NCBI GenBank assembly: GCA_025362395.1
Contig: JANYGK010000056.1
Location: 1 to 54,802, forward strand
Length of the DNA: 54,802 nucleotides
DNA from: Bacteroidota bacterium
GTDB taxonomy: Bacteria > Bacteroidota > Bacteroidia > B-17B0 > Aurantibacillaceae
Direction: 5' to 3'
This document shows, piece by piece, positions 1-54,802 of this stretch. The notes beneath the pieces were generated by a model. That model saw only the letters and a program-made list of their open reading frames with translations, did no database searches and was not told the origin of the DNA. The position numbers and the translations under genes were made by a program. How positions within the stretch are numbered: the first letter of the stretch is position 1; each line of letters starts with the position of its first letter.

Positions 1-1214
1 ATATAATCATTATCCTGAATGCCGGTTGTAACATACACCATTTTAGCAACTCCGTTCACATTTAAAAAAATGCATTCTTTAATTTCTTCTTTCTTTTTGT
101 TTAATTTTTCCTCGTTCTCATCTTTCACTACTATATTTTCATCATCGCCGGGTCCCTGTTCTTTTACTTCGGTTGTATCACTGCCGCGCGTAGTAACCGC
201 AGGAATCGGGACTGTAATAATATTTGCCGCTCGTTTAGTTTGTATCTCCACACTCGCGCTCATGCCCGGGCGAAACGGCGCCGGGTTAGTATTGGTAATC
301 AGGTTTAGGTAAGATTCTCTTAACACTCTTATCTTAACGACAAAATTAGTTACCTGATCAACAGAAATGCCGGTGGTGTTAGCAGAATTTGCTACTTCTG
401 TAACAATGCCCCTGAATTTTTTTCCGATGTAGGCATCTACTTCAATAACAGCCGTATCATTTTTATGAATGCGGATAATATCATTCTCATTCACTTCCAC
501 ACTCGCTTCCATTTCATTTAAATTAGCTAAACGTAAAATCTCGGTTCCCTGTAAGCCTTGTACACCAACAACCCTTTCTCCTTTTTCAACATTTAATTTT
601 GACACTGTTCCGTCAACAGGTGCTAAAATGCGGGTTTTATCTAAATTAGAATTTGCCTCTTTTAAAGAAGCCTCTACACTTTTTACATTATAATCTGCGG
701 CCTTAATGCTTTCCATTAAACCTTCCACATTGGCTTTGGCAGACTCATAAGATGCTTTTGCCACATCTATATCCTGCTGTGAAATAACGTTTTGATCGAA
801 CAATTTTTTGTTACGCGCATACGACGCTTCCGCATTTGCAAGGTTAGCTTTAGACTGTGCTAATTGAGAAACGGTTGTCTGTAAATTTGCCTTAGAACTG
901 TTTACGGTTGCATTCACTCTTTCAAAAGCACTTTCATAAATATCAGGTTTAATACGGCACAGCAATTGTCCCTTTTTTACCTGTTCCCCCTCTTTCACCA
1001 ACATTTCAACTACCTCACCCGAAACGTCGGAAGTAATTTTTAATTCTGCCTCGGGCTGTATCTTCCCATTGGCAGAAACAGTTTCTATAAGGCTGCGTTT
1101 TACGGCCTTTTCTGTTGTAATATTTGTCGGCGCTTCTCCTTTAAGGAATTTAAAAAAAATAACTATTCCTAAAATAATAATGCAAATTCCTGTGATCCAA
1201 TATATTTTCTTCAT
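1..1214 (-). CDS. RND/MacA-type efflux periplasmic adaptor (membrane-fusion protein), 3' end cut by window edge
   Basis: The frame is open from an ATG at 1214 to the window edge (404 codons visible, no stop). Residues 2-22 form one hydrophobic N-terminal anchor. A biotinyl-lipoyl-like half-motif follows (SDVSGEVVEMLVKEGEQVKKG), then a long helical hairpin rich in Ala, Lys and Gln (about 75-180), the second lipoyl half (ILAPVDGTVSKLNVEKGE) and the beta-barrel region. This is the HlyD/MacA architecture. It would link an inner-membrane pump to the TolC-like channel encoded just upstream in the same direction (1331-2755). The acidic stretch near residue 375 is an insertion rich in Glu and Asp. 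In Bacteroidota the pump genes (MacB-like ATPase/permease) usually follow; here they would lie beyond the left edge, so the substrate is unknown. Confidence 0.9.
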   Translation of the reverse strand, partial: MKKIYWITGICIIILGIVIFFKFLKGEAPTNITTEKAVKRSLIETVSANGKIQPEAELKITSDVSGEVVEMLVKEGEQVKKGQLLCRIKPDIYESAFERVNATVNSSKANLQTTVSQLAQSKANLANAEASYARNKKLFDQNVISQQDIDVAKASYESAKANVEGLMESIKAADYNVKSVEASLKEANSNLDKTRILAPVDGTVSKLNVEKGERVVGVQGLQGTEILRLANLNEMEASVEVNENDIIRIHKNDTAVIEVDAYIGKKFRGIVTEVANSANTTGISVDQVTNFVVKIRVLRESYLNLITNTNPAPFRPGMSASVEIQTKRAANIITVPIPAVTTRGSDTTEVKEQGPGDDENIVVKDENEEKLNKKKEEIKECIFLNVNGVAKMVYVTTGIQDNDY

Positions 1215-1225
1215 TTACTGTATGT

Positions 1226-1330
1226 TACCGCAGAGGCGCAAAAATGAGCGCGGTGTCCGCAAAGTTTATTTTAATTTATTCTACCGTTATTCCCTCTCTT
1301 TATTTCCTCTCCGCATTTTTTGCGGTTAAA
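1226..1330. repeat. Degenerate intergenic inverted-repeat element (CCGCAGAGGCGC type)
   Basis: The segment fills the space between the adaptor start and the stop codon of the TolC-like gene. It begins TTACCGCAGAGGCGCAAA and ends GCATTTTTTGCGGTTAAA, so the two ends are imperfect inverted repeats (ACCGCA / TGCGGT). It resembles the short 'CCGCAGAGGCGCAGAG' repeats that I recognise from intergenic DNA of many Bacteroidota; this copy is degraded in the middle. Its right end abuts the TAG stop codon at 1331-1333. Confidence 0.55.
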
Positions 1331-2755
1331 CTATAATGTTAACGGTTTACCTTGGTAATAATCCAGTATTTTTAGTCTGAATACATAATCATATTTAGCC
1401 TGCACTAAATTACTTTGCGAGGTTTGTAAACGCGTTTTAGCTGTATTAAAATCAAACGTACCAATGGTTCCAACATTAAATTTTTGTTCTGAATAATTAA
1501 AAGATTGCTGCGCTGCTTCAACAGCGGCCTTGCTGGAATTATATTTATTTAAGCTTGCTTTTGCGTTAACATAAGCCTGTGCAATGGTTTTATAAAGATT
1601 TTGCTCTAACAGGTCTTGCGAATATTTTGCATTTAACGCATTTATTTTAGCATTTTGAATCCCGGTGTAAGTTGACAGACCGTTATATAACGGTACAGAT
1701 AACGTAAAACCAATACTTTTATTAACGTTATCTTTAAACTGATCGGCAAAGGGTTTTTTAGCGGTAATAACATCGTAATGTGGTTGATACACAATTACGG
1801 AACCGTCTTTAGTTGCCGCCACCGGATCAAAACCGTTAAGGCTTGTACTGACAATATTTTTATCTAAACCCGATGTACCTGTCCCTAAAGATCCTGTAGC
1901 GCTAATGGTAGGGCTTACTTTTCCTTTTGCCACATTCAGGTTTCTCTCTGCTGCCAATAATCCGTAAGTAGCGCCTTTAATGGAATGCTGGTTTTTTAAT
2001 GCTTCTTCATAAATATTTTGTACAGATACGCTTGCCAGTTCATAGTTCAGCACTTCAATATCAGGCTTAATAATAGAAAAAGTTTGAAGACTGTCTAAAT
2101 CAATATTCAACAATTGCGTTAAATTTAATAAAGCGATTTGGTAATTATTATCGGCATTGGTTAAATTTACCTGGTCGTTTGCCAGCTGCGCTTTAATATC
2201 GTAAACCGAGCTTTTAGCAACGGTCCCCGCATCTGCCAGTTTTTCGGTGCGTTCAAGCTGAAGCTGCGAAATATTAAGCTGCGCTTTTGAAATACCTAAC
2301 AATTCGTCCGTAAAAATAACATTGATGTAAGCGGTAGCCACATTTAAGGACAAGTCATTTTTTTGCTGAAGGTAATTTTCGGAGCTTGAAAGATAATTAT
2401 ATTCATTTGCTTTTATGTTGTTGTATTGAGCCAGGCCTGACCATAAAACGACATTGCTGGATATAAAAAAGTTTTGTGATAATACCTGTGTATTGGCAAA
2501 TGTGTTGGTATACCTGTCAATAGTTCTACCAAAGTTATAGGTATGTTGAGCACCGGCATTCAATGTCGGTAAAATAGTTGCTTTACTTTGATTGGCGTTG
2601 TTTTTATTAATGAATGTATTAAGCTCCGACTGCTTTAATGAAATATTATTTTTTTGCGCGTAATCAATACAATGTTGCAGGTCCCAGGCGCGGCTTTGGG
2701 ATGAAAGCATGTGTGACAGGCCTAAAAAAATAAAACAGGTAATACTATTTTTCAT
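1331..2755 (-). CDS. TolC-family outer-membrane efflux channel
   Basis: The 474-residue protein starts with a signal peptide (about residues 1-23, ending SSQSRAWDL). Two homologous halves follow, each with long amphipathic helices rich in Gln, Asn and Ala and short strands (YNFGRTIDR; GFTLSVPLYNGLSTYTGI). This is the outer-membrane efflux protein pattern and the length fits the family (about 430-490). It would form the trimeric exit duct for the adaptor encoded 116 bases downstream in the same direction. A possible minus-strand promoter box TAATTTTG lies at 2884-2877. The gene is divergent from the AddB-like gene. Confidence 0.9.
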   Translation of the reverse strand: MKNSITCFIFLGLSHMLSSQSRAWDLQHCIDYAQKNNISLKQSELNTFINKNNANQSKATILPTLNAGAQHTYNFGRTIDRYTNTFANTQVLSQNFFISSNVVLWSGLAQYNNIKANEYNYLSSSENYLQQKNDLSLNVATAYINVIFTDELLGISKAQLNISQLQLERTEKLADAGTVAKSSVYDIKAQLANDQVNLTNADNNYQIALLNLTQLLNIDLDSLQTFSIIKPDIEVLNYELASVSVQNIYEEALKNQHSIKGATYGLLAAERNLNVAKGKVSPTISATGSLGTGTSGLDKNIVSTSLNGFDPVAATKDGSVIVYQPHYDVITAKKPFADQFKDNVNKSIGFTLSVPLYNGLSTYTGIQNAKINALNAKYSQDLLEQNLYKTIAQAYVNAKASLNKYNSSKAAVEAAQQSFNYSEQKFNVGTIGTFDFNTAKTRLQTSQSNLVQAKYDYVFRLKILDYYQGKPLTL

Positions 2756-2851
2756 ACGTCTTGTTTTTCTGTTGTAATGTAGAAATGCAATGGTAAATTT
2801 AACTAAAAAAAGCGCTCATCATAACGCTACTACATAAACGGAAAAATAGGG

Positions 2852-2865
2852 GTTACACCGGTAAC
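2852..2865. promoter_or_regulatory. Small inverted repeat GTTAC-N4-GTAAC in a divergent intergenic region
   Basis: GTTAC (2852-2856) and GTAAC (2861-2865) are perfect inverted arms in the 173-base region between the efflux operon (minus) and the AddB-like gene (plus). It could be an operator for the efflux genes. No regulator is encoded next to it, and a 5-base arm can occur by chance. Confidence 0.2.
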
Positions 2866-2928
2866 ATATCTATTTACAAAATTAAATAATTTATTAGCAT
2901 TAAGTCCCGGTTTTTAGTATTTTTCTAC

Positions 2929-5805
2929 ATGGATTACAGTGGCAAAATGACTCCTTTTTTATACCGGATCGCAGAACATATTTTTGAGCATTACCAAACT
3001 CAAACAGAGCATTTGTGTATTATTTTGCCGAATAAAAGAGGGGCTTTATACCTAAAACAACACCTTGCCAAAGTATTTAAAAAAACGATTTGGCTGCCTG
3101 TTATTATCAGCGCCGAAGAACTTGTTGCTACGCTTTCCGGCTTGCAGCAGGCAGACAGTATTGATCTTATCTGCGACTTGTACGCGGCTTACACATTGGT
3201 TTTAAAAGATAAAGCGGAACCCTTCGATTCCTTCTCAAAATGGGGCAACTTAATGTTGCAGGATTTTAATGAAGCCGATCGTTATTTAATTGATACCAAA
3301 GCATTGTATCAAAATCTTAAAGAAATAAAAGAAATTGAGAACTGGTCGCTCAGCGAAGGAAGCCTTACCCTAACCCAACAGGATTATTGCAATTTTATGT
3401 ATCAAATGGGAGATATTTATACTGAATTCTCAAAGATAGTATTACATAAAAAGCAGGCCTATCAAGGTTTAATGTACAGGAAATCGGTTGAAGCGTATCA
3501 AACAAATAAATATGTGAATCAATTTTCTAAATTACTGATCTGTGGGTTTAACGCGTTAAATAAAGCGGAAACCATTATTTTTTCGGATTGGGTCAAAGAA
3601 AAGAAAGCTGAAATCTTGTGGGATACCGACGCGTATTATAGTGACAATGTTAACTACGAGGCAGGATTATTTCTTCGGGAAAACTTTGCAACCAATTGGC
3701 TGAAAAATAAAGAAAAACCCGGTACTTATTTTAAAGATATTCCAAAACAAATAGATATTGTTGCGGTTCCGAAGCAGGTGGGGCAAGCACAAGCCGTTTC
3801 ACGGCAGTTGCATCAATGGATAACAGAAGGTAAATCGCTTAGCAGCATTGCCATTGTGTTGGCAGACGAAAGCTTATTGTTTCCCGTTCTAAATCAATTA
3901 CCCAACGAAGTGCAGCATGTAAATGTAACCATGGAATACCCGTTACGCTTATCACCTCTGTACGATCTTGCCGATAACCTTATAAATTTACATCAGTCCG
4001 CAGAAAAGCCTGAAAGCAATGCTTCTTTTTATTTCAAGGATATTTTCAAGATCCTTCAAAACTCTTTCTTTAAAAAATACTTTTTGTCTTTTCACCCTGC
4101 TGTTAATTTACAATTTGTTATACAACGTATCATTGATAAAAATTATGTATGGATCAGTGCAAACATGTTGCAGGACTTGTTTGGAGCTGACTACGCTTAC
4201 ATTAAAAATTTATTTAACCGCTGGCAAAATTCAAAAGACGGTATTGAAGCGATAGCTCACATTATTACTGTTTTTAATGCCGCGGAAGATGAAGCACTTC
4301 AAGTATCATCTACCGAATTGGAATACCTGCACGTGTTTACTAAATACTTTAACAGGCTGCAAACGCTTATTCATACTTACGATTATCTTAATTCACTTAT
4401 TACTTTAAAAAGCCTGTATAAGCAAATTATCGGTACAGCCACAGTTCCCTTTATCGGTGAACCTTTGCAAGGCTTGCAAATTATGGGCGTTTTGGAAACC
4501 CGGACACTTGATTTTGAAAACGTGATGATACTGGGTGTAAATGAAGGCGTGCTGCCTTCGGGTAAATCGGTTAATTCTTTTATTCCGAATGATTTGAAAC
4601 GGTTTTACGGAATGCCTTTGTACGGACATAAGGATGCCATTTATGCCTATCATTTTTACCGTTTATTGCAAAGGGCAAGCAATGTATTTATTACGTATAA
4701 TACAGAGCAAAGCGTACTGGGTACGGGCGAGAAAAGTCGTTTTATAACACAGATCCAATTTGAATTGGAAAAATACAATCCGCTGAACGTGATCACGGAA
4801 AAAATGCTGAGCGGAGATGCTTTAAAAGCAAGTGGACGGAACATTATCTCTTTTTCGAAAACAGAATTTAATGTATTGCCCATCGCAAAAAAACTGACAA
4901 CAAATGATGAATATAACGGATTGAGCCCTTCCGCTTTAATTACGTATAAAGAGTGTGCTTTACGGTTTTTCTTCAGGTACGGCACAGGTATTAAAGAAAC
5001 GGAAGATGTAGAAGAAAGCGCCGAAGCCAACACACAAGGCTCTATTTTACATGAATCGCTGGAAATGCTATACAAGCCTTTTATAGGAATGGTACTGAAT
5101 GAAGAAATGATTAAAATATGTATTTCTAAAACAGAAAAAACCGTTAACCTCATTTTCCAAAATTATTTTAGTCAGAAAGAAAGCCGTTTCGGTAAAAACT
5201 TTTTGCAACGCAAAGTATTATATGAGTATGTGAACAAGCTTTTAAAAAGTGACCTGAAGCTTGTAAAACAATCACAAAAAACCAATGAGCTGTTAAGTCT
5301 TATTGATTTGGAAAGAAAGCTGACCGCTTCAGTGTTTATACTTATTGACGGCAAAGAAACAGAAGTATTTATTAACGGATCGGCTGACAGGATAGATAAG
5401 GTAGGAAACAAGATCAGGGTCATTGATTATAAATCATCAGTTAAAGCGGACGATAAATTTAAGTTTACCAATTTTGAAGACCTGTTCATGGACAGCAAAT
5501 ACAATAAAATGCTGCAGCTGTTTATGTATGCTTGGCTTGTTGTAAAAAATAAGCTGGCTAAGCCGGAAGAGCTGCAACCCTGCGTGATCCCGTTCCGTAA
5601 ATTTGAGGAACAGCCCAAGTTTATTTTATCGGAAAACAAACAGGATATAAGTCTAAACTTTACCCAACCATTGCTTGATGAATTTGAAACCTATTTAAAA
5701 CTGGAAATAGAAAGCATTATGGATAAAACCCGGTTATTTGACCAGACAGAAGATTTGAAAAAATGCGAATATTGTGCTTATGCCGGTATTTGTAATGTGC
5801 ATTGA
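2929..5805 (+). CDS. AddB-like PD-(D/E)XK nuclease with four-cysteine Fe-S signature
   Basis: The 958-residue protein has the layout of Bacteroidota AddB/RecB-like exonucleases used in double-strand-break repair. The N-terminus carries a degenerate helicase-like motif (PNKRGALYL) where an active helicase would have a Walker A loop, so ATP-driven unwinding by this subunit is unlikely. The C-terminal third is the nuclease: HESLEMLY, then ADRIDK and IDYKSS as the D...D-x-K core. C676 together with C946, C949 and C955 matches the AddB-type 4Fe-4S staple around the nuclease domain. An AddA/UvrD partner is not encoded in this window. The next in-frame ATG (2947, MTPFLYRIAEH) fits family N-termini equally well. 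The gene converges on the barrel gene 9 bases downstream. Confidence 0.85.
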   Translation: MDYSGKMTPFLYRIAEHIFEHYQTQTEHLCIILPNKRGALYLKQHLAKVFKKTIWLPVIISAEELVATLSGLQQADSIDLICDLYAAYTLVLKDKAEPFDSFSKWGNLMLQDFNEADRYLIDTKALYQNLKEIKEIENWSLSEGSLTLTQQDYCNFMYQMGDIYTEFSKIVLHKKQAYQGLMYRKSVEAYQTNKYVNQFSKLLICGFNALNKAETIIFSDWVKEKKAEILWDTDAYYSDNVNYEAGLFLRENFATNWLKNKEKPGTYFKDIPKQIDIVAVPKQVGQAQAVSRQLHQWITEGKSLSSIAIVLADESLLFPVLNQLPNEVQHVNVTMEYPLRLSPLYDLADNLINLHQSAEKPESNASFYFKDIFKILQNSFFKKYFLSFHPAVNLQFVIQRIIDKNYVWISANMLQDLFGADYAYIKNLFNRWQNSKDGIEAIAHIITVFNAAEDEALQVSSTELEYLHVFTKYFNRLQTLIHTYDYLNSLITLKSLYKQIIGTATVPFIGEPLQGLQIMGVLETRTLDFENVMILGVNEGVLPSGKSVNSFIPNDLKRFYGMPLYGHKDAIYAYHFYRLLQRASNVFITYNTEQSVLGTGEKSRFITQIQFELEKYNPLNVITEKMLSGDALKASGRNIISFSKTEFNVLPIAKKLTTNDEYNGLSPSALITYKECALRFFFRYGTGIKETEDVEESAEANTQGSILHESLEMLYKPFIGMVLNEEMIKICISKTEKTVNLIFQNYFSQKESRFGKNFLQRKVLYEYVNKLLKSDLKLVKQSQKTNELLSLIDLERKLTASVFILIDGKETEVFINGSADRIDKVGNKIRVIDYKSSVKADDKFKFTNFEDLFMDSKYNKMLQLFMYAWLVVKNKLAKPEELQPCVIPFRKFEEQPKFILSENKQDISLNFTQPLLDEFETYLKLEIESIMDKTRLFDQTEDLKKCEYCAYAGICNVH

Positions 5806-5813
5806 TTTTTTGA

Positions 5814-6602
5814 TTACTCCACTATTATCTCGGGCTTTTTAGCGATACTAAAAAAGTAGCGGATCCCTAATTGGGGTCTTAAAAGCTGCATGCTGAATTG
5901 CGAACTATTAATGTCTTTTTGCGTTGAACTTGTGTAAACTGCTCCACCAATATGTGTTTCTGTTTGCTCATCGGTTTGAGTGCCTTTTTGTTTGTTATAA
6001 TTAAAGCCGTTTGTTACTTCAATACCAATATATAAAGGTTTATATATTTTAAAATAAAGGGAAATATTTAAATAGAGGTTAACGCCAATATTACCGGGGA
6101 CAGAAGTTACACTATGTCCCTCATCTAACTGATTCGGAACAGTAGGTGTTTGTGTAGACTTCAAATTATCGTAAGCTTTATGCGAAGGTGTATTATAAAA
6201 ACCTGTTCCCACTCCTGCTAAAAAATCAATAAACTTATAATTCAATCGTTTTCCGAATTCGAAGTTTACATTATAATTTTTTATTTTTTCATTGGAATTA
6301 TCGTTCATTTCTGTAAACCCTCTTATCGTCGTAGTTTTTCCCGTGTTATTTGAAATGCCATACCCGCAAAACAGTTTAATAAAGTTGTCGTTCTTAAAAT
6401 AAAAACGGTATCCAAGTTCCATACTCATTCCTCTGTTTACTGTTACAGATGTTGTACTGATTGAACCCGGGGTGTCCGTTTTATTTGAATTATTAAACAC
6501 CTGTCCTATTTTAAAGGTAATATCATTATTCTGTGACATGGCAGTAAACGTATAACCTATACTAAAAGCGATGACTGCAATTTTAAAAATATTTTTTGCC
6601 AT
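5814..6602 (-). CDS. Outer-membrane beta-barrel protein, function unknown
   Basis: The 262-residue protein has a signal peptide (about 1-23, ending in MSQ) followed by alternating polar and hydrophobic strands (FKIGQVFN; MELGYRFYF; IKLFCGYGI; NFEFGKRLNY; LNISLYFKIY; IGIEVTNGF) and a C-terminal strand LGIRYFFSI. This is a small eight-strand-type barrel. No family is recognised beyond 'outer membrane beta-barrel'. The 296 bases upstream, up to the fabD start, contain no other gene. Confidence 0.7.
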   Translation of the reverse strand: MAKNIFKIAVIAFSIGYTFTAMSQNNDITFKIGQVFNNSNKTDTPGSISTTSVTVNRGMSMELGYRFYFKNDNFIKLFCGYGISNNTGKTTTIRGFTEMNDNSNEKIKNYNVNFEFGKRLNYKFIDFLAGVGTGFYNTPSHKAYDNLKSTQTPTVPNQLDEGHSVTSVPGNIGVNLYLNISLYFKIYKPLYIGIEVTNGFNYNKQKGTQTDEQTETHIGGAVYTSSTQKDINSSQFSMQLLRPQLGIRYFFSIAKKPEIIVE

Positions 6603-6855
6603 ACGTTTAATTCTTAAGTAAACTATCGGTTTTTTGCATTCAAACTATCTAATTAATCTGATTTATAAAATTGTGTAGTTGATCTCGACACGTGTGTAAT
6701 TATTTTTTTATGAAGATAAAGATTAACCCGGTTTAATGATATAATAATTAGTAAATACCGTGTTTGAGTTAATATCTGACATACAGCCATTCTCTTAACA
6801 CGCTTTCGTTAGTTATTTAATTGCATTATCATACTATTTTCCGGCTATTTTTTCT

Positions 6856-6863
6856 TACATTTA
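6856..6863 (+). promoter_or_regulatory. Candidate -7 promoter box for fabD
   Basis: TACATTTA differs by one base from the Bacteroidota -7 consensus TAnnTTTG and lies 35 bases before the fabD start. No TTG is found at the proper -33 distance, so support is weak. The rest of 6603-6898 shows nothing recognisable. Confidence 0.3.
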
Positions 6864-6898
6864 TCGTTTAATCTAAAAACAAAAACCTTACTACATAA

Positions 6899-7786
6899 AT
6901 GAAAAAAGCATTTATATTTCCCGGACAAGGTTCTCAGTTTTCCGGTATGGGAAAAGACCTTTACGACACTTCCGACCTTGCAAAAAAACTGTTTCACCAA
7001 GCCAACGATATTTTAGGATTTTCGATTACCGACATTATGTTTAAAGGGACGGATGAAGAATTAAAACAAACCAAAGTTACACAGCCCGCTATTTTCCTGC
7101 ATTCTGTTATTTTAGCAGCTACATTAGGAGATTCATTCCGCCCCGATATGGTGGCAGGCCACTCTCTGGGAGAGTTCTCCGCGTTGGTTTCCAATAAAAC
7201 ATTAAATTTTGAAAGTGCATTAAAGTTGGTTTCAAAACGTGCCCTCGCCATGCAAAAAGCCTGTGAAATTAATCCTTCAACCATGGCAGCTATTTTAAAT
7301 TTAGACGACACCGTAGTTGAAGCTATTTGTAAAGAAATTACAGCAGACGGCCATGTAGTGGTTGCCGCTAATTATAATTGCCCGGGTCAGTTAGTAATAT
7401 CAGGCTCAATTGAAGGCATTAAAATTGCCTGCGAAAAAATGAAAGCTGCCGGCGCTAAGCGTGCTTTGGTATTACCTGTTGGGGGTGCATTTCATTCCCC
7501 CTTAATGGAGACTGCAAGGGTAGAGTTGGAAGCTGCTATTAACGCTACAACGTTTAATCAGCCTATTTGCCCTGTATATCAAAATGTAACGGCAAACGCT
7601 GTTTCAAACCCTGATGAGATCAAGAAAAATTTAGTATCGCAGTTAACCGCTCCTGTAAAATGGACCCAGACAGTAGTACAAATGATTGCTAACGGTGCCA
7701 CACATTTTACGGAAGTAGGCCCGGGTAAAGTGTTACAAGGCTTAGTTAAAAAAGTAAATTCAACAGTAGAAACGACGAGCGCATAA
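6899..7786 (+). CDS. fabD: Malonyl-CoA:ACP transacylase
   Basis: FabD transfers malonyl from CoA to acyl carrier protein, supplying the extender for fatty-acid synthesis in the cytoplasm. The 295-residue length is typical. The sequence shows the N-terminal FPGQGSQ loop (7-13), the nucleophile Ser89 in GHSLGEFSAL, and the catalytic His199 in GAFHSPLM. A C-terminal GPGKVL segment also fits the family. The gene is first of a plus-strand series: the next gene starts 4 bases after the stop, so fabD, the barrel gene and the alanine-dehydrogenase homologue are probably cotranscribed. Confidence 0.97.
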   Translation: MKKAFIFPGQGSQFSGMGKDLYDTSDLAKKLFHQANDILGFSITDIMFKGTDEELKQTKVTQPAIFLHSVILAATLGDSFRPDMVAGHSLGEFSALVSNKTLNFESALKLVSKRALAMQKACEINPSTMAAILNLDDTVVEAICKEITADGHVVVAANYNCPGQLVISGSIEGIKIACEKMKAAGAKRALVLPVGGAFHSPLMETARVELEAAINATTFNQPICPVYQNVTANAVSNPDEIKKNLVSQLTAPVKWTQTVVQMIANGATHFTEVGPGKVLQGLVKKVNSTVETTSA

Positions 7787-7790
7787 AACT

Positions 7791-8501
7791 ATGATAAAAA
7801 AAATGACAGCTGTATGTGTTTTAATGTATTTGTCGTTTCAAATGCAGGCACAGTTTGTAAGAGGGATAGGCCTGTTTGTGGGTGTTACATCCTCCCGCCA
7901 CAGGTATATAAACACATCGGGGGCTGATAGTTCTTTCGCAAATAAATTTCCTTCACCTTCACATAAATCAGCTGAGTATGTGAGCTGGAGTGTAGGTATT
8001 TTGGGAGAGTTTTTAAAATACGATCATATTCGCTGGCAAACAGAAATTGAATATTGTAATAAAGGAGCTGTGGAACATCCTTTTTTATCGCCGTTCACAA
8101 ATGATAGAGGACCTGCCACGGTAAATCATTTTGCTTATATTCAATGGAACAACTACGCGAAAATATTTTTTAACGAAGGCTACCGCGGAACACCTTATTG
8201 GATGATAGGAGGAAGAATTGAATACAACTTAACCCGTGCCATTTCTATATACCCGAGTGTTGTGGGCGCTTTACCGAAAATAAGTGTCAGCCCTGATGTA
8301 GCCATTGGTTATGAATTTGTAACCTACAGTAAATTTAAACCTTTTGTAGAGCTGCATTATAACCCCGATCTTATTAATAAGCACATGGGCAATATTACTT
8401 TTAATAACCGTACCTGGGAATTAAGGATAGGGGTTATTTACAGGCCTGAAAAAAAACTGGATAAATGTAACGCGCCACGCTTTCACGGAAGCGGGTATTA
8501 A
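7791..8501 (+). CDS. Putative outer-membrane beta-barrel protein
   Basis: The 236-residue protein has a signal peptide (1-21, ending QMQAQ) and repeated amphipathic strands (FVRGIGLFVGVTSS; RWQTEIEYCNKG; YWMIGGRIEYNL; DVAIGYEF; FKPFVELHYN; WELRIGVIYRP), as in small PorT-like barrels. It sits 4 bases after fabD and 11 bases before the alanine-dehydrogenase homologue. That tight spacing suggests one transcript, although no functional link is evident. No specific family name can be given. Confidence 0.65.
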   Translation: MIKKMTAVCVLMYLSFQMQAQFVRGIGLFVGVTSSRHRYINTSGADSSFANKFPSPSHKSAEYVSWSVGILGEFLKYDHIRWQTEIEYCNKGAVEHPFLSPFTNDRGPATVNHFAYIQWNNYAKIFFNEGYRGTPYWMIGGRIEYNLTRAISIYPSVVGALPKISVSPDVAIGYEFVTYSKFKPFVELHYNPDLINKHMGNITFNNRTWELRIGVIYRPEKKLDKCNAPRFHGSGY

Positions 8502-8512
8502 ATAGTAGTATT

Positions 8513-9730
8513 ATGGTAATGACTAAAGACGTTTTGTTTTCCCTGACCAAAGGCGGTTATGCGCCACAGGAGGAAATGCTTGAAGTAGCCCGTAAAAAAG
8601 GCAAATTATACATAGGAATTCCAAAAGAAATGGCTTTTCAGGAAAACCGTGTACCCCTTGTACCGGATGCAGTAGCACTATTGGTGAACCATGGGCATCG
8701 TATTATTTTGGAAGCAGGCGCGGGATCAGCGGCTCATTTTGAAGATACAGATTACAGCGACGCAGGCGCTGAAATTGTGTATTCACCGCAGGAAGTATTT
8801 AAAGCAGATATTATTCTAAAGATCGCCCCTCCTACCTTGGAGGAAATTGAGATGATGCAAACAAAGCAAACCTTGTTTTCTGCATTACAGCTGACTGTGC
8901 AGCCTGAAGATTTTTTAAAAAAATTAATTGCAAAAAAATTAAATTGTGTCGCTTTTGACCTTATTACGGATGATGCGGGAATTTTTCCGGTGATTAGGGC
9001 CATGGGAGAAATAGCGGGGGGAACCTCCATATTAGTTGCTGCCGAATTATTAAGCAATGCCAACAATGGCGTGGGCGCTATACTGGGTGGCATTAGCGGT
9101 ATTTCACCAACCGAAGTAGTTATTATAGGTGCAGGTACGGTTGGCGAATTTGCGGCAAGGGCAGCTTTAGGGTTAGGTGCTACCGTAAAAGTATTTGATA
9201 ATTCAACATCACGCTTACGTCGTTTACAAAGCCAGTTAGGCACACGTATTTTCACATCTGTTATTGTACCGAAAGTGTTGGAGAAACATTTAAAATCGGC
9301 GGATGTTGTAATCGGCGCTTTAAGAGCATCAAAGGGAAGAACGCCTTGTATCGTTTCTGAAAACATGGTAGCGGAAATGAAAACCGGCTCTGTTATTATT
9401 GATGTGAGCATTGATCAGGGAGGCGTGTTTGAAACATCTGAAGTAACCAACCATACTAAACCGGTGTTTCGTAAACATGGCGTAGTACATTATTGCGTGC
9501 CCAATATTCCTTCGCGTGTGGCGCGTACTGCCTCTTACGCGTTCAGTAATATTTTTCAGCAGATTTTAATTTCTATGGGTGATGAAGGCGGTTTCGACAG
9601 CTTGGTAAGGAAAGATGTGGGTGTGAGAACAGGTGTATACGTTTACAACGGCATTTTAACTAACCAATTTTTAGGAGAAACCTTTAACTTACCTTTTAAA
9701 GATATTAATTTATTAATGGCAGCCATGTAA
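8513..9730 (+). CDS. ald: Alanine dehydrogenase / PNT-family NAD-binding dehydrogenase
   Basis: The 405-residue protein aligns along its length with alanine dehydrogenase (NAD-dependent alanine/pyruvate interconversion). From recall of the Mycobacterium enzyme, substrate Arg15 corresponds to R46 (ENRVPLVP), Lys75 to K103 (ILKIAPP), and Asp270 to D301 (IDQGG). The Rossmann fold is GAGTVGEFAARAALG (207 onward) with acidic D229, which points to NAD. At the position of catalytic His96 this protein has Q126 (FSALQLTV), so the usual alanine dehydrogenase chemistry is uncertain. A roughly 30-residue N-terminal extension precedes the family start. An alternative start is the ATG at 8519. It could instead be a transhydrogenase-alpha-like protein of the same superfamily. 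Confidence 0.85.
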   Translation: MVMTKDVLFSLTKGGYAPQEEMLEVARKKGKLYIGIPKEMAFQENRVPLVPDAVALLVNHGHRIILEAGAGSAAHFEDTDYSDAGAEIVYSPQEVFKADIILKIAPPTLEEIEMMQTKQTLFSALQLTVQPEDFLKKLIAKKLNCVAFDLITDDAGIFPVIRAMGEIAGGTSILVAAELLSNANNGVGAILGGISGISPTEVVIIGAGTVGEFAARAALGLGATVKVFDNSTSRLRRLQSQLGTRIFTSVIVPKVLEKHLKSADVVIGALRASKGRTPCIVSENMVAEMKTGSVIIDVSIDQGGVFETSEVTNHTKPVFRKHGVVHYCVPNIPSRVARTASYAFSNIFQQILISMGDEGGFDSLVRKDVGVRTGVYVYNGILTNQFLGETFNLPFKDINLLMAAM

Positions 9731-9847
9731 ATCATTAAGGACTTGAAGAGTTATAGAATTAAAAAATATTTTTTATAGCTTTAGCCTCTACCAAAATATC
9801 ATGTATTCATTCTGTAACTTTAAAAAAATATAACCCACAACTTGTAT

Positions 9848-10249
9848 ATGAACTTTTGGCAGCGTTTTCGTTTTTTTTTAATAGGTTTTATTCCCGGCAG
9901 TATTATTTTAATTATGATCTTAAACAAAAAAGGCTGTACAGGCCCTAATGAATTAAAAATGCTTGAGCTTAGTCACCAGCACTTGCAGCTTGGAGAAAAA
10001 GCCAAGTGTAAATTAAAATGTTTAGTATTAACAGAAACAGGCTTTAAAGTAACGCTCAGAGACATGGATGTTAATTACGATTTAAGTGAAGTTCATAAAA
10101 AACCTTACGGCTATTTTTATTTGCAGCAAAAAAAAGACCGCCCTTTAAGATATGAGCTGGTGGCCGAAGACAGGGACACAACTACTTATATTAATGATAT
10201 TAAATTACAGCCGGCTATCGCTGCTTGCCGGTGCGACAGCATTAATTAA
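9848..10249 (+). CDS. Small membrane-anchored protein, DUF4258-like
   Basis: The 133-residue protein begins with one hydrophobic segment (about 5-25, FRFFLIGFIPGSIILIMIL) followed by KKGCTGPNE, and a small domain with CKLKCLVL and a C-terminal CRCDS. It resembles short proteins annotated with a DUF4258 domain that sit near alanine dehydrogenase genes in Flavobacteria. This is a recollection, not a computed match. The first possible start (TTG at 9842) was rejected for the ATG at 9848. A box TAACTTTA (9815-9822) may be its promoter. Its stop overlaps the next start by one base (TAATG), so it is cotranscribed with the acetyltransferase. Confidence 0.6.
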   Translation: MNFWQRFRFFLIGFIPGSIILIMILNKKGCTGPNELKMLELSHQHLQLGEKAKCKLKCLVLTETGFKVTLRDMDVNYDLSEVHKKPYGYFYLQQKKDRPLRYELVAEDRDTTTYINDIKLQPAIAACRCDSIN

Positions 10250-10812
10250 TGAGTAACATGGAGTTAAAAACAGACCTCTCAAAATTTAATAATGACTGGT
10301 ATAAAAAAGGGGGAAGTTCTTTTAAGCGCACTTCATGGTATTTTATTAATGCCATGTTCTTTAATTCCGCGTTTCCTGTTATCTCCTTTAAATTATTTTT
10401 ACTGCGCTTATTCGGCGCAAAAATCGGAAAAGGAGTAGTAATTAAGCCTTATGTAAATATTAAGTACCCCTGGAATTTAAAGGTTGGTAATTATGTATGG
10501 ATAGGCGAACGTGTTTGGATAGATAATTTAGGCTTAGTAGTATTGAATGATAACAGCTGTGTATCACAGGGGGCTATGCTACTGTGCGGCAATCATCATT
10601 ATAAAAAAGTAACGTTCGATTTAATTGTAGGAAATATAACGGTTGAAGAAGGCGCTTGGGTTGGCGCAAAATGTGTAGTTTGCCCCGGAGTAAGAGTAGG
10701 GAGCCATGCTGTATTAACTGTAAATAGCGTTGCCACTACAAACCTTTTGCCATGGAGTATTTACCAGGGAAACCCGGCTCAAAAAATAAAGGGCAGGGTT
10801 ATTAAAGGGTAG
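10249..10812 (+). CDS. WcaF-type hexapeptide-repeat acetyltransferase
   Basis: The 187-residue protein has the left-handed beta-helix hexapeptide pattern from about residue 60 (LGNYVWIGERVWID... ITVEEGAWVGAKC) and a catalytic-type GNHHYKK segment. The N-terminus (WYKKGGSSFKRTSWYFINAMF) and the ending PWSIYQGNPAQKIKGR match putative colanic acid acetyltransferases of the WcaF group. These O-acetylate sugars of extracellular polysaccharide using acetyl-CoA. Its start overlaps the stop of the small membrane protein by one base. No other polysaccharide gene is adjacent, so its acceptor is unknown. Confidence 0.85.
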   Translation: MSNMELKTDLSKFNNDWYKKGGSSFKRTSWYFINAMFFNSAFPVISFKLFLLRLFGAKIGKGVVIKPYVNIKYPWNLKVGNYVWIGERVWIDNLGLVVLNDNSCVSQGAMLLCGNHHYKKVTFDLIVGNITVEEGAWVGAKCVVCPGVRVGSHAVLTVNSVATTNLLPWSIYQGNPAQKIKGRVIKG

Positions 10813-10990
10813 TTAACTGCATTGTTTATCATAATGCCAATTGGTGCGAAGCTGCAAGCATTTAATTAATAACTCAATACATCCTTCGTTTTGCAAACCT
10901 TCCCGAATCAAGTTTTGCAGCACTCTTCAAAACTCTACATATAGATTTAAATAAATGGGCTCGAAGAAAAGTGGTGGTGATAATCATAAA

Positions 10991-12235
10991 TTATATCAAC
11001 CCCGCTTTCTCGCGTTTAGAGTAATCTAAAATAAGGAAGTAATAAAGCAATACGCCAAACGCGTAGAGTATGGATGTAATTAAAAAAATGTTTACATAAG
11101 GATACCCTCTGCTGAACATAATTTTTACCATAAAGCCGCTTATTACCCAACTCCCGCTCCAAATAGCTGCTGTGAGGGCACTCGTAATTTCCCTGTTTTT
11201 TTCTCCCACATAATTCATAACAAGTTCTGAGGTCATAGGTCCTGCCATATTCATAAGCGGCTGTCGCAATAAATAGCAAATTATGGCAATGTAAAGTGCC
11301 ACCGAATACTGGCTGTAATACTGTGTGGTAGCAAGTGCTACCAACGATATAACGGCTAGCGACTGTGTGGTAGGAATAGCAATTTTATAGCCTACATTTT
11401 TTTTGATTCTTGGAACCAACATGGCGCCCCATGCTACTAATACAGCGGCAATAGCGCTAATAATAGAGAAACCGCCCTTATCTAAATGATGCACCTTATC
11501 AAAAAATAAGCTGATGAATGGAATGGTTAAACCGGCGCCGGTAGCGATGATAAGAGTGGGGATGAGCCCTTTAAAAATAAGCAGCCAGTCGTTTTTTATT
11601 ATTTTAGGTTTATTTTTTAAGGTTTGTTTATCATCCAACTCTTCCTTTAAAGTAATTTTCGCGACGAAATAAATGCCTCCGAAACCGAGCAGCGAAAAAA
11701 TAATGAGGATGCATTGCTCATCAAATAATACCGGGTTTATCCTGTCTAATACAGCAATTACTACCCCGCTGATAATGCCTGCAAAGCTCCAGGTGCTATA
11801 GCTTAAGGCAATACCCGAAGTATGATTTTCTTTGTTCTCGTTCCTTAAAATGTAAGGCGTAATGGGTATTTGCATAAAGGTAAATGATGCGCCCCATAAT
11901 AACAGTGAGATAAATAATGCTACCGTTAATTGAAAATACACACAGTACACAATTGCCAAACCAAACAGCGGTACTAAAACAGACGACAGTAAAAAGAAGG
12001 GTTTCATCGCCCTGCCTTTTATAATATTACCGATAGGAAGTGCTAAGGCAAATACACCGAGAAACCTGAAGGTAATGAACAGCGCGATCTCTTCATCCGT
12101 AAAGCCTTTGCGACTCATGTATAGCGGCAAAATATTCATGAACGTTGCATTAACAAGCTGAATAAAAAATTCGCCGATAATGACGTTGATGATAAACGAC
12201 TTTAACTTTTTATAATCTTTAATAAACTCAAACAT
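10991..12235 (-). CDS. Major facilitator superfamily transporter
   Basis: The 414-residue protein has about twelve hydrophobic segments in two halves separated by a charged loop near residue 200 (KEELDDKQTLKNKPKIIKN). Typical MFS features are the loop after TM2-3 (GNIIKGRAMKPF) and the second-half loop VPRIKKNVGYK. Substrate specificity cannot be inferred from sequence or neighbours. It converges on the WcaF-like gene; the 178 bases between show no clear terminator. Upstream, 151 bases separate it from miaA and contain the CTATGT repeat. Confidence 0.85.
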   Translation of the reverse strand: MFEFIKDYKKLKSFIINVIIGEFFIQLVNATFMNILPLYMSRKGFTDEEIALFITFRFLGVFALALPIGNIIKGRAMKPFFLLSSVLVPLFGLAIVYCVYFQLTVALFISLLLWGASFTFMQIPITPYILRNENKENHTSGIALSYSTWSFAGIISGVVIAVLDRINPVLFDEQCILIIFSLLGFGGIYFVAKITLKEELDDKQTLKNKPKIIKNDWLLIFKGLIPTLIIATGAGLTIPFISLFFDKVHHLDKGGFSIISAIAAVLVAWGAMLVPRIKKNVGYKIAIPTTQSLAVISLVALATTQYYSQYSVALYIAIICYLLRQPLMNMAGPMTSELVMNYVGEKNREITSALTAAIWSGSWVISGFMVKIMFSRGYPYVNIFLITSILYAFGVLLYYFLILDYSKREKAGLI

Positions 12236-12348
12236 TTATTTATGTACTCTATGTTCTTTTATAACTGCGTTATTTATTTTTTTCTTTCCTATCTCTATAT
12301 GTGATTTAAACCAAACACAATAGATACAACAACTCTCTTTGTTTTTTT

Positions 12349-12376
12349 CTATGTCGTCTATGTATCTATGTGGTTA
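12349..12376 (+). repeat. Dispersed triple-CTATGT repeat, copy 1
   Basis: Three CTATGT hexamers start at 12349, 12358 and 12366 (spacing 9 then 8) and are followed by GGTTA. A second copy with the same spacing and the same GGTTA end lies on the other strand at 16821-16845. A weaker CTATGT also occurs at 12249. It sits directly beyond the stop codon of miaA. Confidence 0.6.
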
Positions 12377-12386
12377 ATTCTTTACA

Positions 12387-13295
12387 CTAGGAATGCAGGA
12401 TAACACTATCTAAATACGCTTTTATTTTTTCGAGGTCTTCCGGTTCAAAGCTTTCATAATCGCCTTGGTTATTAAACCAGGTGAGTTGGCGTTTTGCATA
12501 GCGACGCGTGTTTTGCCTAATTAAATTTACAGCTTCCTCTAAGCTTTGCTTCCCGTCTATATAATCAAACAGCTCTTTGTAACCCACGGTGTTTAAGGCG
12601 TTCAGGTGTTTATAAGGATATAAATGTTTTACCTCTTCTAATAAACCATTTATCATCATAGCGTCTACACGTTTATTAATGCGTGCATATAATAAGTCCC
12701 GTTCTGTATTTATTAAAATAGGGATGGCATAGAACAAACGTTCTTTTTTTTCTTTTGTTCTGTGTAAGAAGTAAGGTTTCCCTGTGTGGATGCAAACTTC
12801 CAGAGCTCGCATCAGGCGTTGCGGGTTGTTGAGGTCTACCCGGTTATAATATACTTCGTCTCTTTGTTTTAATTCTTCCTGCAAATAGCTTATTCCTTTT
12901 TCAGTATAGTTTTTAATTATAGTATCTCTTATGTTATTGGGGATTTCGTCAAATTCATCTACCCCGTTTAATACCGCGTTTATGTAAAGTCCTGAGCCCC
13001 CGGTTAAAATCAACACCTCATTTTCTTTAAACAGATCTTCCATGCATGCAATAGCATCGCGCTCATATTGCCCCACGTTATAAGCCTCGTTAATGCTGAG
13101 GTTATCAATAAAATAATGCGGTACATTCTGCATTTCTTTAGCAGTTGGTTTTGCTGTTCCAATACTCATTTCTTTATAAAACTGGCGGGAGTCGGCAGAG
13201 ATGACCGGGCAATTAAAATGCTTAGCCAGTTCAACCGATAAGGCTGTTTTACCAACGGCAGTGGGGCCGGCTATAACTATGAGGTGTTTCTTCAA
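12387..13295 (-). CDS. miaA: tRNA dimethylallyltransferase
   Basis: MiaA transfers a dimethylallyl group to A37 of tRNAs that read codons starting with U. The 302-residue protein shows the P-loop GPTAVGKT (10-17), the ISADSRQFY motif with catalytic Asp, the GTAKPT segment, GGSGLYINAVL, and the C-terminal YAKRQLTWF motif that contacts tRNA. Length is normal. The start is TTG at 13295: the family N-terminus (KKHLIVIAGPTAVGK) begins exactly there and no in-frame ATG occurs before the P-loop. The start lies 3 bases after the DUF6702 stop, so the two are probably translationally coupled. Confidence 0.95.
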   Translation of the reverse strand: MKKHLIVIAGPTAVGKTALSVELAKHFNCPVISADSRQFYKEMSIGTAKPTAKEMQNVPHYFIDNLSINEAYNVGQYERDAIACMEDLFKENEVLILTGGSGLYINAVLNGVDEFDEIPNNIRDTIIKNYTEKGISYLQEELKQRDEVYYNRVDLNNPQRLMRALEVCIHTGKPYFLHRTKEKKERLFYAIPILINTERDLLYARINKRVDAMMINGLLEEVKHLYPYKHLNALNTVGYKELFDYIDGKQSLEEAVNLIRQNTRRYAKRQLTWFNNQGDYESFEPEDLEKIKAYLDSVILHS

Positions 13296-13298
13296 AGC

Positions 13299-13847
13299 TT
13301 AAAAGGTGAACTCTATAACGTTATCGGGGTTAGTGACCTTACTACTCTTTTTAACACCGTTAACCTGTGCATGCACAATATTAATTTGCTGAGGTAAATA
13401 ATCGTATAACAGTTTGGTACTTACCTTTAGCTGTTTTGGGAATGGTATTTTTTCTATTTGTAAATAGGCCCATATCGATTCTTCTTCTTTTTCATGTCCG
13501 ATATAACGCAGACTTGTATTTTTTGAATTAACACTGATCTGCAACCTGCTTTTAATATAGGTAAACAACATACTGTCCAGCTCCGCTTTGTTCTTAGGAT
13601 TTAAAAGGTCAACCGGTTTCCCGGATGTTTTTCGTAAAGCAGTTTCAAGGTCATTTGTAAAAAGCTTTACGCTTACATTCAACGTTTTTTGCGGGGCATC
13701 ATACGTGAGCTCTGTCACTCCCATATAAAAAGGATGTTTTAGTATATAAAAAGAACAAAACAGGATAAGTGCCGTCGTTAGACACAGTGTTTTTACCGCA
13801 GATGTATTTTTTCGAAATAACGGGGCTATATTCTTTAAATTTAACAC
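13299..13847 (-). CDS. DUF6702 family exported or membrane-anchored protein
   Basis: The protein (about 182 residues) has a hydrophobic N-terminal segment (TLCLTTALILFCSFYIL), then HPFYMGVTELTYDAP, conserved at the exported start of DUF6702 proteins, and a beta-rich domain ending in VIEFTF. No enzyme motif is seen. No ATG is available; GTG at 13847 is chosen here, TTG at 13853 is the alternative. The divergent HupE gene starts only about 20 bases away, so the two promoters must overlap coding sequence. In Bacteroidota this family is commonly found next to HupE and M1 peptidase genes, as here. Function is unknown. Confidence 0.75.
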   Translation of the reverse strand: MLNLKNIAPLFRKNTSAVKTLCLTTALILFCSFYILKHPFYMGVTELTYDAPQKTLNVSVKLFTNDLETALRKTSGKPVDLLNPKNKAELDSMLFTYIKSRLQISVNSKNTSLRYIGHEKEEESIWAYLQIEKIPFPKQLKVSTKLLYDYLPQQINIVHAQVNGVKKSSKVTNPDNVIEFTF

Positions 13848-13867
13848 ACACAAAAGTAGTAAAATAT

Positions 13868-14470
13868 ATGAACCAATTTTGGCTGTGGTTTAGCACCGGT
13901 GCCGAACATATTTTAGATTGGAACGGTTACGATCACATTTTATATGTGATGGTTTTGTGTGCTATGTTTTCGCTCAAAGATTGGAGAAAATTACTAATCC
14001 TTATTACGGCCTTTACCATCGGCCATTCTATAACCCTTGCCATAAGCGTATTTAATATCATTAGCATTAAACAAATATACGTTGAGGTCTTAATTCCTTT
14101 AACGATATTAATTACCTGCGCCGTTAATATATACAGTCGAAGGTATTTTACGATCAATCAACGCAATAATACAGTTAACTATAGGCTCAATTATGCCTTG
14201 TCTTTAGGGTTTGGTTTTGTACACGGCATGGGCTTTTCGTATATGTTGAAATCTATGTTGGGCAAAGAAGAAAGTCCTGCAATACCGCTCCTTTCGTTCA
14301 ACCTTGGTTTAGAGCTGGGACAGCTAATTATAGTAGTTTGCATGCTGTTTGTATCCGTTTTTTTAAGTAGATTTACCCGCATCAAAAAAGCCGATTTTAT
14401 ATTTTTTATCTCATCGGCCGTTTTTGGAATTGCCTTTATATTATTTGTTCAACGTTTAAAAGAATTATAA
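13868..14470 (+). CDS. HupE/UreJ family membrane protein
   Basis: The 200-residue protein has about six hydrophobic segments and the histidine motifs of the HupE/UreJ family: GAEHILDWNGYDHILY (H14, D22, H23), FTIGHSITLA, and FGFVHGMGFSYML. Family members are linked to nickel or cobalt handling, but Bacteroidota homologues lie next to M1 peptidases rather than hydrogenase or urease genes. The ATG at 13868 is chosen over an upstream extension because the HupE N-terminus begins there. A box TAAATTTA at 13836-13843 lies within the start of the divergent DUF6702 gene. The stop overlaps the next ATG by one base. Confidence 0.85.
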   Translation: MNQFWLWFSTGAEHILDWNGYDHILYVMVLCAMFSLKDWRKLLILITAFTIGHSITLAISVFNIISIKQIYVEVLIPLTILITCAVNIYSRRYFTINQRNNTVNYRLNYALSLGFGFVHGMGFSYMLKSMLGKEESPAIPLLSFNLGLELGQLIIVVCMLFVSVFLSRFTRIKKADFIFFISSAVFGIAFILFVQRLKEL

Positions 14471-16821
14471 TGACCCAATCTTTAAAATTAAGCGCTATTA
14501 TTTGTTTCACTGCATCTGTGACCTTTGCGCAAAACATTAAAAATAACCCTGCTTCAAACCACGGAAATAAATTTGAGCAATTAGGAACGATATTGCCTAC
14601 ACCCAATGAGTACAGAACAGCCTCAGGTGCGCCCGGCAATAAGTATTGGCAACAACGTGCCGATTATAACATTGAAGCAACACTGGATGAAAAGAATTTA
14701 ATGCTGATCGGTAAAGAAACCGTGACCTATTATAATAACTCACCCGATAAATTAGAATATTTATGGTTACAGTTAGATGAGAACCAACATAACCCTACAG
14801 CGGACAATAACTTTTTTGACAGCAACAAATTAGGCCAGCCCATTGATGAAGGTTCGGTAAAAGGACTTGATGTAAACGAACGCTTAAAAGGATTGGGTGA
14901 CCAAATTTTATCAGTGACGGATGAATTAGGTAAACCGGTAAAATATACCATTAACCAAACCATGATGCGTTTGGATTTGCCTAAGCCTTTAGCCTCTAAT
15001 TCAAAAACCAAATTTATTATAAAGTGGCAATATAAGATCGGGAACCGTATCGCTATCGGTGGTCGGGGTGGTTATGAGTTTTTCCCGGAAGACGGAAATT
15101 ATTTATTTACGATGACGCAATGGTATCCGCGTATGTGCGTTTACAGCGACTTCCAGGGCTGGCAACATAAACAGTTTACAGGCAGAGGAGAATTTGCTTT
15201 AGCTTTCGGGAATTATAACGTGAAAATGACAGTTCCTGCCGATCATATTATTTGTTCGACCGGTGAATGCCAAAATTATGCACAGGTATTAACGCCAAAC
15301 CAAATGGCACGGTGGACAAAAGCAAGCTCAAACTACAGTGATGTAACAGAAATTGTGACACTGGATGAATGTACCGCAGCTGGAAAAAATAAAGCTGCCG
15401 CTACTAAAACATGGGTATTTAAAGCAGACAGCGTAAGGGATTTTGCATGGGGATCGTCACGAAAATTTATGTGGGATGCCATGCCGATTAAAGTAGAAGG
15501 GAAAAAAATAATGTGCATGAGCTTTTACGGGAAAGAAGCAGCAGGCTTGTACAGAAAGTATTCTACGAAGACGGTAGCACATACCATTAAAACCTATTCA
15601 AAATTCACCATCTCTTATACGTATCCTGTAGCCCAAAGTATTGAAGCTTCTAACGGGATGGAATACCCGATGATATGCTTTAATTTTGGCAGAACAGAAA
15701 AAGACGGAACGTATTCGGAAGCTACTAAATACGGGATGTTGGGAGTTATCATCCATGAAGTAGGACATAACTTTTTCCCGATGATCATTAACAGCGACGA
15801 GCGCCAATGGAGCTGGTTGGATGAAGGCTTAAATACCTTTACCCAATTTTTAACGGAGCAGGAATTTGATAATAACTATCCGTCTAACCGCGGGCCTGCT
15901 TATAAAATGACAGACTATATGCGCTTACCGAAAGATCAGTTAGAGCCTATTATGACTAACAGTGAGAACATCAATAACTTTGGTGCTAACGCCTACGGCA
16001 AGCCTTGCACCGCTTTAAATATTTTACGTGAAACCGTGATGGGAAGAGAGTTATTTGATTTTGCGTTTAAACAATATGCCACCCGTTGGGCCTTTAAACA
16101 TCCTACACCGGCTGATTTTTTCAGGACCATGGAAGATGCCAGCGCAGTTGACCTGGATTGGTTTTGGAGAGCATGGTTCTATGATATTGAGCCCGTTGAT
16201 ATTTCAGTAGACTCTGTTAAAGCCTATACATTTGTTAATACTAAAGAAGTGCCCGTTAAAATGGATACGATGCGAATTTATCCAAAAAAGAAAGAATTTG
16301 AAAGTATTTCTAAAATGAGAAATAAGCAGGAAGGGCTTAACTTTTTAGTGGATGCTGATACAACCTTACGTGATTTTTATTACCACTATAAACCGGAAGC
16401 AAAAATGGAGATCGAAAAGAAGGCCATTAATTATTATGAATCGTATGAACCTTTAAATGATTCTTCGTTTGCTAGCATTAAAGGGAAATATACATACGAA
16501 ATTTATTTTACCAATAAAGGAGGTGCGGTGAGTCCTTTAATTATTCAATGGAATTATAAAGACGGTACTTCCGATGTTGACAGGGTTAACGCGTATGTGT
16601 GGCGTAAAAATGAAAAGAACGTGGTGAAGACCTATGCTAAAGATAAAGAAGTGGCTTCTATATTATTAGACCCTTATAAAGAAACAGCAGATATTGACGA
16701 GAAAAATAACACGTGGAATATTAAAGAAACGCCAAGCCGTTTTGATGTGTACAAAACCAAAACAGTTGGCAGAGGTCAGAGTGCAGGCGGTAACCCAATG
16801 CAAAAGGCAAAGAAGAAATAA
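14470..16821 (+). CDS. M1 family zinc metallopeptidase (long form)
   Basis: The 783-residue protein has a signal peptide (1-20, ending TFAQ), an N-terminal beta domain (ATLDEKNLMLIGKETVTYYN), and the gluzincin site H429-E-V-G-H433 with the third zinc ligand E452 (WSWLDEG). The spacing of 18 is that of family M1. The exopeptidase motif is the divergent SNGMEYPM. The roughly 190-residue tail beyond the catalytic and helical domains is beta-rich. It should act in the periplasm or outside the cell on peptides. It overlaps the HupE stop by one base and is followed by a second M1 gene, forming a three-gene unit. Confidence 0.93.
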   Translation: MTQSLKLSAIICFTASVTFAQNIKNNPASNHGNKFEQLGTILPTPNEYRTASGAPGNKYWQQRADYNIEATLDEKNLMLIGKETVTYYNNSPDKLEYLWLQLDENQHNPTADNNFFDSNKLGQPIDEGSVKGLDVNERLKGLGDQILSVTDELGKPVKYTINQTMMRLDLPKPLASNSKTKFIIKWQYKIGNRIAIGGRGGYEFFPEDGNYLFTMTQWYPRMCVYSDFQGWQHKQFTGRGEFALAFGNYNVKMTVPADHIICSTGECQNYAQVLTPNQMARWTKASSNYSDVTEIVTLDECTAAGKNKAAATKTWVFKADSVRDFAWGSSRKFMWDAMPIKVEGKKIMCMSFYGKEAAGLYRKYSTKTVAHTIKTYSKFTISYTYPVAQSIEASNGMEYPMICFNFGRTEKDGTYSEATKYGMLGVIIHEVGHNFFPMIINSDERQWSWLDEGLNTFTQFLTEQEFDNNYPSNRGPAYKMTDYMRLPKDQLEPIMTNSENINNFGANAYGKPCTALNILRETVMGRELFDFAFKQYATRWAFKHPTPADFFRTMEDASAVDLDWFWRAWFYDIEPVDISVDSVKAYTFVNTKEVPVKMDTMRIYPKKKEFESISKMRNKQEGLNFLVDADTTLRDFYYHYKPEAKMEIEKKAINYYESYEPLNDSSFASIKGKYTYEIYFTNKGGAVSPLIIQWNYKDGTSDVDRVNAYVWRKNEKNVVKTYAKDKEVASILLDPYKETADIDEKNNTWNIKETPSRFDVYKTKTVGRGQSAGGNPMQKAKKK

Positions 16822-16845
16822 CCATAGTAACATAGAAAACATAGG
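16821..16845 (-). repeat. Dispersed triple-CTATGT repeat, copy 2 (inverted relative to copy 1)
   Basis: Read on the minus strand the segment has CTATGT at 16844-16839 and 16835-16830, CTATGG at 16827-16822, then TTA: spacing 9 then 8, as in copy 1 at 12349-12376. On the plus strand its edge forms ATAGGAGATC, so an AGGAG lies 5 bases before the next start codon. It fills the 32-base gap between the two M1 peptidase genes. Confidence 0.6.
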
Positions 16846-16853
16846 AGATCGTT

Positions 16854-18500
16854 ATGAATAGTAGGATTATAATATGTTTTTTTGTTCTGTTAGTTTGCGG
16901 TAAGTATTCTTTTTCTCAAACTAAAGCAGCCAAAGTTTTTACAAAAGAAGATACGTTATTAGGGAGTAATACAGTTTACCGTAATTGGTGGAACGTCACG
17001 CATTACGATATATCCGTAAAACCTGATTATGCAACTAAAACTATTTCGGGGAATTCAATTATGACGTATCAAATTGTAAAAGACAGTTTGCTTTTTATGA
17101 TGCAAATTGATTTACAGGAACCTTTGCAGGTGGATAGTTTGTTTTTTGATAAAACTAAATTTACGGATTACCAAAAGGCAGGGAACCGTTATATGCTCTC
17201 TTTACCAAAATCAGAAAAGCAAAGCATTCATCATGCGCAGGTGTTTTATCACGGTAAGCCTAAGCAGGCAACAAACCCGCCATGGAACGGTGGCTGGGTC
17301 TGGAAAAAAGACTCACTCGGCAATCCGTGGATGAGTGCAGCCTGTCAGGGTGATGGCGCAAGTATCTGGTTTCCGTGTAAAGATCTTCAATCAGATGAGC
17401 CTGACAATGGCGCTACGTTAACCATTACCGTTCCCGATACATTAACCGCTATTGGCAACGGCAAATTAAAATCCATAGCAAAAGCTAACGGTTTAAGTAC
17501 GTATGTGTGGGAAGTTGTAAACCCGATCAATACATACGATATTATTCCCTACATCGGAAAATATACGTGTTTAAAGGATTCAGTGATTGGTGAGAAAGGG
17601 GAGCTGCTGACGGATTACTGGGTGTTAAGCTACCATACAAAAAAAGCGATCAGCCATTTAAAACCTAACGTTACTAAAATGTTGAAGTGTTTTGAATATT
17701 GGTTTGGCCCATACCCGTTTTATGAAGACTCCTATAAATTAGTGGAATCGCCTTATTTAGGTATGGAGCACCAAAGTAATGTGGCCTATGGTAATTATTA
17801 CCTGAATGGTTATGCCGGCAGGGATCTGTCAAACACCGGTTGGGGATTAAAATGGGATTTTATAGTCGTGCATGAATCGGGGCATGAGTGGTTTGGGAAC
17901 AGCATTACTGCCGAAGACGTGGCCGATAACTGGATCCATGAAGGCTTCACTTCTTATTCGGAAGTGTTATTTACAGAATGTGAATTCGGCAAAGAAGCCG
18001 GGAATGATTACTGCGCGGGTGTCAGAAAATCAATGGATAACGATATGCCGGTAATAGGTAAATACGGTGTTAAGCTGGAAGGCAGCGGTGATATGTATAA
18101 CAAAGGCAGCAACGTGGTACACATGATTCGGCAGGTAATAAATAATGATGAAAAATTCAGGACTCTGCTAAGAGATATGAATGCAACGTATTACCATAAA
18201 TTAGTTTCTACAAAAGAGTTGGAAGCTTATATCAATACAAAAACAGGAATTAATTTTACCCCGGTGTTCGATCAGTACTTACGTACCATTCAAATTCCTA
18301 AGCTGCAATATAAAATGGCGAAAGGTAAATTGTCATACCGTTATACCAACTGTATCCCGACTTTTAATATGCCGATTAAACTAACTGCCGGTAAAGAAAT
18401 GAGAATAACACCTACAACTCAATGGCAATCGGCAAAAATAGAACCTAACGTTAAAACTATTTCTATTGACAGAAATGTATATGTTGATTTAGTAAAATAA
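16854..18500 (+). CDS. M1 family zinc metallopeptidase (short form)
   Basis: The 548-residue protein has a signal peptide (1-22, ending SFSQ), the zinc site H340-E-S-G-H344 with E363 (NWIHEGF, spacing 18), and the LGMEHQS motif equivalent to GxMEN of M1 aminopeptidases. It lacks the long tail of the preceding gene but is otherwise parallel in layout, so the two are tandem relatives rather than a recent duplication (motifs differ). An exported aminopeptidase role is likely. An AGGAG is present upstream of the ATG, unusual in this genome, and derives from the edge of the CTATGT repeat. Confidence 0.92.
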   Translation: MNSRIIICFFVLLVCGKYSFSQTKAAKVFTKEDTLLGSNTVYRNWWNVTHYDISVKPDYATKTISGNSIMTYQIVKDSLLFMMQIDLQEPLQVDSLFFDKTKFTDYQKAGNRYMLSLPKSEKQSIHHAQVFYHGKPKQATNPPWNGGWVWKKDSLGNPWMSAACQGDGASIWFPCKDLQSDEPDNGATLTITVPDTLTAIGNGKLKSIAKANGLSTYVWEVVNPINTYDIIPYIGKYTCLKDSVIGEKGELLTDYWVLSYHTKKAISHLKPNVTKMLKCFEYWFGPYPFYEDSYKLVESPYLGMEHQSNVAYGNYYLNGYAGRDLSNTGWGLKWDFIVVHESGHEWFGNSITAEDVADNWIHEGFTSYSEVLFTECEFGKEAGNDYCAGVRKSMDNDMPVIGKYGVKLEGSGDMYNKGSNVVHMIRQVINNDEKFRTLLRDMNATYYHKLVSTKELEAYINTKTGINFTPVFDQYLRTIQIPKLQYKMAKGKLSYRYTNCIPTFNMPIKLTAGKEMRITPTTQWQSAKIEPNVKTISIDRNVYVDLVK

Positions 18501-18516
18501 TTATAATAGTATGATT

Positions 18517-18599
18517 CGTCACCCCCTGAACTTGTTTCAGGGTCTCATTAAATAAAGATAAGTTGTTTGAGATACTGATCCCTATCGGGACAGCATGAC
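18517..18599. repeat. REP-like intergenic element made of two inverted halves
   Basis: The element lies between convergent genes. Its left half is CGTCACCCCCTGAACTTG followed by TTCAGGGTCTCA, which folds CCCTGAA against TTCAGGG. Its right half is GAGATACTGATCCC, then TATCGGGACAGCATGAC, which folds TCCC against GGGA. The outer ends are inverted (GTCA / TGAC and TCTCA / TGAGA). The pattern matches dispersed REP-type repeats seen between genes in many Bacteroidota. It may also help terminate transcription from both sides. Confidence 0.6.
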
Positions 18600-18600
18600 T

Positions 18601-19299
18601 TTATTTTATAGACACACTATCTGCAATGTGATTGTTTTCGCACATTAAGGTACGGGAAGGAAATTTACTATAAAGCAACAAGTCATGGGTGGCAAAAAGA
18701 ATACAACGCCCTTGTTTACTGATATCCAACAGCAATTTCATAATTTCTTCGGAAGTATCCGGGTCTAAGTTCCCTGTGGGCTCATCCGCTAAAATAATTT
18801 CAGGATCGTTAATTAAAGCACGCGCAATGCTTATCCGCTGCTGTTCTCCCCCTGATAATTGAAAAGACATGACCAGTTCTTTACTTTCTAAACCTACTTT
18901 AGCCAGTACATCTTTTACACGACTTTTTATTTTTACTTCGTCTGTCCAGCCGGTGGCTTTCATCACAAAGCGAAGGTTTTCGTATACATTTCGATCGCTT
19001 AGCAATTGAAAATCCTGGAATACAATTCCCAGTTTACGACGTAAAAAAGGAATTTCTTTGCGCTTTAAATTATGCAGCTTAAAGCCTGAAACCTCACCTG
19101 TGCCTTTGGTTAAGGTGAGATCGCCATATATGGTTTTCAATAAACTACTTTTACCGCTTCCTGTTTTGCCTAGTAAATAAACGAACTCACCTTTGTTTAA
19201 AGCAAGGTTTAAATTGGTAATAACGGGAACATCGCCCTGGTAAATAGTGGCGTCTTTAAATTCTATAACAGAGTCGTTGATCATATTTTCAGCTGCCAT
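18601..19299 (-). CDS. ftsE: FtsE-like ABC transporter ATPase
   Basis: From the ATG at 19299 the protein has 232 residues: Walker A GKTGSGKS (44-51), Q-loop VFQDFQLL, signature LSGGEQQR (148-155), Walker B ILADEP, and H205 (ATHD). The sequence [12 protein letters not shown] before Walker A is typical of Bacteroidota FtsE, which works with FtsX at the division site and controls cell-wall hydrolases. FtsX is not in the window. A TTG 45 bases upstream (19344) extends the frame but does not fit the family. LolD-type lipoprotein export ATPases are similar, so FtsE is the likelier, not the only, reading. Confidence 0.85.
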
Positions 19300-19446
19300 A
19301 AAAATAACCCGTATTTCGTTAAGATACGTTAAGCATACAGGCAAGTTTTAACATGAGCGGGTTAATAACTACAAAATCAAGCGGTTAAGGGAGTTTATGA
19401 AACAGCTATTTTTAAAATCAGGTTAAAATCCGGAATCTTTTATTGT

Positions 19447-19480
19447 ACCTCTTAAATTTTTAATAGAAATTTTAAGAGGT
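19447..19480. other. Strong inverted repeat between divergent genes
   Basis: ACCTCTTAAA (19447-19456) pairs exactly with TTTAAGAGGT (19471-19480); one mismatch then three more pairs extend the stem. It stands between ftsE (minus) and the TPR gene (plus), about 70 bases before the latter. A terminator is unexpected between divergent genes, so it may be an operator or a hairpin in the 5' leader of the TPR transcript. No uridine run follows. Confidence 0.5.
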
Positions 19481-19548
19481 GTCTTTATAGGCTATTCCTA
19501 AAAAATAACGTAACCAATAATTTAAATAGAATTATACTATATAAAACC

Positions 19549-22500
19549 ATGATGATTACCCGATATTTCATAAGTATTTTGTTACTAACGTTTTCAGGCT
19601 TGTTGTTTTCTCAAAAAACACAGATATACCTTGACAAGGAAGGGCTTTACAAAACCGGTATTGAATTGTTTGATAAAAAACAATATACGGCCGCACAAAA
19701 AACATTCTCTGATTACATGGCTGCCATTCCCGGCACTACTATATTAAAAACAGATGCCGAATACTACGCGGCAGCCTGTGGCATAGAGCTTTTTCATAAA
19801 GACGGGGAGTGGAGAATGAAAGAATTTATTGAAGCGCATCCCGAGAGTAATAAACTAAAATGGGCTTATTTTTATTTAGGGAAATCAAACTTCAGGAAAA
19901 AGAAATACGAAGAAACCATTCAATATTTAGAGAAGGTTGATATTTATGATCTGAATAAAGAAGACCTGGCAGAGCTCTATTTTAAAAGAGGATACAGCTA
20001 TTTTGTTTTAAAAAATAATGAAAAGGCAAAACCGGATCTGTATGAAATAAAAGATGTCGATAATAAATATTCACAGCCTGCAAATTACTATTATTCTCAC
20101 ATTGCTTACCGGGAGAAGAATTACGAAACATCGCTGCAAGGCTTTAACAGGCTGTTGAACAGTGAAACCTTCGGGAAAGTAGTGCCATACTACATTACGC
20201 AAATTTATTTTATACAAGGCAAATACAAAGACGTCATTAAAAACGCTCCTGTTTTGTTAGATGACTCTACCCATGTGCAGAAAGAGGGAGAGATTAACCG
20301 TATGATCGGCGAATCGTACTTTAATATAAAAGATTTTGCCAATGCCTTAAAGTATTTTGAGAAATCGTATGCAACCGGCGGCAACTTTAATAACGAAGGG
20401 AACTATGCCTTGGGTTACTGTTATTATCAAATTAAAGATTATAAAAAAGCTATTGCTTATTTTGAAAAAGCGACGGAAAATAAAGATAGCCTGGCACAAA
20501 ATGCCTGGTACCATTTAGCAGACTGTGATATACAAACCGGTAATAAAACCAAAGCACGTAATGCGTTCTATGCTGCTTCTAATATGGACTTCGATCCGGC
20601 CATAAAAGAAGACGCCTTATTCAGCTATGCTAAGTTATGTTATGAGTTATCATTTGCGCCATATAACGATGCGGTAGTTGCCTTTCAAAAATACATCAGG
20701 GAATATCCTTCATCGCCAAGGAAAGCGGAAGCGTATCAATATTTGGTAAATGTGTATTCTACCACTAAAAATTATACTCAGGCCATTGCTTCCATTGAGA
20801 AAGTTCAGCCTATGGATCCTATCTTAAAAATAACCTATCAGAAATTAATTTACTTTAAGGGCGTGGAGTTCTTTAATAATATTGAGCTCGATAGCGCCAC
20901 ACGTTATTTTAAAAAATCGATAAGTGTTAATTTCGATAAAACCTACAATGCTTTATCTTACTATTGGCTGGGAGAAATCTCCTACATTAAAAAAGATTAT
21001 GCCACTGCCGTTGAAACCTGGAAAACCTTCCAGTTAAATGAAGGAGCCTTTAGCTTAAAAGAATACGACCTGTCTAATTACAATATTGGTTACGCGTATT
21101 TTCAGCAAAAAAATAAAAATGATTATGAGAACGCAAATCTCTCGTTTCGTAAATTTTTACTGACTAAAAACACGTATGATGCTAATAAGATAGCAGATGC
21201 CACTGTGCGAACGGCGGATAGTTATTTTATGAATAGGGTATACCCGCAGGCAGCTGATTATTATAACAAAGCCATTGCGTTGAACCGGTTGGATATGGAT
21301 TACATCATGTACCAAAAAGCATTGTGTGAGGGCTTATTAAATAAGCACAAAGACAAGATCGAAGACCTGAAATCGTTAATGACAAAATATCCGAAGTCTA
21401 ATTATTATGCTGCTTCCGTGTTTGAAATAGCGGAAACATACAGTAAAGACTTATCTGACGGAGAGAACGCGATTCCGTATTATAAAATGATCATTGATAA
21501 ATATCCTAATTCATCGTTTATGAATTCGGCCTTATCAGGGATAGGTTTAGTATACTATAACCGCAAGGAAGATGACAAGGCATTTGAATATTTTGACCGG
21601 ATCGTAAAAAAAGATCCTAAAGGAGAAGATGCGCGGGAAGTGTTGCCGATGATCCGTAAGATATTTGAAGCACAAGGAAAAATTGATGATATGGCTGCTT
21701 ATTTTGATGCTGTCGGAAATCCTTTAAACACTACAGAGCTGGAGTCTTCGTTATATGAAGCCGCTAAAGACGCTTATTTTAACCAAAAGAATTGCGATAT
21801 AGCTATGCCGAAAATGGAAAGTTATATTACTAAGTACCCGAACGGTAAATACATTTCGGAAATGCAGTTTGCTTATGCGGAGTGTGCTTACAGTAAAGAC
21901 CTGTTTGATAAAGCATTGCCCGGTTACCAGTACATTGTAAGTAAACCGAGAGGAATTTACTCCGAAACATCTTTATTAAAAGTAACCTATGTTTTATATA
22001 AAAATAAATCGTATGAAGAAGCGTTGCCTCTGTACCAACGGCTGGAAGATGAAGCGGAAACACCTGCCAATAAATTGTCGGGTAGGATAGGGGCCATGCG
22101 TTGCGCTTTCATCCTTAAAAAATATGATGTCGCTTTAGAGTACGCCGTTAAAGTTATTAATACGGAAAAAATTACACCGCAGCAAACTAACGAGGCTAAG
22201 TATGATAAAGCTACCTCCTTATATAATTTGAACCGTTTAGATGATGCCATGATCGACTTTAAAGCGATCTCTAAATCAGCAAAGAATGTAACAGGTGCCG
22301 AAGCATTGTACTACATTGCTAAAATACAATTTAGTAAACAGGATTATTCAGCGCTTGAAAAAACAATTAACGGCTTAATAAGCTACGAATATTCAAATGA
22401 CGATTGGAACACAAAAGGCTTGTTGTTATTGTCCGATTCTTATTTGGCTAAAGGTGATGAAGCGGATGCAGAGCTTATGTTGCAAACCGTTATAGATGGA

Positions 22501-22701
22501 AAACCGAAACAGGAGTATGTGGATGAAGCTAATGCTAAATTAGAAAAAATAAAAGAAGCAAAAGCTCGAAAGGCAATACAAACGCAGCCTGCCAATGATA
22601 TGAAGGTGGAATTCAAAGATCAAAAAGGAGATAAAGATCTGTTCGATCAATTATATGATGCGAAACAGGATTCTTTAAAGCAGGGAAATAAAAAGCCATA
22701 A
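19549..22701 (+). CDS. Large exported tetratricopeptide-repeat protein
   Basis: The 1050-residue protein has a signal peptide (about 1-22, ending LLFSQ) and then TPR-type helix pairs over nearly the full length (for example AKPDLYEI, FANALKYFEKSY, YKKAIAYFEKA, DKAFEYFDRIV, YEEALPLYQRL). The last 60 residues are charged and Lys-rich. Such proteins probably act as periplasmic scaffolds. The next gene, 57 bases downstream, encodes an outer-membrane barrel, a pairing I recall from other Bacteroidota, which suggests a joint envelope function. ATG ATG at 19549 gives two possible starts one codon apart. Confidence 0.88.
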   Translation: MMITRYFISILLLTFSGLLFSQKTQIYLDKEGLYKTGIELFDKKQYTAAQKTFSDYMAAIPGTTILKTDAEYYAAACGIELFHKDGEWRMKEFIEAHPESNKLKWAYFYLGKSNFRKKKYEETIQYLEKVDIYDLNKEDLAELYFKRGYSYFVLKNNEKAKPDLYEIKDVDNKYSQPANYYYSHIAYREKNYETSLQGFNRLLNSETFGKVVPYYITQIYFIQGKYKDVIKNAPVLLDDSTHVQKEGEINRMIGESYFNIKDFANALKYFEKSYATGGNFNNEGNYALGYCYYQIKDYKKAIAYFEKATENKDSLAQNAWYHLADCDIQTGNKTKARNAFYAASNMDFDPAIKEDALFSYAKLCYELSFAPYNDAVVAFQKYIREYPSSPRKAEAYQYLVNVYSTTKNYTQAIASIEKVQPMDPILKITYQKLIYFKGVEFFNNIELDSATRYFKKSISVNFDKTYNALSYYWLGEISYIKKDYATAVETWKTFQLNEGAFSLKEYDLSNYNIGYAYFQQKNKNDYENANLSFRKFLLTKNTYDANKIADATVRTADSYFMNRVYPQAADYYNKAIALNRLDMDYIMYQKALCEGLLNKHKDKIEDLKSLMTKYPKSNYYAASVFEIAETYSKDLSDGENAIPYYKMIIDKYPNSSFMNSALSGIGLVYYNRKEDDKAFEYFDRIVKKDPKGEDAREVLPMIRKIFEAQGKIDDMAAYFDAVGNPLNTTELESSLYEAAKDAYFNQKNCDIAMPKMESYITKYPNGKYISEMQFAYAECAYSKDLFDKALPGYQYIVSKPRGIYSETSLLKVTYVLYKNKSYEEALPLYQRLEDEAETPANKLSGRIGAMRCAFILKKYDVALEYAVKVINTEKITPQQTNEAKYDKATSLYNLNRLDDAMIDFKAISKSAKNVTGAEALYYIAKIQFSKQDYSALEKTINGLISYEYSNDDWNTKGLLLLSDSYLAKGDEADAELMLQTVIDGKPKQEYVDEANAKLEKIKEAKARKAIQTQPANDMKVEFKDQKGDKDLFDQLYDAKQDSLKQGNKKP

Positions 22702-22758
22702 TAAAAAGATAATTAAAATTGGATAGATCCTCTTAATAAAAATTAGAACAGAATAAAA

Positions 22759-24537
22759 ATGAAATATAATAAACTAATTAATAGTGTTACGGTTTTAGAG
22801 TCTGATAAATACGGTAATTCAGCTCAATACCAAAAGCAGCAGGATAAGCAAAAGAGCCTGATCAAAAAGCTTCAGTGGCTATTTATCATTTTACTTATTT
22901 TAGGATATGTGGCTACAGCGTTCTCTCAAAATGCAGGTATTAAAGATTACACTGTTATTAATCAAAGTGAATTTCAACCTACCATTAAAGACGCCGTAAA
23001 ACTGGGAGACCTTCCTGAAATAAAAGATACCGTTAAAAAAATAGCTAACATCAATTACGGTATTCAATCTACGCCATTAGTAAGTAAATATGAAGTTATT
23101 CCGATTGATGCTGCAAAAATGCAAAACGAGCCTTTAACAAAGCTGTACCGTTCCTTAATTAAAGCGGGCTTTGGGACTTACACAACGCCTTATGCGGAAG
23201 TGTTTTTAAACAGCCTGCGAACGAGAGATATGGCTTACGGCGTGCATTATAAACATTTGTCTTCCTCATCGCATTTAAAAGGTGTTGGTTACAGTGGTTT
23301 TGCAGATGATGAAGCAGAAATTTTCGGTAAAAAATTCTATAAAAAACATACACTTACCGGCGAATTTAATTATAAACGAAACGCCGTACATTTTTACGGG
23401 TATGATACTACCGAAAATAAAGTATCTAAAAATTTTACCAAGCAACGGTATCAATTATTTGAACCTAAGCTTACGTTACAGAGCCATTATACAGACAGCT
23501 CTAAAGTAAACCATACTATTAAGTTAGGGTATTATAACCTGACAGATCTGTATAACGTAGCTGAAAATAATGTGAAGTTGAATACGCTCTTTAATACCTT
23601 CATAAATAAAGAGCATTTATTTACCAATTTCGATGTCGATTTTTATAATCATAAAGTGCCGCATGATACGTTTAACGATGTTATTGTTAAGCTGAACCCT
23701 TACTTTGAAGCCAAAGGAAAAAAATGGAAAGCAGACATCGGGGTTTCTGCAGTAATGGATGCGCTTGGTACACAGAGCAGCACTAAATTTTATTTTTACC
23801 CTCAGTTAAATGTCCGGTACGATGTATATGAAAGCATGGTTATTCCTTATGCCGGTATTAATGGAGGGTTACATAAAAATTCGTTAAGAAGTCTGTCTAA
23901 CGAAAATCCGTTTATAGGACCGAGCATTGATTATAAAAACACAAATACCAAGTTTAATGTATTTGGAGGTCTAAAAGGAAATTTAAGCTCTAACACGAGC
24001 TACGATGCCAAAGCAAGCTATAGCGTTATTGATAATATGTACTTTTTTGCAGTAGATTATTCGGATAACACTACGCTCGATAATAAGTATAAGGTCATTT
24101 ATGATAACACCACACTGTTTAATGTATCGGGGCAATTAAAATACCAGTACAAAGAAAAAATGCACTTTATAGCCAAAGGAAATTACTATTTGTACAATAC
24201 TAAAACGTTGGAAAGAGCCTATCATAAACCAAATTTTGATTTGATATTTTCGACCATTTATAATTTAAAAAGTAAATTTATTTTACGCGCCGATATCTTT
24301 GTAATAGGCAACCAGTATGCTTTAACGCAGGTAAACACTAATATGGTTTACACTACACAACCTAAGCTGCTAAAGGGAATTGCAGATATTAACCTGGGCG
24401 CCGAATACCGTTATACAAAAATGCTTTCCTTTTTTGTGAAGCTTAATAACATTGCAAACGTGCGTTACTACCGTTGGGAAAAATACCCTAGCCAGCGTTT
24501 TAATTTAATGATCGGTTTAACGTTTGTGCCGTTTTAG
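22759..24537 (+). CDS. TonB-dependent-receptor-like outer-membrane barrel without a plug
   Basis: The 592-residue protein is dominated by beta-strand patterns (LTGEFNYKRNAVHFYGY; NHTIKLGYYNLT; FNVFGGLKGNLSSN; IADINLGAEYRYTKM) and ends in RFNLMIGLTFVPF with a terminal Phe, as barrel proteins do. No TonB box or plug domain is seen, though databases usually call such proteins TonB-dependent receptors. The hydrophobic export segment (WLFIILLILGYVATAFS) lies at about residues 40-56 after a charged 39-residue leader. No later start codon was found, so this long signal sequence may be real. It is probably cotranscribed with the TPR protein. Confidence 0.75.
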   Translation: MKYNKLINSVTVLESDKYGNSAQYQKQQDKQKSLIKKLQWLFIILLILGYVATAFSQNAGIKDYTVINQSEFQPTIKDAVKLGDLPEIKDTVKKIANINYGIQSTPLVSKYEVIPIDAAKMQNEPLTKLYRSLIKAGFGTYTTPYAEVFLNSLRTRDMAYGVHYKHLSSSSHLKGVGYSGFADDEAEIFGKKFYKKHTLTGEFNYKRNAVHFYGYDTTENKVSKNFTKQRYQLFEPKLTLQSHYTDSSKVNHTIKLGYYNLTDLYNVAENNVKLNTLFNTFINKEHLFTNFDVDFYNHKVPHDTFNDVIVKLNPYFEAKGKKWKADIGVSAVMDALGTQSSTKFYFYPQLNVRYDVYESMVIPYAGINGGLHKNSLRSLSNENPFIGPSIDYKNTNTKFNVFGGLKGNLSSNTSYDAKASYSVIDNMYFFAVDYSDNTTLDNKYKVIYDNTTLFNVSGQLKYQYKEKMHFIAKGNYYLYNTKTLERAYHKPNFDLIFSTIYNLKSKFILRADIFVIGNQYALTQVNTNMVYTTQPKLLKGIADINLGAEYRYTKMLSFFVKLNNIANVRYYRWEKYPSQRFNLMIGLTFVPF

Positions 24538-24538
24538 T

Positions 24539-24568
24539 CCGTCATTGCCAAGCACGAAGCAATCTCAC
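24539..24568 (+). repeat. REP-like half element (CGTCATTGC...GCAATCTC)
   Basis: CCGTCATTGCCAAGCACG continuing into AAGCAATCTCAC starts two bases after the stop codon of the barrel gene. It carries the inverted pair CATTGC / GCAA and closely resembles the widespread CGTCATTGCGAG...GCAATCTC intergenic repeats. A remnant, ACTGCCCACTGCTG, follows near 24600. The site lies between convergent genes. Confidence 0.55.
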
Positions 24569-24614
24569 ATTTTGCATCTTAAATTACCGGCATTTTTTAA
24601 ACTGCCCACTGCTG

Positions 24615-25394
24615 TTATTTACTATTTCCCTCCTTTTCGTTTAACGTCGGAGACCTTAATTCCACAGGCTTGTGCACCTTTCTGAATTTTAAATTCAACA
24701 GCTCTACCCCAAACGAAAACGCCATAGCGAAGTATATATAGCCTTTAGGGATCTCTACTTTATCAATATGAATGCCTTCTATCACTAACAACACGGCGAT
24801 CAATACTAAAAACGATAAGGCCAGTATTTTAAACGTAGGATGCTTATGAATAAAGGCTGAAATTTTAGGGGCGAAATAAAACATCACGAACATACTAATG
24901 ATAACCGCTATCATCATAATTACAAAGTTGTTTGCCATGCCAATCGCAGTTACAATCCCATCGATGCTAAACACAGCATCAATTAAAACAATTTGTATCA
25001 TAGTAGCGCGAAATGTATTTCTTTTCTTTTTATTCTTGTTTAATTCTTCATCCGGGTCTTCGCCTTCCAACTTGTTGTGAATTTCTAATGTTGAATTTAC
25101 CAACAAGAATAAGCCTCCCGCGAGCATAATAATATCTTTTAAAGCAACAGGATGGTTGAATATCTTAAACAACTCCCGGTCTCCTTTTATTAAGTAGCCT
25201 AATAGAAACAGAAATAATAAACGCATCATAATGCCAATAACCATCCATAGTAGTCCTGCCCGTTTTGTTTGTTCGGCAGGCAAACGGTTCAATACAATAG
25301 ATACAAAAATAACGTTATCTATCCCCAATAAAATTTCCATGAGGGTTAACGGAATTAAACTTAAAAGTGCTTCGGTTGAAAAAATATATGACAT
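24615..25394 (-). CDS. TerC family membrane protein
   Basis: From the ATG at 25394 the protein has 259 residues and about seven hydrophobic segments. The TerC hallmarks are present: MEILLGIDNVIF near the N-terminus and DAVFSIDGIVTAIGM in the second half, both with membrane-embedded acidic residues. TerC proteins are linked to metal-ion (manganese) efflux and tellurite resistance. A charged loop (HNKLEGEDPDEELNKNKKKR) separates the halves. A longer frame from a TTG at 25415 was rejected because a good promoter overlaps it (25413-25440). Confidence 0.92.
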   Translation of the reverse strand: MSYIFSTEALLSLIPLTLMEILLGIDNVIFVSIVLNRLPAEQTKRAGLLWMVIGIMMRLLFLFLLGYLIKGDRELFKIFNHPVALKDIIMLAGGLFLLVNSTLEIHNKLEGEDPDEELNKNKKKRNTFRATMIQIVLIDAVFSIDGIVTAIGMANNFVIMMIAVIISMFVMFYFAPKISAFIHKHPTFKILALSFLVLIAVLLVIEGIHIDKVEIPKGYIYFAMAFSFGVELLNLKFRKVHKPVELRSPTLNEKEGNSK

Positions 25395-25412
25395 AAAAAT
25401 TGAATTAAAAAG

Positions 25413-25440
25413 CAAAAGTACTAACTAAAAATTAAATCAA
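25413..25440 (-). promoter_or_regulatory. Promoter for the TerC gene (TTG-N17-TACTTTTG)
   Basis: On the minus strand TTG (25440-25438) is followed after 17 bases by TACTTTTG (25420-25413), matching the Bacteroidota consensus TTG-N(17-23)-TAnnTTTG. The box ends 18 bases before the ATG at 25394. Confidence 0.6.
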
Positions 25441-25584
25441 TTTATTATAATATGTAAAGCATTTAATTGAGCAAGTTTTTAACTGAAATAATAGCCTGAT
25501 TGAGTGCTATTTTTATTAACAATTGTTAGTAAAATGACTTAAATAAAATGCTTACAACGCCAATAAAATCGGTATATTTAATGA

Positions 25585-27570
<1,986 letters not shown>

Positions 27571-27624
27571 CACAATCAAAGAATTTTTGAGTGAGTGAAT
27601 TAAAGAATTATTCAAATAATAATC

Positions 27625-27632
27625 TAAATTTG
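27625..27632 (+). promoter_or_regulatory. -7 promoter box for mdh
   Basis: TAAATTTG is an exact TAnnTTTG match, 51 bases before the mdh ATG. No TTG is found at the standard -33 distance. Confidence 0.4.
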
Positions 27633-27683
27633 CTGCAATACTTCTTTATATAAAATAAATCAATAATTCAACAACTAATTAAA

Positions 27684-28625
27684 ATGACGAAAGTATCAGT
27701 AATCGGCGCCGGAAATGTAGGTGCAACCTGTGCAGAATACATTGCACAAAGAAGAATTGCCAGTGAAGTAGTAATTCTTGACATTAAAGAAAACTTTGCG
27801 GAAGGTAAAGCATTGGATTTAATGCAAACAGCATCCTTAAACGGATTCAATACACGCATCAGCGGCAGCACGAACGATTATGCTAAAACAGCAGGTAGCG
27901 ATGTAATAGTTGTAACATCAGGCATTCCCCGTAAACCGGGAATGACCCGCGAAGAGCTGATCGGTATTAACGCGGGAATTGTAAAAACAGTCACTGAAAA
28001 TGTTTTAAAACATTCTCCGAATGCAGTGATCATTATCGTGTCTAATCCAATGGATACAATGACATACTTGGCATTAAAAGGAAGTAAATTACCTAAAAAC
28101 CGTATCATCGGTATGGGAGGTGCTTTAGACAGCGCCCGTTTTAATTATTACTTATCACAAGCGTTAAGTGCACCGGCAAGCGATGTGCAAGGTGTTGTTA
28201 TCGGCGGACACGGTGATACTACAATGATCCCTTTAACCCGTTTAGCTACTTATAACGGTGTACCGGTTTCTCAAACATTAAATGCTGACACGTTGAAAAA
28301 AGTGGCTGCTGATACAATGGTTGGCGGCGCTACATTAACGGGTATGTTAGGAACTTCTGCATGGTATGCACCGGGAGCAGCGGTTGCAACAATTGTTGAC
28401 AGCATTTTAAACGATCAGAAAAAATTAATTCCTTGCAGCGTATTGTTAGAAGGAGAATATGGACAATCTGATATTTGTATGGGAGTTCCTGTAATTATCG
28501 GTAAAAACGGTTGGGAAAAAATCGTTGACTTTAATTTAAGTGATGATGAAAAAGCGTTATTTGCTAAAAGCGCGGAAGCAGTAAGAAGCATGAACAGCGT
28601 GCTTTCTACAGTTACGCCTGCTTAA
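27684..28625 (+). CDS. mdh: Malate dehydrogenase, lactate-dehydrogenase-like type
   Basis: It interconverts malate and oxaloacetate with NAD in the citric acid cycle. The 313-residue protein has the Rossmann motif GAGNVGAT (8-15) with D33 for NAD, the substrate loop RKPGMTR whose Arg residues (R83, R89) mark malate rather than lactate specificity, SNPMDTMTYL, D149 (GALDSARF) and the proton-relay His176 (GGHGDTT). It is monocistronic: it has its own -7 box and an intrinsic terminator directly after the stop. Confidence 0.97.
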   Translation: MTKVSVIGAGNVGATCAEYIAQRRIASEVVILDIKENFAEGKALDLMQTASLNGFNTRISGSTNDYAKTAGSDVIVVTSGIPRKPGMTREELIGINAGIVKTVTENVLKHSPNAVIIIVSNPMDTMTYLALKGSKLPKNRIIGMGGALDSARFNYYLSQALSAPASDVQGVVIGGHGDTTMIPLTRLATYNGVPVSQTLNADTLKKVAADTMVGGATLTGMLGTSAWYAPGAAVATIVDSILNDQKKLIPCSVLLEGEYGQSDICMGVPVIIGKNGWEKIVDFNLSDDEKALFAKSAEAVRSMNSVLSTVTPA

Positions 28626-28644
28626 TATTTTAACTTTATACGGA

Positions 28645-28675
28645 AGCCTGAACTTATTTAGTTCAGGCTTTTTTA
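28645..28675 (+). terminator. Intrinsic terminator after mdh
   Basis: AGCCTGAAC (28645-28653) pairs perfectly with GTTCAGGCT (28661-28669) around a 7-base loop and is followed by a T run, TTTTTT then ATTTTT. Confidence 0.9.
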
Positions 28676-28712
28676 TTTTTTATAAGTACCTTTATGTTGA
28701 AATATTAAAACT

Positions 28713-29492
28713 ATGTTTAAGGTACACGCGTATCAATATTCTGAAAGTATAGATGTAAAATCCTTTAAATCGGATTTTACCGCCGAGCTTAAATATACCA
28801 GTGCAGACGAGCTTTTTTATAAAGTAGAGGAACAACAGTATGTGTATGTTTTTAAATACGGTGTGATCTGTTTTTTAAATTATGATGCCATTAAAATTGC
28901 CGAATTTTTTAAATTAATGACACAGTATACAAAAAACCGGTTTGAAAATAAATTGTATGAAGAATTTTTAATTGAAACGGGCAGTAAACAAAACTCATTC
29001 GGGTATAATAAAATCGAAATATTAAACTCTGACAGTGAAACCTTACGGTTAATTATGCTTAACGTGTCTCATAGCGTGGCTTTAGACTTTTATTCTGATC
29101 AAAGTGATATTCTTTTAGAAGGGACTAATCACCAAATTCAATTTTTGGAAAATGAAGGGAAATTAAATATTTCAGGGAAAAACCTGAGGCGTTATATTGG
29201 AAGAACATTAAATTTAAAAAATAAGATCTCACAAAACTTATATATTTTTGATTCCCCACCCGAAACATGGGAAGATGAAAACTTAAATAAAATTGACATC
29301 GGGCTAAAAAAAACATTTGATCTCCAGATAAGGTACAGGAACATCCATGAAGACCTTCAAATTATAAAAGAAAATTTGGAACTATTTAAAGATTTAATGC
29401 AGTATAAGAAAAGCAACCTGTTAGAATGGATCGTTATTCTATTAATTTTAATTGAGGTATTAAATCTTATAGTAGATAAAATTTTTAAATAG
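28713..29492 (+). CDS. RMD1/DUF155 family protein with C-terminal membrane anchor
   Basis: The 259-residue protein has the RMD1/DUF155 pattern: a beta-rich N-terminus with YVYVFKYGVICFLNY, a middle ALDFYSDQ segment, a helical C-terminal part (WEDENLNKIDIGLKKTFDLQ; RNIHEDLQIIKENLELFKDLMQYKKS) and one terminal hydrophobic helix (about 237-254, WIVILLILIEVLNLIVDKIF). The family is best known from yeast sporulation and mitochondrial proteins; its bacterial role is unknown. It stands alone between the mdh terminator and a convergent gene. A candidate box TACCTTTA lies at 28687. Confidence 0.75.
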   Translation: MFKVHAYQYSESIDVKSFKSDFTAELKYTSADELFYKVEEQQYVYVFKYGVICFLNYDAIKIAEFFKLMTQYTKNRFENKLYEEFLIETGSKQNSFGYNKIEILNSDSETLRLIMLNVSHSVALDFYSDQSDILLEGTNHQIQFLENEGKLNISGKNLRRYIGRTLNLKNKISQNLYIFDSPPETWEDENLNKIDIGLKKTFDLQIRYRNIHEDLQIIKENLELFKDLMQYKKSNLLEWIVILLILIEVLNLIVDKIFK

Positions 29493-29618
29493 ATCATTAC
29501 CTTTAATTTATTAACAGTAATGCTATTCAATCGGTTATAAAGCGTACAACTTTCTAAATTCGGCTGCAAATTATTACAATTTAAAGTTTGTAAGATGTTT
29601 GGTTAAGAATCAGTTCAC

Positions 29619-30920
29619 TCAATGCTGAATGATTAATTTGCCTGTTAAATGCTTGTTAAGCCCTGACACCTTATAAAAGTAAAGACCGTTTGAAATAGCT
29701 TTAGTATCTATGAAATAACCACTCCCGTTGTATTTAAAATCCTTGGTGGTATAATTACTTATTGTTTTGCCACAGGCATCATATAGTTCAATAAATATGG
29801 TTGTTTGTTCCATTTGATCGAATGTAACTATAAGGGCATCGTTAGCGGGGTTTGGATACATTTTAAAATGAGTTTCATCTGTCAGCTCACCGGATACAAT
29901 ATTGGAGTACACAAAATTCTTATCATTGTCTTCTTCCGGTTTATAGCGATAATAATATAAGCGTCCTTGTTTTACATCCCGGTCGTTAAAGGTATAACGT
30001 TGTTGTGTTGAATTATTTTTTCCGGTTATATAGCCAATAGGCCGAAAATTCAACCCATCCTCGCCCCTTTCAATGGTAAAGCCTTTGTTATGATTTTCAG
30101 AAGAGGTAGACCAAGTTAAATCTATATCGTTGGGATTAACTACGGATTGAAGTAGCGATGCCTGAACGGATAGAATGGACGTAGTAATGGTAACGTCATC
30201 TACAGCAATGGAAGGATCTTTAGCGGCCGTACTAACATCATCATTGTACCACCTGAATCCAAGCATAAGGTTAGAAATGTTTTCGCAACTTACAGGCAGC
30301 ATAGAGGAATATAAGGACCACTTACCTTGGTGACTGCCGGTGCAGGCCGCGTTATTTGTACAACCCACCGCGCAGCTTGCTGCACCCGAACAACAACCTG
30401 ATTTTGGAACAACTCCCAAGCTAATCCAAGTGCTGCCTCCGTTAACACTGTAAATGATCTCACCATTATCCAGTAAAGCGGTTCCCAAGTGAATATATAA
30501 AAAAGATAAAGTCAATCCTGTTTGTGCGGTAGTATTGATAGCCGGAGAAATGGCGGCCCTGTCGGTTTTCACACAATATAGTCCGTTAGCTACACAAGAG
30601 GCGCATGGACCCAAACCAAAATTTGTGCAACCGCCGCCGTCATAAGATGCTCCTCCGTCGCCCAACATTGTAGAACCTACATGAAGGGTTACATTGCCGC
30701 AATTAGCACCGCCCCTGTTACCAACACCTTTGTTGGATTCTGCATCGCTTACATACCATATATTAGGAGAATCGCCTTCTACGCCGGTAGTAAGATTATT
30801 ATAGCTGTTAAGTGTCCAGCCGTGGCCGGGACTAAAAGAGGTGTTATATACAGTTTGTGCATTAAGAAGAGAAGCGCTGAAAATAACAAGTAACTTAAAC
30901 GGAACACGGAACTTTTTCAT
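29619..30920 (-). CDS. Secreted protein with T9SS type A C-terminal sorting domain
   Basis: The 433-residue protein has a signal peptide (1-21, ending LLNAQ), a Cys- and Gly-rich middle region (CSGAASCAVGCTNNAACTG) with a jelly-roll look and the segment SIAVDDVTI, a fibronectin III-like part (IDLTWSTSSENHNKGFTIER), and the T9SS type A tail FKMYPNPANDALIVTF ... GLYFYKVSG ... KLIIQH. It should be exported through the type IX system and anchored at the surface. The Cys-rich part suggests disulfides. No enzyme motif is seen. It has its own promoter at 30944-30972. Confidence 0.9.
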   Translation of the reverse strand: MKKFRVPFKLLVIFSASLLNAQTVYNTSFSPGHGWTLNSYNNLTTGVEGDSPNIWYVSDAESNKGVGNRGGANCGNVTLHVGSTMLGDGGASYDGGGCTNFGLGPCASCVANGLYCVKTDRAAISPAINTTAQTGLTLSFLYIHLGTALLDNGEIIYSVNGGSTWISLGVVPKSGCCSGAASCAVGCTNNAACTGSHQGKWSLYSSMLPVSCENISNLMLGFRWYNDDVSTAAKDPSIAVDDVTITTSILSVQASLLQSVVNPNDIDLTWSTSSENHNKGFTIERGEDGLNFRPIGYITGKNNSTQQRYTFNDRDVKQGRLYYYRYKPEEDNDKNFVYSNIVSGELTDETHFKMYPNPANDALIVTFDQMEQTTIFIELYDACGKTISNYTTKDFKYNGSGYFIDTKAISNGLYFYKVSGLNKHLTGKLIIQH

Positions 30921-30943
30921 TTTACCCGAAGTTTAGTGTATAT

Positions 30944-30972
30944 CAAATGTAGTATTTTAAATGACATTACAA
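30944..30972 (-). promoter_or_regulatory. Promoter of the T9SS cargo gene (TTG-N18-TACATTTG)
   Basis: On the minus strand TTG (30972-30970) is followed after 18 bases by TACATTTG (30951-30944), a full match to the Bacteroidota consensus, ending 23 bases before the ATG at 30920. Confidence 0.65.
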
Positions 30973-31002
30973 AACCCGTAAATAATATTGGTTACCGGAG
31001 AT

Positions 31003-31042
31003 TAAAACAACAACGGGAGCCTATTAAGCATCCGGTTGTCGT
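31003..31042 (-). terminator. Intrinsic terminator after the VWA-domain gene
   Basis: On the minus strand ACGACAACCGGA (31042-31031) pairs with TCCCGTTGTTGT (31018-31007) with two mismatches, and TTTTAAT follows. It lies 20 bases after the stop of the gene ending at 31062. Confidence 0.65.
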
Positions 31043-31061
31043 AAAAATAGTATGGTATGTT

Positions 31062-33023
31062 TTATTTTTTCAGCAACTCTGCCACTTCCACTAACTTAAT
31101 GAATTCGGCACGGTAGCCTTCATCATCAGTTCCTTTAGCGTTTTTTGCCATAGTCATAATACTTTTAAAATCAGAATTACCTTTAAATTTAGAATCACGC
31201 AACAACATCCCAAATTCAGCAACTGCCACAGAGAATTTAGAATTTTCGCCGGCTGTATCAAAGGCCGTTTTTTTATCTAAAACAATGTGTGTTATTAATT
31301 TAGATGTGGATTCTTTCGGTTCTTTATATCTGAATTTAATGGTCATTACTTCAGTGCTTACAGATTCTGTATTTGGCTTTGTTTCCTGATATTTCAAAGC
31401 ATCCGTTGAAGCTACTAATTCAGAAGAACCCGCAGGAATAATTTCGTAAATAGCGGTTACGGTATGCCCTGCGCCTAATTCGCCCGCGTCTTTTTTATCG
31501 TCGTTAAAATCTTCTTTATTTAATAAACGATTTTCGTAACCTACCAAACGGTATGCTTTAACTTTGCTTGGATTAAATTCAATTTGCAATTTTACATCCT
31601 TAGCAATAGTAAGCAATGTTCCGCCCATTTCTTTTACCAATACTTTTTTTGCTTCTAAAATATTATCGATGTAAGCATAGTTTCCGTTTCCTTTATCCGC
31701 TAATTGTTCCATTTTAGAATCCTGATAATTACCAGATCCAAAACCTAACACGCTTAAAAATACACCGTCTTCCCTTTCTTTTTCAATTAAGCGGGTAAGT
31801 TCACCGTCGCTGCTTACGCCAACATTAAAGTCGCCGTCGGTTGCTAAAATAATACGGTTGTTTCCTTTGGTAATAAAGTTTTCCTTAGCGGTTTTATAAG
31901 CCAGTACAATTCCTTCTCCGCCGGCTGTTGAACCGCCTGATTGTAAATTTTCTAAAGCTTCGTAAATTTTTTCCTTATGTTCACCTGATGTGGACGGTAA
32001 TATAACGCCTGCTGCTCCTGCATAAACAACAATACATACTTTATCCTGCGGGCGCATTTGTTCTACCAATAAATGTAAACCTGATTTAAGTAACGGTAAT
32101 TTATTATCATCGCTCATAGAGCCCGACACATCAATTAAGAAAGTTAAATTATTAGCGGGTAAATTTTCTGTTTCAATTTTTTTACCTTGTAAACCTATGT
32201 GAATTAAATTGTGTTTACTGTTCCATGGGCATTCGGTGTATTCGGTAGTTATAGAAAAGGGATCATTATTTTTTGGCTGAGGGTAATTGTAGCTGAAATA
32301 ATTGATCATTTCTTCCACGCGAACCGCATCCGGTTGCGGTAATTGCCCTTGTGTCAGGAAACGGCGTACATTGCTATAAGATGCTTTATCCACGTCAATA
32401 CTAAACGTAGAGAGAGGATCGTTTTTAGACTCTTTAAATTCATTATCATAAATGCGATTGTATCCTTCTGTATTATAATCGGATGCACTATTGTAACTAT
32501 TATTAAAATAACCTGATTTGTCTTTCGATTTACGAGACGCTTTACCGGATACTTTATTTAAATATTGCGGACTCATGTTTTGATAATCTTCTCTTGTAAC
32601 TGTACCGCCCGATTTGATATCGTACTCCGCAGCCGGTAAAGAATAATTTAAAATAACTACTTCACTCAACTTAACGCTACTACCTTGTGATAGCTTAATA
32701 TCAGCCTCAGTGGTGTGGTTATCTGAAATTATAATACCGTTTACAGTATACTTAGTGCAGCCTACATAAACCGAAGAAAGTTTATACGTACCTGCAGCTA
32801 TTTTATTAAAATAATAGTTACCGTTCATATCACTTACGGTTACCGCTATTTGTACAGAATCTTTACTATATAAAATAACGTTGGCGAATGGAATTTCTTC
32901 CTTGGTTTTGGCATCTGTTACTTTGCCTTTTAAAGAACACGCTGTCGGTGTTATTTTAGTATTTTGTTGTGCAACGCTTAATAAGCCGGCAAACAAAAAT
33001 GAGAGGAAAGAAAGTTTTAGCAT
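31062..33023 (-). CDS. VWA-domain protein with carboxypeptidase-regulatory-like domain (YfbK type)
   Basis: From the ATG at 33023 the protein has 653 residues: a signal peptide (MLKLSFLSFLFAGLLSVAQQ), a carboxypeptidase-regulatory-like fold (LKGKVTDAKTKEEIPFANV), the YfbK-type N-terminal domain (FSIDVDKASYSNVRRFL; VRVEEMINYF), a von Willebrand A domain whose MIDAS motif is D298-V-S-G-S, and the C-terminal domain usually called DUF3520 (VKLQIEFNP ... AVAEFGMLLRDS). It probably binds protein partners through a metal ion at the cell envelope. A frame extension from TTG at 33074 was rejected because the signal peptide starts at 33023. Confidence 0.9.
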   Translation of the reverse strand: MLKLSFLSFLFAGLLSVAQQNTKITPTACSLKGKVTDAKTKEEIPFANVILYSKDSVQIAVTVSDMNGNYYFNKIAAGTYKLSSVYVGCTKYTVNGIIISDNHTTEADIKLSQGSSVKLSEVVILNYSLPAAEYDIKSGGTVTREDYQNMSPQYLNKVSGKASRKSKDKSGYFNNSYNSASDYNTEGYNRIYDNEFKESKNDPLSTFSIDVDKASYSNVRRFLTQGQLPQPDAVRVEEMINYFSYNYPQPKNNDPFSITTEYTECPWNSKHNLIHIGLQGKKIETENLPANNLTFLIDVSGSMSDDNKLPLLKSGLHLLVEQMRPQDKVCIVVYAGAAGVILPSTSGEHKEKIYEALENLQSGGSTAGGEGIVLAYKTAKENFITKGNNRIILATDGDFNVGVSSDGELTRLIEKEREDGVFLSVLGFGSGNYQDSKMEQLADKGNGNYAYIDNILEAKKVLVKEMGGTLLTIAKDVKLQIEFNPSKVKAYRLVGYENRLLNKEDFNDDKKDAGELGAGHTVTAIYEIIPAGSSELVASTDALKYQETKPNTESVSTEVMTIKFRYKEPKESTSKLITHIVLDKKTAFDTAGENSKFSVAVAEFGMLLRDSKFKGNSDFKSIMTMAKNAKGTDDEGYRAEFIKLVEVAELLKK

Positions 33024-33108
33024 GATAATGAAATTTAAAAGGTTTATAAACTGCGAACTAACCTTTAGACGCAAACCGATTTACAATTCCATAAATTATT
33101 TTGAATTT

Positions 33109-33426
33109 TTATTTTTGACCTTGGCTGATCATCTTCATATAGCTGTCGTCATTTCCTGTACGCAGCTTAATCCAAATGTTTGTATGTTTCCGAACCCTGC
33201 ATTCCATTGCACAAAAAAATGGAAGATCGTTAATAGAACCTGATTTTATATACAATGGTGTATTTGCCGAACTAACTATGTTGGAATTAGTCATAGATAC
33301 ATTGCCGGTGCTCATGTAAAATGACCGGACAAAATGTAACGAACCTGTTGCTCTAAAAAAATCGGGCGGAGCTGCAGATAGTTTTAATTGCGCCTGCATA
33401 CTTATTCCTCTGAATAAGAAAAACAC
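33109..33426 (-). CDS. Small exported protein, start codon unclear
   Basis: The frame ends ...LPFFCAMECRVRK...WIKLRTGNDDSYMK, resembling the C-terminal signature of small exported proteins in Bacteroidota. From the GTG at 33426 it gives 105 residues, but the sense frame continues upstream as a convincing signal peptide (EKKAIYVCLVFFLF, then RGISMQAQ) back to an ATC codon at 33456-33454. No ATG, GTG or TTG precedes that segment before the stop at 33477. A promoter-like box TACCTTTC (33467-33460) ends 3 bases before the ATC. The true start may be this ATC, or an ATG was lost. It may be transcribed together with the VWA gene 85 bases downstream. Function is unknown. Confidence 0.55.
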   Translation of the reverse strand: MFFLFRGISMQAQLKLSAAPPDFFRATGSLHFVRSFYMSTGNVSMTNSNIVSSANTPLYIKSGSINDLPFFCAMECRVRKHTNIWIKLRTGNDDSYMKMISQGQK

Positions 33427-33520
33427 AAGGCATACATATATAGCTTTTTTTTCGATACAGAAAGGTAGTGAATTTTAAGACGGAGTATAACGCGTCATAC
33501 GTTAAATTTTTCCGGAATTG

Positions 33521-34231
33521 TTATTGAGTAGGAGCAGGAGTATCGGTTGGTGCGGATGTTGTTTTTTGTTTGGTGCCAAACAGGAATTTAAATCCTAATT
33601 GAAACACCATATTATTTCCTCTGTTAAAGGTTTGGCTTACAAAGCCCGCTCTTAAAGCGTTACGTTTAATAGCAGGAATTACAGAATTACTGTACCTGAA
33701 ATTAAAGCAAATATTTTTGGTGAAATTATAATCCAACCCGGCTAAAATGCTTACATCGTTTGTATTGTAATACTCCTGCGTGCCGTTTAATTGGTAATTG
33801 GTATTTCCTATCACGGTTCTTTGAAACATTTTACCGTAAGAAGCGCCAATTTCTATATCCACTTTGTTTATTTTTTTTCCTTTCCAGTTAAAATAAATTT
33901 GCTGACGAAGGAGCAGGGGAATTTCAATATAACTTAAGGCTATTTTATAATAGCCGTTATTTAAAGAATCGGGTGGCTGAAGGCTTCCTTTTTGACTGTA
34001 ATTAATTTCGAACTGAAAGAGTGTTTTTGGCGCGATCTTAAAATTAACGACACCGCCGAGATTAACACCCAATTTGTGAAATGCTTTTCGGTTAAGGGAT
34101 GCGTTTGCACCATTGATATCACTTATTGCCAAACCTGTTGAAATGCCCGCGTTAAAGCCTTGTGCCGCTAAATTACCGGCCGGCATCAGCAATGCAATAC
34201 ACATAATTAATGGGCGGTAATTTAATTTCAT
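33521..34231 (-). CDS. PorT-family outer-membrane beta-barrel protein
   Basis: The 236-residue protein has a signal peptide (1-24, ending NLAAQ), then GFNAGISTGLAISDI and GVNLGGVVNF, strands typical of PorT-type barrels, and further strands (LFQFEINYSQKG; YIEIPLLLRQQIYF; LDYNFTKNICFNFRYS; MVFQLGFKFLFG). A low-complexity Thr/Pro-rich tail (KQKTTSAPTDTPAPTQ) follows the last strand. PorT itself assists type IX secretion, but many relatives have unknown roles. It starts 57 bases after the cysteine desulfurase stop and may share its transcript. Confidence 0.75.
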   Translation of the reverse strand: MKLNYRPLIMCIALLMPAGNLAAQGFNAGISTGLAISDINGANASLNRKAFHKLGVNLGGVVNFKIAPKTLFQFEINYSQKGSLQPPDSLNNGYYKIALSYIEIPLLLRQQIYFNWKGKKINKVDIEIGASYGKMFQRTVIGNTNYQLNGTQEYYNTNDVSILAGLDYNFTKNICFNFRYSNSVIPAIKRNALRAGFVSQTFNRGNNMVFQLGFKFLFGTKQKTTSAPTDTPAPTQ

Positions 34232-34288
34232 TGGGTTATATAATGAATTATTTCAGGAAAAATTAGCTTAATAGTTCCATAAATAAAT

Positions 34289-35416
34289 TTAAGCTACCAT
34301 ACTTTTTAATTTCTCAATGGTATAATCAATTTCTTCTTTGGTTGAATATTTACAAAAAGAAAAACGAACAGAAGCAAGAGATGTATCTGTGCCTATGTTT
34401 CTTAACACATGCGATCCTTGGTTGCTTCCGCTGCTGCAGGCACTTCCACCGCTTGCCATAATACCGGCAATGTCTAAATTAAACAACATCATTTCAGCAT
34501 CAGGATGAGCCGGGAACCTGCAATTTAATACCGTATAAAGGCTGTTATCATTCCCGGTTTCTCCGTTAAAAGCAATACCCGGAATATTTTTTTCCAATTG
34601 CTCTTTCATATAATTTTTTAAACCTTTGATATGAGCAATGTGTTGATCCATTTCGTTATAACAAATTTCCAACGCTTTTGCCAAACCAACTATGCCTTGC
34701 GTATTTTCAGTGCCGCCGCGCATGTTACGCTCTTGTGCACCGCCATATATCATGGGTTGAATTTTTATGGTATGGTTAACGTATAAAAAACCCACACCTT
34801 TAGGCCCATGAAATTTATGCGCCGCACAGGTAATAAAATGCACTTTTATTTTTTGAAGGTCCATCGGGTAATGTCCCATAGTTTGTACCGTATCACTGTG
34901 AAAAACAGCATCGTATTTAGCGCAGATCTCACCCACTTTTTCAAGAGGCAGTAAAGTTCCTATCTCATTATTGGCATGCATTAAAGACACTAGGCTTCTT
35001 TCATTATTTTTTAAAAGCTCTTCTAAATGGTTAAGGTCAACGTTTCCTTTAGAGTCCAAATTAACCCAGCTTAATTTAATTTTCCCTTGCTTTTCTAATT
35101 CCTGTAAAGTAGTTTCTACCGCGTGATGCTCAATTTTACTGGTAATGGCATGCTTAATACCTAATGATTGAATACTTTGGTTAATAGCCATGTTATCGGC
35201 TTCAGTACCTCCTGACGTAAAAAATATTTCGGCAGGACTTACATTTAATAATTTAGAAACTGTTTTACGGGCTACTTCAATAGCAGAGCGTGTCTTTCTT
35301 CCGAAAGCATGTATGGAAGAAGGGTTACCGTATTCTTCTTTCATGTAGGGTAACATGGCTTCAAATACGGTATCATCTAAGCGTGTGGTAGCGGCATTAT
35401 CTAAGTAAACTTTCAT
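34289..35416 (-). CDS. Cysteine desulfurase (NifS/IscS family)
   Basis: This PLP enzyme removes sulfur from cysteine for Fe-S clusters and thio-cofactors. The 375-residue protein starts YLDNAATTR and shows SGGTEADN, H98 (EHHAV), D175 and Q178 (SDTVQT), the PLP lysine K201 (AAHKFHGPKG) and the sulfur-accepting C327 (ASGGSACSSGS). The short loop around C327 resembles group I (NifS/IscS) enzymes. No iscU or suf genes are adjacent. A partial -7 box (AAACTTTG) lies upstream on the minus strand. Confidence 0.93.
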   Translation of the reverse strand: MKVYLDNAATTRLDDTVFEAMLPYMKEEYGNPSSIHAFGRKTRSAIEVARKTVSKLLNVSPAEIFFTSGGTEADNMAINQSIQSLGIKHAITSKIEHHAVETTLQELEKQGKIKLSWVNLDSKGNVDLNHLEELLKNNERSLVSLMHANNEIGTLLPLEKVGEICAKYDAVFHSDTVQTMGHYPMDLQKIKVHFITCAAHKFHGPKGVGFLYVNHTIKIQPMIYGGAQERNMRGGTENTQGIVGLAKALEICYNEMDQHIAHIKGLKNYMKEQLEKNIPGIAFNGETGNDNSLYTVLNCRFPAHPDAEMMLFNLDIAGIMASGGSACSSGSNQGSHVLRNIGTDTSLASVRFSFCKYSTKEEIDYTIEKLKSMVA

Positions 35417-35517
35417 TGTATGACTTGTTATTTAACGGCTAAGTTCGCAAAGTTTTGTTCACAAAGCAGGCAGCGGACTCTTTATTTTCGTGTATTATAA
35501 GATTCTTAATAAATTAT

Positions 35518-36912
35518 CTAATTCTTAATAATCTCTTTAATGTCTTCAATAATTTTTTTCGCTAAAGCATCGGCTGTGCTTATGTTTTCGCTTTCACTGT
35601 AAATTCTTATAATAGGTTCTGTATTCGATTTACGAAGGTGTACCCATTCTTTATCAAACTCTATTTTCACACCGTCAATAGTATTAACAGGCTGTTTGGC
35701 ATATTTTTCTTTTACGCTTATCAGTACCTTATCAACATTTATTTCAGGCGTTAGTTCAATTTTATTTTTAGAGATATGGTAATTTGGATACGATTTTCTT
35801 AGCATGGAGGTTGTTTTGCCGTATTTTGCCAGGTGCGTTAAAAATATGGCTACACCCACTAAAGCATCTCGTCCATAATGCAGCTCAGGTAAAATAACAC
35901 CTCCGTTTCCTTCTCCGCCAATAATTGCTTTGGTTTCCTTCATCATGTTAACAACATTCACTTCGCCAACCGCTGAAGCGGAATAAGAGCCCCCTGCTTT
36001 TTCAGTAACATCCCTTAAGGCACGGGTAGATGATAAATTAGAAACGGTGTTGCCGCCTTTGTGGTGTTGTAAAACTGCATCGGCAACAGCTACTAACGTA
36101 TATTCTTCGCCAAACATTTCTCCGTCTTCGCAAACCAAGGCTAAGCGGTCAACATCAGGGTCCACACTAATACCTACATGCGCTTTATTTTTAACAACTG
36201 CTTCCGACAAATCTCTTAAATGTTCGGGTAAAGGTTCGGGGTTATGAGCGAAATTCCCGGTGGGTTCGCAATGTATTTTATGAATGGTTTTTACGCCTAA
36301 AGCTTCCAGTAATTTAGGAATAACGATGCCTCCGCTTGAATTAACGGCATCAACCACTACTGAAAAATTTGCTTTTTTAATGGCGTTTACATCCACGTAA
36401 GGCAATGCTAATACTTTTTTAATGTGTATACCGGTAAAATCATGCTTTTCGGAATAAGTCCCTAATGTATTGACTTCACTGTAATTAAAATCTTCTTTAT
36501 CGGCAAGTTCAAGAATGTATTTGCCTTCTTCATCAGATATAAATTCTCCCTTTTCATTCAATAGCTTTAAGGCGTTCCATTGTTTAGGGTTATGGCTTGC
36601 CGTTAAAATAATGCCTCCCCGGGCGTTTAATTCGGTAACGGCTACTTCTACGGTCGGCGTAGTGCTTAATCCTAAATCTATTACATTAATGCCAAGACCG
36701 GTTAACGTGCCGCAAACAATACTGTTAACCATTTGTCCGGATAACCGGGCATCGCGGCCTATTATAACTGTCGGCTTTTGCTTTGCATGGTTTTGCATGA
36801 TCCAGGTACCGTATGCCGAAGCAAATTTTACTATATCCAAAGGACTTAGTCCATCGCCGGGCTTGCCGCCAATGGTTCCTCTTATTCCTGAAATACTCTT
36901 TATTAAAGTCAC
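35518..36912 (-). CDS. glmM: Phosphoglucosamine mutase
   Basis: GlmM converts glucosamine-6-phosphate to glucosamine-1-phosphate on the way to UDP-GlcNAc, for peptidoglycan. From the GTG at 36912 it has 464 residues and begins MTLIKSISGIRGTIGG, as in Bacteroidota homologues. The catalytic phosphoserine is S106 (LTASHNP), the metal loop is DPDVDR, and the phosphate loop is RKSNTEPIIRIY. An ATG at 36948 is in frame, but a perfect promoter box (36937-36944) lies between the two, so the GTG start is preferred. It is divergent from the TPR gene. A phosphomannomutase role cannot be fully excluded. Confidence 0.9.
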   Translation of the reverse strand: MTLIKSISGIRGTIGGKPGDGLSPLDIVKFASAYGTWIMQNHAKQKPTVIIGRDARLSGQMVNSIVCGTLTGLGINVIDLGLSTTPTVEVAVTELNARGGIILTASHNPKQWNALKLLNEKGEFISDEEGKYILELADKEDFNYSEVNTLGTYSEKHDFTGIHIKKVLALPYVDVNAIKKANFSVVVDAVNSSGGIVIPKLLEALGVKTIHKIHCEPTGNFAHNPEPLPEHLRDLSEAVVKNKAHVGISVDPDVDRLALVCEDGEMFGEEYTLVAVADAVLQHHKGGNTVSNLSSTRALRDVTEKAGGSYSASAVGEVNVVNMMKETKAIIGGEGNGGVILPELHYGRDALVGVAIFLTHLAKYGKTTSMLRKSYPNYHISKNKIELTPEINVDKVLISVKEKYAKQPVNTIDGVKIEFDKEWVHLRKSNTEPIIRIYSESENISTADALAKKIIEDIKEIIKN

Positions 36913-36936
36913 GTTTATGTATAAGTTTAATCCCTG

Positions 36937-36944
36937 CAAATATA
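36937..36944 (-). promoter_or_regulatory. -7 promoter box of glmM
   Basis: TATATTTG on the minus strand (36944-36937) matches TAnnTTTG exactly and lies 24 bases before the GTG start. It overlaps an apparent in-frame ATG extension and argues against it. Confidence 0.5.
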
Positions 36945-37032
36945 CCATAAGCCCCTACACTTAAATGAACTTTTTTTATACAATATAATATTATAATTGT
37001 TAAAAAAAACTCTGAAAATTACATTTTAACCT

Positions 37033-37040
37033 TAAATTTG
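37033..37040 (+). promoter_or_regulatory. -7 promoter box of the TPR gene
   Basis: TAAATTTG matches TAnnTTTG exactly, 27 bases before the ATG at 37068 and on the strand opposite the glmM promoter. No TTG at the normal -33 spacing was found. Confidence 0.45.
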
Positions 37041-37067
37041 TGGATAATAAAGAATAAGGATTTTTGT

Positions 37068-38483
37068 ATGAGTGAATTTGATGGAGAAGGCTTAAGTAAT
37101 CAGGATTTTGAGAAGAGTTTAAAACGATTTGAAGAAATGATTTCCGGTGGCGAGCATCAGTTTTTTGATGCGGATGAGTTGGAGGAAATTATTGATTATT
37201 ATATGCAGTGGTTTAATTTGGAGCTTGCTAAAAAAGCGCTCGATTTTGCCATGGAACATTATCCTTATTCCGGCCCCTTAAAAATAAAACTGGCGCAATA
37301 TTTATCTTCTCAACACAATACCCGCGACGCTTTAAATTTACTGAATGACATAGAACCTGTAGAAAGTAATAACAGTGAACTTTATATGACACGCGGTTAT
37401 ATATACAGCCAGATAGGGTTAAGCGAGCAGGCTATAGAAAATTATAAAAAAGCGTTGCCTTTATCGCAATATAAGGATGAAGTGTATGTGGCAATAGGTA
37501 TTGAATTTTTAAATGATGATAAAGCGGAAGATGCCTTATACTATTTGAAAAAAGCTATAAAAATTAATTCTGAAAATGATGTAGCGTTAAATGAATTGTC
37601 GCTATGCTTTGAAATGACGGGCAAAAGCGAAGAAGCTATTTCTTTTTACGAAACGTATATTGAAGATAAGCCGTACAATCATTTTGCCTGGTTTAACTTA
37701 GGCATCAGCTATAACCGTTTGGGCTTGTATGAAAAAGCGATTGATGCTTATGATTACGCCATTGCCATAAAAGACAATTTTTCTTCCGCTTATTTTAATA
37801 AGGCTAATTCGTTGGCTCAGTTGGATCGTTACGAAGATGCCATTGAAGTTTACAGGGAAACGTTTAAACACGAAGAGCCTGATGCAAGCACCTACTATTA
37901 TATTGGTGAATGCTACGAAAATTTAACGCAGTACGAAGAGGCTTTGGTAAATTATAACAGGGCTATAAAGCTGGATGCAGCTCATGCGGATGCATGGTTG
38001 GGTTTAGGTATTGTATTGGATTACCAAAACCGAATAACGGAAAGCATCCATTATATAAAAAAAGCGATTGAAATAAACCCCAATGTGGCCGAGTATTGGT
38101 ACGTGTTTGGAGAGGTGCAGCACAAGCTTGGTTTTTTAGAGGAAGCCGCCTCTGCCTACCAACGTGTTATTGAATTAGGTTATAACGAATTTGATATTTA
38201 CATTGATTACGCTAAACTGCTTTATGAAGGAGGGTATTATAAAGATTGTGAAAAAACATTGTCGGAAGGAATACAGAAATTTCCTGAATCGCCTGAGTTA
38301 TTTTACAGGATGAGCGGTCTGCAAATGGAACTCGGAAAAAAACAGGAAGGATTGGTGTTTTTAGAAAATGCCTTAGAGTTGAATTACGATAAACACACTG
38401 AACTGCTTGAATACTTACCCGTATTGGAACAAGACCTGACGGTAATGCAACTGATACAGTCCTTTAAAAATAAACCACTATAA
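37068..38483 (+). CDS. Cytoplasmic tetratricopeptide-repeat protein
   Basis: From the ATG at 37068 the protein has 471 residues, no signal peptide and no membrane segment. The first 60 residues are acidic (MSEFDGEGLSNQDFEKSL); thereafter about eleven TPR units follow (for example SEQAIENYKKALPLS; AEDALYYLKKAIKI; YEKAIDAYDYAIAI; YEEALVNYNRAIKL). It probably serves as a protein-binding scaffold. It lies 9 bases before the phosphosulfolactate synthase homologue, so the two are cotranscribed. The earlier TTG at 37038 overlaps the promoter and was not used. Confidence 0.88.
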   Translation: MSEFDGEGLSNQDFEKSLKRFEEMISGGEHQFFDADELEEIIDYYMQWFNLELAKKALDFAMEHYPYSGPLKIKLAQYLSSQHNTRDALNLLNDIEPVESNNSELYMTRGYIYSQIGLSEQAIENYKKALPLSQYKDEVYVAIGIEFLNDDKAEDALYYLKKAIKINSENDVALNELSLCFEMTGKSEEAISFYETYIEDKPYNHFAWFNLGISYNRLGLYEKAIDAYDYAIAIKDNFSSAYFNKANSLAQLDRYEDAIEVYRETFKHEEPDASTYYYIGECYENLTQYEEALVNYNRAIKLDAAHADAWLGLGIVLDYQNRITESIHYIKKAIEINPNVAEYWYVFGEVQHKLGFLEEAASAYQRVIELGYNEFDIYIDYAKLLYEGGYYKDCEKTLSEGIQKFPESPELFYRMSGLQMELGKKQEGLVFLENALELNYDKHTELLEYLPVLEQDLTVMQLIQSFKNKPL

Positions 38484-38492
38484 TTAAAAACT

Positions 38493-39284
38493 ATGCCAAA
38501 TTACAATGTAAGCTTGTCTCATTTACCCCAACGAACCGAACGGCCTCGTGAAAGCGGTTTAACTATGGTAATGGATAAGGGAATCAGTTTAAAACAAGCC
38601 GAAGATTTTGTAGAAAGTTACTCAGACTATGTTGATTTTATGAAGCTTGGTTTTGGAACATCCGTTGTTTCAAAACAGGTAAAAGAAAAAATTAAAATTT
38701 ATCAAAATGCAGGCCTCAAAACGTATTTAGGCGGTACGTTGTTTGAAGCTTTTGTAGCACGCGGTAAATTTGATGAATATCAAAAATTCATTGAATCTTA
38801 CGGGTTGGATACTGCGGAGGTGAGCGACGGGAGCATTAATATGGACCACGACAGCAAATGTGAATTTATCAGCAAGCTGTCAAAAAACTTTACGGTGCTG
38901 TCGGAAGTAGGCTCTAAAGAAGAAGGCATTATTATACACCCTGCTAAATGGGTGAGTATGATGAAAGCTGAATTGGAAGCCGGTTCTTTTAAAGTAATTG
39001 CGGAAGCAAGAGAAAGCGGAACGGTTGGTATTTTTCATAAAAACGGAAGCGCGCATTCTATGCTGATTACCCGTATTACCAATAAAATTAAGCCGACAGA
39101 TATTATTTGGGAAACCCCTCAGAAAGCACAGCAGGTATATTTTATTAATTTATTTGGTGCCAATGTAAACGTTGGCAACATTAGTGTAGACGATGTTATT
39201 CCTTTAGAAACCTTACGTTTGGGTTTACGCGGCGATACCTTTTTTAATTATTTACCGGAAGATACAAAAGATAAAACTTTTTAG
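38493..39284 (+). CDS. comA: Phosphosulfolactate synthase-like protein (ComA family)
   Basis: The 263-residue protein matches the ComA family throughout: RTERPRESGLTMVMDKG, YVDFMKLGFGTSVV, YLGGTLFEAF, EVSDGSINM, VLSEVGSK, VIAEARESG, IWETPQKAQQVYFI, and LRLGLRGDTF. In methanogens ComA joins sulfite to phosphoenolpyruvate, making phosphosulfolactate for coenzyme M; the fold is a TIM barrel. Bacteroidota lack coenzyme M, so the product may feed sulfolactate, cysteate or sulfonolipid metabolism (inference). No other sulfonate gene is nearby. It is preceded by the TPR gene and followed by a rhodanese 39 bases on. Confidence 0.88.
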   Translation: MPNYNVSLSHLPQRTERPRESGLTMVMDKGISLKQAEDFVESYSDYVDFMKLGFGTSVVSKQVKEKIKIYQNAGLKTYLGGTLFEAFVARGKFDEYQKFIESYGLDTAEVSDGSINMDHDSKCEFISKLSKNFTVLSEVGSKEEGIIIHPAKWVSMMKAELEAGSFKVIAEARESGTVGIFHKNGSAHSMLITRITNKIKPTDIIWETPQKAQQVYFINLFGANVNVGNISVDDVIPLETLRLGLRGDTFFNYLPEDTKDKTF

Positions 39285-39323
39285 TAAAAGACAAAACCAA
39301 AGAAAATATTTAATACAATACCT

Positions 39324-39626
39324 ATGAAAGAAATTACACCTAAAGAATTAAAACAATTAATGAATGAAAATAAAGATTTTCAGTTAATTGATGTGCGCGA
39401 AGAATATGAGTTTGATGAAGTAAATATAAACGGCGAACTGATACCGATGGGCGAAGTAATGGATAATATTGCTAAAATCTCAAAAGATAAGCAGGTAATA
39501 GTTCACTGTAGAAGCGGTAAACGCAGCGCAACGGTTATTGGCGCTTTAGAAAGCCAACACGCCTTTACTAATTTGTATAATTTAAAAGGTGGTATTTTAG
39601 CGTATATAGAGGAAGTAGGACTTTAG
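39324..39626 (+). CDS. Rhodanese-like domain protein
   Basis: The single-domain protein has 100 residues, with LIDVREEYEFDEVNI and the active-site loop C62-R-S-G-K-R-S that would carry a persulfide. The six-residue loop suits sulfur transfer rather than phosphatase activity. It has no signal peptide, so it acts in the cytoplasm. Placement after a sulfonate-forming enzyme may be meaningful or chance. Confidence 0.9.
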   Translation: MKEITPKELKQLMNENKDFQLIDVREEYEFDEVNINGELIPMGEVMDNIAKISKDKQVIVHCRSGKRSATVIGALESQHAFTNLYNLKGGILAYIEEVGL

Positions 39627-39717
39627 ATGGTTTAGTAATGAGTATTTCTTTTAATAATATTCCGCGCTAAAATTATTGATCATTAACATTAAAAAATAAA
39701 AACTATAGTTTCATTTT

Positions 39718-40353
39718 ATGATAGAGTTATTTAAACACATTTTACATTTAGATTTTGATTGGTTGTTTTCAAATTACGGAACGGCTATTTACGTAGTTTT
39801 ATTTTTAGTTATTTTTATTGAAACCGGCTTGGTAGCTATGCCTTTTTTACCCGGAGATTCACTTTTATTTACCGCGGGCTTATTTGCAAGAACGGGGCAT
39901 TTAAACATGTCTTATTTACTGATGTTATTATTTGTAGCGGCTGTGTTGGGCGATAATTGTAATTATTGGATAGGCAGAACCATCGGTATTAAAATTTTTG
40001 ATTTAAAGCTTAAGGGCAGGCCGTTGGTAAAAAGAGAATACCTTGATAAAACACATGAATTTTTTGAAAGACACGGAACTAAAGCTATCATTATGGCGCG
40101 CTTTGTGCCTTTTATAAGAACTTTTGCGCCCTTTGCGGCAGGCATCGGTAAAATGACCTATCGTAAATTTTTAAGCTTTGATATTTTAGGCGGTGCTTTA
40201 TGGATAGGCAGTTTAACAACAGCCGGTTATTTGTTGGGCAATGTGGAATTTATCAGAAAACATATTGATTTGGTTTGCCTTGGTATTATTGGTATTTCGG
40301 TGCTTCCGGTTTTAATTACAATGGTTAGGAATAAGATGGAAACAAAAGCTTAA
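39718..40353 (+). CDS. DedA family (VTT domain) membrane protein
   Basis: The 211-residue protein has about five hydrophobic segments and the DedA signature: ETGLVAMPFLPGDSLLF, GDNCNYWIGRTIG, FFERHGTKAIIMARFVPFIRTFAPFAAGIGKM. The Arg residues in ARFVPFIRTFAP are those needed in E. coli DedA proteins. The family acts in lipid scrambling or undecaprenyl-phosphate recycling. It ends the plus-strand series and is followed at once by a strong terminator. Confidence 0.93.
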   Translation: MIELFKHILHLDFDWLFSNYGTAIYVVLFLVIFIETGLVAMPFLPGDSLLFTAGLFARTGHLNMSYLLMLLFVAAVLGDNCNYWIGRTIGIKIFDLKLKGRPLVKREYLDKTHEFFERHGTKAIIMARFVPFIRTFAPFAAGIGKMTYRKFLSFDILGGALWIGSLTTAGYLLGNVEFIRKHIDLVCLGIIGISVLPVLITMVRNKMETKA

Positions 40354-40367
40354 TTCATTTATAGTTA

Positions 40368-40410
40368 AACAAGAAAGGAGCGAAATATTTCGCTCCTTTC
40401 TTGTTTTTTA
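40368..40410. terminator. Bidirectional intrinsic terminator between DedA and a T9SS cargo gene
   Basis: AACAAGAAAGGAGCGAAA (40368-40385) pairs perfectly over 18 bases with 40388-40405 around a 2-base spacer. The plus strand continues TTTTTTA; the minus strand continues TTTAACT. The site lies 14 bases after the DedA stop and next to the stop of the convergent gene (40420). Confidence 0.92.
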
Positions 40411-40419
40411 AACGCTTTA

Positions 40420-43400
40420 TTAATTTTTAACCAGCTTAGAATAATGAATAGATTTTGCTGAATTTGTCATTCTTAAAATATAGAAACCACTTGGGAGATC
40501 TGCAATGTTTATTTCAGTATCAACCATTTCATATACCAAACTCTCTTTTTTTACAGTTTTACCTTGTACATCAATAAATTCAATATATGCACCATCTGCT
40601 GCTTCAATATTATAACGGATGTTTATTTTATCTTTTGCAGGATTAGGATATACTGTAAATAATTCATCTTTATAATTTACTGTAGTAATACCTGTAGTAT
40701 GCACCGGATCTATAAAACTTATTCCGTCATAAAAATAGTCTAAAGAATCTGCTTGAGGAGCAATATTCATTGGGATCATTCTGGCAACCGGAACCCATGT
40801 ATTTGTATTTATTCCGGTGAAAAAATAATTACATAATTGAGCACCTCTGTAATCATTTAAATTATTTTGAAAGGTTCCTACCTGCATTGCACATGAAGCT
40901 GTAGAAGCTTTTGTATTTGATAACAACATGGTTACATTAGAATTCGAGTTTTGAATTCCATAATTTGCTTCTAAGTTAATAACATGAGCCGCATCAGTAT
41001 TTACATCAAAAGTTCCGGAAGATGAATTATTACTTACAAACGAGTTGTGATAGATTTCACGCGGGGATGTAGACGCTACTGCAGAAAAACTATTGTTCTC
41101 AAATCCGTATTGTCTGTAATTGTAAACAAAATTATTATATATTTTTGGTAATGGTACAGATACACTAACATTTTGATTATAGCAATAGATACCATTTTTT
41201 GAGTTTAAAACACAGTTGCTTCTAATTCCTACACTCGTAGCATTTGTATATGAACTGAAAAATCCTGAACCCATTAGTGTATTATTATAAGCTATACCTG
41301 TAGCATCGCGATTTGAATTTAATTCCATATCTACTCTGTTACAACTAATATCTATTGCTTCGTATGACGCTGCATAAATTCCATAATACCAGGATTTATT
41401 GATCGTGTTTTCTGTTACAAATAAATATTTATTTGTCTGACCATAAATACCATTAAAGTACATGCCAACTTCGCAGCCATTTACTTCATTTTGAGAAACC
41501 GTAATATATTTTGAACCATTACTGGAAATACCAATATTGGCAGTTGTTATGTTGGGTAAGGTTGTTAAGCCTGAATTCATCACATTAGAGTTGTATATTT
41601 TGTTGCCTTTTATTAAAACATTAGTAGCATAATTAATTAATACCTGAACTTTATTTCCTGGGGCAGAAGCCATATTGAAAAGATGCGACCAGGTAAATGA
41701 ATTATTTTCTACTGAAAGGTTTACATCATAGTTTCCGTAGATCCCAATTGAAAAATCAGTAAATTTATTATCAGTTATTGTCAATAGAGAATCACTCGTT
41801 GTGTAAATAGCACAAATTCGGGCATTGTTAATTCCCGTATTAGTAGTAAAAATAAAATCATTTTGACTAATTAAATCAAAGTAACTATTAGCGCTTGAAT
41901 ATAAACCATAAAATTCAGGAGATGTACCGGGATTTAACTGACTGGATACTGTATTGAATGGCAGATTTTTGTTGTCAACCATGTAAGTATTTCCTGTCAT
42001 TGAACGTTTGAATGAAATATTATTTAATGCTACCCCTCTTTGACAATCAGCAAAAAGATTGTTAGTGATTCGTAAGTCTAACATCATTTTAGTTCCGTTT
42101 GAATATCCTTCTAAAGATGTTTTGGCATTTTTAAAAGTACATTCATTTACCATTCCTGATGGAGGGGTTCCATTTGTTGAGTAGAAGGAAACTCCTCTCC
42201 AAACTTTATTAATATCACATGGTCTGAATACTGAGTTATTTGCACGGATCACAGCGCCATTTTTAAAATCAATACCGGCGGACTGACCAAAAACAACATC
42301 TACATTTGTTATATCGAGTGTAGCGCCATTATCAACGGTTACAATTACATTATCAGCAATATATATTTTATCATTCCAAACAGTATTGGCTGTAATTGTT
42401 ATGTTGTTTAGAATTTTATAATAGATCGGGTCTACAGATGCGATACATCCACAGCCTGTTGTTACTATAGATTGTTGAGCAGAAGCTGAACAGCCGGTAG
42501 TAGGATCAGTTACAATAAGTGTGATTATATATGTTCCCGCCGCCGCATACGCATGTGTTGGATTTTGTAAAGTGGATATTTGTCCATCCCCAAAATTCCA
42601 TTGATATGTTGCGCTTGGCAGATTAGACGCACCTGCATATGTTACGCTATATGAACATGGAGTGCCTGTTATAGAAATCAATACATTACCTAAAAACGAA
42701 CTAACGATGTTAGGAAGACCTAATGTGCAATAAGCTCCTGAGCTTAATGTAACTGCATTTTCTGTAAACATAGGGCTTGTTAAGGGAAAGGTATTTGGAG
42801 TAGCGATTTTCGCTAAATGGTCTCTTCCGGGTAATGTGATATACATATTACCATCTTTCGCTGTTTGCATAGCTCCTTGTGAATATAAACCCCAATTCAC
42901 ATTTGTATTTGACCCTGAAGGAGTATAGTTTATTATGCTTACAGAAGTAGAAGCATTTATATTAGTTGCATTTATATCATATTCTGCAATAGCGTAAGCA
43001 TGAAAATCAGCAACGTATAAATATTGGCTATTTGGGGAAAACTCTATACCATATACATTTGTTGATGGTAATGACGTACTATTTATAGTTTTAGGATTAG
43101 AAATAACACCTGTGGAGTTATTAAAATTAAAAACTTCAACAATACCTAATCCTAAAGATGCGTAAGCTAATTTTGTTCCATCGGGAGACACTTTCATATA
43201 ACCTAAAGTGTTAACATCATTTGAACTACCTCCGTAAGTACATGTAGAGCCAACACTTTGGCGTTGGCCTGAAAATAGTGTTTCACTTATACCATCATTA
43301 GTACTGCCACACCCAATACTCCAAACAACAAATGTACCGTTAGAACCAGTTTCTTGTGATATATGTGCTATTAACCAATATCCAATACCACCTGCTTTAG

Positions 43401-43929
43401 GTATGGCTGTTATTTTTTCTGCAAAGTGAGTAGGTGAAGCTATAGCGTAAGGCATAGGTAAGTTTTTAGCAGTTGATAGAACTGATCCTGCACTTGTCGA
43501 CATGTCAACAATATTGTACCTGATTAAATTTGATCCCCCCCACGCATCAACAGTAAAAACAAAATATTGAGTAGTACTTCCTGGTTTTGGTACAATAATT
43601 CCTGATTGTGTAGAGGAAGTGTTTCCCAGCAAACCCGTGCCATTAGTCATGGAAGCGTTTGTATTATTATATACTGTCTGACCATCTGTATAAAACAGTA
43701 AATTGCCGCTTTGATCACAAATAGAGGCAACACCTTCATTAGCCGAACCCGCACCACTATAATAGCCGTTAAGTGCGCTTGTACCATTTGTTGGTGTTGT
43801 TGTGTTGAAGTCGAGTTTTTCTTGATGGCCAAAACACCACACATTTCCCTGATTTTGCGAAATTGCTCCTAGGGAACATAATCCAATCATTGTTAGAAGT
43901 AGGTTAATCCTAAAGGTTTGTTTTTTCAT
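40420..43929 (-). CDS. Large T9SS cargo protein: propeller-like domain, PKD, parallel beta-helix
   Basis: The 1169-residue protein has a signal peptide (1-25, ending GAISQ). Residues about 25-410 look like a beta-propeller of surface proteins (VWCFGHQEKLDF; MKVSPDGTKLAYAS; GIEFSPNSQYLYVADF). A PKD domain follows near 430-490 (WNFGDGQISTLQNPTHAY). Residues 500-1000 are Asn-rich repeats of a right-handed parallel beta-helix (VFRPCDINKVWRG; NNLFADCQRG; NNSFTWSHLF). The end is a type A sorting domain (FTVYPNPAKDKINIRY ... SGFYILRMTN ... YSKLVKN). It could be an adhesin or polysaccharide-binding or -cleaving protein; catalytic residues were not identified. It is divergent from the sensor kinase. 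Confidence 0.88.
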   Translation of the reverse strand: MKKQTFRINLLLTMIGLCSLGAISQNQGNVWCFGHQEKLDFNTTTPTNGTSALNGYYSGAGSANEGVASICDQSGNLLFYTDGQTVYNNTNASMTNGTGLLGNTSSTQSGIIVPKPGSTTQYFVFTVDAWGGSNLIRYNIVDMSTSAGSVLSTAKNLPMPYAIASPTHFAEKITAIPKAGGIGYWLIAHISQETGSNGTFVVWSIGCGSTNDGISETLFSGQRQSVGSTCTYGGSSNDVNTLGYMKVSPDGTKLAYASLGLGIVEVFNFNNSTGVISNPKTINSTSLPSTNVYGIEFSPNSQYLYVADFHAYAIAEYDINATNINASTSVSIINYTPSGSNTNVNWGLYSQGAMQTAKDGNMYITLPGRDHLAKIATPNTFPLTSPMFTENAVTLSSGAYCTLGLPNIVSSFLGNVLISITGTPCSYSVTYAGASNLPSATYQWNFGDGQISTLQNPTHAYAAAGTYIITLIVTDPTTGCSASAQQSIVTTGCGCIASVDPIYYKILNNITITANTVWNDKIYIADNVIVTVDNGATLDITNVDVVFGQSAGIDFKNGAVIRANNSVFRPCDINKVWRGVSFYSTNGTPPSGMVNECTFKNAKTSLEGYSNGTKMMLDLRITNNLFADCQRGVALNNISFKRSMTGNTYMVDNKNLPFNTVSSQLNPGTSPEFYGLYSSANSYFDLISQNDFIFTTNTGINNARICAIYTTSDSLLTITDNKFTDFSIGIYGNYDVNLSVENNSFTWSHLFNMASAPGNKVQVLINYATNVLIKGNKIYNSNVMNSGLTTLPNITTANIGISSNGSKYITVSQNEVNGCEVGMYFNGIYGQTNKYLFVTENTINKSWYYGIYAASYEAIDISCNRVDMELNSNRDATGIAYNNTLMGSGFFSSYTNATSVGIRSNCVLNSKNGIYCYNQNVSVSVPLPKIYNNFVYNYRQYGFENNSFSAVASTSPREIYHNSFVSNNSSSGTFDVNTDAAHVINLEANYGIQNSNSNVTMLLSNTKASTASCAMQVGTFQNNLNDYRGAQLCNYFFTGINTNTWVPVARMIPMNIAPQADSLDYFYDGISFIDPVHTTGITTVNYKDELFTVYPNPAKDKINIRYNIEAADGAYIEFIDVQGKTVKKESLVYEMVDTEINIADLPSGFYILRMTNSAKSIHYSKLVKN

Positions 43930-44080
43930 AATTGATTTTTTTGATTTAATTTTTAAATTATTAATATCAGTAAATATTACATTTTTCGAGACGGTAATGT
44001 TATTAGTAATTTATTTTAGGATACTACCGTAAAAATGATTTATAGCACACAATGTTTTTTTTCTTGAATAGTATTTAAGT

Positions 44081-44088
44081 TACATTTG
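44081..44088 (+). promoter_or_regulatory. -7 promoter box of the sensor-kinase operon
   Basis: TACATTTG matches TAnnTTTG exactly and ends 5 bases before the ATG at 44094, so the transcript would be nearly leaderless. The nearest TTG (44064-44066) is only 14 bases upstream of the box, shorter than usual. Inverted arms ACGGTA (43991-43996) and TACCGT (44025-44030) lie farther upstream and could be an operator. Confidence 0.45.
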
Positions 44089-44093
44089 TATCT

Positions 44094-47015
44094 ATGAGTT
44101 GCAGAAAACTGATATATTTTTTTCTTTTTTCTTTTTTTTGGTTTTTAGGAAAAAGTCAAAAATTGGAATTTGATAATTATACCAGTAAACATGGATTAAT
44201 ATCCGATGATGTATATAAGATATTTCAGGATCATAAAGGCTATATCTGGCTTTTTACTGATTATGGAGCAATGAAATATAATGGGAAGAAATTCGAACAA
44301 ACACTCAAAAACATTCCCTTTAAAGAATCATTCATTTATTCGTTTTATGAAAATGATAAAGGGCAATTGTGGGTTGCAAATTCAAACGCTAAAATCTATG
44401 AAGTAAGAAACGATAGTGCATTTTTAATAAAAGGAACGGAAATAATTTCAGAGCAACTTAAAAAAAGTATTGCAGAGATTACGCAATTAGTTGTTGATGA
44501 CAGTTTAAATATATATGCTGTAACCAAACTATTTACCTATAAATTTCCAAAAAAAAATAATTACCTGAGAGGTGAAAAACTTAACTATCAATTAGACAAG
44601 GATACAATAGCGTATAATGTTATTTGTGTTAATAATGATCTTCTGCCTGAATATTTAGATGCTAAGAACAAACATTTAGGGGCTTATTTTTTGAACCACA
44701 ATACGATTAAAGTCAAGATAAAATGCTGTGATAATAAAGAAGAAATATTTGATATACCCAGCTCAGTTTTAACCGGTCCTAAGTTTTTCAAAAAATACGG
44801 AAGCAATATTTATATATGTTTTTATAATAAAATAGTAAAAATATGTTCCGATAAGTCCATCAAAGAAATTCCATTAAATTCGATCATCACAAGTTTTGTA
44901 AAGGATAAAAACGATCACTTGTGGGTGGGTTGTGTTAATAATGGATTATTTGAAATTGATCAGCATGACTCGATAGTGCATCATTACCTGAACGATAAAA
45001 CAGTTAATGAAGTTTTAATTGATTCTCAAAATGGACTTTGGTTATCAACCGAAGGCTTTGGTCTGTACCATTGTAAAGGGTCGAATACATATTATTATGA
45101 TAAGAATGAGCCACTTGGACTCCCTATCAGCTTAATGAAAAAAATAGATGATAAGATCTTTATTTTTAATAATCAGGGCGATCTGTTTATAGTTGAAAAA
45201 AACGGTTTAACGCAAGTTAAAAAAAGTAATGATATAGGTAGTGAACCATTAGATATAATTAAATACCATTCCCTGTATTTAATATCTTATAGGCATAAAA
45301 CAGAATATTTTGATCTTAAAAAAGGTGTAGTAAAAGTTATTGTTGCTACACAAAAAACTTTTTATGTTCCTTATCGCTACTCATTTATTGATAAGGATAC
45401 TTTGTTATTGGTTAGAAGAAATGGTTTGAGGAAAGTATATAATGATAGTTTGCTGCAAAAAATTGACTTTAATTTTAAAGTGTTTGATTGCATAGTAAGG
45501 GATGGAAAAATTATAATTACAACAGATGAAGGCCTTTATGAATATTATAACAATAAACTATCCCGGCCTGATCATTTTAAGATCACTCAGAAATGTGTTA
45601 TTTCAAAAATTGTAGAAGGCAAATTTGGTGATCTATGGTTTTGTTCAAAGGGCTATGGTTTATTTAAACTTACACCTAATAATGAATTGAAGCACTATAC
45701 GATTAATAATGGCTTACCAAGTAATATTATAAACGACATCAGTTTTAATAATGATCATAGCATTTTATTATCTACAAATATTGGTTTATTTCATAGCTGT
45801 AAATACAAAAAATGGATTCAGATCTATCAGGAACAAGTTGAGTCGGCTATACAGGATAAAAATGATGTATATTTTAGTACAAAAAACGGGTTAATAGTAT
45901 TTAAAGATATTAAACCCAATGAAGAACATCCAATATATTTTAATTTATCATCGTTATTTGTAAATGCAAAACTCTCAACTTCTAAACAGATAGAGCATCT
46001 AAAGCATGATCAGAATAATATAGAGTTTAATTTTGATGTTATTTCTTTTTCCTCCAATGTGTCTGATATTATTTATCAATTAAGCGGGTCAGCAAATAAT
46101 ATCGGTATTACCAAAAATCAGCAAATAATATTTCAGAACCTTGCGCCGGGTACTTATACTTTAACTGCGTCTCTCGTTGCAAATTATAATAAATCCAGTT
46201 CTATTGTTATCCCATTTGTTATAACTCCGGCATTTTGGCAAACTGTATTATTTAAGATTTTGGTTTTTATTATTATGTTTCTTTTGTGTTTTCTTATTTT
46301 CCGTATCACATTCAGATATTATAAAAATAAAGAGAATAGGGAAAATAAAATAGAAAAATTAATTATTGAATATAAATTAATTGCATTAAAGGCTCAGATC
46401 AATCCTCATTTTATGTCAAATTGCCTTACGGCAATCCAGCAACTGATAATTAGCAATAAAATAGACGAAGCCAATCAATATTTGGCTAAATTTAGTTTTT
46501 TGGTTAGGCAAGTACTGAATTTTTCCTCAAAAATGCTGGTGTCGTTAGCTGAAGAATTACAGATCACAAAATTAAATATTGAACTCGAACAATTACGGTT
46601 TGAAAATAAATTTGAATTCATTAGCGAAATAGATAAGGACATCGATCTTAAGAAAATTGTTGTACCACCTTTGATTTTTCAACCAATAATTGAAAACGCT
46701 ATATGGCATGGTTTATTACCTTTAAGAAATAAAAGAAAAGGTGTCTTGAGGATGAAAATCTATATTTTTAATCAATCCTTAATTATTGTTATTGAGGATA
46801 ATGGAGTTGGTAGGAGTACAAATACGGATGTGATCAGTAATCTAAAAGATTCAAAGGGAATGAATCTTATTAATCAAAGGATTCAAAGTTTAAATAATTT
46901 CTATAAAACTGATAATGGGAAATTATTATTTGAAGATTTATTTGATGATTCTGACAATCCTTTGGGTTCACGTATTACAATTACATTACCAATATTTAAT
47001 TCTAAAAAAGTATGA
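44094..47015 (+). CDS. Propeller-sensor histidine kinase of the LytS/YehU type
   Basis: The 973-residue protein has a signal peptide (about 1-21), then Reg_prop-like blades (GYIWLFTDYGAMKYNGK; GQLWVANSNAKIYEV; HLWVGCVNNGLFEID; GLWLSTEGFGLYHCK; GDLWFCSKGYGLFKL), a Y_Y_Y-like beta domain (about 640-710), one membrane helix (about 716-740, VFIIMFLLCFLIF), and a His_kinase domain whose phospho-acceptor is H772 (AQINPHFMSN). The ATP-binding part shows ENAIWHG and EDNGVG. The large periplasmic propeller probably reads an external ligand such as a carbohydrate. The stop overlaps the regulator start by 4 bases (ATGA), so the two form a pair. Confidence 0.92.
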   Translation: MSCRKLIYFFLFSFFWFLGKSQKLEFDNYTSKHGLISDDVYKIFQDHKGYIWLFTDYGAMKYNGKKFEQTLKNIPFKESFIYSFYENDKGQLWVANSNAKIYEVRNDSAFLIKGTEIISEQLKKSIAEITQLVVDDSLNIYAVTKLFTYKFPKKNNYLRGEKLNYQLDKDTIAYNVICVNNDLLPEYLDAKNKHLGAYFLNHNTIKVKIKCCDNKEEIFDIPSSVLTGPKFFKKYGSNIYICFYNKIVKICSDKSIKEIPLNSIITSFVKDKNDHLWVGCVNNGLFEIDQHDSIVHHYLNDKTVNEVLIDSQNGLWLSTEGFGLYHCKGSNTYYYDKNEPLGLPISLMKKIDDKIFIFNNQGDLFIVEKNGLTQVKKSNDIGSEPLDIIKYHSLYLISYRHKTEYFDLKKGVVKVIVATQKTFYVPYRYSFIDKDTLLLVRRNGLRKVYNDSLLQKIDFNFKVFDCIVRDGKIIITTDEGLYEYYNNKLSRPDHFKITQKCVISKIVEGKFGDLWFCSKGYGLFKLTPNNELKHYTINNGLPSNIINDISFNNDHSILLSTNIGLFHSCKYKKWIQIYQEQVESAIQDKNDVYFSTKNGLIVFKDIKPNEEHPIYFNLSSLFVNAKLSTSKQIEHLKHDQNNIEFNFDVISFSSNVSDIIYQLSGSANNIGITKNQQIIFQNLAPGTYTLTASLVANYNKSSSIVIPFVITPAFWQTVLFKILVFIIMFLLCFLIFRITFRYYKNKENRENKIEKLIIEYKLIALKAQINPHFMSNCLTAIQQLIISNKIDEANQYLAKFSFLVRQVLNFSSKMLVSLAEELQITKLNIELEQLRFENKFEFISEIDKDIDLKKIVVPPLIFQPIIENAIWHGLLPLRNKRKGVLRMKIYIFNQSLIIVIEDNGVGRSTNTDVISNLKDSKGMNLINQRIQSLNNFYKTDNGKLLFEDLFDDSDNPLGSRITITLPIFNSKKV

Positions 47016-47779
47016 TGAAAATAAGAACTTTGATAATTGATGACGAGTATTTAAACAGAGACCTAATATCTAAATTAATTCAAAGAACAAGTGCTAATTT
47101 TGAGGTTATTGGGGAGGCTGAAAACATTGATGATGCTTTTGATCTGATTATTGAACGTAATCCTGATTTGATCTTTTTGGATATAAAGATGCCGGGCGGT
47201 AATGGATTTGAATTATTAAAACGCTTTGAAAACCCTGCTTTTGAAGTCGTATTTATAACCGGATTTGATGAGTACGCTTTGCAGGCATTTGAGTTCAACG
47301 CCTTAGATTATGTTTTGAAACCGGTTGATACAATTAAGCTTAAAGTCACACTTAACAAAGTGTATAATCGTATTACCTCAAAACTATCAATCATTAACAA
47401 TTTTAAGGAGATACTCGATATTTATAACACAAACAATTATCTTATTTCAAAAATCCCAATTCACTATAAAGATAAGGTAGAGTTAATTGAAATTAAAGAG
47501 ATCTTATCAATCGAGGCCGACGCCGGATATACCATTTTTAAAATTTCAAATGATAGTGAGTATACATCAGCAAAACAGTTTTCATGTTTTGAGTTTATAA
47601 TAGAAAAGTTTCCAAATTTCATAAAGATTAATAAGGGAACTTATATAAATTTAAATTTTTTAAAAAATTATTCAAAAGGCGAGAGCTGCTTGATCCAATT
47701 GAAGAATGAACATTATTACGAGGTTTCAAGAAGAAAAAAAACAGAGATATTATCATTTTTAGAAAAAGAGTATACTTAA
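47012..47779 (+). CDS. LytTR family response regulator
   Basis: The 255-residue protein has a receiver domain with the acidic pocket D10/D11, the phosphorylation site D57 (LIFLDIKMPG) and the conserved Lys in DYVLKPV, followed by a LytTR DNA-binding domain (about 150-250: VELIEIKEILSIEADAGYT ... FIKINKGTYINLNFLKNY ... EVSRRKK). LytTR proteins bind direct repeats in promoters. Two overlapping ATG codons (47012, 47015) are possible starts. The likely targets are the surface-protein genes on both sides (40420-43929 and 47852-51481); this is inference from position. Confidence 0.95.
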   Translation: MMKIRTLIIDDEYLNRDLISKLIQRTSANFEVIGEAENIDDAFDLIIERNPDLIFLDIKMPGGNGFELLKRFENPAFEVVFITGFDEYALQAFEFNALDYVLKPVDTIKLKVTLNKVYNRITSKLSIINNFKEILDIYNTNNYLISKIPIHYKDKVELIEIKEILSIEADAGYTIFKISNDSEYTSAKQFSCFEFIIEKFPNFIKINKGTYINLNFLKNYSKGESCLIQLKNEHYYEVSRRKKTEILSFLEKEYT

Positions 47780-47851
47780 TTTTTCGCTTGATGATTATCA
47801 TTATATTTAATAAAAATTAATTTTCTGTTTGATCCGATAATGTGTAATTCA

Positions 47852-50800
47852 ATGAAATGTATTAAATATCTTACTTTATTATTTATTCTGTTTTCAAGAA
47901 CTAGCATTTCTCAAACTAATTTAGTTTCTAATCCTGGTTTTGAAAATCATACTTTATGTCCTAACTTTATGTTACAATGGGATAGATGCATAGGTTGGTA
48001 TAATTGTAATGGTAATATTGGAAATGGTTTGTGGGGCACTCCGGATTATTATCACACATGTTCTACCCCTTCATATCCTTATAATCCTTTACCTCCTAAT
48101 ACAGGAATGGGTTATTGTAACCCACATACCGGTAATGCTATGATGGGTCTTGTGTGTTATAATCTATCCTATGCTAACTATAGAGAATATATTTCTTCTG
48201 CATTAACCTGCCCAATGACAGCGGGAAATACATATACTGTATCTTTTTGGATCACAGCATCTTCCGCACCTACAGTACAATATAATTCAAGCCACTTTGG
48301 CGTTTATTTATCTAATTCAATGCCTTCGCAATCTACCTATTTTGTTATAAATGTTACACCTCAATATGAAATACCAACCATAATTAGTAACACGATCTGG
48401 CAGCAATATACTTTTACAATTTCTCCAACTTCCAGCCTTAATTACATCACTTTAGGTTGCTTTAAAAATGAGACTTTGATATCAACCTCTTTAATGACTC
48501 CCGGGGCTACACAACCTTATTCAAATTATTTTATTGATGATATTGAAGTCTTGAACCCTTCAAGTGGGTCAGTAGGTATTAGTTCGGTAAGCAATTTCAG
48601 TGTCTGTGCAGGCCAATCTACTATAATTAATCCTTCGGGTTCAAATAATTATTCCATTACACCCTCAAACACAACAGGTACATCTTTTACAGTTAACCCA
48701 ACGATAACAACTACCTATACAATTTCAGATGCTAACACTGCATCTTGTATACAGTCAAGTACAATAGTTACCATCTATGTTAATCCATCCCCTGCTTTGA
48801 CGGTAAACTCTACAACCCTATGTGCTGGAGAAACGGCAACGCTTACAGCAAATGCAATTTCAGGTTACACTTGGTCACCTTCGAGTTTAAACACACAAAG
48901 CATTTTAGTACAACCTTTAACCACAACAATATATACTGTTTCAACTACAAATGGTATTTGTAATGCCTCTTCAAATGCTACAGTAACCGTAATTCCTTTA
49001 CCGGTTATTTCGGTTGCCAACAGTACTGTTTGCGCAGGCCAACAAGATACATTAACAGCAATAGGAGGAACAACTTATACATGGCAACCTTCAAGTACAA
49101 ACTCTTCTACTATTGCTATACAACCTTTAACAAATACTATATATACGGTTACAGGTTCAAACGGATTTTGTTCATCAACATCGAATAGTTCCATAACTGT
49201 TTTAAGTACTCCGGCGTTATCAGTAAATTCTGCAACAGTTTGTGCTGGAAAAACAGCTACTATCACAGCAACTTCCACTTCAGGCTATACCTGGTCACCA
49301 TCAGGTATAAATACATCTACTATTTCCGTACAGCCTTTAGCTACATCGCTATATAACATATCAAGCTCAAATGGTATATGTACGTCCGTTGCTACTTCTA
49401 CCGTAACTGTTTTGCCGGTGCCACTTATCTCTGTGAATAACGCCGGCATTTGCACAGGTCAAACAGCAACGTTAACAGCGTCGGGAGCAAATACCTATAC
49501 CTGGTTACCTTCAGGATTAAATACTCCAACTATTTCTGCCCAACCTTTAACTAATACAATTTATACAATTACAGGCTCAAACGGCATATGCGCTTCATCG
49601 ACTAATGCTACTGTAACAGTTACTTCTTTTCCTGTTATATCAACTACAAATGCCACTATTTGTGCAGGCCAAACAGTTACATTAACAGCAAACGGTGCTA
49701 CAGGCTATACATGGCAACCTACAGCGCTAAATACGAATAGTATTATTGTGCAGCCTTTAGTTAATATTATATATACAGTTACAGGTTCGAACGGAACTTG
49801 CTCATCTATAGCGAATGCTTCTATTACGGTATTGTCGTCACCTACATTATCTGTTAATTCGCCAAGTATTTGTTCAGCACAAACTGCTACTCTTATTGCC
49901 AATTCTACTTCAGGCTATACATGGTCGCCTTCCGGCATTAATACATCAAGTATTTCTGTACAACCTTTAATTAATACGGTATATACTGTTTCCAGCTCAA
50001 ACGGAATTTGTACATCTGTTGCTCATGCTTCTGTAACAGTTCTCCCTTTTCCTATACTTGCGGTTAACAGTATGAGCATTTGCGCCGGCCAAACAGGGAC
50101 TTTGGTTGCTGCCGGAGCAACAACCTACACTTGGTTACCTACAGGGGCAAATACCCAAAGCATAGTTGTTGCTCCTATTGCTAATACTATATATACAATT
50201 ACCGGCTCAAACGGTGTATGTGCTTCTACTTTTAATGCTTCAATTGTTATTTTATCTTTGCCTGTAATTTCTGTAAATTCTTTTACAATTTGTGCGGGAG
50301 AAACAGTTACGTTAACGGCAAGTGGTGCATCTACCTATACTTGGTTTCCCGTTACTCAATTAAATAATTCCACAGGCAATGCAGCAACTGCGAATCCTAT
50401 AACAAACACTATTTACACAGTAACAGGTACATCGATTGAGGGTTGTAATTCGTTTGCAATATCGACAGTAAGTGTTATAACCAATGGTGGTTTAACTGCT
50501 ACAACAAGTGCAACAACTATTTGTGTCGGTAGCAGTGCTACCTTAACTGCAGGTGGGGTTAGTACGGGTTCTTACACTTGGTCAGCACTACCTATAAGTC
50601 CTATCAATACTATAAATAGCAATCCTGCAATAGTTACCCCTTCATTAACAACCTTATATACTTTGTCGGCTTTTGTCGGGGTGATGCCAAATAGGTGTAC
50701 GTTTACTAAAACAGTTACGGTTGCCGTTGCTCCTAATACTAATGTATTAACGGGTTACGTCGATCCTATATGTTTTGGGAGCTATACTACTCTTACTGCC

Positions 50801-51481
50801 AAAGGTGGAAATAAATATAGCTGGTCTTTAACAGTTGGCTTGAATCATCCCGGCGATTCTGTTACTACAGCAGCGCCTTTGACAACTACAGTTTATACTG
50901 TTACAGTATCTAAAAATGGAATATGCCCGAAAACAGGTACTGTTCAAGTAATAGTTAATCCCATTCCATATGTTTATGCAGGTATTGATACTACTATAAA
51001 TATTGATGAGCACATTGTTTTAACCGGAAACGGAAATGTTGAAGTGGGATTTATACTGTCCAACAATAACTCTTTAACTTGTAACTTCTGTTCGCAGATA
51101 ACAATTAATCCACAAGAAAATACTTGTTATATTTTGAGGGGTACTAATGAATACAATTGTGTTAATACAGACACAATTTGTGTAACTGTTACAAAAGACT
51201 GGGATGTTTTTATTCCAAATGCCTTTACTCCAAATGGAGATAGTGATAACGATATTTTTATTCCCGTAGGTTATGGTTTGAGTGAAATTCACCTTACTAT
51301 TTTTGATAGATGGGGAGCTGTAATTTTCAAAAGTAACGTGGATAAAATTGGTTGGGACGGTTCTTTTAAAGGACAAATTTGTAAACAGGACGTGTATGTT
51401 TACAAAGCGGAAATATTAACAATGGCAGGTTATACAGTAATGAGAACCGGGCATGTTACCTTACTACCTAAAATTAAATAG
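47852..51481 (+). CDS. Giant repeat surface protein with CHU_C-type T9SS C-terminus
   Basis: From the ATG at 47852 the protein has 1209 residues (an upstream ATG at 47840 adds four). A signal peptide (ending SISQ) precedes a domain of about 220 residues beginning NLVSNPGFENHTLCPNF and ending YFIDDIEVLNP, common at the N-terminus of Bacteroidota surface proteins. Then come eight Ig-like repeats of about 70 residues, each with a CAGQTATLTA-like start and YTWSPSG and IYTVTGSNG motifs, and three more divergent ones. The last 95 residues are the gliding-motility-associated CHU_C domain (IPNAFTPNGDSDNDIF ... IFDRWG ... DGSFKGQ ... VYKAEI), a type B T9SS signal. It is probably an adhesin or matrix protein and follows the response regulator by 72 bases. 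Confidence 0.9.
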   Translation: MKCIKYLTLLFILFSRTSISQTNLVSNPGFENHTLCPNFMLQWDRCIGWYNCNGNIGNGLWGTPDYYHTCSTPSYPYNPLPPNTGMGYCNPHTGNAMMGLVCYNLSYANYREYISSALTCPMTAGNTYTVSFWITASSAPTVQYNSSHFGVYLSNSMPSQSTYFVINVTPQYEIPTIISNTIWQQYTFTISPTSSLNYITLGCFKNETLISTSLMTPGATQPYSNYFIDDIEVLNPSSGSVGISSVSNFSVCAGQSTIINPSGSNNYSITPSNTTGTSFTVNPTITTTYTISDANTASCIQSSTIVTIYVNPSPALTVNSTTLCAGETATLTANAISGYTWSPSSLNTQSILVQPLTTTIYTVSTTNGICNASSNATVTVIPLPVISVANSTVCAGQQDTLTAIGGTTYTWQPSSTNSSTIAIQPLTNTIYTVTGSNGFCSSTSNSSITVLSTPALSVNSATVCAGKTATITATSTSGYTWSPSGINTSTISVQPLATSLYNISSSNGICTSVATSTVTVLPVPLISVNNAGICTGQTATLTASGANTYTWLPSGLNTPTISAQPLTNTIYTITGSNGICASSTNATVTVTSFPVISTTNATICAGQTVTLTANGATGYTWQPTALNTNSIIVQPLVNIIYTVTGSNGTCSSIANASITVLSSPTLSVNSPSICSAQTATLIANSTSGYTWSPSGINTSSISVQPLINTVYTVSSSNGICTSVAHASVTVLPFPILAVNSMSICAGQTGTLVAAGATTYTWLPTGANTQSIVVAPIANTIYTITGSNGVCASTFNASIVILSLPVISVNSFTICAGETVTLTASGASTYTWFPVTQLNNSTGNAATANPITNTIYTVTGTSIEGCNSFAISTVSVITNGGLTATTSATTICVGSSATLTAGGVSTGSYTWSALPISPINTINSNPAIVTPSLTTLYTLSAFVGVMPNRCTFTKTVTVAVAPNTNVLTGYVDPICFGSYTTLTAKGGNKYSWSLTVGLNHPGDSVTTAAPLTTTVYTVTVSKNGICPKTGTVQVIVNPIPYVYAGIDTTINIDEHIVLTGNGNVEVGFILSNNNSLTCNFCSQITINPQENTCYILRGTNEYNCVNTDTICVTVTKDWDVFIPNAFTPNGDSDNDIFIPVGYGLSEIHLTIFDRWGAVIFKSNVDKIGWDGSFKGQICKQDVYVYKAEILTMAGYTVMRTGHVTLLPKIK
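48803..50272 (+). repeat. Seven in-frame 210-base tandem repeats with a 630-base super-period
   Basis: Seven consecutive units of exactly 70 codons start at 48803, 49013, 49223, 49433, 49643, 49853 and 50063; a longer eighth begins at 50273. Unit 2 is most like unit 5 (ITVLSTPALS / ITVLSSPTLS), 3 like 6 (SGYTWSPSGINTS), and 4 like 7 (YTWLP, NTIYTITGSNG). This fits duplication of a three-unit block of 630 bases. Confidence 0.85.
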
Positions 51482-51575
51482 CGTAACTATTAATAATAAT
51501 ATGCTATAGGAACCTGCACGTTATCCTACTAAGTTATTGCTTATCAAACCACTTTTTTATTTATTCTGTGATGCG

Positions 51576-51583
51576 TATATTTG
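51576..51583 (+). promoter_or_regulatory. -7 promoter box of the methyltransferase/glycosyltransferase unit
   Basis: TATATTTG matches TAnnTTTG exactly and ends 4 bases before the ATG at 51588, again implying an almost leaderless transcript. No TTG lies at the usual -33 distance. Confidence 0.45.
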
Positions 51584-51587
51584 AGTC

Positions 51588-52283
51588 ATGGCTACAAAAG
51601 AAGAAGTTAAGAAATATTACGATACGTTTAAAGATCACCAAAAAAAATTAGGTATTAATATAAGGCATCGCACTATTTTAAAAAATTTAAAACATGCAGG
51701 TTTAAAGCCTAACTCTAATGTATTGGAAATTGGTTGTGGAATCGGTACAGTGAGCCACTTAATTTTGAAATACATAACAGGCGGTAGTTTTGTGGGATTG
51801 GACATTAGCTCTGAAAGCATTGAAATGGCTAAAAAATTAAATGGGTTTCATAAAAAGGCCGAGTTTTTAGTAAATGATATGAGTAGTTTTACACATAAAA
51901 CTAAATTTGATTTTATTGTCTTTCCTGATGTGTTAGAGCATATTCCTGTTGAGCAACATGCACATATTTTTGAAACTATTTCAATATTAACTACCCCAAA
52001 TGCGGTTGTTATTATTAACATACCTGAACCCTATACATTAGATTGGCATCGAAGAAATACTCCTGATGCCTTACAAATTATTGATCAATCACTATCAATA
52101 AAAGATCTGTGTAATAATTGTTATCCTTTTGGATTTTATCTTTATTCTATGATTCCTTATGGCCTTCAATATGACAATGAAGAATATTTAAGTATAGTTT
52201 TAAAAAAACATTTTGTAAGAAAAGATGTTTTATTTAAATCGAAAGTTAAACTTGGTATAGAAAATTATAAGAGTAAATTTTAA
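51588..52283 (+). CDS. Class I SAM-dependent methyltransferase
   Basis: The 231-residue protein has motif I VLEIGCGIG (45-53), the acidic D72 (VGLDIS) that binds the ribose of S-adenosylmethionine, and the motif FDFIVFPDVLEHIP typical of UbiE/Coq5-like and sugar O- or N-methyltransferases. The substrate cannot be told from sequence; the neighbours (glycosyltransferase, acetyltransferase, deacetylase) suggest a surface sugar. The next gene starts 4 bases after the stop. The gene is AT-rich like the rest of this end. Confidence 0.85.
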   Translation: MATKEEVKKYYDTFKDHQKKLGINIRHRTILKNLKHAGLKPNSNVLEIGCGIGTVSHLILKYITGGSFVGLDISSESIEMAKKLNGFHKKAEFLVNDMSSFTHKTKFDFIVFPDVLEHIPVEQHAHIFETISILTTPNAVVIINIPEPYTLDWHRRNTPDALQIIDQSLSIKDLCNNCYPFGFYLYSMIPYGLQYDNEEYLSIVLKKHFVRKDVLFKSKVKLGIENYKSKF

Positions 52284-52287
52284 TTAA

Positions 52288-53340
52288 GTGAAAAATTTTA
52301 AAATACTCTATTGGGATCAGGGCAAATCAAGTTTTGTAAAAAAAGACCTTGAAATTCTTAGAACCGAGTTTGACGTAATTGATTATACCTTTAAATCTAA
52401 AAAAAATATATTTATTTTATTAGAATTAATAAAACAAGCTTTTCTTTCATTATACTATGTGTTTTCATGTAAAGTTGTTATATGTCAGTTTTCAGGCTAT
52501 CATAGTTTAATACCTCTAACTATTTTTAAAATTTTCGGCAAAAAAAAAATAATTATTGCCGGTGGTACAGATTGTGTGTCTTTTCCTTCAATTAGATACG
52601 GTAATTTTCAAAAAAAATATTTGAAGTGGTTTACCGAAAAATCTTTTCAACTTGTTGATATTATTTCACCTGTGGATGAAACCTTAATCAAATATACTTA
52701 TTCATATCAGGAAAATGACTTTAAGGAACAGGGATATAGGGCACATGTAAAAACTATCAAAGCTATAGATAAAGTAATTTATAATGGATATGATTACGAA
52801 AAGTTTAAAATAATCAATTCAATTAGAAAAGAAAAAACTTTTTTGACAGTGGCTGCAAACCTAAACACGGACTTTGGTCAAAAGTTGAAAGGAATTGATT
52901 TGATATTAGAAATAGCAAAAGAGTTTCAAGATTGTAGCTTTACAATTATTGGAGGAGAAAAATTGCAAATTGATAATGATATAAATAACGTAATATTATT
53001 AGGTAATGTAGATAATTCTAAATTAGTTGAAATTTATAATCAACATAAATATTATATGCAATTATCTATTTCTGAAGGTTTTCCTAATGCTTTATGTGAA
53101 GCTATGCTATGTGGTTGTTTACCTATTGTTAGCGATGTTGGAGCAATGAGAAAAATCGTTGGTGAAGTGGGAATTATTTTAGAACGGAAAAATTTTATTT
53201 TATTAAAAGAAAAAATAACTTTGGCTTTAAAGAAACCGACTGATAAGTTATTAATGAATAAAAGTAGGAACCTTATAAAAGATAGATTTACATTAGAAAA
53301 ACGAAAGCATGAATTAATTGATTTATTAAATTTTATTTAA
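52288..53340 (+). CDS. Glycosyltransferase family 4 (GT-B fold)
   Basis: The 350-residue protein starts with GTG at 52288, four bases after the methyltransferase stop, so the two are coupled. It has the GT4 C-terminal signature E263-G-F-P-N-A-L-C-E271 (the EX7E motif), then CGCLPIVSDVGAM, a retaining GT-B arrangement, and in the N-terminal half IIAGGTDC. No signal peptide is seen. It would add a sugar to a polysaccharide, lipid or protein acceptor. It converges on the GNAT gene; only 18 bases lie between. Confidence 0.87.
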   Translation: MKNFKILYWDQGKSSFVKKDLEILRTEFDVIDYTFKSKKNIFILLELIKQAFLSLYYVFSCKVVICQFSGYHSLIPLTIFKIFGKKKIIIAGGTDCVSFPSIRYGNFQKKYLKWFTEKSFQLVDIISPVDETLIKYTYSYQENDFKEQGYRAHVKTIKAIDKVIYNGYDYEKFKIINSIRKEKTFLTVAANLNTDFGQKLKGIDLILEIAKEFQDCSFTIIGGEKLQIDNDINNVILLGNVDNSKLVEIYNQHKYYMQLSISEGFPNALCEAMLCGCLPIVSDVGAMRKIVGEVGIILERKNFILLKEKITLALKKPTDKLLMNKSRNLIKDRFTLEKRKHELIDLLNFI

Positions 53341-53358
53341 TTTTATAACGACAGGTCT

Positions 53359-54294
53359 TTACCAAGTATCAAAATCAGAACCTGAAAACCTAAATACTTT
53401 ATTTTTATGTTCCTCTGATAAATGCCTGTAACCAATTGGAATATTTGAATGAAGATTGATTTTTTTCTTTAGTAATTGTTCATTTGGTGTACCTTCCTGA
53501 TAGTAAAAAATAATATTGGATAGACCTGTTTTTTTTGCTAATTTTTTCAGGATATCAAATGCTATATCAAAACTTTCAACGGAAGCGTTCTCAAAATCAC
53601 CGACCCATAAAGCGCCATCGACTTTAATCCAGAAATTAATATTATTTAATTTTATAATAAATTTATTTTTCGAGCTTTTGTATTCAAAATATTCTAGGTT
53701 ATGAATTACACCACAAACATTTTTTTCAATAACTGAGTTATTAAAAAAAGAATCCTGGCTTTTATATTTTGAAAAAATTAGATTTAAATATGAAATATAT
53801 AAGAACTTTAGAATAGGTATTTTTTTAACAATCTTATCTATTGGCAAGGTTTTAATGTTTTGCTTATAAATATTTATGTTTTCAAAATGTTCCCATTTTA
53901 ATTTTATTTTTCTCAAATTATAAATAGTTGTATTTGGGAAACCATATATATAACTTATGCCTTGTGTCTTCAGGAAATCATAAGCTGTTTCCGCAACATT
54001 AATAAATAGTCCTTGTCCACCATGGTTTTTATGTGTCATTGAATCACAGGATTGACCGATGTCAAATACTTCATTGTTGTAAGTTACGCGCTGAGTAATT
54101 ATTCCATAAAAAGAAGCGGGCTCATTTGATTCGGATATCGCAATAAATGATGCTTGTATTTTCTGGTACTGATGAAAAAATTTACTCTCTACTATTTCTA
54201 AATCAGGATTTGCTGAAAAAGCGCTTTTATATATAGATGTATATGATTTAATATCTGCAATCATGAATTTATGAATTTTGTATCTTTTTTTCAT
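53359..54294 (-). CDS. GNAT family N-acetyltransferase
   Basis: The 311-residue protein has a GNAT core in its N-terminal half: YKSAFSANPD, then the acetyl-CoA loop HKNHGGQGLF (about 89-98) and SYIYGFPN. The second half (about 130-311) is a Lys/Asn-rich beta-containing extension. Similar proteins occur in polysaccharide clusters, where they acetylate amino sugars, but the substrate here is unknown. It lies 19 bases after the deacetylase stop on the same strand, so the two probably act together. Confidence 0.75.
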   Translation of the reverse strand: MKKRYKIHKFMIADIKSYTSIYKSAFSANPDLEIVESKFFHQYQKIQASFIAISESNEPASFYGIITQRVTYNNEVFDIGQSCDSMTHKNHGGQGLFINVAETAYDFLKTQGISYIYGFPNTTIYNLRKIKLKWEHFENINIYKQNIKTLPIDKIVKKIPILKFLYISYLNLIFSKYKSQDSFFNNSVIEKNVCGVIHNLEYFEYKSSKNKFIIKLNNINFWIKVDGALWVGDFENASVESFDIAFDILKKLAKKTGLSNIIFYYQEGTPNEQLLKKKINLHSNIPIGYRHLSEEHKNKVFRFSGSDFDTW

Positions 54295-54313
54295 ATATCC
54301 GTCTAATCTAAAT

Positions 54314-54802
54314 TTAAAACCCCGATTTATTAAATTGTTTATTTATTAAAATTTTATTCGTAGCTAAGCTTGTTGAGTTACTTATACTGTATCTACTTCT
54401 TATTCTGTTATCTGTAAAGTCCCTATTGCATAATAAAGAAACAGCCAGTTGGTATTTGTAACCTATTTGTTGTGCAGCGTCTTTTGTTTTTTCTGAATAA
54501 TCGCCGTCAGGGTAACCAATGCTTATAACTGGCTTTTGAATAATTTTTTCCAGAATTTCTTTAGATTTCTTTAATTCTTCATACATTAACTCAAAATCTA
54601 TCTTTGATAAATTATAGTGCCTGTGAGTGTGTGATCCAATTTCAATAAGACTTGATTGAGACATTTCTTTGATCTGATCCTTTGAACAAAAACGAATTAA
54701 CTCAGGATCAATACCATTGAGTATTTTTTTTATATTGTATTTATAAATAAATTGTTTGAATGCAGCTTGTCTTTCCTCACCCATTAGTTTTACATAATCA
54801 TA
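54314..54802 (-). CDS. Polysaccharide deacetylase family protein, 5' end cut by window edge
   Basis: The frame is open to the right edge (YDYVKL precedes the first in-frame Met), so 162 codons of the C-terminal part are visible. It carries the NodB-fold metal motif IGSHTHRHYNLS and the YPDGDYSEKTKDAA segment, typical of deacetylases acting on N-acetylated sugars. The catalytic Asp motif would lie upstream of the window. With the GNAT acetyltransferase next to it, it suggests modification of amino sugars in a surface polymer. Confidence 0.82.
   Translation of the reverse strand, partial: YDYVKLMGEERQAAFKQFIYKYNIKKILNGIDPELIRFCSKDQIKEMSQSSLIEIGSHTHRHYNLSKIDFELMYEELKKSKEILEKIIQKPVISIGYPDGDYSEKTKDAAQQIGYKYQLAVSLLCNRDFTDNRIRSRYSISNSTSLATNKILINKQFNKSGF

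Follow-up and report, generated by a model that had tools for sequence, protein, structure and literature searches.

The window, the whole stretch of DNA analysed here (54,802 bp), is one entire contig (G000:C90) of a Bacteroidota genome of 4.08 Mb that is 99% complete. In it a conserved gene for a VTT/DedA-type membrane protein (39718..40353, + strand; PF09335) forms the left border of a variable cassette. There follow a 1169-aa type IX cargo protein with PKD, Beta_helix and Por_Secre_tail domains (40420..43929, − strand), a 973-aa sensor histidine kinase with a Reg_prop propeller and a His_kinase domain (44094..47015, + strand; PF06580, 63.9 bits, cut-off 25.2), a 255-aa LytTR response regulator with Asp57 as phospho-acceptor (47012..47779, + strand; Response_reg 79.4 bits, cut-off 30.2; LytTR 34.0 bits, cut-off 22.6), and a 1213-aa Ig-repeat protein with Ig_7 and CHU_C domains, the latter for type B sorting (47840..51481, + strand). 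The initial annotation had placed these four open reading frames and their strands correctly, together with the four bases (47012-47015) shared by kinase and regulator. By their Pfam domains, all above cut-offs, the kinase and regulator are a LytTR two-component system. The kinase also has a Y_Y_Y match below its cut-off and an N-terminus that is by eye hydrophobic and signal-peptide-like. The C-terminal sorting domains of the two surface proteins score 52.3 bits (Por_Secre_tail) and 45.1 bits (CHU_C) against cut-offs of 27, and both N-termini appear hydrophobic, judged by eye only. A gap of 60 bp separates the regulator gene from that of the 1213-aa protein, beyond which a glycan-synthesis cassette begins (51588..54802; methyltransferase, glycosyltransferase, GNAT and polysaccharide deacetylase) and is cut by the contig end. 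A Wzx-like flippase was named by eye, without a Pfam match. Rfam at gathering scores matched no RNA element in 40000-54802. Against solved structures, all 60 listed matches (of 277) to the regulator alignment lie over its receiver half, and a search with the LytTR half alone gave zero matches.

Between the kinase gene and the divergent type IX cargo gene, 96 bases from the start codon of the latter, lies a predicted 24-bp regulatory element (44026..44049, − strand; E = 3.9e-5) that reads TGTGCTATAAATCATTTTTACGGT in target orientation. A candidate −7 box of the cargo gene, TAACATTA (43995..44002, − strand), stands 23 bp from the element and is weak, with 4/6 consensus positions; that of the kinase gene, TACATTTG (44081..44088, + strand), lies 5 nt before the ATG, and the kinase mRNA is predicted to be near-leaderless. 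The element has two conserved blocks, ACGGTAG then TGTGC, about 20 bp apart. LytTR sites are described, in the accessible text of PMC4847170, as two repeats of 9-11 nt that are 11-13 nt apart; with TGTGC no clear copy of ACGGTAG, our element does not look like the classic form of such a repeat.

For the upstream regions of 17 kinases, EM gave a log-odds of 293.8, against 97.6-111.6 in eight shuffled sets (150 restarts for the real set, 40 for the shuffled ones). The kinase tree has a branch with 100/100 support with clade T1 on one side, and an element scoring at least 8 is found upstream of the kinase in 13/17 loci of T1, in 9/10 of the sister clade T2a and in 2/21 of the others, T2b (T2a versus T2b, out of sample, p = 2.5e-5). 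All 24 of these elements have the same orientation relative to the kinase. Clade loci scoring below 8 are L079, L143, L145 and L153. Elsewhere in the window, neither the glycan genes nor the gene of the 1213-aa protein are preceded by an element at a score of at least 15. The one other element match, at 8785, is intragenic, and a pattern match at 41191 was discarded because it lies in the beta-helix gene. Of the two upstream regions in which the initial annotation proposed to look for a shared motif, 43930-44093 has the element and 47780-47851 does not.

A Bacteroidota −7 box (TAnnTTTG, at least 5/6 positions) occurs 23/24 bp from the element at 47 of 64 sites, a set that includes two probable non-sites (window 41191 and one in L074), whereas 500 shuffles gave a mean of 2.4 and a maximum of 8. 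With a 26-position PWM we obtained 46 matches at a score of at least 20 in 558 kb, most of them also PWM training sites, and 0 in one order-1 shuffle. The shuffles for EM, −7 box spacing and PWM led us to reject chance or an AT-rich artefact as the source of the element. The bare pattern is about twofold enriched in 15 genomes, with 130 matches versus 63 for a reversed control, an excess that is absent in G017, G026, G057 and G087. Since the pattern fixes several bases, alignment A3 shows these as invariant partly by construction. Forty stretches were taken around pattern matches chosen by eye for core likeness, the genes there being still unseen, and models R1 and R2 were trained on such selected sites. 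In the genome of the window, one of five strong elements has a −7 box of at least 5/6; the window's own has 4/6 and the three others 1-3/6. One of the elements elsewhere in this genome precedes a 1149-aa type IX gene, whose start, re-read by eye, lies after its element.

The regulator of the window has FIKINKG (with Asn207) in place of FhRhHRS, aligned by eye; the latter is a frequent LytTR signature, not a strict family criterion, according to the part of PMC4227749 available. Asn or Ser replaces the signature His in 23/25 regulators of the element-bearing clades (16/16 in T1, 7/9 in T2a) versus 2/21 others, and His is kept in 18/21 regulators of T2b. Within T2b the regulators L158 and L178 have Asn/Ser, yet their kinases lack the element, and the kinases L148 and L167 have the element though their regulators keep His. 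The phospho-acceptor site (Asp10, Asp11, Asp57 and Lys103) is invariant in 46/46 regulators. Among nine other regulators above 248 bits, six (in G000, G006, G007, G009, G012 and G017) are encoded by a gene that an element follows at 2-12 bp, with a perfect −7 box in five cases; no element was found within the stretch examined for those of G016 and G018 and the second one of G012. The best NCBIfam match of the window regulator is BtsR, at 125 bits below the cut-off of 246. Identity as a PorX-type T9SS regulator was rejected (NF052313, 38.3 bits, cut-off 300), as was membership of a LytTR Regulatory System (LRS), because the regulator carries a receiver and is paired with a His_kinase.

Genomes with the regulator group are richer in elements (7/8 versus 4/12, p = 0.025; rank test p = 0.003), by hand counts in which one genome on each side entered through truncated matches only. 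Strong elements per genome, likewise counted by hand, reach 15 in G016 and 8 in G007. No clade regulator was found in G001, with eight strong elements (the assembly is fragmented and 92% complete), nor in G003 and G014, with one element each, or G019, with one truncated match; G018 has a related regulator, yet no element at E ≤ 0.1. In a sample of 395 genomes, for which part of the candidates were scored per genome, all four kinase-positive genomes were among the 11 element-positive ones; three of the four had been used to build the model, and the kinase of the fourth, G035, belongs to T2b.

The genes at which the elements point often encode type IX cargo. A type IX tail was called in 24/55 uncut targets versus 33/419 other ORFs of motif-selected loci (p = 1.2e-10), and a signal-peptide-like start in 63/79 targets versus 153/408 others; the background loci were chosen for having elements, the targets were drawn from all loci collected, and the ORFs are simple longest-ORF calls, some with starts that are too long. 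Tails were called by two HMMs of our own, built up in iterations from the tails of the window's two surface proteins, and in a Pfam check of eight proteins 4/4 positives had Por_Secre_tail and 4/4 negatives were without a type IX domain. The gene directly beside the pair has a tail in 12/18 clade loci and 15/34 control pairs, one locus (L153) having been shifted from control to clade after the tree; among all ORFs of at least 120 aa in the same loci the counts before that shift are 26/240 and 40/415.

Of the 18 further genomes of the genus that encode the VTT/DedA-type protein, 15 have it at 75-90% identity and 3 at about 50%, and the content to the right of its gene varies among genomes of the genus. 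In G006 the flanking proteins are 88-92% identical to those of the window, yet the beta-helix gene is absent. The initial annotation described the four-gene block as more AT-rich than the rest, as if acquired. Low GC holds for the kinase (28.1%) and regulator (29.2%) and not block-wide, the two surface genes having 34.0% and 37.0%, bases 1-40419 36.9% and the sequence beyond the block (51482 to the end) 27.3%. The site is indeed a variable cassette, but the orthologous kinase of G006 is also GC-poor, at 42% against a flank of 49-51% (7-9 points lower), base composition having followed each host; low GC therefore goes with the kinase gene, and one recent import is rejected as its cause.

We consider it probable, from comparative sequence evidence, that this Reg_prop kinase/LytTR clade recognises the 24-bp element and activates a surface-protein regulon. 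The phosphorylated regulator would be an activator that binds the element directly next to the −33 region and switches on the gene at which the element points. In the window the predicted direct target is the 1169-aa beta-helix surface protein, and more targets would lie elsewhere in the genome. Kinase, regulator and probably the 1213-aa protein would form one operon with its promoter on the other side of the element, so that the 1213-aa gene, without an element of its own, may be co-transcribed. Autoregulation of the pair is possible but less certain, as the kinase side of the element shows variable spacing. Given the conserved element in promoter geometry and the recurrence of such pairs beside type IX cargo, the regulator very probably controls surface genes beside it, as the initial annotation proposed, with a conserved element before the cargo gene and none before the 1213-aa gene.

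The element could be a genuine type IX cargo activator site to which a different regulator binds, with the LytTR pair simply among its targets. The elements of G001, G003 and G014, where the clade regulator was not found, would fit this, as would the kinase gene itself adjoining an element. We think it rather unlikely, since the element tracks both kinase phylogeny and the DNA-contact signature of the regulator, lies directly behind a paralogous regulator gene in six genomes, and has a ACCGTTAAA block like LytTR half-sites, for example ACCGCTTAC in the YehT probe (PMC4847170, accessible text). Chance adjacency in a type IX-rich genome, where tails are found on 8-11% of ORFs in these loci, is scarcely credible against recurrence in 12/18 loci and the constant −7 spacing of a conserved element.

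Another alternative is that the main role of the pair is to serve the neighbouring glycan cassette, deciding the combination of polysaccharide and coat protein that is produced. It is suggested by the position of the pair at the edge of a variable cassette and by the glycan genes directly beside it in the window and beside its orthologues in G006, G017 and both G024 loci. We regard this explanation as unlikely: no element precedes the glycan genes of the window, these genes have no match in the stretches read for the orthologues L067-L070, L073 and L075, and in G004, G005, G007, G009, G011 and G016 the site has glycan genes but lacks the pair. Of the kinase orthologues, L070, L071 and L145 are near contig ends, so that their neighbours were seen only in part. 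A further alternative is the closed circuit of the initial annotation, one co-inherited four-gene unit whose regulator controls exactly the two adjoining surface genes. Adjacency, the element beside one surface gene and the recurrent type IX neighbours speak for it, but it is very improbable: the second surface gene has no motif, full-length homologues of all four genes occur together in 0 of the 22 stretches read (some being the same locus twice), and elements in trans largely refute it. In the nearest locus, L076, one surface protein is matched over its N-terminal third and the other in its sorting tail, and the same chromosomal site in G009 has an element flanked by two cargo genes but no kinase. 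As a strict circuit the four genes are not conserved, but the central idea of the initial interpretation, which is partly supported, persists on a larger scale.

In the regulon reading extended further, which we hold at even odds, the Asn/Ser LytTR lineage reads its own promoter code as a dedicated type IX surface-coat regulon, in exchangeable pre-wired cassettes. The code would be TGTGCTAAAAA-N4-TTTAACGGTAG, then TAnnTTTG 23/24 bp after its GGT, and the middle 4 bp may tell paralogous regulators in one cell apart. Regulators and target promoters would travel in exchangeable surface/glycan cassettes, and newly arrived cargo genes would therefore be pre-wired to a resident regulator.

Hybrid two-component sensors of Bacteroides polysaccharide loci combine sensor and an AraC output domain in one polypeptide; they share the Reg_prop/Y_Y_Y sensor class with our kinase, whereas here kinase and LytTR regulator are separate proteins. 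PF06580 and receiver-LytTR are common to our pair and the LytTR systems with LytS-like kinases (BtsS-BtsR/YehU-YehT, YpdA-YpdB; the LytTR domain is also that of AgrA), and like BtsR/YehT it has a site upstream of the promoter with an ACCG-type half-site resembling the YehT probe (PMC4847170, in the text accessible). It is unlike BtsSR and YpdAB in its propeller sensor, Asn/Ser for the signature His, bipartite element without a clear repeat and type IX cargo targets. The LRS of Streptococcus mutans (HdrRM, BrsRM), in the portion of PMC6193735 available, likewise have a LytTR site just upstream of −35 and proposed positive feedback, but pair the regulator with a membrane inhibitor and use direct repeats of 9 bp, in most cases 12 bp apart. 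PorX/PorY-SigP also ties two-component control to type IX secretion in Bacteroidota; there, as far as the available parts of papers such as PMC4800418 go, secretion-machine genes and an ECF sigma factor are involved, and here LytTR, cargo promoters and a sigma-A −7 box. For remFG-sprCDBF of Flavobacterium psychrophilum the accessible part of PMC9723704 describes a type IX cargo operon, that of adhesin SprB, whose promoters are controlled through two alternative sigma-factor motifs (SM4, SM5), and LytTR goes unmentioned in it.

By title and abstract, in a search outside which most subscription journals fall, we found no LytTR control of type IX cargo through such an element; papers naming both LytTR and type IX secretion have LytTR, in the parts available, only in gene-family lists, counts and one transcript note. 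To our knowledge, little is known of how Bacteroidota select the type IX proteins shown on their surface. With a defined element at a fixed distance from the promoter, cargo regulons would become predictable from sequence alone, and orphan Reg_prop/LytTR pairs would gain testable targets. The covariation of the signature His to Asn/Ser change with DNA may likewise offer a handle on how LytTR proteins choose their DNA.

The window is a single complete contig, and its gene families and named relatives mark it as Bacteroidota. The coordinates and domains that the initial annotation gave for four genes were borne out by ORF positions and domain matches: a 1169-aa beta-helix type IX cargo protein (40420-43929, minus strand), a kinase (44094-47015, plus strand), a LytTR regulator (47012-47779, plus strand) overlapping the kinase gene by 4 bases as described, and a 1213-aa Ig-repeat/CHU_C protein (47840-51481, plus strand). 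In the window, 164 bases lie between the divergent 1169-aa gene and the kinase gene, and 60 between the regulator end and the 1213-aa gene start. The regulator alignment shows the receiver with its catalytic residues intact. The block had also been called AT-rich, as if acquired; GC is indeed low in the kinase, the regulator and genes beyond the block, but not in the two surface genes.

Full-length kinase relatives were collected by a kinase-alignment search of named public contigs and whole genomes. A maximum-likelihood tree of 48 kinases sets 17, the window's clade (T1), apart across a branch supported at 100/100; within the other 31, a sister subclade of 10 (T2a) has support 100/98, and we term the rest T2b. 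Genes directly adjoining the pair encode type IX tails at 12/18 T1 loci and 15/34 others, against ∼10% of all ORFs there. The proposed four-gene order is not conserved: full-length homologues of all four were found at no other locus read, with partial matches to both window surface proteins at one (L076). At three loci, 519-558-aa proteins diverge from the kinase where a type IX cargo gene would be (L064:8266-9825, L068:8159-9835, L145:1431-3101); the two of them that were scanned had no Pfam match above the cut-off.

What the pairs do share is a 24-bp motif, the element, common to the regions upstream of the 17 T1 kinases, with an EM score far above that of shuffled sets. A motif had been expected upstream of both surface genes; the element occurs at 44026-44049, within 43930-44093, but not in 47780-47851. 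With one PWM, to which no T2 locus of the tree contributed, and one threshold, it was found at 13/17 T1 kinases (four loci fall below score 8), 9/10 T2a and 2/21 T2b, and all 24 kinase-side elements share one orientation.

The element, TGTGCTAAAAA-N4-TTTAACGGTAG in target orientation, extends well beyond the pair. Its degenerate pattern gave 130 matches in 15 genomes, versus 63 for a reversed control, and matches resembling the core were chosen as sites. The flavobacterial sigma-A -7 box TAnnTTTG (PMC9723704) begins 23 or 24 bp past the element in 47/64 sites (shuffles average 2.4), which puts the element's end at the expected -33 region, an activator's place. Element-addressed genes are rich in type IX tails (24/55, versus 33/419 in background) and in signal-peptide-like starts (63/79 versus 153/408). 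A few targets are instead small receiver proteins, for example in L227, or receiver-like ones of 122-157 aa in L195, L280, L316 and L319 (genomes G001, G007, G016), hinting at a signalling cascade; these were judged by eye, and the protein seen in both L195 and L227 was confirmed by Pfam. Elsewhere, a 421-aa Reg_prop propeller with a type IX tail and no kinase (L045:2094-3359, minus strand), read as a secreted propeller, diverges from another cargo gene across an element; a 58% relative adjoins the pair in L079.

In the window's own genome (G000) the best of five strong copies, on contig C16, precedes a 1149-aa type IX gene, and only this copy has a good -7 box. That of the 1169-aa gene, TAACATTA, matches 4/6 consensus positions, so its promoter may be weak or degraded. 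Three further strong elements (C16:60212, C50:1665, C100:35859) have neither a box at 23/24 bp nor a clear target; relict sites, or sites acting towards the other side, are possible readings. Positions 12-15 of the element, its middle 4 bp, recur in flavours (CCCG, CTGC, CTCC, TCCT/TCAT, TCCC, CGTC; alignments A3 and A4) that vary between genomes and within a genome, and possibly confer paralogue specificity.

On the kinase side, the distance from the element to the -7 box varies (19-56 bp), and autoregulation is for this reason only possible. In 10/17 T1 loci the box (at least 5/6) precedes the start codon by 4-7 nt, seven being exact (window 44081-44094 and T1 orthologues), compared with 214/1968 other ORFs, 46 exact, having one 3-8 nt before the start; such proximity predicts leaderless or near-leaderless kinase mRNAs.

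Several observations link element and regulator. Besides the T1 pairs, nine regulators score above 248 bits, and in six of these (from G000, G006, G007, G009, G012 and G017) the regulator gene is followed after 2-12 bp by an element directed at the next gene, with a perfect -7 box in all except G000. The gene addressed encodes a type IX tail in G006 (667 aa) and G009 (1271 aa), is absent in G000 and extends beyond the stretch in G007, G012 and G017. In the LytTR signature FhRhHRS, on which window residues were placed by eye, AgrA reads FFRCHNS, where R198, N201 and S202 contact DNA and a role of H200 is inferred (PMC4227749). Asn or Ser replaces the signature His in 16/16 T1 and 7/9 T2a regulators, while His is kept in 18/21 T2b; two T2b regulators have Asn/Ser without an element.

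Those genomes of the genus that encode this regulator group have more elements. At E below 1e-3 a sequence model found, among 20 genomes, 15 in G016, eight each in G007 and G001, six each in G009 and G017, five in G000, two each in G006 and G012, one each in G003, G014 and G019 (the last a truncated match) and none in the other nine. Yet no such regulator was found in the G001 assembly despite its eight elements, nor in G003, G014 or G019, and G018 has a related regulator with no element found. Across 395 genomes of the class, the composite promoter occurs at E<=0.001 in 11, among which fall all four in which the kinase search gave a match at E<=1e-150 (two candidates scored per genome); three of these four supplied sites to the promoter model, the fourth, G035, none, and its kinase (L042) falls in T2b.

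Published LytTR sites are described as two repeats of 9-11 nt, 11-13 nt apart (PMC4847170); in LRS the site directly precedes the -35 region, and positive feedback is proposed (PMC6193735). The element fits in promoter position, but its repeat structure is not clear-cut. In the literature searched, two-component control of type IX secretion is PorXY-SigP; in F. psychrophilum, two alternative sigma motifs drive expression of a type IX cargo operon (PMC9723704). By title and abstract, our literature search found no paper describing LytTR control of type IX cargo; nor do the LytTR passages of the papers found to name both LytTR and type IX secretion describe it.

The setting is variable. In G006, six proteins adjoining the site are syntenic and 88-92% identical to the window's, against 42% for the kinase, 51% for the regulator and 54% for the 1213-aa homologue; the beta-helix gene is not present there. 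Gene content right of the VTT gene (39718-40353, plus strand), through which the compared stretches were located, differs across 18 further genomes of the genus (19 stretches, several of them short, including that of G003). G006 and G017 have the kinase pair there; G003, G009, G012 and G016 have a cargo gene, with no pair in the stretch read; G004, G005, G007 and G011 have only glycan genes; and the rest have unrelated genes or a contig end. This cassette (window 39718-54802; L045-L063) differs greatly in content though the species' flanking proteins are ∼80-95% identical. In 7/7 traceable genomes (G004, G005, G006, G007, G009, G011, G016) the glycan cassette ends in a conserved glycosyltransferase and a putative Wzx-like flippase, named by eye with no Pfam match. 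The finding therefore borders a surface/glycan cassette of variable content. The initial annotation was right in its observation and partly right in its interpretation, a closed circuit in which a sensor-regulator pair controls the surface protein on either side: judged from sequence, this local circuit of four genes exemplifies a wider putative regulon.
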